From: Sinotaia quadrata
Taxonomy: Eukaryota > Mollusca > Gastropoda > Architaenioglossa > Viviparidae
Length of the DNA: 64,000 nt
Direction: 5' to 3'
NCBI GenBank assembly: GCA_028829895.1
Contig: CM054178.1
Span: 64,882,335-64,946,334, forward strand
The first letter of the stretch is position 1, and each line of letters opens with the position of its first letter. Positions 1 to 64,000 of the stretch are shown in pieces. Made by a program: the position numbers and the translations under genes. The notes beneath the pieces were generated by a model that saw nothing but the letters and a program-made list of their open reading frames with translations, was not told where the DNA came from and made no database searches.

Positions 1-46
1 GTATATAGTTTAAATGCAATGCTCACAAGAATTTTCTCTTGTAATA

Positions 47-524
47 CAGTGGTACCTCGCATAACGAACGCCTCACAGAACAAATGATCCGCATAATGAA
101 TGCCGCTGTGAATGCCCCTGTGACTCGCAGAACGAACTTGTTTCACCATAACGAACTGTACGTACGCCGCAAAAACATCGCATTTCCCATGAAAAAATGG
201 CTGAATCCAGCCAGTCGTGTCTCAGGGCGTGTTTGTCCCCAGTTGATTGTCCTTTTTTCCTTGCTTTGATGAACACCTAACATCTTACCTCATCAACACC
301 TAATATCATACCCTGCTTTGGTGAGTGTCTTTACTAGTGTTTTAACCCTGTGAACATGGCTCTGTCTTCATTTTCCTCTAATTTCTTTGATTTTTCGCGG
401 CGATGTGGAACGGATTGCACGATTTCCTGTAGAAGTCTATGGGATATAGTGTTTCGCACAACGAACATCTCGCATAACGAACGTACTGTGGAACGAATTG
501 TGTTCGTTATGCGAGGTACCACTG
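47..524. mobile_element. Pogo/Tigger-like MITE (non-autonomous DNA transposon)
   Basis: A 478-bp element with inverted ends. The left end reads CAGTGGTACCTCGCATAACG and the right end is its reverse complement. TA dinucleotides flank it at 45-46 and 525-526, as expected for Tc1/mariner-pogo elements that duplicate TA. The TIR start CAGTGGTACCTCG is the style of pogo/Tigger ends. Internal copies of the TIR motif AACGAAC recur near both ends, giving nested inverted structure. No transposase is encoded, so it must have been moved in trans. Family naming is by TIR resemblance only. Confidence 0.8.
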
Positions 525-569
525 TATATTATTTTTATAATGCAGTTTTGTTTACTTTCCTTCATTAGG

Positions 570-845
570 TTACTTTCAGTTGACTGTAAGCATAGTACTT
601 TCATAACTGTAAGTAGGGAAATAATTGATTGCAAGCAGGACACTTTCTCTTAGCGTACTTTCAATTGACTGCAAGCAGGACACTTTCTCTTAGCGTACTT
701 TCAATTGACTGCAAGCAGGACACTTTCATTTGAATGCAATCAGGGTACTTTCAATTGACTATTAGTAAGGTATTTTCAATTGACTATAAGCAGGATACTT
801 TCAATTGATTAAGCAGGGTACTTTTGGCTGACTGCAAGGAGGGTC
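570..845. repeat. Tandem minisatellite, about 25-bp unit
   Basis: Imperfect head-to-tail units of the form GTACTTTCAATTGACTGCAA plus GCAGG. Some carry an inserted ACTTTCTCTTAGC block, giving a longer alternating period. About eight units. No coding potential seen. Confidence 0.8.
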
Positions 846-1772
846 AGCACTGGGTTGGGGGTAGAGGATAAATATCAACAGGGCAGTGGTCTGGGGCTAC
901 AGTCATCATAAGGAGCACCCATTACTACCATTCTTCACATTTCTGGCAGAACACATGTCGTACCACAACTACATAATGACAGCAAACAGAAATGCTGAAA
1001 ATGTCCATGGAATTTCTGTACTTGTCCCCACATGGTGCTTTAATTGTATTTATTTATTTTTTAAAAAACATAAACTGTGTCTACTTGGTGTCATTGGAGC
1101 CCCTTTTAATAGCTCTGCCGATGGCCTCATACTCTGTAATGCCATACCTAACTACAAAAGAAATGATTGACCTTCAGGATCATCTTGAGAAGATGCACAA
1201 TTCTAAATCAAAATGGCATTTACATATACTGCATCTTATGTGTACACTAGCTTATTAAAATCATTAATGTATGTTTGTAATTCTCTTAACTCTACACTGG
1301 TTTATTAAAATCATTACGGTATGTTAATATTTCTCTTCATTCATTTTGAGTGTTTTACATCATTTTATTAAAATGTCATCATAATTCATCCTAAATAATA
1401 TTAAAATATATAATATTTTAAAAGATGCAGTCTGAAGTTTTAAAATTTATTTTTTGGAGGATTAGGAGAATAACATATTTTAAAAAATTACTGTAACATT
1501 TCTTTGCTAATTACTACTGCAATGCTTCACAATTTAAAAAAAAAAAATTTACAACGTGACAGAAGTGATTCATCATTTTAATATTAAAACATTGAGAAAC
1601 AATAATAGAGTTTAAAATATTATACTTTGGTATTGACTTGGGAAAATCAGAAGAACAAAAATTTGATAATACCATTCATGCCATCGCCCCATCAGATTTT
1701 TATCTGCTCTGTGATTGTGATTAACCTGGATATGGTGACGTTAATGATTTTTTTCTCTTATTGTAATGCCAG
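846..1772. other. Non-coding stretch upstream of first visible KCNT exon
   Basis: AT-rich DNA, interpreted as an intron of the potassium-channel gene because the first recognisable exon starts at 1773 with a splice acceptor. Short open frames around 890-1260 show no recognisable family and do not resemble the channel segment that should precede the first exon. Nothing else was identified. Confidence 0.4.
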
Positions 1773-1970
1773 ATTCGAGTCAAGCGGGCAACCATACAAA
1801 AGTTTCCAACATACGGTGAATTATACCAGGGACTGTGCTCTGCAACAGGGGAGATTCCTTTTGCTATTTATCGTACTGAACGACAGTCACAAATCACATC
1901 AGATAGCAATGAAAACTTGAATGCTAAGGCTATGCCTGGATTAGAGAAAAACAGGAAACGGAACAAAAAG
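1773..1970 (+). CDS. KCNT1: KCNT exon a (66 codons)
   Basis: Acceptor TGCCAG precedes ATT; donor AAG|GTACAT follows. Phase 0 at both ends. It encodes the end of the second RCK region with the hallmark [10 protein letters not shown], then a basic linker ending KNRKRNKK. The overlapping longer open frame at 1627-1920 is a shadow. Confidence 0.85.
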
Positions 1971-4900
1971 GTACATGCCAATTTTATTTGATTTTTTCCC
2001 ATGTATTTGTAGTTGAAGCCAATTTTTGCTTGATATGCTTGTTTCCCTGACTAACTGGCTGCAGTTGTTTTCTCCGGAGCTTGAGTACTAACTATAAATT
2101 TATCATTCAAGTGAGTACTAAGCTGGATTGAGGAGTTATTTCCCCTGACATTTGTATGAAGATTAGCAGCATTTAAAAATTTATTTACTTATTAAGATCA
2201 TTAGGCCATCTGTCTTTTAGCTCATTTTGCTCACACATTTGTTTATATCTGCTTGCAGTAAGTATAACAACAGCATATGCCTTCTGTTACAAGGGATTGA
2301 AACATTTTATTTTAGCTGACATTTTCTTATTTGAAATAGTCTGGAATTTGGCAGCCTCACAAAGCTAAATAATGAAGTTTACTGATTTTTGTTTCTTCAC
2401 ATACTAAATTAGTCAGGACCAGAAATTTTCTGCTTGTTTGTGGTTTTCCACAGATGTAAGTTTCGATTCTGCCAGTTTTATTTTCATTTCTCACTGTAAA
2501 ATAGAAGCTTATGTGTTTCATCTTACATCACTTAGAGCAATGAAATTTTTATTTTATTTCATGCTTTAAATTATGTCAACCATAAAATGTTTAACCCCTT
2601 TGTCTTTAATTATAAATGTTGGAGAAATGAAGTACACTGCTTTGACGCATCAAATAAAAATGGATTTTGAATATTATTTTATCTTTCAAACAGTTTTACA
2701 TTCTATTAATGATTATACTTTAAATGGTTGATTCATGATTTTATTGATAACATGTGTTGTATTTTGCCTTTTTGTACAGGGTTTCATATTTTGTTTTATC
2801 TGTTATCTTTATTTTTTTCTTGGGTCGTATTTGCATGACGAGTTTGTATAATTTTACTTTTTTAAAGCATATAAAGTATTATAATAATAAACACTCCATT
2901 AAGTTATTATTATTATTATTCCTCTTCCTTCTACTACTACCACCACTACTCTTCTACTACCACCACCACTCTTCTACTACTACTACCACCACTACTCTTC
3001 TACTACTACTACCAGTACCACCACTACTCTTCTACTACTACTACCACCACCACTCTTCTGCTACTACCACCACCACTCTTCTACTACTACCACTACTCTA
3101 CTACTACCGCTTTACTACTACTTCCACTGCTACTATCACCACTATTACTACTACTACTACTACAACTACTACTGCTCTCCAAGAGTGCTAGTAAGAAAAT
3201 ACCCCTACTGACCAAAGCTACTTTTTGATGATGGATGGATGGACAGGTAGGCAGACAGACAGATTCCAGACAGTCACTTTGATTCTTTAAGCATCGATTA
3301 CAATATTTAAATTATTTTGCACTGTATTGTGAGTGAGCTGTCACCATCAGTATTACACAGTATACTGGTGTATGACCACATCTTTCTTGAGTTGAAGTGA
3401 GAGAAAAATATTTATATCAAACTCTTGCCCTTATTTCTTTTTCTCGGAAATCATCTTTTTGTATTATAATATGACACTAACATTTCATGACTATACCTAA
3501 TCATTATCTATATGCTAAATAAGCAAAGTTACACTCTCAATGGAAGTTAGTTGGAGTCTGAATCATGTAAACCATTAACAAAACACTATTTATTGTTCAA
3601 CATTGAATATTAAATGTACATTATTTATAAATATATGAAGAAAATCAAAACAAATCACATCAGTAGAGTTAGCAATTTAGCAATAACAAGTACGTATATT
3701 TATTTTATATTAATATTTTAAGAATACATATTCAGATATTATAGTAATATAACATTCCCCTGTAATTTAGAAATAAACACTTAACAAAGGGAAGATGTAA
3801 AGAGTAAAATAAATAAATGTTATTTGTGTGCATACTTCTGTGTTTCAAACCTTTTTACTTTAACAATATTTAATTTTGGGGTGGGTGGGGATGTTGATGA
3901 TATAGAGTGGATAATCTATACCAAAGTATGGCTGATATAGAGTGGATAATCTATACCAAAGTATGGCTGATATAGAGTGGATAATCTATACCAAAGTGTG
4001 GCTGATATAGAGTGGATAATCTATGCCAAAGTGTGGCTTATATAGTGGATAATCTATACCAAAGTGTGGCTGATATAGAGTGGATAATCTATACCAAAGT
4101 ATGGCTTATATAGAGTGGATAATCTATACCAAAGTAGGGCTGATATAGAGTGGATAATCTATGCCAAAGTGTGGCTTATATAGTGGATAATCTATACCAA
4201 AGTGTGGCTGATATAGAGTGGATAATCTATGCCAAAGTGTGGCTGATATAGAGTGGATAATCTATACCAAAGTGGGGCTGATATAGAGTGGATAATCTAT
4301 GCCAAAGTATGGCTGATATAGAGTAAATAAGTAATCTGTCTAAAGCGTGGCTGATATAGAGGCATCCCTCTAAATTTGTTGTTTTTAATAATATATTAGA
4401 AATCTGATTTTTCATTGTTTTTTTCTAATCATGGAGTTAGTATTGTGTTGCATTTGACATTGTTTATTCATTGGGTTTTTTTTTGCAGTGTTTTAACATA
4501 TCTATTGTAGTGTATTCTCTATGTCTTGTTTCTCTTAACAGGGAATTACTAGGGAGCAGTCATATATGCAGAACTCATTTTCAATGTTTAACAACACAGA
4601 GGCCTTGGACATAGGGGGTCTTATAAGGAACCGCTTGCGCAGTCTCGACATATCTGCTCATGACTACTGTAAGTGTAAATGACCATCATCAGTGTAAATT
4701 AATTAATATTATTATTCATATATCAGGGATGTTTATTGAATTAAACATTAACACTTTTGGAAACTATAGTGTTATTTAAAAATTGCATTTCTAATTTTTG
4801 AAGTATCACCCAAAATCATATTGGTTGATTTTTAAATTGATTTTTCTTGAAAGAAAAGAAGACATTGTATTAGTTGATTTTTAAGTTGTGGTTTCATTGT

Positions 4901-6806
4901 AAAACCAAAAGAAGAGATTGTATTGGTTAATTTTTAAATTGTGTATCATTATCAACAGAAGAAAAGAAGAGATTGTACTGGTTAATTTTGAAATTGTGTA
5001 CCAACAGAAGAAAAAAAGAGATTGTATTGGTTAATTTTTAAATTGTTTCCAGCAGATGAAAAGAAGTGAGAGTAGGAAAAAAAGAAGAAATTATATTGAT
5101 TTTTAAACTGTGTTTTCAATGGAAAAAAGAAGAAATTGTATTGGTTGATTTTTAAATTGTATTTTCATTGGAAGAAAAGAAATTGTATTAGTTGATTTTT
5201 AAATTTTGTTTACAGTGGAAATAAAGAAGAAATTGTATTAGTTGAATTTTAAATAGTGTTTTCAGTCAGAAAAAAGAAGAAATTATATTGGTTGATTTTT
5301 AAATTGTTTCTAGCGGAAGAAAAGAAGAGATCCAACACCATCTCCTATATCATTGCTAACCCATCCTCCAAGCGGAAGTTGAAAATTGGGGATATTGTGT
5401 GAGTTATAATTTTATATTTCATATTGTTGTAATGTGTTTGTCATTAACTCTTAATAGCACACTGCCAGTTTTCATTTGAGAAAACAGTTATGTGCAGTCT
5501 GTTCAAATTGAAGCATTTCGATCCTCACTAGAAGCTTGTTCACACTACTAGTTTCAAATTTAATTGATTATTTAGACTTTGTTTTGCTTTGTTTTGTTTT
5601 CACTAATAATTTGTTTCATTCAAAATAAAGGATAACATAAATTAAATAGAAAATATTTTAGTTTTAAAATGAATGTTCCAATTCATTTATTTAAATTTAT
5701 TACTATTATAATAATTGTTAACAAAAGTAAATGCCCTTAGCACAGTGGCCATTATTGGATAGTCCTATCTTTGATGGAAAATTCCTTTTTTAAAAAAAAG
5801 ATTTATTCAAGAAGGATTACAGATGAAGAACTAAAAAATAAAAATAACTTGATTTTTTAACAATATTTTTAACCCATAAAATTCACCTTACCCTTTTATG
5901 TTATTTACTGTGCAATTAAAATTGTGTTTGAAGTGGAAGTTATAATGTGGTATATATATATCTCTTGCAGTTTTACAGCACTTCATTTGAAAAAGAAAAG
6001 GTTGTTTAAATGCATTAACTTTTCTATATTACTAGTTCTATATATATTCGAATATATATATGAAAAACTGTAATGTAAGATATAAATTCTACAGTAATTA
6101 ACATTTCTGTTAATTGATATGTTAGGGCATTTCGTAGCTAGTTTGTAATGTAATGATATGAAGTTATTTTATAATAATATTTTGAAGGATTTGGTTCCTA
6201 GTAACATCTCTGATTTATTTCGATGCTAAGTCGCTGTACATAACTTGAGAAAAAAGAAATAGAAGAGGACAGTATATTACATTATAATACAAACATAATT
6301 TTAATTAATATTGTTTTACTAATCATAGTAAATTAAATTCTGTATGCTGGGTTTAAGCATCACACCTCTAACAGAAGAATATATTCATATAAATTAGGTT
6401 ATTTAGTCAGTTTACTTCCTTAGAACAGCAGTGTACAGATATTTTAAAATAAACCCCCGCATGAAAGCTTTGTTTACAGGAGGAACATTGGCCTTAATTA
6501 AGTGTAAGGACACTTTTTACTTTACTGAATAAAAAAAGTTAATTATACTTTTGCTCTTTCTAAATATATATTTTCAGTTATGTGATTCAACCTAGTTCAA
6601 TGCAAGCTAAGCCGAGCAAGCAGAAGTACTGGTTCCACCAGCGCTCACACAGTTTCAGTGGAGTCCTCAGTTCCCAGACTGCCACCTCTGCTGCAGTGAC
6701 ACAATCCGCTGGGCGAGCATCGCCAAGTGAGCACATTGGTCGATTCCGTTTACAGCGCTGCTCTTCAGAGAAGAAGCCTCACCCAGAGGCAGATACTTGT
6801 GCTTGA
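1773..6806 (+). CDS. KCNT1: Slo2/KCNT sodium-activated K+ channel, C-terminal exons (5' partial)
   Basis: Four exons (1773-1970, 4542-4668, 5314-5398, 6578-6806) join in one frame to give 212 C-terminal residues and a TGA stop. KCNT (Slack/Slick, Slo2) channels are plasma-membrane tetramers that pass K+ when cytosolic Na+ binds their RCK domains. Landmarks of the cytosolic tail are visible: [10 protein letters not shown] then [10 protein letters not shown] in the first exon, RNRLRSLDI in the second, and [11 protein letters not shown] followed by DIVYVIQPS across the third and fourth. These match the order in vertebrate KCNT1/2 tails. The last 60 residues (Ser/Gln/His-rich) diverge. The transmembrane and RCK exons must lie to the left of the window. 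KCNT1 versus KCNT2 cannot be decided; invertebrates usually have one slo-2 gene. Confidence 0.85.
2905..3180. repeat. Interrupted trinucleotide microsatellite (CTA/CCA/TTA)
   Basis: Long pyrimidine-rich run of CTACTA, CCACCA and TTATTA triplets, interrupted by TCTTCT. The Leu/Tyr/Thr-rich open frame over it (2754-3191) is an artefact of the triplet period. Confidence 0.9.
3895..4365. repeat. 35-bp minisatellite, about 13 copies
   Basis: Unit begins GATATAGAGTGGATAATCTA and ends CCAAAGTATGGCT; most copies are more than 90% alike, some lack 3-5 bases. It lies in a KCNT intron about 175 bp before the next exon. Confidence 0.92.
4542..4668 (+). CDS. KCNT1: KCNT exon b (127 nt)
   Basis: Acceptor CTTAACAG; donor TACT|GTAAGT. 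Enters in phase 0, leaves in phase 1. Encodes a Ser/Asn-rich piece, then [16 protein letters not shown], which corresponds to the conserved LVKNRM-type helix of KCNT tails. Confidence 0.85.
4790..5312. repeat. Degenerate roughly 55-bp repeats with pseudo splice-acceptors
   Basis: About nine imperfect units combining GAAGAAAAGAAGAGATTG with TTGGTTGATTTTTAAATTGT. They run up to the true acceptor TTGTTTCTAG at 5304-5313. The purine part resembles the first bases of the following exon (CGGAAGAAAAGAAGAGATCC). One unit near 5040-5070 even has TTGTTTCCAG followed by CAGATGAAAAGAAG. The array therefore looks like amplification of the intron/exon boundary. Confidence 0.75.
5314..5398 (+). CDS. KCNT1: KCNT exon c (85 nt)
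   Basis: Acceptor TTTCTAG; donor GATATTGT|GTGAGT. It completes a split serine codon and encodes [19 protein letters not shown], the invertebrate form of the NTLSYVLINP segment that ends vertebrate KCNT tails. Leaves in phase 2, completed by the first T of the next exon. Confidence 0.85.
5399..6577 (+). other. KCNT last intron
   Basis: AT-rich 1.2-kb intron, GT at 5399 and AG (ATTTTCAG) at 6576-6577. Nothing else recognised. Confidence 0.75.
6578..6806 (+). CDS. KCNT1: KCNT terminal exon
   Basis: Acceptor TATATTTTCAG. Split Val codon, then [18 protein letters not shown] and a Ser/Thr/Gln-rich C-terminus ending in TGA at 6804-6806. The residues YVIQPSS follow the pattern YLIRSDP seen in vertebrate homologues. 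Confidence 0.85.
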
Positions 6807-9800
6807 GCAAAGAATTTCATCAGCATTAAAAGCGGCATCATTTATTGCTTGGACCAGTTTCAGAATTCTGTATTATTTTTATATCACACTTTTTTCTGCC
6901 ACTAATAGGAATTTTTATATTGTTTTATTAAATATATTTATGAATTTGTTTCGTTGATATTCAGGACTTGGGATGGTCTCCCTTGTTGCAGCATTTTTTT
7001 ATGTTTGGGCAATTCTGTTGTGTCCCTTTTAAAGCACATCTGGCACCAAGGAATTCTTTGCACTTAAAATTTGCGTTTAACATGAATACTTAAACAGGCT
7101 GCAAGATCAGACCAACTATTGAAAGTAAAGCATTTGGCTATTTAAAAAAAGAAAATACACAAAAGTCCATGTATCTTGTGATTATATTATTAAAGTATAA
7201 ACCTGTGCAGAGACTCAGTAAAGAATGTGATCCTAATTAATCTAATAATTAACCAACTTACTGAAATGAGATCTCACATGAGGAAAATAGTTTTTTTTAT
7301 AAAATATATAAATAAATTTTCAAGGATCAAACTTGTTGCTAAATACAATGGTTGTTGATCTTGCCATTACTGGGCAAAGTATGGCTTTTGTTACCTATCT
7401 TACAGTTGCTGAACAAATGAACATTCAATGGAAGTGAGCAGTTAATTTATTGAAAAATCTTAAACACATATTGACTGTCACTGAACAAAAAAAAACAAAT
7501 GGCTTTTAACAGGCATTACAGATCACCAGAAGTAAATTCTTTGACTGATCAAGCTGGCATTTAGATGAATGATTTTCAAAACATATCAATTTGTGTGCAT
7601 TTGGTATCTGATTCATTAATTCCCGTTAGGTAATGAAAGCATCATCTTATGTTGTTAATGCTATATATATATGTATTATATATTGTACATATTTTCTAAT
7701 TTTGTTTGAGAATTATTTTTTCAAGTTATAGTGGGGTTCTTCAAGTAAGTGGTCCTTCACGAGTTTCAACAGACCCTGCACTGAGTTAATGGCTTAGATT
7801 GACATTAAGAGACCTTGAACATGTGGTGAATGGTTGTCAGACAGCACTGAAAGCTCTTAAATATACTTTGACTTGTTTTAAACAGAGATAAAATCTCATG
7901 AACATGTGGTGAATAGTTGTCAGACAACACTGAAAGATCTGCTTTGACTTGTTTTAAACATAGATAAATCTCTTGAACATGTGGCGAATGGTTGTCCGAC
8001 AACACTGAAAGCTCTTAAATATACTTTGACTTGTTTTAAACTGAGATAAAATCTCTTGAACATATGATTGGCTGTGAGCAAACAACAGAAAAAGTGTTCT
8101 TGTTTAGCTGTAAACAGATTTTAAAATACCTCAATACAGCAAATGGTTGTGAACAAACATTAACATATTTTGATCAGACATTGAACATTGTGAACATGTG
8201 GGAAAAGACCTTGAGTGCACATTGAAAGGACACAAACGAACTTTGTAAGATGGTGAGCATGATTGAATTGACTTTGACACGACTTGTGTTATCTGAAATA
8301 TTTCTCGCTGTCGTTCCTCACTGAAAGCTTAATCAAAGTTAAAATTCAGCTTACCACTACGAATAAGAAGAATAACTCCATTATGGCATATTTTTACATG
8401 TGAATTTCAGGGTCAGCATGTCCATGTGTCACTTATGTATGTCTGTGATTCCTCTAACAGAGAATAACAACGTCCTCTGAAGTACAACTGAGGACAACTC
8501 TTAGTGTGAATGTTAAGTTTAATTCAGACATTACTTCTTGCAGTTGCTATAATGTTGAAAATATGTGATTGACTGGATGAATATCAAACAGACAACACTA
8601 AATATGTTACAGTGTACTAATTTCTCTTTCTATAAGTAGGTCATGATCAAGTTACATTTCTGGCTCTTGTCACTGGATTGAAATGATTTTAATTTGTGGT
8701 GTAGGTTTTATTGCTGTGGGTTTTAATATGTTACCTTTTGAATCTGGTGATGGGTGTGTGTCTTTTGTTGCACAATTTAATAATAAGTTAATAAGATGTA
8801 TTTGTCAATTGATTATCAAGCCTGATGACATTGGCTGTAGGAATGGTAGTTCTTTTCCTCCATGTGCAACCAGTATCAGTTGGAAGTTCATTGTATACCA
8901 TTTCAGGATTTCTGTTTGAATTAAAATATATCAGTGGTCACATTTCAAAACTAATAGGTCACATGTACAGTTTTATGATTTCTTTTAAATATGGGTGATA
9001 AATAATTTTGGTATTTAATGTTCCTTTTATTGATTTAATGTTGTCTCGATAATTGTCTTACTGTAGAAAAGAAAAATTGAAAAAGATGACAGGGTTTGAA
9101 AGAAAACTTTGAAAAGATGTGAAAGGAAATATTGTTTGTTTAAAGTTCAGTATGTACATAAATATTATAACTGCATGTTATATATATCATGTTTTCACAT
9201 TCTGGTTGTGTTGTTCATTTTGTCTATATGCGTTGTCTGCTAGTGTGTAAATAAATATTATAACTGCATGTTATCATGCTAACAGCATAATACTGCTCAT
9301 TTCATCCATGTGCCTTGTCTGTCAGCATGTTTCACATCAGTTCACACTTTACTGTTCATGTTTGAAAATGTGGGTGTTTGTTGGTGATAACTGATTAAAT
9401 TTCCAAATTTCCACTTCTGGTTAAGTTTGATTTTACAGTTTTCTTTTACTTTTAAAGTTTTGAGTATTTTAACCTTTTAACCTTCACTGAATAAAAAAGA
9501 CTTTTAAACACTTATGTTTGCCGGATACATATGTTGTTTTCTAAACTCATATTTGGTGAATTGGAGTATCAGATTTTAAAAAATATATATTTTAAGGTTC
9601 TCAAACATCCAATCATGAACACTGTTTGGAAAATTAATACCCAAATATAAAGTATTACAATTCGAGTGTAGGTAATTTATTTTACCTGATGCTTTTAACA
9701 ATAGTTTTTCAATACAACACATGTACTAGATTGCTTAAAGATTTCTAAATGTTTTGTAATAAGACCTACACCTAGGAATAATTTAGTTTTAATGTTTTCT

Positions 9801-12800
9801 TGTTTATCTGTACATTACATTCATGAATGAATAATGGATTGTAATGTTACTCTGCTTAATTTATATCTATGTTAAGCCATGAATGACTGGAAGTGTAATG
9901 TTTTACTCTTCGTTAAGCTATGAATAACTTAATTTTATTGTGTCTGCAGTAGTAGTATACACCAGTGAACATTTTGAAAATTGATGGCTTCATTCTTTTC
10001 TTTAAAATGTGAAAATGGAAGAGTTTGCTCTTTTTTCTTTTTACAAATTTTGTTGTAATAAATTATTACCAGTAATATTCTACAATTGATCTGTAATCTG
10101 AAATTCACTTGTTCTCAGTACTTAAGCTCTAGTGACTTTCTCGTGCAGTAGAAAGCTGCAATTCAAGTTATTTATATTGAGAGTTAATCATGGGTTATGA
10201 GTAGAAGTTTACTTAATATATAAGTGTACTTAACAATCCTGTACCTAACAGAGTTTACTTAACAATTCTGGACTTGAAATAGCAATAAGTCATATACCTT
10301 ATAGAATGTTCTTCATTCTTTAATTTTAAATAGATCTCACAATCTTCTTGAAATAGAAATTATTTAAAAGTCTTTTTTTACTTGAACATTTTTACTTTGT
10401 CTCTCTTAGGTGAAACAGAAATTGCCCAACAGGTTTTTAATGAAGTAGAAATGAATGATCAGTGTTTTAATTGAAATAGATATGAACCTAACATAGAAAT
10501 ACACAAAGCATTGTTCTCTGTACATTTTGCTTGTACAAGTTCAATCCATGAGGATATTTAAGACAAAACGAGGTCTCAGCACTCCTTCATTCATCATTCC
10601 CAGATTACCAGCTGAGCTTCCCCTTGATTAATAATTTTTTTTGTGGTCTTAATATCTACTTGCAAACTTTGTTGAACTCATGGACTGGCTGTAAATTTGA
10701 TTATGAATGCAACGACATAATTAAATACTTCTTAATTCTTATTCCCTTCACTGTCTCCCAGTCACATTCAACTCTTAAGGGAGAGTACCCACTCTATAAT
10801 TATAGTGCTCATTATTATTGTGCTTTTCTCAAATCCTCACATTTTTATAACATTTCTCCCATTTGTTGGTACCCATCAGCTACGGGGACCAGTTTAGTTT
10901 TGTTTAAATGAAAATAGTTGCATTATAAGTTGTCACCTAAACAAACAACTGATGTTAAAAGGGTGCATACTATCTTTTAAAAAATGTACATCCTATCGAG
11001 TTAAGTTACAGTGTCTTGTAAAGCATGTCATGCCTGTGTCATCCTCTCTTGTTCATCTGCCATCTTATGTCAGCAACACTATTCAGGACTTCATTGTAGT
11101 CTTTAGATGGCATCGCTGTATTTGTGCAGGCATTTTGTAAGTGTTCACAGTGTGTTCCCATTTGCATCACATGATCACCATAATACACATATTTTAAGAA
11201 TAATCACTTTTATATGTATGTGACATGTCAGGCTTGCATACAATACTCAAGAACTGAGATTCCTAATTTGCTATCTCTTGTGTGCACTGGAGAAAACTGA
11301 ACAATGCAGAGTGTTTAGTAAGGAATAAACTGATATGTTTAGATTCTTCTGAACATGAATACTAACCTCTTTCTGTGTTTTCCCTTCAAATATCAAATTC
11401 TTATATTGCTTCTGACAGCAGCTGGAGTGTGTATGTCAGGAATCAGTCCTACATTTTTGAAATGATTTTTCTCCTTTCATTACAATTATCTTAAAATAGA
11501 AATGTAGATTTTACTATTGAGATTATGCTTTTAGTATTTAATCATTTTAAATTTGAGTATTTTATTGGACTCAACTTCTAGGATTTTATTGAATTTCACT
11601 CTGTACTGGCATGAAGTATTGGCATTTACAATTGCAGTCATTTTTATTATGCATGTACATATACTTAAATGTGAATAGTACTTGTGACTTGAAATATTTC
11701 TATGCTGAATGTTTATTGGAAATATTGGAAACAATAACTGTTGATTTGAATACATTTCTTTTCTTTTATACAATAACAAAGTGTTATGATTGAGTACTGC
11801 TTTGGTTCTTAGGGGGTTTTATACAGCCATTGTAATGCTTTTCTTCTGGCTGAAATATTGCAGAAGAAAATTGTTTTGTTGTTGTTTGTTTTGTTCTTAA
11901 TTAATTAACACATAAATCTATTGAAAGAATGGAGCCAGTGGTTGTGGATCAACTCCTAGTCATAATTCTTAGTTGATTTTTTTTTTTTGGATGTTTTAGT
12001 TATTGTTACAGTTAACAACAGATCTTGTGTAGTAAAACTATGTCAGTAGAGACAAATCCTAGTCATAAATTTCTGTTGATATTTTTTGTTTCATTAAATT
12101 TAACAGTGAACAGACCTTACTGTAGTAAGGTAAATATTTTTAACCCCTCTAATAATCTAAATTTAGAAACAGGATAATATAAATTATCATGCTCATTTGG
12201 CCACTAATGTATTTAACCACTTCACTTCTAATAAAATTATAAATCTATTAAAATTATAAAATATTAATAATTTCCACTCTAATAATTAATTTTGAAGAAG
12301 AGGGGTTAAAATAAAGACATGACATAATCTAGAGCCAGGTTTATGTTTGTTATTATACATCACCCACTTTAATCTCATTGAAAGATCTCTCTTCTGATAA
12401 AGCATTACTAATTTCCCACGGTACCATAATTCATTTTGACGAGAAGGGGTTAAAATGAGGACATGACATAATCTAGAGCCAGATTTACATTTTTTATTAT
12501 ACATCCCCCACTTTAATCTTATTGAAAGACTGCTTTGTTAACTGTTAGTGTGTGAAGAACATGATCTAAATGTACATAATTCATTCTTGGAGTGCTTTAG
12601 TTATTGTTAACACATTGTCTGAATAGAAAGGTTATTCATCACTTTACTGAGGATTTTGTTTTTGGCAACAGTACTGAGTCAGTCATCTTGAATAAGTACA
12701 TCACTATTTATGTTTCAGTGAATATTATTTTAATAAAGAAAATACATTTTTTATATTTTTGTTTAATAAAAAAAGAAAAATTTGTCAGAACTGGTTTTTG

Positions 12801-13074
12801 TGTTTGTCACATAAGGACTTTCAGTTTCCAGTTCTATTAAAATAGTTCTTTTGTATATTTTGTGCTTGTAGTGAAATGTTAAAAAGAGTGCTAAGATCCA
12901 TGATATGAATAGATGATTCCATACTTGTTTGTCTAGATTTGTAGAAAATGCATTTTGAAACCTCATATTGTGGGATGGATTGTTAATGGTGACAGATTAA
13001 TCAATCAAGACACTATTCTTTTTTTTTAGTCTGGTAACCATTTTGATGTCTCATGAGCCTTGAATCAAAGTTTG

Positions 13075-13116
<42 letters not shown>

Positions 13117-13900
13117 TACACATTCCATGGCCATTTGTTTTTGCATTGTGTAAATAATTGTGCTTGGGGTATTTAAAGATTTTGTTTTCTTTACATGTCA
13201 AATTTATGTGTGCAGATCTTTAACAATGTTACTCCTAACATTTCCATTTCAATGTTGCAGAATATTATTCCAGGGTTTTGTGGCTTTTATAATATTAATT
13301 TTGTTATTAGTTAAAAAAAAAATTACAGTTGAGCTTATGTGTGCAACAAATGTTAGTCTAAATTATTTCAATGAGGAATGTAAGCCCAGATGCTTTGGGT
13401 AATTTTATCTGTGGAATGAAAATAATTTAGCAGCATTCCACTACACTGTACTTGTGAGAGGTAAAACCACATATGATTCCACAATTATATCGTTTTTGTA
13501 AATTTTATTTCTGTGTATACATACTTTTGGTAATAACTTCAATTGCCACAGATGTATTGGCTTTTGTTTTCGTATCAGCCACATTGAAATAATCTTCTAT
13601 GCATTTATATTAATGTGCCAGGAAATAAAGAACTTTTCTCAGATTTGTCTTTTGCTTTCATACAATTGGCCTACATATTATTTTGCATTTGCTTTTAGAA
13701 ATAGACTTAGTAGAATTTATACGAAATACAACTTTAACATTTTCCTTCCTTTGACGGAAATGCCCAGTATGACGGGAGTGATGCATTGCACAGAAAATCT
13801 CAAAGTATGCTGGAACACGTTTTATAGTAGTCTAGCTGTATATGCTTTGATTGATTGATTGGATGTGATTTTAGTCATGTTGATTGAAATGCCACTAAAT
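6807..13900 (+). other. KCNT 3' untranslated/flanking region
   Basis: Seven kilobases of T-rich DNA without a recognisable gene. Possible poly(A) signals on the + strand are ATTAAA at 6927 and AATAAA at 7311; the real 3' end cannot be fixed. An 84-bp repeat lies at 7813-8060 and a mixed TA/CA dinucleotide run at 13076-13116. Short open frames (8683, 10624, 10952, 13160, 13613) match no family. Confidence 0.5.
7813..8060. repeat. 84-bp tandem repeat, three copies
   Basis: Unit begins TTGAACATGTGGTGAATGGT and contains CTTTGACTTGTTTTAAAC. Three consecutive copies, the middle one shortened. It lies downstream of the KCNT stop. Confidence 0.85.
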
Positions 13901-14039
13901 GAATTCAGTTGTACTGTCTTGAATGCCTTACAGATAGTTCAGTTAACGATTAATATTTTCTAACTTAAACAAGATTTCTTTTAAAGGGTATAGCCATTCA
14001 GAATTGGTCACTTTTATCTCTCCTTCATCAGTAGTTATT

Positions 14040-14670
14040 TTTACCACTAATAATCTGTAAAATCTATGTCATTTTAACATAACTGGGTAATTATTATCTC
14101 TACCACTAATCTGTAAAATCTATGTCATTTTAACATAATGGGGTGATCATTATCTCTATCATTGATCTGTAAAATCTGTCATTTTAACATAACTAGGTGA
14201 TTATTATCTCTACCACTAATCTGTAAAATCTATGTCATTTTAACATAACGGGGTGATCATTATCTCTATCAGTGATCTGTAAAACCTGTCATTTTAACAT
14301 AACTGGATGATTGTTCAATCTTATATATAAAGATTTTCAAATTTATTTATTTAAATTTTGAGCATCTAACTCTAACTGTTTTATTTTAAGGTAAATAATC
14401 TGGGTGATTGTTTTCTCTATCACTAATCTGTAAAACCTATGTCATTTTAACATGATTGGGTGATTGTTATCTCTACAAGTACAACTAATCTGTAAAACCT
14501 ATGTCATTTTATCATGATTGGATGATTGTTATCTCAACCACTAATCTGTTAAACCTACATCATTTTAACATGATTGAATGATTGTTTAATCTTATTAAGA
14601 TTTTCAAATTTATTTATTTAAATTTTGAGCATCTAATTCCAACTATTTTATTTTACGGTAAATAATCTTA
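14040..14670. repeat. 56-bp minisatellite with higher-order duplication
   Basis: About nine units of CTGTAAAATCTATGTCATTT plus TAACATAACTGGGTGATTATTATCTCTACCACTAAT. A longer block with AAGATTTTCAAATTTATTTA appears at about 14325 and again at about 14595, so a larger segment holding several units was itself duplicated. Confidence 0.85.
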
Positions 14671-15285
14671 AACACGGGTGTGACATTTTGCTGGGAGATG
14701 GGCAAGATGCTAATTCACCACCACCCCAGGTCACCCGTAACCTTAGGCTAATCCCCAAAACACACCTGGCTGGCCACACATGTTAGAAAAATGAATGATA
14801 GATAATGTAGAATAGAAGAGTGATAGTTCTAAAAAAAATAAATCGAGCCACCTGATACATACAGCCAGGATAGTAAGTAAATAAAGTGACAGACTACAAC
14901 AGAACATGTGAGTCACACTAACACGAGTGGTCTATGTATCAACAATAATTGTGTTCAGCCTGGTGACATATAGCAAATAGTTCAACAGTTACAATTAGAG
15001 TTTATAGATATAGTGCCTAATCACGACCATTTGGTGTCGTTAATGTTCGTTTTGAGCCCTAGGGCACTGTAGTAATTATTTGGTTCATTCATATGAGTGA
15101 ACTATAAATGAGTTTATAAGAGAACACTGAATATTTTATGAGTGAGAGATGGGTGTTGCTACATAAGCCATTATGTGAAACAGGTAAGAGCCAGAAGTTT
15201 GGCTCTGGAAGAGAGGACTGAGTGAGAATTAATTTAATAAACTTTGATATTTTCTTGACAAAAGACTACAATGGATTTAAATGAA
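14671..15285. other. Intergenic, nothing recognised
   Basis: Non-repetitive AT-rich DNA between two tandem-repeat zones; no open frame with family resemblance on either strand. Confidence 0.4.
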
Positions 15286-16395
15286 ATCAAAGTATTACAG
15301 TAATATCTCACACAGTGCAGTACATTCTTTAGGTTCATAACAAAATCTCACACTATACACTATACATTTTAAGATGTGGTTCATAGCAAAATTTCATACA
15401 AGATTGTGTCATTTAAGTGCAGATTCATAGCAAAATAACACATTAGAGTGCATTCTTTAAATGTGGGCACATAGCAAAATTTCATACTGTTGAGTTTGCC
15501 CTTTAAGTCTTGGTACATCGAAAATCTCATACCAGAATGTATGTCCTTTAAACATAGATATATAACAAAATCTCACACACTAGTATTATATTCAAGTCTT
15601 GGTTCATAGAAAAACCACTCTGCAAAGTACATCCTTTGAAGCTTAGGTACATATTTTTTTTAATCTCTTATACAACTATGTCCTTTTAGATTAGAATTAT
15701 AACAAAAACTTTCACAACATAATGGATGTCCTTTAGGTATAGGTGTATAGCAAAAGCTCACACCATAATGATATATATATTCTGTAAATCTAGGTACAAA
15801 TGAACCTCATAGAAATAATCCTATATATCTAAGTACATAGAAAATTTCATAGTGAAGCATGAGTCCTTTAATATACATATAGATTCGTAGTAAAATCTCA
15901 CAGAGGAATGAATAAGCATTGGTTCCTAGAAACATTTCACATTCTAGAGTATGTCCTTTAAGTTCAAAGCATAATTTCTTTTTGTAATTTACTTTAGCAA
16001 GTATTCAAAGCATACTTTCTTATTGTAATTTACTTTAGCAAGTATTCAAAGCATAATTTCTTATTGTAATTTACTTTTAAACATGTCCCCATAGCAAGTA
16101 TTCATAGCATAAAGTATATTCTTGAAACATAGGCTCATAGCTAACAGCAACACTGCAGGTTATGTTTTCATATACCTCAAAGCAAATATTTAATCTTAAA
16201 GTATAACTTAAAATATACCTCAAAGCAAGTATTTAATCTTAAAGTATAAAAATATACCTCAAAGCAAATATTTAATCAAAGTATAACTTAAAATATACCT
16301 CATAGTGAGTATTTATTATAAAATTATGATTTAAATTTTAATACATAGTCTTGTAGCAAGTATTTATTCCTGAAAGTGTATTAAAATATAGTCGT
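15286..16395. repeat. Degenerate 55-60-bp tandem repeats
   Basis: About 15 diverged units sharing TTCATAGCAAAATCTCACAC and GTCCTTTAAG, grading into shorter units with ATACCTCAAAGCAAGTATTT. Old, decayed satellite-like DNA. Confidence 0.65.
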
Positions 16396-16499
16396 CCCAC
16401 ATGTGCAGGCTACTTGGCACCATCTTTAAAGTGCTCAACATAAACAGCAATCTGCAAAGACATTCTTAAGATCTAGTCTCAAACTAAATGCACAGTAAA

Positions 16500-16850
16500 T
16501 ATTTCTGTGAAAAACTGCTGTAAAGCATAAGATCATAATAAACATTCCTAGAGTAAGGGAGTACTTAAAATATTTGTGAAAAACTGCTATAAAGATTTTA
16601 AAAAAATAATAAACATTCTTATAGTAAGGGAGTACTTAAAATACTTGTGAAAAACTGCTATAAAGATTTAAAAAAAATAATAAACATTCTTATAATAAGG
16701 GAGTACTTAAAATACTTGTGAAAAACTGCTATAAAGATTAAAAAAAAACCAAAACATTCTTATAGTAAGGGAGTACTTAAAATATTTGTGAAAAACTGCT
16801 ATAAAGATTTTGATCATAATAAACATTCCTATAGTATGGGAGTGCTTAAA
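16500..16850. repeat. 71-bp minisatellite, five copies
   Basis: Unit contains TGTGAAAAACTGCTATAAAG and AATAAACATTCTTATAGTAA followed by GGGAGTACTTA. The array ends about 50 bp before the stop codon of the helicase gene that reads toward it. Confidence 0.9.
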
Positions 16851-16904
16851 CCGCTATTGCAGATAACGTGTTTGTGTTTTTCTTTTAATGTACTAATCGA
16901 AAAA

Positions 16905-19610
16905 TCAGGTTTTTAATAAAAGTACTGATATTGCTGCAATTGCCACTGCACTTTCGAAAGCCCTCTCGGGGCCAAAAATTAATTCATTAGGATTAAATAT
17001 TTTCTCTACGCATGCTTTTAAAGTCGAAACTTCAGCATTGACATCATTATCATCATCGTCATCATCAGTGTCTTCGTCCGTACCCTCCGTTTCTTGATAT
17101 TCATCAACATTCATCACATGGGGTCTTGCCTTGCTCTGTAAATCATACGTCATTCCATGCTGACGTAAACCAAGGTCATTCACTACACGAGGCCGGTCTC
17201 CCCAACAAATGAAACAGCGCAAGCCAGACACCCGCTGTACCCAGTCCCCAAAATCTTCCAAAAGCTGTCTGTCGCTGATGATTGTATCGGAAGTGTTCGG
17301 GCTGAGTGAAACACCTTGCAGCGTGCGGTGGTATGTACCTCTCAGGTCTCCGTCAATTGAGAAGGCCACGGCTCCTACCTCTATCTTCCTCTCACCCTCT
17401 CTTAAGACGTAGACGGCGATGTAGCAAGAACAAGAACGAGGCATGCGGCAGACCTGAAGCTTTGAACTGGTTTTGACAGCGTCCAACACCATCTTTGCCC
17501 GCGCCATGTCCACTAACTCCTCGCGGGAAACCGGTGTGACCTTTTCAATCTGGCCGCGCAAGTTGATGACGTAAGCTGCAGGTGCGTTCAAAATGGCTGC
17601 TGTCATGGCGGCTTGCGTTCGGTGGGTTCGTGTGATCTTTGATGCGTACTTGATGTCAACGATGCCGGTATGGGTCGTGAGGTCTGGACAGGTGGTTATT
17701 TTCCCCACATTGATCTTGCTGCCATGCAGTTTGATGGGTAGCGAGCACTCCTCCTGGGGGCGTGGCCTATCGTTGCTATCCTGGGAATGGAGCAGCTCGT
17801 TAGTAATATATTCGACGTACGGTTTACAGGCGTCACGATGTTTACTAAGTTCACGCTCAAGTCTGGAACTTTTTGTCCAAATCCGGCCAATGTCAACCGA
17901 TATTGGCGCCACTGTGTGGGAGTAGCAGACATTTGCTGTGCTGACCATATCCTGAAGTTCTTGTAAATTAGGAAAGTCTGCTGGGACTTTCATAACTCCA
18001 TTGTGAGGTCTGCTGGATTCCCAAGGGTTGGGCTGGAACGTTTGATCGACCTGAATGCAAAATGGAGGAAGGACACCAAGGCTGTCTGCAATAACGTTTC
18101 CTAAATAAGACCCTACAATGTCATGGTCATCAACGGCGTCGACACACACGGAAGGTAATTTTTTTATAACCTCCCCTTGTGCCGATTGTGGTTTTCTCCA
18201 GATGTATTCGTCTTTGGCTAATTGGGTAACTTTAAAATCTCGGGTGTTCCTAGAAAACTGAACTCTCTCTGGATCGTTGTGTTTCAGTCTAGAAAAACAG
18301 CACAATGGACTGTCGGCTGGAATGTTTCCACTGGCTATGACGTGGAGGTGGTCCCTTGCACGTGACATAGAGACAAAAATAAGTCTTTTCAGTGATTCAT
18401 ATTGTATCAACCTTGTGTATGTAGCTGTTATGCCGTACAGAACCACCCGACTGCGCTCAGTTCCCTTCAGGCCAAAAGGGATGCCTAAGATGTAACCGTC
18501 AACGTCTGTTTGGCCACAAGACAAAAGTTCAGATTTGCCATACACGAAAGTATTTGCTAACGGGCGTTTTTCATACAAGATCTGTCTCACTGCTTTGGTC
18601 ACGTGTTCATTTTGAAATGCATCGACACTAACTGGAGTTATCCCGTAGGCGTCCTTGGGTTCGGAAAGCGACAGACGATCGCCTATTGTTTCCTGATAAT
18701 CGTCTGGATTTCCTTGCCAGAATTCAACCGTGCTCTCCTGACAATCTTCTCGCTTTGAAATGAGGTCAACATGCACCGAGCCTGGAAAGTGATGACGACA
18801 GTATGTGTTTAGAACTTCGACAATCTGTGGAGTGCTTCTATAATTATTTCTTAGAAATAAAATATTCTTCAATTCAGTGTCCTGCAACAGTTTGGAGAAC
18901 CACCTGGCACCAGAATAGACCTCCTGACGGGGGTCTCCTGCCACTACCAAATGTGAAGAAGTTTCTCGCAGTGTCTCCACAATGAGGGCGTGAGTGTTGT
19001 TGAGATCCTGGGCCTCGTCTACGATGACCCAATCCCATTTCCGTGCAGTGCCAGACTTGTCCATCCTTTGGAGTCTGATTATGGACTTTTCCAGACTTTG
19101 CCTGTAATTTCCCTCAGCGGACAGAATTTGAGCTCCTGAACTCCAGAAACCAAAAGAGTCAAAAGTGATGACTAAGCAACCTGGCTTTAGATCAGAACCA
19201 AACGCACTGCGTTTTTCCTGCAAGGTCACAGACCTCGCTTTAAGTCTCTCATGCAAGACGTTGCTGGCATACACATTATAAGCCAGTGCCAGAATTCGTT
19301 TACCAGGCTGCTTCTGTAAAATGTGGGCGATAAGTTCACACAGGGTTGTCGTTTTTCCTGACCCTGGTCCTGCGTTGATGATCGTTTTCGGTTTGTTCCA
19401 GCGTTTCAACACGGCCAGTTGGTCAGCATCTAGCTGCACTCGGGCCATTACCTGACTTGATCTGGGCGTTAAACTGTGTGGGTGTGTTACGGGTGGCAAA
19501 AGACCCTGTTGAGTAAAGCTTGTTAAAGCTTTCACGTCGAATATTTTCTGAAAATAAAGTCTGTGAATGTAAGGCATGACACAATTAAATAAGCTAAGGC
19601 ATGCAACCAT
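16905..19610 (-). CDS. UvrD-like SF1A helicase with nuclease-like C-terminus (CARD-less paralogue)
   Basis: Open frame of 901 residues from ATG at 19610 to TGA. Helicase motifs in order: Q-motif Gln64, Walker A GPGSGKT (81-87), Walker B DEAQD (198-202), motif III VAGDPRQ (223-229), motif IV NNYRST (255-260), motif V KGTERSRVV (382-390), motif VI SMSRARD (414-420). All ATPase residues are present; there is no room for long 1B/2B insertions, so it resembles compact FBH1-like UvrD enzymes. Residues 630-715 look like a PD-(D/E)XK fold (VDIKY at 651-655, Gln666). Residues 727-812 look like a DEDD fold lacking the first DxE. Then an acidic run (836-858) and a conserved tail. An acceptor-like TTTATTTTCAG lies inside the 5' end (codon 21), so residues 1-21 may be intronic; Met55 is another possible start. 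ATTAAA lies about 16 nt after the stop. It is noticeably more GC-rich than its flanks. Confidence 0.85.
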   Translation of the reverse strand: MVACLSLFNCVMPYIHRLYFQKIFDVKALTSFTQQGLLPPVTHPHSLTPRSSQVMARVQLDADQLAVLKRWNKPKTIINAGPGSGKTTTLCELIAHILQKQPGKRILALAYNVYASNVLHERLKARSVTLQEKRSAFGSDLKPGCLVITFDSFGFWSSGAQILSAEGNYRQSLEKSIIRLQRMDKSGTARKWDWVIVDEAQDLNNTHALIVETLRETSSHLVVAGDPRQEVYSGARWFSKLLQDTELKNILFLRNNYRSTPQIVEVLNTYCRHHFPGSVHVDLISKREDCQESTVEFWQGNPDDYQETIGDRLSLSEPKDAYGITPVSVDAFQNEHVTKAVRQILYEKRPLANTFVYGKSELLSCGQTDVDGYILGIPFGLKGTERSRVVLYGITATYTRLIQYESLKRLIFVSMSRARDHLHVIASGNIPADSPLCCFSRLKHNDPERVQFSRNTRDFKVTQLAKDEYIWRKPQSAQGEVIKKLPSVCVDAVDDHDIVGSYLGNVIADSLGVLPPFCIQVDQTFQPNPWESSRPHNGVMKVPADFPNLQELQDMVSTANVCYSHTVAPISVDIGRIWTKSSRLERELSKHRDACKPYVEYITNELLHSQDSNDRPRPQEECSLPIKLHGSKINVGKITTCPDLTTHTGIVDIKYASKITRTHRTQAAMTAAILNAPAAYVINLRGQIEKVTPVSREELVDMARAKMVLDAVKTSSKLQVCRMPRSCSCYIAVYVLREGERKIEVGAVAFSIDGDLRGTYHRTLQGVSLSPNTSDTIISDRQLLEDFGDWVQRVSGLRCFICWGDRPRVVNDLGLRQHGMTYDLQSKARPHVMNVDEYQETEGTDEDTDDDDDDNDVNAEVSTLKACVEKIFNPNELIFGPERAFESAVAIAAISVLLLKT

Positions 19611-19911
19611 GGCAACATTGAAACAAATATTACTTCGTTAAAATTATGCATCCGCATCTTACTTTGAAATGTAATTGTAATAGTGTAATAATGTAAAAAA
19701 AAATAAATCAACGAACAGGAGACAAATACAGTAAAGGCTTGCCCAAACATATTACATTTAAATGTCATTTTCTTTTTTTTCAGTAAAATATTTTTTGTGA
19801 AAACATTGTTTTTACCCAGAGTACTCTCTTTCCACTCATTTAATCACGAGTATGTCTGTTGTCCATCTCATGACTATGATTGTTATCCATATCGTCATTG
19901 TTTGCCTTCAA

Positions 19912-20008
19912 TAATAATAATAATAATAATAACAATAATAACAATAACAACAACAATAATAATAACAACAATAACAACAATAATAATAACAACAACAACA
20001 ATAATAAT
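19912..20008. repeat. AAT/AAC trinucleotide microsatellite
   Basis: Uninterrupted alternation of AAT and AAC triplets. Confidence 0.9.
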
Positions 20009-20364
20009 CTCTAAACGCGGATAGTCATAGCCGCTATAAGCTGTAGTTTCTTTCATAGAGTGATCGTGAGTCGACCGAGATGAATCCCTAAGACCAATGC
20101 TGGACTCAAACCCATGTCACATAAAACACACACATAAATATACACAAATACACACTCTTGTGCACGCATTCTAACAAACACACAATTATACATGCGACCG
20201 TAAAACATAAAACACACAAACATATTTATATATTTATAGAGAGATAGTACCAAGCGTTACGTAAGTACAGCATGAGAAGTGGAGACACTTCATGGATAAC
20301 AATAGTAGTAGTAGTAGTAGCTACACGCGTCTGAAGTCTTACAGCTAATATGACTACAGCATTT

Positions 20365-20540
20365 CGTTTTAGAATTCCTTTATATCCTTATTCCTACAAA
20401 GCACTTTGTTTTAGAATTCCCTTATATCCTTATTCCTACAAAGCACTTTGTTTTAGAATTCCCTTATATCCTTATTCCTACAAAGCACTTTGTTTTAGAA
20501 TTCCTTTATATTCTTATTCCTACAAAGCACTTTGTTTTGG
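20365..20540. repeat. 42-bp minisatellite, four copies
   Basis: Unit TTTTAGAATTCCCTTATATC plus CTTATTCCTACAAAGCACTTTG. Because 42 is divisible by three it gives a repeating 14-residue frame; no sign that it is a protein. Confidence 0.9.
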
Positions 20541-21363
20541 GTATCATGTACCTATAAAGCATTTCGAATTTCCAGGTTGCACTAACGTTTACGTAATCAG
20601 TAGCTAAAAACTGATCTACCTGAAGATCAAGAGTAAGCTATTTCGTTCATTGTCGCCCGCGAAAACGATTACCGACACTAAGATTAAAGTACTATTTTTA
20701 AAACTTGGTATCACAATGGTCCAACGATATTCCTTCATCCCACTAATTCACGGATTGCCGTCTGCAAGAAAAGAGTTTCTAACACCAACTCAGTTTCAAA
20801 CCCTCTCAGTGTTCATACAATACAAGACAACAATTTTGATACAGCTTACTTCCCTTGACAACAGAAATGACACTAGAAACTCGTGGCGTTGCTTGTACAA
20901 GCAATACTTACACAGTATGTCGATTTCTTCAGCAGGTCTTTGCTTCGTAGTCATTTACCTTTTCATCTGGATGATGAGAGAAATATGTTTCGACAAGATT
21001 TTAAGACAAAAAGATCCCTCAGAAAATGCATGGAGGAGATACGATTTCTGTCATTAACCGAGCCACGCTTTTGTAGACTGCAGTCCTGTATTGAGGTCAT
21101 GTGGTGTCGAATGTAATTTACCCAGTGATAAATTTGTTTCACGTTTCGCGATTTTCAGTTTTAATTTCTGGCTGTGTTATCGTTCGTTACATATTTGTTC
21201 ATTTTAGGAATGAAAGAAATTGTGGAAAATATATTTATATATTTCAAATGTAAAAGTGAGTGAAAGAAGGAACTGAAAACAGAGAAGAGAGAGAGAGAGA
21301 AATAGACTAACAGCTATCTGTCTCTTACATAGACAAACACGCTCACAAACACAAACACGCAGT

Positions 21364-21430
21364 TAGATAGATAGATAGATAGATGGATGGATGGATGGAT
21401 GGATAGATAGATAGATGGATGGATGGATGG
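21364..21430. repeat. GATA/GATG tetranucleotide microsatellite
   Basis: TAGATAGATA followed by GGATGGATGG and back to GATA units. Confidence 0.92.
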
Positions 21431-23159
21431 AGCCATTTTCGATCGCATGCTCTTTCAGTTCGGAAATAACTTCTTTGTCAATGATTAGATCAGGTAAGCG
21501 ACATAACTATTCACAGATAAATCGTGTGATGCCGTCACAACTGTTCACAGATAAATCTTGTGATGCTGTCACAACTGTAATGTTTAATTCTCAATGATAT
21601 ACATATACGCAGTACATATTTTCAATAATTTTAATTATAATTTCCTTATAAGAATTATCAAAAATGTCAAAATGGTTTATCACTACACAAAACAGTCCCT
21701 CTATTCCGGCATTTTCTTTTTTTTTCCTGCTTTTAATCGTCAAGTGTTTTACTTATAACTGTAATACTTACTAACTTGCAGCTTCTAAACATACCTTTTC
21801 CTTAAATATTACGTGTTTATGTTTATGTATGTGTCTGTATGTATGTATACGTGCATGAATATGTATACTTATGTGTGTAGATATATGAATGTGTGTGTGT
21901 ACATGTATGTATGCATGAATATGTGTGTATATGTAAGTGTGTATATGAATGTACGCCTTCCCACACAAACTATATTAATGGGGAAGAAACCAGATAGGGC
22001 AGCAGATTAGTGTTGGGCAACAATCCTAGGCCCTGTAGAGAATATCAGGTAGAATGCTGGTACCAGACCCACAAGTCTTGGACTTCTCTTGCATGAAACT
22101 GCATGCGGTAATTATTTAGACTTAAGCACGAATGAATGCTGAAAGATACTTGTGTCGAAAAACTAACTGGATTTTGTAATTCAGAACTGCTGGGGGAAAG
22201 ATCAATCTTGTGTTTCTACTTCTTATTTAAAACGTTAGAAACTAATATTCTCTTATTGTGCGGCAATACATTATATGCACCTATATGCATTTATATATAA
22301 TTAAATATTTTTGAAGTGCATGAGTATGAGTAAAACCCTTTGTCTGTCATTCCTTTACATCTCATCTGCAGACTTCGGTCGCTGGAATGCATGACGCACT
22401 TATTAGCTACCTGTAATCGTAGTAGAAAACTTCTTAATTCTGTTTACTGTCAGACTGGAAAATTAGTGCTGAGCATGGGTGAGTTGAGATGACCGAAATT
22501 ACACCTCATGACTTGACTTATTTCCCCCCAAAAAACTCTACATGGACCAGCGCCATTTATCTCCTGATGACGTCAAGTGAGACGTAAATGTATCTCCCCT
22601 AAATCAGATGATGCCATGTTTTTGCCTCCTGCCCTATCCAGCAACACGCAAACATATAAAGTATAACAGAAGAGTTAGAACTCAACTGAAAAGCATTGTG
22701 CAAATACCGTGCATAGAGATTATCTAAAATGATGGCAACGACTTTGACGTTTAATGTAATATAACAACTTACTTGACATATTTCACTGTTCGTTGATTTC
22801 TTTTTGCCAAAAGTTTTATCTGTATTTTATAACTATTTATCTTATAAATGTTAAATTTCCTTTTAGTTAGTGACAATTGACTTTATCTTTAGTCTCGGAA
22901 ATTGTCAATCGATGTTGTAAAGATTTCTTAAGTGAATTTGGGGGCTAGAGCTTATCAATAAACTTCAATGTTAAATGTTCCTAGCGTAGGTTCAGTGTTT
23001 GGGACGTACTTTAATGTCGTTCATCCTATACCATAGGAGGTGTGTGTGTGTGTGTGTGTTGACTCTAGTATGGAAGGGGGGGGGATAATTAAGGAAAGAC
23101 TCAACTATCCTTGTATTTTTCCTCCATTCACATTCCATGTATCTATACATCTCAAATGG

Positions 23160-23430
23160 TTGTTTTATATATGTTGTGGTATACATGTGTTTTTGTCTGC
23201 ATGGGTATGTATATATTCATTTATATATATACATGTTTATGTGTGTAAGTGTTTAAGTGTGAATTATGCATTCGGTGCGCCTGTATTGTGTTTGCCTATG
23301 TGCTTATTTGTGTTAAGGTATTTGTTAGTATGTGCTTATGAGAGTGAATAGGTATTGCTGTGGATATGTGTCTTTGTGTGTTAGTGTCTACTTGTATTGA
23401 TGTTTGCATAAAGTCCATATGTTTGTGTGT
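23160..23430. repeat. Decayed TG/TATG-rich simple sequence
   Basis: Dense TGTG, TATG and GTGTTTG words without strict period, following a clean TG run at 23038-23060. A degenerate dinucleotide tract. Confidence 0.6.
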
Positions 23431-24486
23431 TCATGTGTGAAAGAGCCTGCAAAAGCTGCAACAGTCAAGCAAAGCGTTTGCAAATGAACACTACTAAAAA
23501 TATTTTAAAAAGCACTCAAGAGTGAAGCAACAAACATTCAGTAATAACCTCCCTAACGTCTTTCAAACAACATCAACATAAGAAACATGATTTCGTCACA
23601 GTTTTAGTTTTACACTTACTAACAGCATTTTATATGTAATAAAGTTAGAAAGTAAACATCACTACGAATTTATAATAGCAATGCATTCCAATAAAATTGC
23701 ACATTAAATAAAAAGTGTATTCTCACAATCATCTCAATCAAACAAGAAATTAATAAATCTGATGGTAAACATTGCTTGAAAATACATATTGAGAAGTATA
23801 AAGCATAAAGCAACATGAAAATATTAACTGTTGTCGATTTCTGTTTACATATATTTAAAATAATTCCACAAATAAAAGAAGCGATAAGAAAATGAGAAAG
23901 AAATGTTCGAGGGACTAAAATGATATTAAAACAAAACTTGTCTGAAGAATCATAATTAGTATAATTATATTTCCTGAATAATTACTACATATCGAATTAT
24001 ATAATCACACTCCAGCATAAAAATTAATAAAAGTTTGTAATCAATGGTTCAACCAAAATCTGCTTACTGGCATATATGTGTGTATGCGTGTGCGTGTGTT
24101 TGTGTGTATTGCACACCACACTGCTGAAGAATCATGATACAAAGATCTTTTGCAAATAAATGTTAACAAGAAAATTACAATTAAAAAAGAACCCAAACTC
24201 CATTTCTAAACTAAATCGTCCTTCTTACATTTTGCAAACAATTTTAGAGGAACCGCTTATATTTCAAAAGTTTTTTTACATCGAAGAATTTGAAATAGCA
24301 ACATATTAATCAGCAAATCGTTGAAATATCAACACACTGTGATTATCAATTACCGCATTCAGAAACCGATTTACAATCTGTTGTATTATGTAGGATGAAT
24401 AATTTGTAAATGTATTGTACTTGATACTATTCTAGTGTTTAAACAATTTCATTTCGGTAGTTCACCTTCAAATCCAAAGCAAACAT

Positions 24487-27185
24487 TCAGTCTGAGAATC
24501 GAAATAGATGAAAGCTTATAGCAGCAGTTGCTGCCGCGTCTTCAAATGCTCGATGTGGGACGTAAGCCAGTGACGACTTCAACATTATTTTCAGACACTT
24601 TGACAGTGTAGGTTCATCCTGAGACACTGCAACTTCCGCTTGATTTTCTTCATCGTCGCTGTTATCATCACTACTCTCCTCACTATCACTATCCTCCTCT
24701 TCTTCTTCGTCAGCAAGCTGTATATTTTCTCTTGGAAGAATTTCCTCTACTGAATGCTGTATGTCTAATATTTCCCCATATTTGCTCAGGTTCAAGGTAC
24801 CTAAGGTACTGCCCCAGAATAAGAAGCAGCGGAAGCCGGACACGTGACGTATCCACTCGTAAAATTTTTTCTTTGACTCTACTTGATCTTCCTTTAATTT
24901 ATTTTTGTCTTCTACTCGCAAGCCGGAAGTTTTTTCATCCATTCGTGGTTGAACTTTAACACCTTCCATTAGCTGATGGTACGTCCCTAGAACATCCCCT
25001 TCCATAGAGAAGGCTACAGCCGCAATTTCAGTGATGTATCCGCCCATTGTTCCCAATCCAACGGCGATGCAGCAATTAGTGGTCAGTCCCTGTGGTCTTG
25101 AGGAGTGGTAAGACACTGGCACAGACTTGGCAGCGTCTAACGCTATCTTTGCACGCGCCATGTTAATGAGTTCATCGCTATCCATAGCTGTGACCCTAAC
25201 TATAGTTCCGTCACTCATGTTGACAATGTACGCGAATGGTGTCTTGTTCACTGCCGCGTGCATTGCAGCTTCGGTACGGTCAGTGTGACTGATCGTCTTT
25301 TCATATTTGATCTGGACAACAGAATGGTCAGTTGCAAAGTGTGAACAGCACGTAACTTTTCCTATGGGAACCCGCCGGCATCGTTGCAACTCGACAGCCA
25401 TTTCTTTTTCTTCCTCGAACCGTATGTTTGCAGAATTGACATTTCCTTGCATATCTTGCTCCATCGCAGTCTCTTCTTTCCCAGTAAGTAAGTTTTCAAT
25501 TACCCGGATGTACTTATTAAAGATCTCACGATAGTTATTCCAGTGTTCCTTCAAGTGTGAACTTCTGGTCCAAGGTCTTTCAATCTGAGAAGTAAAGAGT
25601 TCTACAGTGTTATCGTAGCATGGGTTTTGTTGATCTGTTTCCTGAAGCTTAGACAACAGACCATAGACCACAAGGTATTTTAGATAGATTTGTATAACAT
25701 CGTAATCTTCCAGAGCATTCGTGAAAGGAACCAACGGAAGACCTTTGTGAATCTCCTTGGAGCAATCTGTCCTCCTGCTGTATTGATTAATTAGCCATTT
25801 TCCATATGGTTTGGAAAGCTCAATTTTTCTAAGGACATTTGGCCTTATAATTCCAATCTCTACTGTAATTAAGCTAGGATAGGTCATTTTGAAAGGATTG
25901 TCGTTCTGAAGCGTAGAGTCTGCAAGAATGTGCAGAAAGTCTTTTGCACGAGATAACGCAACAAAGTAAAATTTCTTCAGCTTCTCGGGGGTGTGTGTGA
26001 AACTAAAGTCTTTTGCGATGCCATAGATTACTACTCGACTGCGTTCCAATGCTTTAACGTTGTACGAGTTTCCAAAGAGAAATCTGTCACTGTATGCATT
26101 CTTGGATAAAAGCTTATCAGACCTGCCAAACACAAACGTTGATGCAGCTTCCTGCTTCTCGTGCAGCATCTGGAGAACTGTGTTGGTGACCCTGTCCATT
26201 TGATACCCACTGACTGTCACGGGGCAGATGGCGCAAGCACCTTTTGGTTCAGAAAGTAGGAGACAATCGACAATTTTCTGATGATATGCTTCCGGGTCTT
26301 CATCACACCATTGATCGACCGAACCATTATCTTGTCGTGTTGCCACTTGGTCGTAGTGGAACTCACGAAAATGCGTTCGACTATACTCGTTAATAAAATC
26401 TACTATTTCCTTAGTGCTTCTATGATTGTACCGGAGCTCTGCTTTGTATTGAACATTTTCCTGATGAAATTTTGAAAACCAGGTTGTGCCAGAGTACAAG
26501 CCTTGACGGGGGTCTCCAGCTACTATAAGGTGAGGGGTGTTTTTTTGTAAAGTCTCCACGATGCGCGCGTGAGTATCACTCACATCCTGTGCTTCGTCGA
26601 TAAACACCCAATCCCACCTCCTTGCTGGAGAGTCGGGTTTCTTTTTGCTAAGCTTCTTTGCTGCTCTCTCGAGAGCTTGACGATAGTTTGTTTTGTCATT
26701 GGTGTATGGGGTTTGGGTTTTCTTTGTGGTGCTCCAAAAGCCAAACGAATCAAACGTAAGGACGAGGCAACCTGCAGGCGGGTGTGAACCAAAAGCTTCT
26801 GACTTTGGAAGCAGTTTCACACCTTTTCTTAGAAGACGAGTGCTTATCTCCTTGCAGGCGTACTTGTTGAAAGCAAGGACTAGAACTCGTTTTTCTGTTG
26901 GGATGCGAATAACCATCTCGCACAGTGTTGTAGTTTTCCCGGTCCCAGGGCCGGCATTAATGACAACGATCTCATCTTCCAAGCGTTCCACAACCGCATG
27001 CTGGTCGTCATCTAACTGCACTTCACTAGCACTTATTTCTTCGGCTGAAACTTCTGAAGGTTTGAACCTTTTCGTTGGCTTTGCACATTTTTCTCTGTGC
27101 CGTGAATTAATGCTGCTTTGCAAGTTTGAAGCTGCACGTTTCTTGTTCTGCTTGTTTTTATTAATTTGAGATATTTTATGAATAT
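24487..27185 (-). CDS. Helicase exon of the CARD-UvrD gene (2.7 kb)
   Basis: Acceptor TTTATTTATTACAG precedes ATATTCAT on the - strand; the first two bases complete a codon begun by the final C of the CARD exon. In full-length numbering: Q-motif Gln189, Walker A GPGTGKT 206-212, DEAQD 324-328, VAGDPRQ 349-355, YNHRST 380-385, motif V with ALERSRVV at 506-513, ALSRAK 537-542. All motifs are intact, so the ATPase is predicted active. The nuclease-like segment reads VQIKY where the paralogue has VDIKY, and the following Gln is Glu (RTEAAM), so that fold has probably lost catalysis here. The DEDD-like part (EIAAVAF, then FLFWGS) also lacks the metal-binding acids. The helicase core is strongly similar to the 16.9-kb paralogue, the C-terminal half less so. 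Confidence 0.88.
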
Positions 27186-30100
27186 CTGTAATAAATAAAA
27201 ATGTAAAAATGTGATTATATTAAAGATTTCTAATAACTTGATAGTAGCTTGATAATATTAACAAAATAAATGAACATTTAGATTTTAGAATGTACATTAT
27301 GTTTTTAAATGAAACATTAAATTTAATATCGTTTTCATTAATCAGTCTTTCTAAGGACATCGTATTTATAAATTACCACAGAATCATCATAACCATTTCA
27401 TAACAAAAATCTCAATTACAGTACATATGTAGTTGTATAGTGCTGTAGTTCTTCACTGTGGACCCAGCTAACCGTCCACTCATGCATTTAAAATTTTTCT
27501 TTTAGTAAAGTATGCAAAATTTACACAAGATCCTGACAAGCTTACAAACCAATTTGTGAATTTATTTTGAGGTAATGTAACACTTTAAGAAACAGCAAAG
27601 AGAAATTAAATTAAACTTTACAATCTGTACTTAACATTCACGACATGAAGGCTACATCATGATTCAGAAATACTGTAGTGCAAAATTATAAACACTCTGA
27701 CGTCAGCAGTGCAGGGGATAATAAGTAGCCGTAGCAGCAGTTTTGATCTAGAAATACAAGTTTTCTGCTTTTTGTTTTTTACGCAGTAAAAGAAAAATGT
27801 ATGCTTTGTATATTTGTCTCCCATGTCTAAAGTATAAGAAGTGGGAATAGAATATCTCTGCAGCGTGTCCTTGTGATTTATTAATCGTCATCGAAAACCT
27901 GGCGCCCACGGGGAACTGCAGTCATTTGAATTCAAAGGGACAGTTATTCGTTATAAGGGGGATTTGGGGGATGAACACTAATTTTCTTTTACCGCACTCT
28001 GTGAATATGGTCACCTCAGTAAGATTCGTGTGGAGTTTTTGCACCCACAAAGTTGCCCCATTACATAATTTTGGTAGTACTGATTACGAACTAGCATTAT
28101 GGGTGCATCAACTTACAGTAATATTTTATGGGCGTGAAGTAAGAGAACCGTTTTGTTTTGTTTTTGTTAAAAAATGTCGATTGGATAAGGAACTGGTTCA
28201 CGACAGTTTTAAATAACAATTCAAAAATAACAGCTAACCACACAACGTAATTTAACCCACAAAATTACAATATTCACTAAGGCCCCCGAGAGTAATTACG
28301 CAGAATGAGAAAGTCAGTCTTGGTGAATCCATGGAAGTGAGCAATCTCCTGCAACTCATGGACGTCAGAGCAATATAGGGCTATTTATATCCTGCCGAGC
28401 CGCTCAGTGGCCCATGCACAAACACTTTACTATTTTCATAGTTTTAGGGCTTTGGCGAGCTCCCTTATGGGTTAGTGTGATGGTATATAGCCTGTCTTGA
28501 TTCTAGGGCACTAAGGCATACAACAGTTAAAGTCCAATGAAAATCAGTCCAGTAGTTTTAGAGTTTTTTAGCCCTGGTCCAATAAAGAGACGTAATGATT
28601 CTATAGTTGTATATAGATAAGCATGCACTCTAAAAATATTCTTTAAAATTTTACTCTCATGGTGTTCTTAAACAATAACAATAATTGAAACTAAGACGGA
28701 CTAAACTCGAACATTTCATATGTACAGTACTTAAAGTGAAATATGAAACATAAAAGTGATTGAATTCATTACTTAAAGTTAAATGTGAAGCACAATAATG
28801 GTTGAATTAATACATTTTTAAAAATTCATTTCAATTCTCATTTCTTTTATGTTTTAAGATTTCATGAATCAGCAATCCTAGTCAGTGGAGTCATTGAACA
28901 TGGCTGTAGGCAGAACTTATAAAAGTGCTATTAAAGAGAAAATTATATATAAAATTATAGCAATTTGGCATGTCCTGATCGTTCAGATGTGAGTTATCTA
29001 TATGAGATTAATGTGTGTCCAGTAAGGGATGCCTTAAGACGACTGCAAATATAACTTCACTGTAAAACGTCTGTATGGAGTTTGATTCATTGTTAAATGA
29101 TCGCTAGAAACTATTAACTTACTGACTTTAGGCCGTAAAAGTTTTCATTTGCCGAAGTATTAAGCATTCGTTATCAAATAATCCATCTAAAGTATTTTAA
29201 TGCAATGAATAATTATACACTTTGTTTATTGATTTTAAATTATCCCACTTTGGTTTCGACTTGCTCTTACCTCCCTTTATTTTGCTGCTTTTATTGAGGT
29301 CTACCACTGATAATACTCTCAAACCATTAAATCCTGTGAAAATAAATATGTTCGTTCATATATGTCAGTGTTTGTATGTGAGTATGTGTGTAAATGTTTT
29401 ATCAAATTTTTATAATTAGAGTAATGTATTATTATGTGACCTACGTTTTTCAATGTGCTCAGCCAAATGAGGGATAAGGATATTATCCTTCCGCAGTGCG
29501 TCCAGTAAATGTGAAATCCAGTTGTCACGACTCTTGAGAATTTCCAGTAAAACGCCTGCTGCTTCAATTCTACCAGAGCTCTTCTGTGTTGCGCCAATTT
29601 TCTCCTGAAATTAAACTATAACATTAGGAAGGAAGCATATATCTTTGTCAGGAAGACATATCCCTTAGCAAATCTAGATAAATATTCTTTAAAACTCATA
29701 TTCATTACGAATAAGAGATTGAACTAACTGATGTGTAACCTTATTTTATCTATTCACATGTTCACTTACTGTGTTAATTTAATTTATTTGTATCGGGTGT
29801 TCAAGTTGTGTGGACAGTAGCAATGAGTGGAATAATGAACGAAGTGTGGATAGTAGTTGTGACACCAACCTCTGGGCACCCTTCACCCGTATGGTTATTA
29901 TTTATTAATTAACAACACATCATTCATTACAAATGATCGAGAATCTTAATTTATAGTTATTTAATAATTCTTCCACAAGGCCAACATGTCTCTCACTTGG
30001 CGGATTATAAGGGTGTCATAAAACTCTACTCTTCATAAAATAATCAGACAGACCTTTTTACTGTCGCGTAATGTTTCTGCAGGTGGAAACTTCTTACTAA

Positions 30101-30356
30101 AGGATTAGTAAAAATATGTCTTGTATTTATATTTAATGATCCCCCATCCACCAACATAAGGTTTAAATTTATGTGCAAGGAAGTTAATAAATTTTAACAA
30201 TAAATTTATTAAATCAACAATCAAATATACAACATTTGAATATATAATCAAAAGTGTTGACATTTACATCATTTCACAACAATGCCTGATTAAACATTAG
30301 ACACTCATTCAGTTTATCCTAGTATAGACATCAACAATCAAATTAGCATACATGCA

Positions 30357-30422
<66 letters not shown>

Positions 30423-33400
30423 ATCAGGTTCATATCATAATTTCATCATGGAAAGAGTGGAGGTATAGAGAGAAAATTATTGTTAATGAACGTTACATTT
30501 TCAATGATGGCAGCTGTTGCTAACAGGTGTTCACAATTATGCAGTTTGCAACAAGTCATTTTCTTTTTTTATTAGGTGACGGCCCAACATAACCCATCTA
30601 GGTATGTTAACTGTTCCAGAATCTTCGATGTACTCACAAAGCACACTCTGGAGAATCATCCAGAACTTCATTTGCACTATCAAAGCACATCATGGAGAGT
30701 GTTCTAGAATCTTCATGTGCACTACTCAGCACACCACAAGGAATGTTCAAGAACTTTCATGAATTCTTGAGACCAAACTCAAGCCTCAATTTTCACCATA
30801 TTGGCTCTGGAACAGAATTCACAGGAATCAACTTAGAGCAGCATGTTTACTGATGAGTTCAATGACAATGTTGGATACATACAACCAACACGATCCAGAA
30901 GAGTACAGTAGTGTGAATTTTTTTGGATACAAGACTACAAAATTGAAAAGGTGCACTTTCTGCAAAAATAAAATTTTCGGCAGTGCTAAATTTCAAGCAT
31001 ATTTCATCTCTAAACTCCTTTCTCCTTTACACACATTCCCGACTTACAAATCCTGCAGTAATATTCATTAGCTTGATACACATGCAACATAAGAAATACA
31101 GCATCAATCCAAATTCACTAGTATAATGTACAAGGTAGTCAAATTAGTGAACATAGAAATAATGATTCAATTACATAAGCATTCTCCAATTCAAATCATA
31201 GTTCAATAGCAAACATGTATGAAATATTTCTACGTCCAACCTTTCTTTATCAGTCAGTTAACTTACCATACGCTAACCATCTTCTTTATGACTGGACTTG
31301 GGTTAAAATCAAAGTGATTAGAATATAGGACTTTCTTCAACAAAATAACTTTTGGGCCATCCCCATTGGATGAAGTTGTTATGAACAAGTGTGAGACTAT
31401 TAGTCAGACAATCTACTCATCCACTTGTAACTGGTTTGGATTGCATCAGCAAATTCTAGCATATTCTCCATCTGAGTTGTTTACTCAAACTCTGACACAA
31501 AAAGTACAATCATAAGCAAGTGCCCAAGGTCAGGTCACGTTAAAATTGGCAACAATATATAATTATTAACTTTAGAAATAGGGATAGGCAAATTTACTCA
31601 GCCACAGTAGCAATGGGTGATTGACTGAATGGACCAGAACAGCGGAGTAGAGAGATGTAAAAGTTAGTGCTTGGTCGAGTCTAGATTGAATGCAGGTTAA
31701 ACGAAGATGAACCTCCATCTGCCTACGCGAACTAACTGACGTTATAGAAAATTATCTATCTGGTAAAATTCAGTCTTGGGTTAAGAAATTCTAAAGGGAG
31801 AAGGTGGCTCAACTCCTAGAGATACAAAAACCGCTGTTCATATAGCTTAGTTTCTAAATAGTGTATAGTGTAAATGAAAATCACACAGAGACGCCTTCAT
31901 ATTGACTCCAAAAAATCTAGTGTCTACATCCCTTCAAGGAACAAATGGACCCAGCACCAATGGCAAACAATAAACCATCTCGACAGGCACAAAACCAACA
32001 AGATGAAAGACGTAGATCACTCAAATAGTTCGACTTCAACAGAATTCAGCACCCCTCAATGAGTCAACCACACACTGCACCACAACCAGAGCCAACCGTA
32101 CACTCCAGAAACAACACAATGGACTACCATCACTGGAATTCATGGTGGTGGCTCTTTGATGTAGTTAAACAACACTGCGATCTGTAACATCAAGGCCAAC
32201 GAAACCACCAATACGGGAACCAGAGGTGGAACGCACAAACCAGCCAAACAGGAACAGATTGCTTTTGTACTGACAGTGGGGTCGCTCGTATTGCTCCTGA
32301 TCATAAAGGTAAGTCAAAAGAGAAAAGTGCTACACAAACATAAGACCAGCGATGTCATTTAGCAGTATAAGTCGTGCATACAGAAACGAGAGAATCCTAT
32401 TCTACACTTAAATGCCACCATTACATGTTACATGATCCCTCACCTCAAACTTCTTCACAAGGAAAAATTAAAAAGTAAACATTATTACTTTTAAAGTAAA
32501 CAGTACATTACTATACCGGGTTGTGTATTGTATTCCTAACATTGTTTGCACTTCTTCGAACTTCTCGAAATTTCTGTTGTCAAAATAATGAGAGATGTTA
32601 GACAGACTAAAAAGAATGTTTTGTAATTAAAAGAAAAGAAGAATTACTGCATCATTATCCGTTAGTAAACTGACGCTACGAAGATAGGGAATTAAGTCCT
32701 TTGGTTCTACCAAATCCACAAACATTGGATGAATTTGTTTTCTCAATTCATTCTTGTCCTCGTGACTTAAGCTCTTTATCTCCTCTGTCAGCTGCAAAAA
32801 AAAAAAAAAAGAAATATGCATTGCATTAAATAAATTTTGTTGTTGTTGTTACGCTCTCACTCACCCCAGAAGCCGCAATAGACCTTTCATAATTTAAACG
32901 AAATGAGATTGTACTTCACCCATGCAAAGGTTGCACGAATAGTACTTTTAAAAAAAAATTTCATCTGATGAACCATATTTTAACAAAATATTTTATCAAA
33001 ATTAAAAATATACACACATTTTAATAAAATATTCTATCAAACTTAAAAATATACACACATTTTAATAAAATATTCTATCAAACTTAAGAATATACACACA
33101 TTTTAACAAAATATTCTATCAAAATTAAGAACATACACACATTTACACATTTTCTATCAAAATTAAGAATATACACATTTGTAATGTAGTGACTAATATC
33201 CACTGACCATTCAAATACATCAATACAGACTTATTTTCAGTTACAACTGTAAACTACTTCTACATATATCAAGCTAATACTTTATACAGTTTTTTTAATA
33301 GATTTTCTATAATCTGATTTTTTCCCATATTAATATATACTACGGTCAAATATAAAAGTAATTATGATATTAATTATGTTTTAGGTTAGCACTGACAAAG

Positions 33401-33664
33401 TTAGAAGAACATGCTATAGTAAAATACAAAAGTAATTATAATATTAATTATGGTTTAGGTTAGCACTGACAAAGTTAGAAGAACATGGTATAGTAAAATA
33501 CAAAAGTAATAATGATATTAATTATGTTATAAGTCTGCACTAACAAAGTTAGAAGAACATGCTAATTTTGTTTTTAAGTAATGTGTTGGAAAATTTTATA
33601 TTTAATATATTTATTTTTAGTAAATTTTCATGCACATACACACATTCTCTCTCTCTCTCTCTCT

Positions 33665-33709
<45 letters not shown>

Positions 33710-36700
33710 ACACACACACACACGTATATATTCTTTAGCTTGAGAAAAATATACTCTGTATAATTTATATAAACATATTTGCAAGTGTACGTGTTTGTTA
33801 GAATATAATGAATGCTTCTCAGCATATTGTTTACAGCACTGCTGTTTTCAATGACTGTTTTTTCCCAAAATAACTGCACTAAAACTTTATATATACATCA
33901 GCGGATAAAGATTGTATAGTTATTACTTTGATTCTGAAAAACAAAATAATAAACCTGAAATACATACAAATTAAAACAAAACATTTGATTAGAATTTTTC
34001 AACAAAGTTCTTTTTAAATGTGACAGCAAACAATTGTTGACATCTTTTAATGATTGTATTCTGTAAGTGTAATATTACATACTAATATTTTCAAGAATGT
34101 TTATTTTAAGTATTTAAAATATAAAAGACTTTATCATTACTCAATACTAAAAACAAGAATTATTATAATACAAGTCGATTAAAATGAATTAAATATGATT
34201 ATGTAATTTACAATGTTATATAAGGCATATTTTAAAAATAATGAATGCTTCCAACACGTAGTCTTCAGCACTGTAATGCTAGGCTGGTATTTTCAAAATG
34301 GTCTTGCTGAAACTTCCGTTAGCGGCAGCGCTTGCTATAAATGGATGTCCTCTCCATTTATATATACATCTCAGTCGTTGCAAGGTGAAATTTCAGTCGT
34401 TACCATCTCAACAAGTCAGTACATAACATGGGTCATGTCATACTATAGATCCGATGTCATGGATATGGGAGAATATTAATTAATTTTTTTCTCTCCCTAA
34501 GTGTCATTATACTCTAAACGGTTAACAAAACAGCCAAATTAATTTAAACATAGCAAAGGGCTAAAATAACTATTTTGTCAACAATGTGAAACCGAAGTGT
34601 GGAAACGTTAATTGATAAAGAGATAAGTTTTGGTGGTAGTTCGTGCTGGTGGATGGAGAGGCATGATTAGTTTTCGAGGGTGCAGCATTTACCTCTCTGC
34701 GGTCAGGAATGCCAAGACAATAAATCGTGTCATCTATGGGAATATGTGGTAGGCCACTGAGACGCTAATTTTGTCTGTGAGAAAACAGGCTCTGAGTTTT
34801 GGGATGCAAAATGTTTTTAAAAATCACAATAAAATTTTGATAGTAATATTGTTTAAGGTCAGATATTTTTATTGTGAAATTGCTTGTTGAAGTAGAATTT
34901 TGAGTTATTTGAAAGTTGAGATTTATATTGTAATAGTTATATGTGACAGTCTGTGTGTACAACCCTTTCTTTGCTTGCTAGGTGGTGGTTTGTAACAGTT
35001 GTGACATAGTTAAAAATAAAAACAAAAATAAGGAATGCTCTGAGGTCAGTCTGTGCTCTGAGTTAGGCAGGAAATTGATATGTCAATCACTATGTGTCAA
35101 CTTGGAATTCGATACCTGGTACTAATGGGAAGTGGACAGTCAGAAAATTTGTCAGCATGATTCGAGACTATGTGCAGTGCTGGATGGAGGTGCTGTGTGC
35201 TGAAGGAGGTGTGTTTCTAATCAGCTCAGTGAAAATGATGTACAAAGACTTTGTGTATAAAATGGGACCACGGAGACAGAAACAAATGAGAAAGACACCA
35301 GGAATATAGTGTTTGGTGGTGGGTAAGAAAAACCCTCAAGTTTTCTCCCTATGCCTTGTACCAAGGACTCTACGAAACTGGCTGGCAATCAGTTAGAGAA
35401 CTCTTGGACACTGCAATAGAGTGTCAGATGTCTACCCGGATGTGATTTTAAGACGCGCTGTCAGAGCTGTCAACAGATCAAGATGGACCAGTCGTATGGA
35501 CAATCATCTTGGTTGTTCTAAAGACTGTGTGCAAAGACTGCGGGTGATTGGCTATTTTCCAGGCAGTAGAAAAATAGACTGATGGAAGTTTAGCGTCACG
35601 GCACTGAGAGATATTGCAGATAGGCAGTTAAGTGACCATGTGATGCATGTCGCAGTATAATGGCAAGGATGACCATTAAGAGAAGAGAAGAAACGAGAAA
35701 CATAATGAGAAGAAATGAGGAATGAAACAAGAAGTAATGAGAAAACATAAGAGTTGAGAAATAGGCCTAACGAGAAGCGTAACGTGAGAGTGAGATGGTA
35801 GCAGCGGGACGGCTATACTTTGGGTTCCAGGGAGTGAACCATGTGTCGAGATGTCGACGGTGTTTTTGTGTATCTTCAAACCCCCCAGCACGAGGAGAAA
35901 GTGACAATAACTATGTGAGTAGAAAAATACTAATTAGGGAAAGAATCTCAGAGCACATTAAACTTAAAACTATAAACATAAAACTTAAAGCTAAAGCCTA
36001 GAATCTTAATTAAGAATTAAACCTTAAATTAAGAATAAACTTTAAACTTAAATCTACGTTTGAACAGTGAAGAGTCATTTTAAGATTAGTTAGAAAATAT
36101 TGATGTGACTGTTGAAAAGGACTTGCAAGTCGAATGACATTGTTTTCTTTTTACAATATTGAATAATTTTGATATAGGGGCAGTGGCTCCAGAACTTTTA
36201 AATAATGACTGTTATGTTGAATAATGCTTAGCCTATTTTAGAAGTAGTACTGCATGAAGAATCTTGAGTTTTACATTTATTTTATTTTATTTCATCATTC
36301 ATTTCTTTTCCCCTACCACACGGGTGTGAGTTGTGGATGGCTGACTAACCAACGTGTGAGAGGAAACCCATAGATCAATAAATTTGAATTTATATTTTAA
36401 TATTGAGACTTTTCTTATCTATGGTTTTGAAAGAGTGGTTGTGTCGTTGTTACACGTTGTGTCGTCTGTGCTGTCTACACTTCACCCTTACCCGTATGCA
36501 ATAACACATGCAAACATGTCGGCAATCGTAAACTACATGCAGAATAAAATTCGAGCCAAATAACCAACTTGGTGTTCTGTGTGTGGATTTGTAATAACAT
36601 CTATGCAAGTCCTACGTGGCGTCGACTAGCCACCAACCCCTTTCTTCGGAGAAAAGGGTGGCGGTGACACCCGACAATCTAAGATCAGATGAGAGATCAT

Positions 36701-37932
36701 CCCACATCCCAAGTCGAGAGATTGGAGCGTCATGCCCTACTTGCCAAAGGCCTGTCCAGATGTGACAAGGCGGTGTCATGAGTACCCGCCGACTTGATCG
36801 GCATCGTTATCGCAACGCCTTTTTGACGTGCTCTGGAGCCAGTCTTTGGATGGAAGCAGCAAGATCAAGCCCCGATACCAGGGTTATCTTCCAGGGAAGT
36901 GTGTAAATTTAGTCCTAACAGCTTGACCCGCAAAGATCGATACACAAAAGCCGAAAAGTTGTTTCCACCAAACGTCCTCTGACAAAGTAGTACTTTGTCC
37001 TTGGGCCAGTGTTCTATAGCGCCTACAACTTTATTAATTCTTGCACTAGTCTTTAGTAAGACTTCAATCATTATATTAAAAATAAACATTGTCATTACTT
37101 TTTAGCTTACTCATATTTTATATTCCTTTAATGCAAATGTACATGTGTACTAGAGTGAAGGGGCATTTTTTGAAATCTTTGACTTAAATTGCCTCCTAGG
37201 GTATGAACATGACAGCACACGTGCCCTCTTTACAATTTCCATTATTTTCTGATACATGTTCATACTCTCTATTTGATTTATATAACTCAAATATTATCTG
37301 ATAATTGTTTGACACAGTGAAAGTAAATTTATTAGTTTCTTATAAGGTCTTACACTATATAAGAGTTACTTACTGTATGGAGTTTGGCCTGACTTTCTCA
37401 ATACTGAAGTAGGTATTTTTGATGGTACAAGGGTAGCCTCCCCACAATTAATTTATGTTTGGATATCCAAGTCACTGGTAAACTCATCTCGATACATTTA
37501 CACTCACTGACTCACTGCTACTTGGACTCATTACCCTGACTTTGAATGAACGGACTAGAACTTGAGCAACTTGACCAAGCCACTGCAGGTCAATTGGTAA
37601 TAATTAGCTCAATATTTAGCCTACTGAACGCAGGACTGGTTGACCAATTGGATCTGACTGCTCACGCTTGCTCTAGTATTTCAGAGCTGTTTTTCGCTGT
37701 CATCAGAATAAGACCACAGAAAACTTTCCCAGACCAAATTTAGTTTTTAAAAGCATTAAATATAATTTTACTGATCTTCATATAAAATGTAGTATTTTAT
37801 CTTAAGTAGTCGAGATTTGTTTAAATTGGTATTTAATTATAAAAGACATTTCACCTGTTCATTCTGGTGAGTTTCCTCGCCAGGCTGGGAAATGCTCTCG
37901 TTATCCATGTCCTGCTGGTTTGTTTCCATCAT
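24487..37932 (-). CDS. CARD-UvrD helicase fusion, candidate innate immune sensor (4 coding exons)
   Basis: Join of 37932-37855, 32791-32648, 29604-29445 and 27185-24487: 3081 nt, 1026 residues plus TGA. Residues 1-26 form an acidic leader, about 30-125 a CARD, 128-185 a Lys-rich linker, about 186-545 a UvrD helicase, about 736-814 a PD-(D/E)XK-like part, 831-923 a DEDD-fold-like part, 952-976 an acidic run, 987-1026 a tail shared with the 16.9-kb paralogue. Intron phases 0, 0 and 1 fit at every junction, and the helicase exon has no in-frame ATG before Walker A, so it needs the upstream exons. CARDs recruit other CARD proteins into filaments (MAVS, caspases, APAF1). A UvrD helicase would move on single-stranded DNA or RNA; nucleic-acid sensing is inference. 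A fused CARD/SF1A helicase is not a family I can name. Confidence 0.75.
27186..29444 (-). other. CARD-UvrD gene intron 3
   Basis: 2.26-kb intron (donor AAAAC|GTAGGT, acceptor ATTACAG) carrying a Helitron helicase relic at 27780-28130. A block near 28490-28600 has the wording AAAACTACTGGACTGATTTT on the - strand, a type of sequence often seen in Helitron non-coding ends. No further exon is required by the splice phases. Confidence 0.65.
27780..28130 (-). pseudogene. Helitron/PIF1-type helicase relic, C-terminal motifs
   Basis: On the - strand, in shifting frames: APIMLVRNQ (about 28110-28080), VFIPQIPL then PFEFK, a stop, LQFPVGARF, and MTINKSQGH at about 27891-27862. These match the block order of Helitron-encoded PIF1-like helicases (APIMLLRN, IPRIPL, PFEFKRRQFPV, MTINKSQGQ). 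Frameshifts and stops show it is dead. It is unrelated to the UvrD helicase exon next to it, although both are SF1 proteins. Confidence 0.75.
29445..29604 (-). CDS. CARD second-half exon of CARD-UvrD gene
   Basis: 160 nt, acceptor TTTAATTTCAG, donor AAAAAC|GTAGGT, enters phase 0, leaves phase 1. It encodes 53 residues starting EKIGATQ and containing RIEAAGVLLEILKSRDNW and HLLDALRK then IPHLAEHIEK. This is the helix 4-6 pattern of CARDs (A-x-LL-x-IL, then LL-ALR, then LA-x-HI), as in APAF1 and RIG-I/MDA5. It joins in frame after LLTDNDA of the upstream exon, giving LLTDNDAEKI, the typical CARD helix 3-4 turn. Confidence 0.82.
30361..30420. repeat. (TG)30 microsatellite
   Basis: Perfect 60-bp dinucleotide run. 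Confidence 0.98.
30605..30770. repeat. Roughly 60-bp repeat, three copies
   Basis: Three imperfect copies containing CCAGAATCTTC and AAAGCACA-CTGGAGA-type words in series. Confidence 0.6.
31870..32330 (+). other. A/C-rich stretch, possible decayed retrotransposon ORF1
   Basis: T-poor stretch with broken open frames (first one 31874-32062) and Asn/Thr/Gln/His-rich translations. This composition is common in LINE ORF1 relics. No intact zinc knuckle or RRM is visible, so the assignment is weak. Confidence 0.25.
32648..32791 (-). CDS. CARD first-half exon of CARD-UvrD gene
   Basis: 144 nt, 48 codons, phase 0 at both ends. The acceptor is a 15-T tract followed by GCAG; the donor is GATGCA|GTAATT. 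It encodes LTEEIKSLSHEDKNELRKQ then PMFVDLVEPKDLIPYLRSV and SLLTDNDA. That is the helix 1-3 pattern of a CARD: basic amphipathic helix 1, L-x-DLVEPKDLIPYLRS, then LLT-DDA before helix 4. In frame with the preceding exon (CAG|CTG) and the following one (GCA|GAG). Confidence 0.82.
32990..33180. repeat. 41-bp minisatellite, four to five copies
   Basis: Unit ACACACATTTTAATAAAATA plus TTCTATCAAACTTAAAAATAT. Confidence 0.88.
33340..33565. repeat. 78-bp tandem repeat, three copies
   Basis: Unit contains AATACAAAAGTAATTATGAT and GGTTAGCACTGACAAAGTTA followed by GAAGAACATG. Confidence 0.9.
33645..33725. repeat. Compound (CT)n(CA)n microsatellite
   Basis: CTCTCT run directly followed by a long CACACA run with one GTA interruption. 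Confidence 0.95.
34600..36900. other. G-rich insertion of unknown class inside CARD gene intron
   Basis: Composition changes to clearly higher G content than the surrounding AT-rich intron. It includes a purine run with repeated AGAAATGAGGAATG-type words (35680-35770), an AATAAA at about 36378, and a GC-rich segment from 36610 containing TGGCGTCGACTAGCCACC. The arrangement could be an LTR (ending near TTGTAATAACA at about 36590) with adjacent leader, but no LTR pair, integrase or RT was found. Short open frames (35094-35309) match no family. Confidence 0.3.
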
Positions 37933-37985
37933 TTTGGTTTGGTAGTCAGGATTGCTGCTTGTATATGGTGTATTGTCATCAGTAG
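37855..37985 (-). CDS. Start-codon exon of CARD-UvrD gene
   Basis: 131-nt exon: acceptor GTGTCTTTACAG, donor GAACAG|GTGAAA. Tandem ATGs at 37932 and 37929 start a 26-residue acidic leader (MMETNQQDMDNESIS then QPGEETHQNEQ) that runs in phase 0 into the CARD. The exon is open upstream of the ATG. If it is joined to the best upstream donor candidate (39969), the frame meets a stop without an earlier ATG, so 37932 is the preferred start. A coding upstream exon elsewhere cannot be excluded. Confidence 0.65.
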
Positions 37986-39968
37986 CTGTAAAGACACGCG
38001 CGCACACATAGATAAGCTCACACATTATCTATCGAACGGAGCATATGGGTTATGTCTCTTCATCTGTCAGTGAATAAAGCAAATTTGTGGAAAAGGTTCA
38101 TTGTTCTTTTATATTTAGCAACTTACAAGCTTAGTGAGTGTTTTCTTTAGAAAATAAAGCGAAATTTAATTGCAAGGCGTACAACAATATAGTACATAGA
38201 AAAGAAGGTCATTGCGGGGCAGTCGGGACATTCGACTGATGGGTAATAGCGCTTGACCACGCCCAAACTCAAAACAAAAGTGTGGTGGTGGCTTCAGCTG
38301 CCTTCGTGGACAGTATTTGGTGTTAACCATATATCACAGCACTTGCTATTGTGACATAGGCAAACTTCAGCATGTCCTGATTGCCATCAACCTCCAGAAG
38401 TTCATCGTTGCACAGAATTTCTCACTCCTGACGTAGATTTAGAAATGTTTCAAATTAGGCAGGATTCAAACCTGAACCTTACTGAGCAGCCATCTTCTGG
38501 GTGTGATCTTTTCTACGATCTGTCATGACAGTCCACAGTGAGCATCCCTTCAGTTATTTGCAATTGCAAACAGCGATATTAACATAGTGATGTTTGTCCC
38601 GTATGTGCATGAAGGAATCTTGTTACCTCCCTTAGCATTGGTGTGCTTCCTTATTGTAATAAATCATAATGTACTTTTGCATTAGTACAAAAATGGTGTG
38701 TATATAATAAGGACCGACAAAAGTGTTTCCTCCAATGTTAAATTCATATACTTTGAAGAATTGTTTTGTGCCATGTTTTCTCAAATGGTTTGATAATCAG
38801 TTGGCTCAAAGTACCAGGTACATACAACTCCTGTTGTAGTGGCAGAGACAATTACAAAAGGAATATTAGTACACATGAAGGTGGCATAGACAGACATAAA
38901 GGTACTGAGACATATACAAAAGTAATACACACACCAAGGTAATAGAGACACATATCAAGGTAATGAAACAAATACAAAGGTAATAAAGACACATACAAAG
39001 GTAATAAAGACACATACAAAGATAAAAACAGAAACACACCAAGATAATAGAAACAAAGTAATAGAGACACATCCAGGTAACAGAGGCACATACAAAGGTA
39101 ATAGAGACACACCCATGTAACAGGTACAAACAATAATAGAGACTCACCCAAGTATGAAGAACAAAGTGTGGCAGAGTAAATTTACCTCTCCCTATTTTTA
39201 AATTCAATTGTTATATAAGTTATTAAATTGTCAGAGTAAGCCAAGCCGGGTACTCCTTATGACAGTATTTTTGAAAGTATCTGAGTTTAAAGTAAATGCT
39301 CAAGAATACTCTAGACTGCTGATGTAATGCATAGATAGATAGATAGATAAGAGTTGAAACACCAACATTTACTACGTCATTCAGCTAGGTATAGACACTT
39401 TGTACCACTGTAAATCCGACCTGACGCACAACTAGACTGTAGATCTAATTCAAATTGAATAAAACAATAATTGAAAACAGTGAATTTGTCAGAATGAAAA
39501 CGTGTAGTGCTGCACGTCCTAAAATTACACCTAAAAGGTTAGAATAGTTTCATAGTGGGACTCTTTGCTATGCCTCGTTTGAAAATAAGGAATTCTGCAA
39601 ACATCCTAGTTCTTATCACTAAAGAGGCGGGTTTAAGTTCAATAAGTTTAAGGTTAAATGAGTTTAAGGCTCATAATGTGCGTGCAGCCTTGGTTATGAA
39701 CGAAATTTTAATTTCCAATAAGAATTGAGCAGTTCTTACTTCGTTGACCCTACAATGACTAAGGGAAACTTCAAGTTGAAAGCCGCCATCGCACGGGAAA
39801 AGGCCTCGCAAAATACAGCAGACAGACAAGCCAACACGTGAAAAAGTGAACTAATTTTACAAGATATATTTGACAGAATCAAATTAGCGACAATTTATAA
39901 GAACTTACCACAACCTCACCCCATCCTTTCAGCATTCGAAATTCAAATTATGTAAAAATACGTCTTAC
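37986..39968 (-). other. Probable 5'UTR intron of CARD-UvrD gene
   Basis: Region between the start-codon exon and a possible first exon. It contains a 20-22-bp minisatellite (38870-39150) and an isolated tRNA B-box-like word on the - strand (GGTTTGAATCC near 38465). Nothing else recognised. Confidence 0.4.
38870..39150. repeat. 20-22-bp minisatellite
   Basis: About twelve imperfect units of ACATACAAAGGTAATAGAGA. The Leu/Tyr/Cys-rich open frames on the - strand here are by-products of the repeat. Confidence 0.88.
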
Positions 39969-40100
39969 CTCTAACGGTTGCCGCCAAAATGTAATTTTAT
40001 CAACACGCAATCATTGCGTGGCAGTTTGGCGCTCATGCAGCATACAAGTACGTTTTCGGAAAAAACTGCTTACCCGATTGTGTCAGTAGTTTTTCAATTC
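39969..40100 (-). promoter_or_regulatory. Candidate non-coding first exon/promoter area of CARD-UvrD gene
   Basis: On the - strand a good donor (CCGTTAGAG|GTAAGA) ends at 39969 in a stretch slightly richer in GC than its surroundings. The nearest in-frame route contains a stop, so it would be 5'UTR. No TATA box or initiator can be assigned with confidence. Included because it is the strongest donor upstream of the ATG exon. Confidence 0.3.
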
Positions 40101-40179
40101 ATTCAAAGGCATATATATCTTCAGTATTATCATAGTTGTAGCAGTAGAAATAGAAACGAGTATATAATTAATTAGGGTG

Positions 40180-40580
40180 TATTCGTGATATGTTATTGTC
40201 AGCAAGAGTAGCCTATTACAGTTTGCGAATTGTAAATACAATGTCTGTAGTAGGCCTCTTACGATTGCGAATTGTAAATGTTCTTGTTAGCTAGGGAGGC
40301 CTATTACAGGTTGTTAATTGCAAATATGTTCTTGTTAACAATGGAGGCCTATTAAAGGGCAATTCACTCATAGAGATAGTGGTTGAAACTAGGTTAACTT
40401 TCTCACTCCTAACAGGACACGGACTACCGATGGTCTAATATGTCCGCATACGTCATTAAATACAATAAGCATTTAATCTAAAACCAATCACACTTTTCAA
40501 GGCCGAGTGTGATATAAATACAATAAACATTTCATCTATAAAACAATCACACTTTTTATGGTTGAGTGTGATATAAATGC
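40180..40580. repeat. Short tandem duplications (about 60-bp x3 and 75-bp x2)
   Basis: Three units with GGCCTATTACAG, GCGAATTGTAAAT and TTCTTGTTA (40200-40350). Then two units with ACAATCACACTTTT and GAGTGTGATATAAAT (40460-40575). Confidence 0.75.
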
Positions 40581-41150
40581 GTCCTAGTTTGGATATATAT
40601 ATATTTATTTACCATGATTTAAAGTATTTCGACGTAGTTTTAGTAAGTAAACTAAACGGATTTTTACTCGGGGGTTTTACTCTAATGAAAATAACGTTGA
40701 ATGATTCTGGTTCCCTAACTCGAACAAGTCTCACTAAAACTAAACAAATATGAACTAAAGACCAAAACAGAGACTGAGACAAATTACTGAAACTAAAACG
40801 TCATGCGTGAGAACACGTGTACAGTAGGTAATAAAACGAAATTAATAACTCATTTTAAGATAGCATATCTTAAATCTGAAAATCGATATTTAAATACTAA
40901 ATATTTAAATTACTTAATGAAATCAAACATCTTTTAAAATGCGAAATTCGGGATTTTTCAGAGTGTAATAACCTTTCTTTGTATTTGTGGGTTCTTCGAT
41001 ACTGAGCGGTCTAAGTGGTGTACTTCAGACTCCAGTATATAGCGAAGCGCGGAATCAACCTCGGCCGGAAATGCTCCCCATAAATTAAGAAAGAAGCATG
41101 TAGTGAGGGAAACCAACCCTTCCAGACGAAAGGTCCCACACTAACTCTGG
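40581..41150. other. Intergenic, nothing recognised
   Basis: AT-rich DNA without open frames of interest on either strand, ahead of the duplicated-block region. Confidence 0.4.
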
Positions 41151-41539
41151 AGAAGAAGGAAGCTAACGAAACCACCACCACAACCACCACTACATATTCA
41201 AATTTCATGTTAAATCGTATTTAATTTCGAAATTTCACCACCATTGACAGGGAATCAGAGACAACGCCAAAGATACAGTGTTTGATACATGGCATTTGTC
41301 TCCCTTATTCCAGAAACACGTCATAATTTTAGTACAACGCATTTCAGGAAAGAAAGAATGAAAACAAATTAAATACAGTATTAGGTTAATTTGCATTGGT
41401 TAAAAGAATAATTTAAAAATTTTACATTTAACGAAAAGTCAGTAAATTTATTACACATTACACACTCTTCCATATGTACACTAAATGTTTATATTGTAAG
41501 AATTAATCCTTCCTGCGGCTTCTGGGATGAGTGTGAGCG

Positions 41540-41540
<1 letters not shown>

Positions 41541-41575
<35 letters not shown>
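41541..41575. repeat. (CA)n microsatellite seeded by dispersed core
   Basis: Perfect CA run following GCGGCTTCTGGGATGAGTGT and GAGCGAAACAC. Confidence 0.95.
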
Positions 41576-41578
<3 letters not shown>

Positions 41579-41599
41579 CTGATTCCCAAACATAAGAGG

Positions 41600-41735
41600 T
41601 TTCGGCCCACTCCCACCCCGACGGAGGGCGGTTGTGGGTGCGCGCCAAACTAGGTGCGACCTGTTTCACCCATTTCCGCCAGCCCTCCTGCCCTCCACCT
41701 CAGAGGTACCGCGAGGCTGTAGGGATCCCCCGGAA
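41600..41735 (-). repeat. GC-rich interspersed repeat, copy a
   Basis: Contains CCGACGGAGGGCGGTTG, CCGCCAGCCCTCCTGCCCTC and CACCTCAGAGG, the reverse complement of the family found on the + strand further right. See the copies at 45463, 49800, 50540, 51945, 58115, 61165 and 63590. Confidence 0.8.
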
Positions 41736-41799
41736 GCAGGCCAAGACTGAGAACATCGTGAAGATAAAAGGTCTATTGCGGCTTCTGGGGTGAGTGAGA

Positions 41800-41803
41800 G
41801 CGC

Positions 41804-41867
<64 letters not shown>
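41800..41867. repeat. (CA)n microsatellite, second locus on same core
   Basis: Perfect CA run after TATTGCGGCTTCTGGGGTGA and GTGAGAGCGCAAC. Confidence 0.95.
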
Positions 41868-41869
<2 letters not shown>

Positions 41870-41883
41870 CTGAATCTATTTAA

Positions 41884-42270
41884 CTTTGTTCACTATTACA
41901 ATATTACATCAGCTCTTGTTATTTGACTTTGTTCACTTTTACAATATTAAATCAGCTCTTGTTATTTGACTTTGTTCACTTTTACAATATTAAATCAGCT
42001 CTTGTTATTTGACTTTGTTCACTTTTACAATATTAAATCAGCTCTTGTTATTTGACTTTGTTCACTTTTACATGATTACATCAGATCTTGTTATTTGACT
42101 TTGTTCACTTTTACAATATTACATCAGATCTTGTTATTTGACTTTGTTCACTTTTACAATATTACATCAGATCTTGTTATTTGACTTTGTTCACTTTTAC
42201 AATATTACATCAGATCTTGTTATTTGACTTTGTTCACTTTTACATGATTACATCAGATCCTGTTATTTTT
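41884..42270. repeat. 43-bp minisatellite, nine copies
   Basis: Unit TTTGTTCACTTTTACAATAT plus TACATCAGATCTTGTTATTTGAC, highly uniform. Confidence 0.95.
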
Positions 42271-44767
42271 ATTTCTAGTAGATAAACCTCGAAGTGTCAC
42301 GTAAGGTCTCTCTCTCTCTCTCTCTCTCTCTGACATTCCTAATTCCAACCACAACCACCAATTCCTCTCTCACTCACACATGCCCTAGCACGAAATCGGA
42401 AGCGCTTCCCATAAACAACCAAGCCCTTCAGGGTCGAAAACGTTCTCAAACGAAATGTTCCACACAAGGTCTGGAGAGGAAAGAAGCTAACGGAACTACC
42501 ATTTATTCGAAATTCACGTTATATCGAACTTAATTTCGAATATTCATCACCATTGGCACGAATCAGAGACAGGTTTGTTGCAGTCTTAAATATGCAGTGC
42601 AGCATTTGTCTCCCTTATTATAGAAGCATATCAAAATTTTAGCAAAACATGAATAGAAGAAACAAAGAAGCAATTTTAAATACAGTAATATTTGGAATCC
42701 TATTTCTAACAAGACAAAGAAAGATTATTAAAATATCTTTTACAATTTTAGTACATTTATTAGATATTTTATATTTGCTTGATTTGAACCCTCCATATTT
42801 ACACCATGTTTTCATATTATGGGAATTACTCCTCAGCCACTGCAGTGCGGTTGTTGATTTTATAAATAATAAATTTTGTAGCTCTACCACTTAGGTAGGG
42901 ATAAAACCAAAAAGATAGATGAGAGATGTGAAACTCCCTCAGTTTTAGGGATTGTTTATGTGGTTTTTAATAGGAAGATTAAAATGATAATTTTATATGA
43001 CAACATCTCGCGGCTTTAAAATTGCGAAGACTTGGGAAGTGTAGAGAAAATTCTCACGACGTACTTTGTCACTCTAAGGTAAATATTTTAAGTCATTAAA
43101 AATATTTTCGCTACTTCATTTTGTATGACGACTCAGAAAGTCTATCCATTACTATCCACGTTTTGCCCAATCGTAATAACTGTTGGATGACAAAAGAAAT
43201 TCTCCAGTATTTAATTATCTGCATGTGCATCAATCGCCTCAGCAAATTCTGTCCATTACCGTTCAGTTGTTGCCCCTTCATAAATACATACAGAAGAAAG
43301 GGAGTTCAATGTCGTTTTTACGCTTCTCTTGCCGGTAACAGTTGAAAACAACGTTGTTGTCCATAATTTAAAAGTATCTGCATCAGTACACAAACCATCT
43401 CCATTGCATAAGTTTAATCATTGATTATATATAAATATTTATCTATGGTTTAATTTTAAATGGCTATGTATCGAGTTTTCTCTAAGCAAACGTTATTGGT
43501 TGATTGTTTATTTTAGCTTAGCCCTAGTACGTTTTCACACTTGACATGTGCAGCAAAGGATGATTCCTTACTGACATCATATCAGTGAGTTGGTTAAATC
43601 TAAATGGATCAGTTATTCTATTTTCATTTCGTAATAGGTGCCGTTAGTTCACCACGCCTACAAGGAATTCGAGGTTGGCAGTCTTCTTTCTTCTGGGATA
43701 CTTTTATGACATGCACTAGACCAGATTAGATAGAGGATTTCTTATCATTGCATTGTATTTGTTAAACCCTTGAGAAGGGCCATGTGCGATGGATGTTGGC
43801 TACTGTTTCTTTTCAAATCAGTTAATTCACTATTTTTTGTTGAAGTGAGAGACTGTGTATACTATAATAATCTGAATGTGAATTCTTGGAATATTGATGT
43901 CAAATTATCTATTCCATTGTAATTGTATTATGTATATTTAATTTTCTTTTAATAAATTTATTGTTAAATTTATTGACTCACTTCTTACACATTGATATAT
44001 ATGTGTTGGACAAGAAAGAGTGTGAGGGGGGGGGGGGGGCTAGCTAAATATAGAATTAAAGTTGGATTTGTCCTCTCCTTTAGTAAGAAGTTTTCCACCT
44101 GCGGAAACCTTATGTGACTGTAAAAGTTGTTTTATGTTGTGGAATAGAGAAAACGTTTACCACACCAAAATTTCTGTGAGAGTCGAGTGGTGTCAGTTGG
44201 AGGATCATTAATAAAATAAAATTAATATTCTCATCACTTGAAAACTAAAAATCAAACATGTAATCAAAGAATAAAGTAATATTAAGTAAAGTAAGGTAAT
44301 GAATGTATAAAATAATATTTGACGACAATTTATTTTAAACAAAGAGATAGTGTCTGAGTCAACACTAACTTTCTTGCTCCTAACTGGACGTGAAAATGCT
44401 GATATTTATAAAAGTTCTGTATGGAACAAGTAAATAAACATAATTTTTCATAAAATAATAAAACATAAAATTTCATACTTGTAAAATATATGTGTGTGAT
44501 TTCAAATAGTTGTTTATTTCACCCTTATTGGCTTCAAGGAACATGACAATATAGATTTACAGAATCTCATCAGAACTTACCCAGAAGTGGCAAAATTGAA
44601 AACAGAATATCATAAAATAAGATGATTTGATGGCTTGAATACTGAAGTTGCCGGAGTCACACTGGTGTAGTTAACTTAGGTAGAGTTCCACAACATCTCA
44701 GTGGAGACACAATTCATTGTGTGCAGCTAAATTAGAATAGGCATCAAATTAATTTCAGTTCCCCTAG

Positions 44768-45256
44768 ATCAAACTCCACCAAAAACAAAAAAAACACCAA
44801 AAACACAAACACCTCTTTCCTAGCCGCATAGGAATCACAGGCATTGAAACAATTGATAAAGGAGCCAAAAAAGAAAACCACAGGGTCTCCATTTCCCACC
44901 CCAACATACAGTTCAAAAATTATGACAGCTGTAAACAATCATTTCAGGATAAACACCACCCACCAAAGCTCCCAAAAACAAAACAGCATTTAAAGCCATA
45001 CACAGACTCAGACCAAATGCAACCTTCAGATTCCATCACCAAAATGGACAAACCAAAACATGACCTCACTGCAATACTGACAACACAGTTAATCACTTCC
45101 TCACCACCTGTTTACAACATCTCCAAGAAAGAAAAGAACTCAAGAAAGAAATCTCAACCTTCAACTACCCTTTACAAAAGATATTCTGCTGTACCCCCCA
45201 AAAAAACAAACAAACAAAAAACAACATACAACAAAAATAGTGTACAAAGCCCTTAA
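44768..45256 (+). other. A/C-rich open stretch, private insertion, possible ORF1 relic
   Basis: A 163-codon stretch without stops, Lys/Pro/Gln/Ser-rich, with the first in-frame ATG at 45017. The DNA is very poor in T, which alone suppresses stop codons, so the open frame is weak evidence. It sits between blocks that are adjacent in the other duplicated copy, so it is an insertion. Composition resembles LINE ORF1 tails; no domain is visible. Confidence 0.25.
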
Positions 45257-45462
45257 ACGCAACTTTTGCACCCAGTCAAGCTAGAAAACAACCACACAAC
45301 CAACCACATCACATAAAAGACCCACCAAGGCAGTATCTTAAAAATTATATTATTAATAAAATCTTCATCTACAGTCACCCCATCACTAAGCATGCAACAG
45401 ATCCCTACCAACACCTGCGCCAGACAACAACCGCCAGCTCTGAGCAACATCAAACCAAACCA

Positions 45463-45570
45463 CACGCAGCGCTCCCCGAATACTCGTGAGGGGAGCACGT
45501 CCCACTGGAGCACTACAGATCAGAGAACGTCTTATGAAGAAATGATCCAGGAAAAAGCTCCAGCTGAGAC
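45463..45570 (-). repeat. GC-rich interspersed repeat, copy b
   Basis: Reverse strand reads AGACGTTCTCTGATC-type words and GTGGGACGTGCTCCC; same family as 41600 and 50540, lying inside the duplicated block. Confidence 0.7.
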
Positions 45571-46051
45571 TTAAAATTTGTTATCATAACCACCACAACC
45601 AGAGCAATCCAGGTCAAAAACGTCCTTAAACAAAAAGTCCGCAAGCTCTGGAGAGAAAGGAAGCTAACGGAACAACCATTTATTAAAAAATCATAATACA
45701 TTGTATTAAATTTAGAATATTTATCTTCATTGGCATGAATCAAAAACGTCTTTCGTTGCTAGCTTCAATATTTTTGTCTCCCTTAGTATATAACATATTT
45801 TAATTAATAAAAAAAAGTCTGGAAAGAAATAAACAAATTTCCCAACACAATAATATGTGAAACGTTATTTGTAATCAGATCTACTAAATTATATGTATTT
45901 AATTAGTAATTTTAGTATATATATATTATACATTATATATTTGTTTTATTTAAACCTTCTGTATTTACACTGTATTTCTATATTGTGGCACTTTTTCTTT
46001 ATTTCTGCAGAAACAGTTTCGTCAAAACTTAGCTTAAGCTAAATTTTGTGG

Positions 46052-48588
46052 CAAAGACGAAACAAACGCCGGTCTACTTAACAACTACAGACCAATATCG
46101 TTATTAAACGTAGACTACAAAATACTGACGAAATCACTGTGTAACAGACTGAAAACAGTGATGAGTAAAATCATCCACCCAGACCAATCCTGCGGGGTAC
46201 CTGGCCGCTCAATCATAGACAACTGTCACTTAATCAGAGACATAATAGACCATTGCAATTCACGCAATATACCTGGCTTCATTCTTTCGCTAGACCAGGA
46301 AAAAGCCTTTGACAGAGTGTCCCACAAATACTTATTGCGCACCCTAAGAGCCTTCGGCTTAGGGGAGAGCTTTGCGAACTGGGTTTCGGCCATCTACAAC
46401 GACATCTGGAGTAGCGTCATTGTCAACCAACACATATCGACCCCCTTCCCGGTATCACGTTCCGTGAGGCAAGGTTGCAGTTTATCGCCCCTACTATACG
46501 TACTGTGCCTGGAACCGGTCTTGAAAAAGATTCGGGAAGACTGCACTGTACAGGGCATTAAAATCCCAGGTAAAAAAGAAACAGTAAAAATCAGCGCTTT
46601 CGCTGACGACAGCAATTACTGCTTGTCAGACGATAGGTCAGCACACATCGTCACCGACTGGTACAGGCTGTACGGCCGTGCCTCCGGGGCGAAACTAAAC
46701 CTAGCAAAAACCAAAGGACTGTACCTCGGCGAGTGGCGAGGAAGGACAGATAACACACTAGGCATAAAGTGGGTCGAATCAACCACAATTTTCGGAGTCC
46801 TTTTTGGTGCCACCACCCCGGATGACTTATGGCATCCAATATGCCAGAGCATCCTAAAAACACTAGCCCTTTACAAAGGCCGACATTTATCGATCTTCGG
46901 CAAAGCTAAATTAGTAAACATCATGGTTTTATCAAAACTATGGTACACGGCCGCAGTACTTCCACCACCCGAACATTACACCAAACTGATAGAAAGAGCG
47001 GTTTTCGATTTCTTGTGGACAGGGAAACAGGAGTTAGTGAAAAGAGCGACCATGTTTTTACCCCCAAGAGAGGGAGGGGTGGGGGTAGTAAGCATAGACA
47101 CAAAAATCCGCAGCTTGCTGTTGACCCAGGTAGGCAAAATCGCTACGGGAAAAACAGTCCCCTGGGAAAACTTCGGACACATGTGGTTGGGAATACAACT
47201 GGCACGCACGCCGGGCTACACTTTCAGTAACACGCACCCACACTGCATCAACGACCCACCTCCATACTACGCCGCATGCATACGTGCACTCACATATGCA
47301 AAATCACGCAAACAGAACTTTACCTTCACACCAAACACCACGGCAAAGCAACTGTACAAGCTTCTCATTATAGACAAAACATCTAAACCAAGAGTATTAA
47401 CACTCTTTCCGCAGATAAACTTTAAACAGGCCTTCTCTTCAGTATGTGACCCCTTTGTGAACCCAGACACATACAACATAAATTTCAAGCTTGCACACGA
47501 CATAGTGCCAGTGGCATACACGCTACATCTTCGCAATATCACCCCCCATAAGATGTGCTCTTTCTGCCATCTGCATTGTGAAACAGTAGAACATCTATTT
47601 CAACAGTGCGTCCACGTTAAGCGTGCGCGCGCACACCTAGAAAACTGGGCCAACACCCTAGGCTACCCCCTCCCACCCTCAGCAATTCGTTTCGGCGAAG
47701 GCACGCAAGCAGGTCCACTGCCGAAAGCAATTTTAGCACTTCTGGCCGAATATAGATTTGCAGTGTGGACGAGTCGCAACCGAGCACGCTTCGACAAAAA
47801 GATCATTGTCGGTGCGGACGTGACCCAGTATTTTCTAGCCCGTGTACGCATCCGACTACATGTTGACAAAAGCCGACTGCCCCACGACACCTTCCGAAAG
47901 ACGTGGTGTCACAGTACTCTGTGCACCATAGGGGAAGACGGAAAGCTAACTGTTCCTTTCTAAAATGTAAAATTTTGAAGAGTGGGGCCGCGCGCCATCC
48001 GTAGTGTGTTTGCGTGTGTAACTGTGTGCGTGTGTGGACGGCATTCGCCGGGAACGAACGTCAATATGAATGGAAAACGGAAAGCGTGACGACCCCCGCA
48101 CCCTAACCTCGAAAAATGTAAACAAATCTAACCCCGGTTCGAGGTCACGCATGGCTGTGTGAGTGACAGCGGGAATGAAAGTCGATATCCGAAATGAGGG
48201 CGAAAGCGCGCTGACCTCGTAACCTAGCTTGCCTTCTTAGTTTTAAATTTCTCTCTCTTATACTTTTCTATTGTCCATCCACATTTATTTAAAACGTAAG
48301 ATTGATTCTAGATGTACATCGTTTAAAAATACCTCTTATGTGTATCCCGAATATTGTATCATACATTCCGCTTGTATTTATATCATTTCAAAACACCTTA
48401 TCATTTGTGTCCAGCCATGACAAACTTTTTGTACATCCGCTTAACATTTTAACTAAATGTGATATTTTATATTGTCCATCTTAGGACCACTTTTTATTGT
48501 TTTTATGATAAATTGTTTATATTTAGTTATATGAATAAATGGGCTTGCCTTTTAAAATAGGGCAATGCTGGAAAAAAAAAAAAAAAAA
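46052..48588 (+). mobile_element. 5'-truncated L1/Tx1-type LINE with poly(A) and 11-bp TSD
   Basis: The direct repeat AAATTTTGTGG lies at 46041-46051 and 48586-48596, hugging an insertion that ends in a 17-A tail with AATAAA near 48534. The 5' end falls inside the reverse-transcriptase domain, so the endonuclease and ORF1 are absent. The duplicated blocks at 42873 and 50382 show the matching unoccupied site (AATTTTGTAGCTCTACCAC). An intact downstream reading frame and a perfect duplication point to a recent insertion. Truncation makes it non-autonomous. Confidence 0.9.
46053..47963 (+). CDS. Reverse transcriptase, C-terminal part of LINE ORF2 (L1/Tx1 clade)
   Basis: Open without a stop from the insertion point; an internal ATG at 46161 is not a real start. 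RT motifs in order: NNYRPISLLNVDYK, CGVPGRSIIDN, LDQEKAFDRVSH (A), RQGCSLSPLLY (B), AFADDSNY (C, with the YADD-equivalent FADD), ASGAKLNLAKTK (D) and TIFGVLFG (E). The C-terminus has a zf-RVT knuckle CSFCHLHCETVEHLFQQC. PGRSI and the zf-RVT knuckle are typical of L1/Tx1 elements. The missing endonuclease and RT start make it non-autonomous, though the RT palm residues are intact. 3'UTR 47964-48571. Confidence 0.92.
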   Translation, partial: KDETNAGLLNNYRPISLLNVDYKILTKSLCNRLKTVMSKIIHPDQSCGVPGRSIIDNCHLIRDIIDHCNSRNIPGFILSLDQEKAFDRVSHKYLLRTLRAFGLGESFANWVSAIYNDIWSSVIVNQHISTPFPVSRSVRQGCSLSPLLYVLCLEPVLKKIREDCTVQGIKIPGKKETVKISAFADDSNYCLSDDRSAHIVTDWYRLYGRASGAKLNLAKTKGLYLGEWRGRTDNTLGIKWVESTTIFGVLFGATTPDDLWHPICQSILKTLALYKGRHLSIFGKAKLVNIMVLSKLWYTAAVLPPPEHYTKLIERAVFDFLWTGKQELVKRATMFLPPREGGVGVVSIDTKIRSLLLTQVGKIATGKTVPWENFGHMWLGIQLARTPGYTFSNTHPHCINDPPPYYAACIRALTYAKSRKQNFTFTPNTTAKQLYKLLIIDKTSKPRVLTLFPQINFKQAFSSVCDPFVNPDTYNINFKLAHDIVPVAYTLHLRNITPHKMCSFCHLHCETVEHLFQQCVHVKRARAHLENWANTLGYPLPPSAIRFGEGTQAGPLPKAILALLAEYRFAVWTSRNRARFDKKIIVGADVTQYFLARVRIRLHVDKSRLPHDTFRKTWCHSTLCTIGEDGKLTVPF

Positions 48589-49799
48589 TTTTGTGGCTCT
48601 ACCATCTCGGTAGGGAAATAAACAAGAAGGTAAAGGACGCTTATGGAGCTATCTCAATTTAGGGTTGTGTTTATTAGTAATAGTAGAAAGATTAGAAATG
48701 AGGATTCTTGGCGGTTCTCTATCATACACGAAAAATGTACAGAAAATTTCCACAACGTATTTTGTCACTCAGGTAAATGTGTAGAATCACTAGAGAATAT
48801 GTTCACTATTTAATTTTGTACGACGACTCAGAAAGTCTATCCGTTACTATTCACTTTTTACCCAGTCGTAATAACTGTTTGAAGACAAAAGAATATGTCC
48901 AGTGTCGAATTATCTGCATGTGCATCAATCTATTCAACGTGGTATGATCGTAGGCGTCACACACAGAATAATGGAGAGAATTTGCTGGGGCGATTAATGT
49001 AGTTAATGTTGTATTGAGTTGTATTTGTTTTTAGACCCTGATTGTACGGTTTATTTGAAACCACTTAATTCACTAATTTTGTAGAAAACTTTAAAAATTC
49101 CTTTAAGGAAACATTTCACGATCTGTTTTCTTTAAAGTTAAACATTGGTTGAGAAGTCATTTGCAGATCAGCAGGGTTAATACTAAGGGAAATCTTCAAT
49201 ACTTAGAAAATCTATTGTCTTTAGAATTACTTATTTGTTTATTTGAACATCACTATGAATCTTAACCTTCGCCAAACTCTCAGTGAGTGAGGATTCTTCT
49301 GCTAAATGATCCTAATGACGTGACTGTAATTAACTTGCTTCCAGCCCCCCTCCCCCCACTAACTAAAAATACATGTAACATGTAACCAAAGAATAAAGTA
49401 ATATTAAGTAAAGTAAGGTAATGAATGTACAAAATAATATTTGACGACAATTTAATTTTAAACGAAGAGAAATGTCTGTATGTACACTTAGTTTCATGCT
49501 CCTAACTGGACAAGAAAATGATATTTCTAAAAGTTCTGTATGGAACAAGTAAATAAAAATAGATAATTAAACTAAAGTTTAACACTTGTAAAATATATGT
49601 GTGTGATTTCAAATAGTTGTTTATTTCACCAATATTGGCTTCAATGAACACGAAAATATGGATTTATAGTATTTCATTTGTGCTGAGAACAGTAAGGCAG
49701 CTCCCCCCCTCCCTCTCCCCCCAACAGATCCCCACCAAAACCTGCGCCAGACAACAACCGCCAGCTCTGAGCAAGCATCAAACCAAACCTCCCGCTGCA

Positions 49800-49910
49800 A
49801 CACCACACAGCGCTCCTCGAATACTCATGAGGGGAGCACGTCCCACTGGAGCACTACCGATCAGAGAACGTCTTATGACGAAATGATCCAGGAAAGCTCC
49901 AGCTGAGACG
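49800..49910 (-). repeat. GC-rich interspersed repeat, copy c
   Basis: Near-identical to 45463-45570, as part of the duplicated block. Confidence 0.7.
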
Positions 49911-50539
49911 TAAAATTTATCATAACCACCACAACCAGAGCAATCCAGGTCATAAACGTCCTCAAACAAAAAGTCCACAAGCTCTGGAGAACAAGGAAGC
50001 GAACGGAACAACCATTTATTAAAAAAATCATAATACATCGTATTAAATTTAGAATGTTCATCATCATTCAGCATGAATTAAAAACGTCTTTCGTTGCGAG
50101 TTTCAATATATCTTTTGTCTCCCTTAGTATATACCATATTATAATTAATAAATCATACGTTGTAAAGAAATAAACATATTATTTAACACAACTATATGTA
50201 ATCCATAATTCTCAATCTGATATACTAATAATTTTAAAGTATTTTGAAAATCTAGTATAATCATTTTACATTATATATTTGTTTTATTTCAACCTTATAT
50301 TTTTACACTGTATTTCTATAGTGGGGAACTTCTCCTTTGTTTATGCAGTAGCAAGGTTGTTAACTTATCTCTAATAAATTTTGTAGCTCTACCACCTCGG
50401 TAGGGAAATAAGCAAGAAGGTAAAGGAGGACACACGTGGAGCTACCTTATTTACGTTTGAATTTATTAGTAATAGTAGGAAGATTAGAAATGAGGATTCT
50501 TGGCGCTTCTGTATAATACACGAAAGGTTTTGTATTTTA

Positions 50540-50755
50540 GGGGTGGGTGGGTCGAGAGCAGTTTTACGTCACCACTGGAGTTTGAATTGATCATTTCGTT
50601 ATCAGACGTTCTCTGATGTGGAGTGCCACAGTGTGACCGCACAGCCCCACACTTGTGTTACGAAGTGGAGGGCAGGAGGGTTGGCGGAAGGAGTGAAAAG
50701 GTCACACCAGTTTGGCATATACCTCAACCGCCATCCGTCGGTGGGTAATTTTTAG
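50540..50755 (+). repeat. GC-rich interspersed repeat, copy d
   Basis: Reads GAGAGCAGTTTTACGTCACC, CAGACGTTCTCTGATGTGGA, GGTGGAGGGCAGGAGGG-like words and CAACCGCCATCCGTCGG. Confidence 0.8.
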
Positions 50756-51120
50756 TAAATTATTAACATGGAACATTATCATATATATATTTATGAAGGT
50801 TTGAATATTCAGCAAATATATCTGTATATCTGAAATTTACATACAGTATATATTTGTAAAGGTATAGTGTTTTAGTAAATATATCTACTTATATGAAATT
50901 GTCATATATGTATGTGTAAATATTTAGTATACTTTAATGAAACTATCATTTATATTTGTAAAGGTTTAGCTTCTCAGTAAATCTATCCTCCTAAATTTGT
51001 ATCATCATATATGTTTGTAAAGGTTTAGTATTTTAGTAAATATGTTTACTTAAATGAGATTGTTTTATTTATTTGTAGTGATTTAGTGTTTCTGTAAATC
51101 TATTAAATTGTACTTTATAT
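50756..51120. repeat. Roughly 60-bp tandem repeats (TTTAGTATTTTAGTAAAT)
   Basis: Five to six imperfect units with TTTGTAAAGGTTTAG and TTTTAGTAAATATATCTACT. The same words recur once or twice at 56470, 59345 and 61020 as part of the 2-kb unit. Confidence 0.75.
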
Positions 51121-51944
51121 CACGTCAGCCATTAAAAGCAAACTATCAACGGTGGAACTAGAGTTGTCTCCCGTAGATATGTAATTAATTTTTATTAATC
51201 TTCTTCTACATGAAAAGAAATTTAAAGTATTTTAATACAGTACTATGCACGTTTTATGTAATTTCAACTATGATTAGCTAATAATTTAATTAAATTATTT
51301 AAAATTGTAATCTGTTATATATGTTTATATATGTGTTTTATATCACCCATTGATTTACAAAGAATTTATGTTTTAAATTGCACTCTGAGGCTGTAACTTG
51401 CATTTGAATCGCGAAAATTCGAGAGTTCGCAATTTTGAAAACCCTTCAAAATTAAGGAGGGTTTAATATTTATAATGTTAATTCTATATAATCTTTCAAT
51501 GTCCTAATATTAGAATCTTGTTTTATTAGCGAGTGCAAATGGGTTTTCTTGCAAGATATGGGCAAGCTGTTTATCGCTATACATAATACTCTGAATTGCA
51601 CACTGCAATGCTTCATAATAATGACGATTGCAAATATCAGGTGTTTGTCTAGTGCTTGGTGTATAGAATACCACCCCCACCCCCAACAGCAATCAGATAT
51701 AAAAGCAATCAAAGCATATAAAAGCGATATACGACTGTACTGAACAAAATAATTTATTGTTTCATTGCCGCTTCCTGAAAAATAATGATGTTCAATGCTT
51801 TGTGAGACAATTGTTGGTTGAGGCCGATGGTAGTATAATTCAGGATGCTTTCAAACTGGGATCTATGTGCAAGAAATTATACTGATCTCAATATAGTTCT
51901 AGTCATTCTTGTTACAATGTCATTTGTGTGTGTGTGTGTGTGTG

Positions 51945-52130
51945 TGTTTCGATAGCAATTTTACGTCACTACTGGAACTTCCGCTGATAATTTCGTCACC
52001 AGACGTTCTCTGATCTGGAGTGCCCCAGTGGGACCACCGCCCTACACTTGTGTTCGGGGTGGAGGGTGGATGGCTGACGGAAAGGGGTAAGTTTGGCGCA
52101 CACCTTCAACCGCCCTCCTTCGGCTATGAT
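51945..52130 (+). repeat. GC-rich interspersed repeat, copy e
   Basis: Reads GATAGCAATTTTACGTCACT, CAGACGTTCTCTGATCTGGA and CACCTTCAACCGCCCTCC. Confidence 0.8.
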
Positions 52131-54049
52131 GTTCTTGTCAACAATGCCAGCCAGTGACCATGTCTTTCATATTACAATTTTCTTGTCACAAATTTCTTGT
52201 TACAATGTGGTTCTTCACACAATGTCGTGCTTACCATAACTCCTATAATTATTTTTGACCTGATTATATAGAACATAGAAAGTTAAATATATCACAAGGA
52301 ATCCGTTATACATTGCTAACGTCATAATCCGACAAAAACAAGATATTCACACACAGTTTTTCTTCTATATTTTATCTTATTTAAAGACATTTCACCACAA
52401 TATCCACAGCGATATATTTCATGTTCTTCTAATCTAGTGTCGGTCTTTGTGTGTTATTGAATGCTGGCCTTGATATTTCAGAACACTAGCATAATTACTG
52501 ATATTAAAAATCTGTGCCCTTCTTTCTTGTTGAAGGGCGTCCAAAATTCTCCATGTAAATTTGATCCGTCGTCTACAGCGAAATGTGCTTCCATTTTTCG
52601 ATATTACTTTGTAAAGAATTGGGTGGTATAAAAAGAATATTAAAACATACATTAGAGTACTAAATAAAATTAAATCTTTTCTAGTACCTTCAACAGTTTT
52701 ATGAAGTCTATCGGACTATATAATACTGTATTATAGACTTTATTTAATTTAGCTTTTTATTGTAAATATAACTATTATATTATTTGAATGAATTAGGGGA
52801 CGCAACTGCTGTTCCTCGTAATAATTATGAAATCAATTCTTCTCTAAATGCTGATTATGTGATATGAAGTACAGTTTAATACAGATTTACTTAAATACAA
52901 ACTCTTTACAAATATATAATGACAGTTTCATTTTAAGTTGATGGATCATTCGAATTTCAATTTGCATTAGTAAAATTCGCGGTATTAGTGAAAATCTCTA
53001 CGAGTAAATCTGTTTCGTATAATTGACGGATAATTTTTGTCTTAGCTTTCACCTTTATCGAATTAACAGATCTTATCTTGAATAATTATTTGAAACTTTA
53101 CTTAAGAAAGTAATAATTCAAGTCACATGGAGCATCAAAGCTTTTCCGTATTTAACAAATCCCCATATCAATTCAAGTGTAAATTACGCGAGTTTTAACA
53201 ATCGGAAACTTTTTTTATGTTAACAAAAGAAATTTATTTCAATGAATATTTTATGTTTACTGAAATATACAGTGATCTTCCAGCTGTCATTTCATCAATT
53301 GAAATATGATGGAAAGACTGATACAGCTCGCTTCTTATCTGATTGATCAGGTTTTCTCTTAGCACAGACGCGAGAATGAAGATCTTTTAAACTGTTAGAG
53401 GAAGCACAATAATTTCTTCATAATTATTGCTTGGTATGTCAGGAGTTGCCTCCCAAGCTGACAGGATTATATAATATAATAGATTTACATCAAAACCTAC
53501 ACATTTATTTTAAATTTTGTAATACAGCTATGTGCAATTCTTATTCCTACACAGGAATTCTTATAGAAATATATAGTTAAATATTCAGTGAATAGGTTTT
53601 TATAAATGTCATCTTATTTATGTTATACCAACTATTTCTTTATAAAGTGTTAACGGGACCGGAAAGTAACTCACCATCAAAATAAATTAACACAGAGTAA
53701 GAGTTTTTGTATAAAAATTTTGAATACCCTTCTGTAAGGAGGGTTTACTGTTAATTCTATATGATCTCTTCATATTCTGTGTTAGCATCTATTTCTTTGA
53801 CGCGAGCAAATTTTCTAGCACAATATAGGCATGCTATGTATCACCACACATAATTATACTTAGTGTCGCGAACATAATGTAATGTTTCATATAATGACAG
53901 ATTGCCAAATTCAGGTGGTTGTCAAATGGTTGGAGTATAGGATAAGACCACGAATAAAAGAAATTAAAAGACTGACAACACTCACACATTAAAGCAAAGC
54001 ATAACAAATAAACAAAAAATATATCTGTGACGCCAACACCATTTAATGA

Positions 54050-54660
54050 TATTGTTATCATTATTTAATTGATCATCCAAAACTAATTAAAAGTGATGAG
54101 AATCTTAATTCATTTTATTAATAATTCTCCAGCAGACCCACTCGTCTCTCTCTTGGCGGATATGCAAGAGCTGTAAACTAAAGTTGTAGAAGAGAGAAAA
54201 CGTTTACCATCACACAAGATTTCTCAGTCCATTCTCTCTCAATGTCAGTTAACTCACCATTAATCTAATGGCCTCTTTTCATGACCGGACTTCTTACCAC
54301 TCCAAATTCAAAGTGATTGGACAATAGAATTCTTTACAGCAAGTAAACGTTGATCTCAGCCCATTGGCTGTTCTTGTTCTTGTAAATCTTAACTACTGGA
54401 TAATAAAACTACTCATCTACCTAAAACCAGTTTAGATTACATCAGCAAATCTAGCATATTCTTTAACTGAGTTGTAAACCAGTTTAGATTACATCAGCAA
54501 ATCTAGCATATTCTTTAACTGAGTTGTTTCTTCCAACTTTGACACTTAAAAATATCAGCACAAGCAGTGCCCAAGGTTGGGTCACTTTGACATTTACCAA
54601 TTTGTATAACAATCAAGTCTAGAAATAGGGATAGGCAAATTTACTCTTCCAAGGGTTTAA
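54050..54660. repeat. Dispersed repeat, continuous copy
   Basis: Matches the two split pieces in the CARD-UvrD intron (29880-30050 and 31230-31610), ending in GAAATAGGGATAGGCAAATT. Part of it (AGAGAAAACGTTTACCA) also recurs near 44150. Confidence 0.7.
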
Positions 54661-55112
54661 AGAATTTGCAGATGAATAAAACAGACATTAAGAGCAAATT
54701 AGGGAACAACAGGAAAGAAATGAAATACTGAAACAACTGATGGAATAATTGAAATAAATAAATAAATGAAGAACAATAAAATCAATGCCAATATATATAT
54801 GTTTTCTTTATGCATTTTGTATACATGTTCTTCTCTCTTGGGTAACGCATACCTTGACTGAATGGATATATTGAAATAAAATGTCTTTTTGAAAGGAGAC
54901 TGCACCTTTAAGCAAGCATTATAATTTGGATTAAAAGGTTTTGAAAATGATGAAAACTTAATCTCCGCATTCTATTTTGTGATAAATAACTGGGCAATTT
55001 TAGTCAGTTTAATAAGTGGCCTCATCAATTATCAGGATATGTGAAGGCTGTAAAAAAAAAAAGATGAATAATAAATCCTTGCAAATTATATCCTTTCTTA
55101 ATATTTGTTGAG

Positions 55113-56356
55113 GTTATAAGAGTAAATTTGAAATTTCTACCCTTTTAGCTATGCCATTCTGTATATCATGGCCATCAGTGAGTCTCTGCTGAGTAGTCTG
55201 CTCACCTACTTCAATGCCTTCTTCACGAACACCTGAGTTTTCAATTATAAAGTTATGAAGGACACAGGATGCTATAATAAAAGTTGGAATATCATTAATC
55301 TGGAACATATCAAGATAATCTGTGGAATTTTCCTTTCAGAAATCCAATTGATTGTTCCACTTTAACTCTGGTTGATGAATGCTTTTTGTTAAATGTTTTC
55401 TCTGCTGATGTGAGATGAATGCTTTCTGTTAAATGTTTTCTCTACTGATGTGAGATGAATGTTTTTTGTTAAATGTTTTCTCTACTGATGTGAGATAAAT
55501 GCTTTTTGTTAAATGTTTTCTCTACTGATGTGAGATAAATGCTTTTTGTTAAATGTTTCCTCTACTGATGTGAGATAAATGCTTTTTGTTAAATGTTTTC
55601 TCTACTGATGTGAGATAAATGCTTTTTGTTATATGTTTTCTCTTCTGATGTAAAATGACCATTGTCTCTAAAGGGAACCAACAATAATTTTTCAGTTGGT
55701 AGGCAGAATCACCAGTTAGGTGAAATTTTGATGGAAATATGCTACCTTCAAGATTCTTCATCAGTGGGCTGTTAAAATACTCTGAAATCGTGCACTGATC
55801 CTGGCTAACCCGTGTATGCATTCAAAAAAAATTCCCTGAGATATCTGTTGCAGACAAATGGCAGTTGCATATTGGGGTAGCCATTACAGTTAATGTATGT
55901 ATCTCTATGATTTTTTGGGACCTGGAATTTCAATGTGCACACTGGGGTAGCCATTATAGCTAATGTATGCGTCTCTATGTTTTTTGGGACCTGGAATTTC
56001 AATGTGTGTTCCTTCGATGGCACCCACCACATCTGGAAAACTGCATCTTTCTGAGAAATCATCAGGAATTTTCTGCAACTCATCAATTTCTGACCATTTC
56101 ATACAATCTCCTCTTTGACTCACAAGGAATTTCAAACAGATAATAACACATAATGCAGGGTATCTTTGCTCATATTAAATCTGTCAGCAACACTTCTGAA
56201 GGAAGGATTCCTTATTTCCCAGATGCCAAAGAGTAGCAAGAATCGTCTTCTCCCATGCAATTCTTCTCTCTTTCGATAATGGTCTGGGAGGCCAAACCTG
56301 TTTTTGATGGAAATTAGCCTTGTGATATTTTTTAAAATATCAATGTACATTAACAA
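55113..56356 (-). pseudogene. HARBI1/PIF-Harbinger transposase, broken
   Basis: On the - strand, in several frames: FRSVADRFNMSKDTLHYVL (helix-turn-helix, about 56200-56135), DVVGAIEGTHIEIPGPKK (about 56035-55980), LTGDSAYQLKNY (about 55715-55680), VKVEQSIGFLKGKFHRL (about 55370-55325) and IPTFIIASCVLHNFIIEN (about 55300-55245). This is the DDE_Tnp_4 order of HARBI1-like nucleases. The first catalytic Asp (normally DGTH) is Glu. A roughly 68-bp piece holding HIEIPGPKK is tandemly duplicated, a 40-bp satellite has expanded within the coding region, and frameshifts separate the parts. Inactive. Terminal inverted repeats were not found. Confidence 0.85.
55374..55660. repeat. 40-bp minisatellite inside HARBI1 relic, seven copies
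   Basis: Unit GATGAATGCTTTTTGTTAAA plus TGTTTTCTCTACTGATGTGA. The reverse strand of one unit is transposase coding sequence (VEKTFNKKH); 40 is not divisible by three, so each copy shifts the frame. Confidence 0.92.
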
Positions 56357-58114
56357 GTATTGTATTATGAAATGTAAAGATTATAATTAGAGTTTATACA
56401 TATATTAACAAGAAGTAATTTTATATAAAAAATTGGCTTTTAAGAACAATCTATCAATTTAAAAAGTATTATCATATAGAATTTAAAGATTTAGTATTTT
56501 CGTAACTCTGTGTACATAAATGGAATTGTCATATACAACTTAAAAAGTTTAGCATTTAGTAAATCTTTATTAAATTTTACCTTATATTACAATATCAAAA
56601 CTTTTATGAAACAAAATAAATTTTTCACAATTAGTTGAAACAGCAGAAGTTGCCTCCCATACTCATATGAATAAACAATAATATATTTACTTCTAAATTT
56701 CGAAATTGTTTATAAGACTTATAATACAGTATTTTGCAATCTACACCTATACATTTAATATTTTAAAGAAATATCAATTTCTTTAAAATTTGGAGGGTAT
56801 TTGTAAATATATTTATATGTATGTTATAACAACCAGTTCATTATAATATGTTAACGACCCTAGAGAGTAAATCATTAAAAAAATTTTCAGTTTAGTCAGA
56901 TTATCGATTAAGAATTTTGAATACCCTTCTGTAAGGAGGGTTTAGTATTAAATGATATAGATTCTACCTTTTCCCTAACAGAGGGTTACAGGGCCCAGTT
57001 GAATGCATGCTTATTTTTAGTCTTTCAAATGAGTCAATGAGTGTGAAGCTAATATGTGTTTGCTTTATCAGGGAATCTGTATCACTTCTACTATTGGGTA
57101 GTGTCTGCTTGTGTGATGAAGAACAGCTGATTTGGTGATCACTCATTGTTTTACCTCCATGGAAATCTTGCAAGTCATGGGATTTCGATCGCATTGACAG
57201 TCTGCGTCAGCTCTACAGCCAAATTCGGAATCGAAGCAGATGATTCTTCTATTTTACTTAACAGAAGTATTCGGCAGTATTATTCATTAGAAATTTACAT
57301 TGGAAAATGAATAATTACCAGCTCTTACATTGATGAGGGATGCTGACCCATATTAGCCCAAACTTGACCGGGTGCTTTCAAAATGGCAGGGATTGGCATG
57401 CATGCATGCAGATGGACTATATTCAGCTTGAGGAAATAATTTTATTTAGAAAATATCATAGGACTGAAAATTATGCAGAATAACTAGTACTGTTGCATCT
57501 AATCAACAATGGACTTGCGATATAAATTGTGCAAATTCAATTGTATTTGTTTATTGGTCATTTCTTTACCTGGAGTTTCTGAAGACAAAAATGTTTTATC
57601 TAACAATCAACAATGGACTTCAATTTGCACTTGGACTTATGTTGTTTGAAAAAGAAATATTGTGAACATTTTCTTATGACAGAGAAATGATTTTTTTTCC
57701 ACCTTGCATTTCTTGAAAAATAATTCATCATTTTCATCGAAGAGTAAGGGAACATTTTATTATATACTTAGTTTTTGAATTTTAATTAACTTTTTAAAAT
57801 TATTTGTTATGTTTAGCATAGCTAACAATTTACATTTTATAAATCCATTCATAATTAATTTTTTTTAATAAGTTCAACCATTCAGTTATCGCTGAGTGGC
57901 AAAATAACCTGAAAGGCAAGAGGTTAAAATATTTTATCAGTTTAGTCAGGTTATCGATTAACAATTTTGAATACCTTTCTGTAAGGATGGTTTGGTGTTT
58001 CATAATATTAATTTTATATTTTCTCTTCAAATACGGTTTAAGCTTCTATTTCTTTGATGGGAGCAAGTTTTCGAGCACAATATAGGCAAGCAGCATACCC
58101 ACCATACGTAATGA

Positions 58115-58260
58115 GGGTGGGTGGGGATCGATAGCAGTTTTACGTCACCACTTGAGCTTGCATTGATCTTCAGACGTTGTCTAATCTAAAGTGCCCCAGA
58201 AGGACCCCAAACCCTTACACTTTGTGTTCGAGGTGGAGGGCGTGAGGGCTGGTGGATAAT
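58115..58260 (+). repeat. GC-rich interspersed repeat, copy f
   Basis: Reads GATCGATAGCAGTTTTACGT, CTTCAGACGTTGTCTAATCT and GAGGTGGAGGGCGTGAGGGC. Confidence 0.8.
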
Positions 58261-58499
58261 GTCAGATTGCAAAAACTTTAGGTGGTTGTCTAGTGTTGGG
58301 GTAAAGGTAAAAAGAATACAAATACTCTAACAGAACTCACACATTAAAGCAAAGCATAACAAACAAACAAACAAAAAAACAACTACAAAAAACTTATATC
58401 GATTTGTACTGAACAAAATAATTGTTTCATTACCACTTCCAGAAAATGACATGATGTCAATGCAATGTATGGCAATTGTTCGGAGGGGGTGATGGGAAT

Positions 58500-58800
58500 A
58501 TAATTAGTGTCAGGCTTCCAAACAGGACTACAATATATTTCTTATCACAATGACGTTTTAGTCACCATATCGTTCTTGTCGCAATTTCATTCTTGACGAA
58601 ATGTTTTTCTTGACTCAATTTCATTCATGACCCAATGTCGTTCTTGTCATAATTTAATTCTTGTGCTAATGTCATTCTTGTTATAATGTCGTCCTTGACA
58701 CAATTCTCACAATGTCGTTCTTCTCACAATTCTATTCTTGTTACAATAACATTTTTCCTAAAATTTCATTCTTGTCACAAAGTCGTTCTTGTTACAAACG
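58500..58800. repeat. Short-period CTTGTCACAATGTCGTT-type repeats
   Basis: About 16 imperfect 17-20-bp units alternating CTTGTCACAATTTCATT and CTTGACACAATGTCGTT. Shorter runs occur at 52125-52230, 60560-60780 and 62095-62220. A sub-repeat of the 2-kb unit. Confidence 0.85.
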
Positions 58801-61164
58801 TAGTTCAGTGACAATGCTACTGATATTTAATAATCCTCTCAACACAAACAAAATAAATGATATCAGTTTGTACTGAACAAAATAACTGTTTCATTGCCGC
58901 TTCCAGAAAATAACATGATGGCGGTATAGTTTTTTTGGCAATTGTGGAAAGTCGTTTTGTATCTATCTATCTGTCTCTCTGAGAGTCAATACATATGTCA
59001 CTTCGCATCAAATATTCAGTCTAAAATAATTTAATCGTTTAAATAAAGCGCTTCCTATTGTTGAATGCTCGTACAATTTACAGTTGAAATCTTGTTGTGA
59101 TTTATCAAATTAGTATAAACGTGGAGCCCGTACGCGAAATGAATTATTATTTTCTTTAAGTTTCATTATTTATTCATAACGAAATTTGTCAATTCGATAA
59201 ATGTTGAAAGCTAACGCATGTTTGTATTTCAATTATGTGAACGGTCCTAATTTACTACATAGAGACTATTAATAATGCTGAGAATTTTTGCTAATAAGAC
59301 TTGAAATTCGAACAATCAATCAACTTAAATGGGATTGTCATATAGAATTTAAAGATTTAGTATTTTAGTAACTTTATCTACATAAGTGGAATTGTCATAT
59401 ACAATTGAAAAAGATTAGTATTATTACATCATTATTACATTTTACTCTATATTACATCATCAACAGTATTTTCTTCTATTATTTCTTGGAACAGCAGGGT
59501 TGTCTCCCATAATTATATGATCAAACATTGTAATAATTTACTTCTAAAATAACAAATATTTTAAAAAAGCGTTAATACAGTATTGTGCAATCGCCTACTT
59601 TACATACAATTTCCTAAAATATCTTTAATTGTCTTTAAAGATATTATGTTATTATAAATATACAGATATTTATTTCATAGGAACTTTTTTTTTTATAAAG
59701 TGTTAAGGACTCTGGAAAATAAAGCATTTTAAAATATTTATCAGCAGTCAAATTAATATAAATACAAACAAAATTTTGAAAACCCTCCATCCATTTGGAG
59801 GGTTTTGTGCTTCAAAATGTTAATTTTCTGTTGTTTCTTCAAATGCTCTATAAACTTTCAACACAATATAAACCTGCTACACATCACAACGTAACAACTC
59901 TTAGTGTACCTTTCTTATATTTGCAGATTGTAAAATTCAAGTAGTTTTCAGGTGTTGGTGTATAGTGTATACTGTATATGATAAGACCACATGTATAAAG
60001 AATAAAAATACTCTTTTTATTTCCTCGCTGACTTCTCCCCACAGAGGCTGCAGATTTTTTATCGTCATATATTCACAGTCTGGGGTTGCCTCTATGGAAC
60101 TTCTACTCCTCACTGGCTTCAGGAGGGAGAAATTAGTGGAGTTGCGTTGGATAAGCCATTGCGTGCCGTGTTGTTCTCTCGTTGCCGGTGTTAAGCCGGT
60201 CGAGCGAATTATCGAGTACAATATAGACTTGCTACATTACTATACGTATGTGTATGTTTCATATAATGACAGATTGCAAAATTCAGGTGGTTGTCTAGTG
60301 TTGGGTTATAGGATAAGACCACATGTATGAAGAATAAAGAGTAATCTTACAGCACTTACGCATATAAGCAAAGCATAACAACCCCCACCCCCACCCCCAC
60401 CCCCCCCAACACACACACACATACACAAACAAAAATGAAATGTTATCAGTTTGTACTGAACAAAATAATTGTTTTATTGCCGCTTCCAGAAAATAACATG
60501 ATGTCACTACAGTGTGTGGCAACTGTGCAAGAAATGATACTAATTACAATATACTTCTTATCATAATGCCACTTCCGATATCGTTCTTGTCACAATAACG
60601 TTTTTGTCACAATGTTATTCTTTTCACAATTTCAATCATGACACAATGTCGCTCTTGTCACAATTTAATTCTTGTCCTACTGTCATTCTTATTATAATGT
60701 CGTCCTTGATACAATTTCACTCGTCACAATGTCGTTCGAATCACAATTCTATTCTTGTCACAAACGTACTTCCAGTGACAATGTCACTGATATCTTAATG
60801 CTCTTAATATATTAACTGTTCTTTGTCACATTGATGAAAATAATTATGCCATTCTTTTTACAACGAAATTTGTCAATTCGATACATGTTGCAATTATATG
60901 AACCGTCCTAATTTACTGCTTAGAGATTGTTAATAGTGCTGTGAATTTATACTAATGAGAATTGCAATTCGAACAATCTATTAACTTAATTAAATGGGAT
61001 TGCCATAGAGAATTTAAAGGTTTATTATTTTAGTAACTCTATCTACATCAATGGAATTGTCATATATAATTGAAAAATTAAATCGTTAATAAATTTTACT
61101 CTATATCACATCACCAACAGTTAGAAGAAGCAAAATAATTTCTTCACAATTATTTCTTGAAACA

Positions 61165-61390
61165 GCAGAGATGGGGGGAGATCGATAGCAGGTTAACGTC
61201 ACCACTGGAGCTTGCGTTGACCATTTCGTCAGCAGATGTTATCTGATCTGGAGTGCCCTAGTGGGACCCCACAGCCTCGTGGTTGCGTTCCGAGGTAAAG
61301 GGCAGGAAGACTGGCGAAAGGAGTTTTAAAAAAATGTCGCACCAGTTCGGCACACAACCTCAACTGCCTCCACTTCAGTAGGTTGAAACA
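61165..61390 (+). repeat. GC-rich interspersed repeat, copy g
   Basis: Reads GATCGATAGCAGGTTAACGT, CAGATGTTATCTGATCTGGA and CAACCTCAACTGCCTCC; it interrupts the 2-kb repeat unit after AACAGCAGAGATGGG and resumes at TCAGGAGTTGCCTCCCAT. Confidence 0.8.
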
Positions 61391-62230
61391 TCAGGAGTTG
61401 CCTCCCATGATTAGGAAATCAAACCAATCTAATAAAATTACTCTAAATTTACAAATGTTTTTAAAATATTATAATACAGTATTGCGCAATCTACGACTTT
61501 ACATAAAATTTCTCTAGGATAATGTTAACTTTTTTTACAATTAATACGTTGTTGTAAATATCCTCATATTTATTTTATAGCAACTTGTTTCTTGTAAGGT
61601 GTTAAGGCCACAGGAAAGTAAATCACTTTTAAAAATATTTAATAAGCAGTCAAATTAATATAAATATATAAAAAATTTTGAAGACCTTTCTGCATGAAGG
61701 GTTTTGTGTTTCATAATGTTAATTCTATATGCTCTCTTCAAATATTCTTTAAATTTCTATTACTTTGATGGGAGCGAATTACTGAGCACAATATAGACTT
61801 GCAACACATTACTACACGTAATGAGTTTGTGTTGTTTCATACAAAGACTGCAAAATTCAGGTGGTTGTCTAGTGTTGGGGTTTAGGATAAAACCACATGT
61901 ATAAAAAATAATCTTACTGCACTCACGCATATAAGCAAAGCATAACAACCTCTGCACCCCACCCTACACACAAAATTATATCCATTTGTACTGAACAAAA
62001 TAATTGTTTCATTGCGCTTCCAGAAAATAATATGTCAGTACAGTGTGTGGCAATTGTGCAAGAAATGATACTAATTACAATATACTTCTTATCACAATTG
62101 TGTGTCAGTCAATATGTCGTTCTTGTCACAATAATGTTTTTTTTGTCACCGTGTTGTTCTTGTCACAATTTCATTCATGACACAATGTCTTTCTTGTCAC
62201 AATTTAATTCTTGTGTGTATTACACTCTCT

Positions 62231-63585
62231 GTCACCCCAGATTTTTTCCCCCGCTGTCTTTTCCCCAGAGGATGCAGGAAGCTTTCTTATCGTACATATT
62301 CTCAGCTTAGGTGAAGAATATCGTACATATTCTCAGCTGAAGAAACGTCCTCTCCTCACTGTATTCCCGAGAGGGCGGGGGTGGGTGTATGTCTAGTAGA
62401 TGTAGAATTTTCCACCCCCTTGTAGTGATGGTATCCGATGTTGTCTCCCTGTATGTGTTTGAAGTCTGTGGCTCGTTTTGTAGGTTGTTGTAGTGGAGAT
62501 TCTACAGTCTTGATATTGTGATGTCTTGCGATGATTTTCAGGAGAGTGTGTGTGTCCTTGCATGTCGCTGGTGATGATCGCTCGTTTGTTGTGATGCACA
62601 TCGGCATGTCCGGTCGATGGAGGTAGGCATTAGCCCGGAGTTCCGTTGACTAAGTCGCCGTTGTTGTTGTGGCGCATGGGGGTTGGGGGGTGGGGTAGGG
62701 TTACAGAGCCCAGGCTAGAAACACACCAAGTCTGTACTTAGCGTGTATGTGTGCCCGGGATGTTCAACCCCCTTTCCTGCTTAGTGGTTTTTGTGGCGCT
62801 GTTGTTGGTTTTGTCCCCGGCGTCCATTGGGTTGTATAAAGGTGTGTGCTGGTGGTCAGTATAGATGATCTAGCATCAGTTGAATCATATCTGCAATTGG
62901 GTGATTGTAATAACCCCAATTGAAATGTACTGATGCTCACTGCGCCTTTGCCATTGTTGTCAATGGTGTCGGTCGAGGTTGTTGTGGTGGCGTTGATGTT
63001 GTTGCGATTCCTGTTGGCATTGTGGTTGTTGTTGTTGATCTTGATGTTGTTTTCTGATGCGTTGTGGTGGGCGCCGTTTTTCAATTTTGAGCTCTGTTCT
63101 GTGTTTTTCTTGTGGTGATTCGGGTAGTGGTGAGAGGGCAGGAGCCAATCGTGTACTTGTAAGTTCAGCGATGGCTACTGCGAATTTCTGTCGGTCTGTC
63201 TTCTTCCTATGGAGGGTGTGTGTGTGTGTAGGTCAGCTGATTTAGTGCGATTTTCCTTTTTGTCTTTCGTCGTTTTTTGCGTGTTAATTTCTTTCCCGGT
63301 TTTCTTTGGTTTGTCGTCTTCGTTTGTAGTTTGTGTTTCTTTGATTTGTCGTCTTCATTTGTAGTTTGTGTTTCTTTGATTTCTGAAGTGTTGGTGGGAA
63401 TTTGACGTCTCTTCTTTTCCGCGGTGGTGGCCGAGGTTTGAGAGAAAGCTTGTCTTATTTCTTCTTTGTCCGTCTGTGTATAGCGTGTTTTGGTCGTCGT
63501 CGGCAGTTTTGAAATAATGTTGGTCTATGTTTCGCCATCCGTTGATGTCATTTTCGGCTGTATAGTCAGATGTTTTTCAAGAGCC
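62231..63585 (-). other. Low-complexity region, possible retrotransposon ORF1 relic
   Basis: G/T-rich on the + strand (GTTGTTGTGGTGGC words). On the - strand there are overlapping short frames rich in Gln, Asn, His, Lys and Arg (62764-63084, 62960-63148 and a Lys/Thr-rich stretch to about 63480). Such composition fits the tail of a LINE or Tx1 ORF1, but no domain is intact. A sequence near 62240-62390 resembles one at 60010-60110. Confidence 0.3.
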
Positions 63586-63589
63586 TCGC

Positions 63590-63690
63590 AGTGCGTCTGA
63601 GGTGGAGGGCAGGAGGGCTGGCGGAAGGGGGTGAAACAGTTTGGCGCACACCCTCAACCGCCCTCCGTCGGTTGAGGAGGTGGGGGGCGA
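63590..63690 (+). repeat. GC-rich interspersed repeat, copy h
   Basis: Reads GAGGTGGAGGGCAGGAGGGC, GGCGCACACCCTCAACCGCC and CTCCGTCGG: the cleanest copy of the family's right half. Confidence 0.8.
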
Positions 63691-64000
63691 AGCCGCCATA
63701 TTGGTGGTGTTGAAGATGGTCAGGGCGCTCACGTATTGGAGAATTGGAATGTATTTACAGAGTACTGGTTATGTTCATATTTACACATAGAGTCTTTATC
63801 TTTTCCTTATTTATTTGTACGGTGATTATTGTTGTATGATGGGAAAATATTCCCACATATATATTTTATATAAATTTTCATTTGTGGAATGAGTGCATAT
63901 TGCGTCCTGTTTACAGAGAAGGGAAGCCCTGGAACGAATGAGAGACATGTGTGGAAGATTTAGGGACTGGCGTTTGATGTCTGCGGTGTTTGAAGTCTGC
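63691..64000 (+). other. Right edge, possible exon start at 63920
   Basis: An acceptor-like CCTGTTTACAG at about 63909-63919 is followed by an open frame to the window end (REALERMRDMCGRFRDW). No family recognised and no downstream sequence to test it. Confidence 0.2.

Follow-up and report, generated by a model that had tools for sequence, protein, structure and literature searches.

A predicted gene joining a CARD to an SF1A helicase in the snail Sinotaia quadrata, with a possible role as a nucleic-acid receptor

The window analysed here is a stretch of 64,000 nucleotides from Sinotaia quadrata (contig CM054178.1 of assembly GCA_028829895.1, positions 64,882,335 to 64,946,334 of the forward strand), and all positions below are counted from its first letter. 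It contains a predicted multi-exon gene, A, and a single-exon helicase paralog, B; a third copy, C, lies beside the window. The features are as follows.

37855..37932, minus strand: exon 1 of gene A, with the start ATG at 37932 and the donor CAG/GTGAAA
32648..32791, minus strand: exon 2 of gene A, N-terminal CARD half, from residue 27; weak donor
29445..29604, minus strand: exon 3 of gene A, C-terminal CARD half, to residue 127
29271..29333, minus strand: candidate extra exon of gene A, 63 bp, phase 1-1, encoding the linker RFNGLRVLSVVDLNKSSKIKG
24487..27185, minus strand: exon 4 of gene A, 2.7 kb, with a basic linker, the SF1A helicase core, a PD-(D/E)XK-like region, a possible RNase-H-like region, an acidic tail and the stop
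25939..26952, minus strand: helicase core, bounded by Walker A at residue 206 and motif VI at residue 543; nucleotide positions calculated from the residue numbers
25210..25530, minus strand: residues 680-786, with a weak likeness to PD-(D/E)XK that stays below the Pfam cut-off
16905..19448, minus strand: paralog B, a single-exon SF1A helicase with a likely ATG at 19448 and an open reading frame that opens at 19637; CARD undetected

For gene A, the coordinates and frames of the exons given in the original prediction were reproduced, as were the phases at the junctions (0, 0, 1), and joining exons 1-4 by predicted splicing yields 1026 residues with a single terminal stop. The original prediction had overlooked the candidate 63-bp exon, whose inclusion would give a predicted product of 1047 residues. 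This was the sole candidate between exons 3 and 4 when open exons of 20-399 bases were sought with phase 1 at both ends and both site scores at least 4. Splice sites were scored with a weight matrix put together by hand, which ranks the donor of exon 2 in the top 24% of GT sites, a weak value, and the acceptor of exon 3 in the top 8%, a modest one. Exon 1 has a possible upstream extension to an acceptor near 37986. The basic linker in exon 4, KKRAA...KPTKRFK, looks by eye like a nuclear signal.

The claim that the two small exons encode a convincing CARD, a signalling domain of the death-fold kind, was borne out. In the joined product, CARD_2 (PF16739) matches residues 37-125 with an E-value of 6.7e-13 (48.9 bits, cut-off 28.2), and CARD (PF00619) matches at 4.4e-6 (27 bits, cut-off 23.9), placing a CARD within residues 27-127. 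Exon 3 alone matches CARD_2 at 1.7e-7, and exon 2 alone has no Pfam match. The nearest solved chains are RIG-I (2.7e-8), MDA5 (8.8e-6) and MAVS (0.0077). A profile built from the RIG-I, MDA5 and MAVS CARD pieces alone spans the exon 2/3 junction at 44.0 bits, a partly dependent result since these pieces are the ones that had been aligned to A. No second CARD was found in 114 kb searched with phmmer and a small profile.

Whether the CARD exons belong with the helicase depends on the last junction. The open frame of exon 4 has Walker A at index 89 and its first Met at 101, so that no in-frame Met precedes Walker A. The exon 4 acceptor at 27185 has the top score in the opened stretch and requires one carried base, which either exon 3 or the 63-bp exon would provide, both ending in phase 1. 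The CARD-to-helicase link is a prediction from phase and from no alternative having been seen. One rival reading splits the locus into two genes, one for a small protein consisting of the CARD alone and another for the helicase, with its first exon elsewhere. The gap between the CARD exons and exon 4 does exceed 2 kb, the intron measuring roughly 2.1-2.3 kb, and both B and C seem to have their own starts (ATG at 19448 and at -9358, respectively) without a CARD. However, this reading has to contend with the phase agreement at the best acceptor of exon 4 and with a helicase exon that lacks a start ahead of Walker A, and we regard it as improbable. Alternative splicing of the CARD exons to all three helicase copies was also considered and set aside, because the stretch of B examined has no right-phase acceptor scoring above 0 and C has only a weak one (0.37).

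The position of the CARD intron was compared with other CARD loci of the genome. In A it falls between LLTDNDA and EKIG, in phase 0. In a hand alignment, two other split CARDs, at 82.31 Mb of C2, are interrupted at the identical codon boundary and likewise in phase 0; one of them is below the CARD_2 cut-off (25.3 vs 28.2 bits). By sequence, the split CARDs with the common intron are not the nearest to A, at 18-23% identity compared with 27-31% for the RIG-I, MDA5 and MAVS pieces. CARD_2 matches on C4 and at 44.77 Mb of C5 are not split at this point. At 9.92 Mb of C4, a CARD_2 exon (1.2e-10) precedes DExD/H helicase exons by ~10 kb; this locus appears RLR-like from its CARD and DExD/H exons, taken as two neighbouring exon sets, and RLR-type parts are therefore present in the same genome. 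Profiles, splice phase, the common intron position and the startless helicase exon together support a CARD plus SF1A helicase architecture for A, as read from sequence.

The helicase itself had been described as a complete UvrD helicase. The UvrD family PF00580 matches A at 1.1e-19 (71.6 bits, cut-off 23), and the core motifs GPGTGKT, DEAQD, GDPRQ, RST and VALSRAK (motif VI) were recognised by eye, with 44 residues separating motifs Ib and II. Completeness is less well backed at the C-terminal end, where the motifs were read by eye and UvrD_C (PF13361 and PF13538) is not listed for A in the Pfam scan; in paralog B these families reach 0.0062 and 0.018, both under the cut-off. The same scan of A does not list DEAD (PF00270), gives ResIII (PF04851) at 0.0029, under the cut-off, and has no RIG-I C-terminal regulatory domain (PF11648) among the 18 families listed up to E 1. 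No F-box family is listed for A or B.

Downstream of the core, the nuclease-like C-terminus of the original prediction found a match to PDDEXK_3, although a weak one that stays under the cut-off (E 0.0025 in A, 0.017 in B). The putative nuclease residues read DIK in B and C and QIK in A, and the region looks degraded in copy A. A structure model of the 272 C-terminal residues (pLDDT 42.8) gave 570 fold-search matches at E <=10 and 0 at <=1e-3. Cas4-like folds are among them, which we take as a hint only, because the model is poor and no match reaches 1e-3. An 856-residue model (pLDDT 30.5) was discarded. A profile of the last domain searched against solved chains gave two matches (E 1.1 and 1.4) that were not used, and Maelstrom (PF13017) stayed below the cut-off at 0.1, and at 0.066 in one of three members. 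We treat the nuclease-like and RNase-H-like domains of A as weakly supported candidates.

The original prediction left the tandem relatives unmentioned, both B inside the window and C outside it. Across the 984-Mb assembly, PF00580 was found in at least three open reading frames, all within one tandem (six matches, with 44 of 44 candidates scored). B (16905-19637) is 40% identical to A in the alignment and 35% by blastp. Comparing B with C gave a dS of 0.142, a dN of 0.074 and an omega of 0.52. In blocks of 150 columns, omega was 0.26 for the first, 0.09 for the second and 0.50-0.95 for the later ones, which indicates only loose constraint on the C-terminal half. As B and C have the helicase and no detectable CARD, the CARD was either grafted onto A or lost from the others. 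The probable origin is exon shuffling, by which the CARD exon pair came to join a single member of a helicase tandem whose coding part is intron-free; loss of the CARD in the ancestor of B and C is a less probable alternative.

The tandem also bears on a second rival, in which the family is a domesticated mobile-element or viral helicase and the copy with the CARD either regulates the CARD pathway, acts as its decoy or is a neutral fusion. Consistent with this, the family has intron-free coding stretches of ~850-900 residues in an intron-bearing genome, and phage and prokaryotic helicase profiles match strongly: PHROG 1967 at 7.5e-35 and GajB, the best PADLOC match, at 2.1e-19 in A and at 4.3e-23 for the better of A and B. 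Searches for actual relatives returned little. Short back-translated patterns fitted 145 stretches in viral_contigs and 135 in genome_contigs, none of which was confirmed, and a second pattern fitted no stretch in genome_contigs. The GDPRQ pattern gave three loci in viral_contigs, none convincing (best E 0.024), and tblastn against phages gave one weak record (4e-6 over 25% of B). With three copies found in one tandem and a constrained helicase core also speaking against it, we consider this reading very improbable.

A third rival accepts the fusion as real and has the CARD link a helicase of DNA repair or replication to apoptosis, as damage signalling instead of antiviral sensing. CARDs serve in caspase activation as well. 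RecB, PcrA, Rep and UvrD models do match the helicase, with scores well below the cut-off for each model that has one listed, and the basic linker would suit a nuclear protein. The CARD points elsewhere, with RIG-I, MDA5 and MAVS as its top solved chains and Cell death protein 4, a cell-death CARD, at only 0.089, and the three copies found, in a single tandem, are more in keeping with lineage-specific defence genes than with core repair. We hold damage signalling to be unlikely.

The reading we favour, tentatively and at slightly under even chances, is that A encodes a fusion in which one CARD of the RIG-I/MAVS type is connected by a linker to an SF1A helicase, with possible PD-(D/E)XK-like and RNase-H-like domains behind it, and that the protein works like an RLR on another motor. 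The helicase would engage single-stranded or end-exposed nucleic acid and use ATP; binding would draw CARDs together, and the clustered CARDs would nucleate a CARD adaptor. DNA is a more likely ligand than RNA, judging by the helicase family. For A, we infer the transcript, ligand, oligomerisation and signalling output and, wholly, a function as a nucleic-acid receptor. Rather doubtful is the broader proposal that A stands for a class of its own among animal CARD-helicase receptors, assembled independently, in which a GajB-like SF1A DNA motor senses DNA ends or single-stranded DNA and feeds the CARD adaptor of RIG-I. Such a class would be a DNA counterpart of RLRs and would have arisen when a split CARD was added to a helicase of prokaryotic or viral type. 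If the fusion is transcribed, CARD and helicase have been joined on more than one occasion in evolution, using motors of different superfamilies, and the general claim that any ATP-dependent nucleic-acid motor can drive CARD output becomes testable. A would then be an invertebrate candidate for a DNA-side sensor whose logic is related to that of bacterial UvrD-type defence helicases.

Among known systems, RIG-I and MDA5 share with A an N-terminal CARD_2-family CARD and a helicase predicted to be of the ATP-dependent type. They differ in that the motor of A is SF1A UvrD-type while theirs is SF2 DExD/H, and A has one detected CARD, not two. With the SF2 core and the RIG-I C-terminal domain absent, A is not an RLR. 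This agrees, as regards the motor, with the earlier suggestion of independent assembly, as do the helicases of B and C, where no CARD was detected. The statement that no named family has this layout is likewise consistent with the titles and abstract openings of the open-access literature, among the matches listed. UvrD/PcrA/Rep and RecB have the core motifs and PF00580 in common with A, which departs from them in the spacing of motifs Ib and II, the unlisted UvrD_C and the attached eukaryotic CARD. FBH1 carries an N-terminal F-box ahead of its UvrD helicase, unlike A. The motor of A appears to resemble bacterial Gabija GajB; GajB is a separate subunit in a complex with GajA, and the likeness of A to it is one of the helicase profile. 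Two papers describe comparable fusions or graftings. In cnidarians and brachiopods, TRADD-N is fused to DDX60, Mov10 and RLR-like helicases (PMC8195603), so that there, as in A, a death-network adaptor domain is joined to a helicase, with both the adaptor domain and the helicases being different. The lophotrochozoan RLRs of PMC8998645, in the text of which "uvrd" occurs 0 times, have N-terminal domains grafted with exon changes; such grafting is common to them and A, but those RLRs keep the SF2 helicase and the RD (PMC8998645).

Gene A, a predicted minus-strand fusion of a CARD and an SF1A (UvrD-type) helicase, had originally been predicted to form one 1026-residue frame with splice phases 0, 0 and 1. 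This was borne out, as its gene-like series of exons joins into 1026 residues with a single terminal stop, and all of the predicted junctions are GT/AG. The exons, with one further candidate and the two tandem helicase paralogs, are as follows:

37855-37932, minus strand: predicted exon 1 of gene A
32648-32791, minus strand: predicted exon 2
29445-29604, minus strand: predicted exon 3
24487-27185, minus strand: predicted exon 4
29271-29333, minus strand: candidate extra exon of A, 63 bp, phase 1 at both ends
Likely ATG at 19448, minus strand, in the window downstream of A: helicase paralog B
About C2:64870400-64873111 (window coordinates -11934 to -9223), outside the window: helicase paralog C

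Residues 27-127 of the product had been proposed to hold the CARD, and the HMM search agreed, with CARD_2 matching residues 37-125 (6.7e-13) and CARD matching at 4.4e-6, both above the Pfam cut-off. Exon 3 alone passes the CARD_2 cut-off (1.7e-7), and exon 2 alone gave no Pfam match at E 10. Among solved chains, RIG-I lies closest (2.7e-8), ahead of MDA5 (8.8e-6) and then MAVS (0.0077). A profile of RIG-I, MDA5 and MAVS CARD pieces, with A excluded, aligned across the exon 2/3 junction at 44.0 bits and, among window ORFs, picked up that of exon 3 at 1.6e-8, with that of exon 2 reaching just 0.19, although this test is not fully independent because the same pieces had been picked by alignment to A.

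Genome-wide, CARD_2 yielded 6 matches among the 14 candidates scored, exon 3 of A being one of them. Two more split CARDs lie at C2:82.31 Mb, on the contig that carries the window (CARD_2 28.7 bits, above cut-off, and 25.3, below). By hand alignment, both are split at A's codon boundary and phase, which supports the join of exon 2 to exon 3. By sequence they are not the CARDs closest to that of A, with 18-23% identity to it versus 27-31% for the RIG-I/MDA5/MAVS pieces. The matches on contigs C4 and C5 are unsplit through A's intron position, and the 114 kb surrounding A yielded no further CARD, the next best profile match having E 1.7.

Other CARD loci were also observed. At C2:82317214-82320387 (plus strand), a split CARD is followed ~2 kb on by an ORF with a hydrophobic tail at its end; this could be a candidate tail-anchored CARD adaptor of the MAVS kind, and the one Pfam match to the tail ORF was to a GPCR family, below threshold (Sre 0.0083). 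Adjacent unsplit CARD_2 ORFs with similar cysteine-containing tails lie at C5:44764804-44765742 and C5:44772589-44773344 (plus strand), the latter covered by the Pfam scan. Close to another CARD, a 1625-residue ORF (C5:52018-56892, minus strand) appears SAMD9-like by eye, with no Pfam match above cut-off over the 1097 residues scanned.

Splice sites were scored with a hand-written weight matrix, which ranks exon 2's donor in the top 24% (weak) and exon 3's acceptor in the top 8% (modest). Compared with all 3702 GT and 3559 AG sites on the minus strand, the 63-bp exon has a donor within the best 0.27% and an acceptor within the best 1.55%. It was the sole candidate in its intron when open exons 20-399 bases long were required to have phase 1 at both ends and both scores at least 4, and its inclusion gives a predicted product of 1047 residues. 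Because exon 4 has no Met ahead of Walker A, and its acceptor at 27185 accepts the phase left by the CARD exons, we read these exons as one predicted gene; counting against this, phase agreement by itself has a 1 in 3 chance at each junction. In the stretches examined, B has no acceptor of that phase scoring above 0, and C has a weak one.

The predicted UvrD helicase was recovered in A's product (PF00580, 1.1e-19). By eye, its motifs fall at residues 206-212 (Walker A), 271-277 (Ib), 322-328 (II), 350-355 (III), 378-385 (IV), 504-513 (V) and 535-543 (VI). Among the best 25 of 51 defence families matched by exon 4, GajB (described in PMC10681800) was top at 2.1e-19. NCBIfam gave recB (1.2e-13) and helicase IV (1.4e-8), each far below its cut-off, and PHROG 1967 (DNA helicase) reached 5.1e-30 for A and 7.5e-35 for the better of A and B. 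These similarities indicate an SF1A helicase of prokaryote-like type; the GajB match does not indicate membership of Gabija.

The nuclease-like C-terminus is weakly supported: PDDEXK_3 matched A (0.0025) and B (0.017), in both below cut-off. At a motif assigned by eye, B and C keep DIK versus QIK in A, so any nuclease in A is probably degraded. The last domain gave a weak Maelstrom hint (0.1; 0.066 in one of three members). A fold search from a poor C-terminal model (pLDDT 42.8) returned Cas4-like and RNase-H-like matches among others, with 0 of 570 at E ≤1e-3.

Across the 984-Mb assembly, PF00580 identified three ORFs, A, B and C (6 matches, 44 of 44 candidates scored); scoring went exon by exon, which could overlook a helicase divided by introns, and the counts are lower bounds. 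The leader 5' of the ATG is in different frames in B and C, and is therefore probably non-coding in at least one. B versus C gave dS 0.142, dN 0.074 and omega 0.52 (0.26, 0.09, 0.70, 0.95, 0.50 and 0.77 in 150-column blocks 1-6), while synonymous sites are saturated between A and either paralog. The CARD may have been gained by A or lost in the ancestor of B and C. A 92-residue ORF at window coordinates -4411 to -4136 (minus strand) resembles the paralogs' C-terminal part (E 0.0024) and is perhaps a remnant helicase copy.

Other elements in and near the window include:

46038-47960, plus strand: non-LTR retrotransposon reverse transcriptase ORF (RVT_1 3.6e-35, zf-RVT 4.2e-6)
68384-70264 (window coordinates; right flank, outside), minus strand: 627-residue ORF resembling, by eye, a ZBED/hAT-type transposase-derived protein
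3898-4324, 16506-16850 and 41877-42268: examples of the window's numerous minisatellites (units of tens of bases; 63 overlapping rows)

In RIG-I, the motor binds nucleic acid and the CARD signals upon clustering. By analogy, A's UvrD-type motor would bind nucleic acid, for which DNA is the likelier ligand given the motor's family, and clustering of its CARD would then set off signaling. No CARD-UvrD protein is named in the titles and abstract openings of the open-access papers listed; fusions of adaptor domains with helicases are described for TRADD-N (PMC8195603), and grafting at the N-terminus for lophotrochozoan RIG-I-like receptors (RLRs; PMC8998645). RLR-type parts are probably present in this animal, since at C4:9.92 Mb a CARD_2 exon (1.2e-10) is followed ~10 kb downstream by exons of DExD/H type (DEAD 2.2e-8; ResIII 1.2e-5), together a candidate single gene. 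Unlike RLRs, A has neither an SF2 core nor a C-terminal RD, so we do not class it as one, yet by analogy it may work in their manner.
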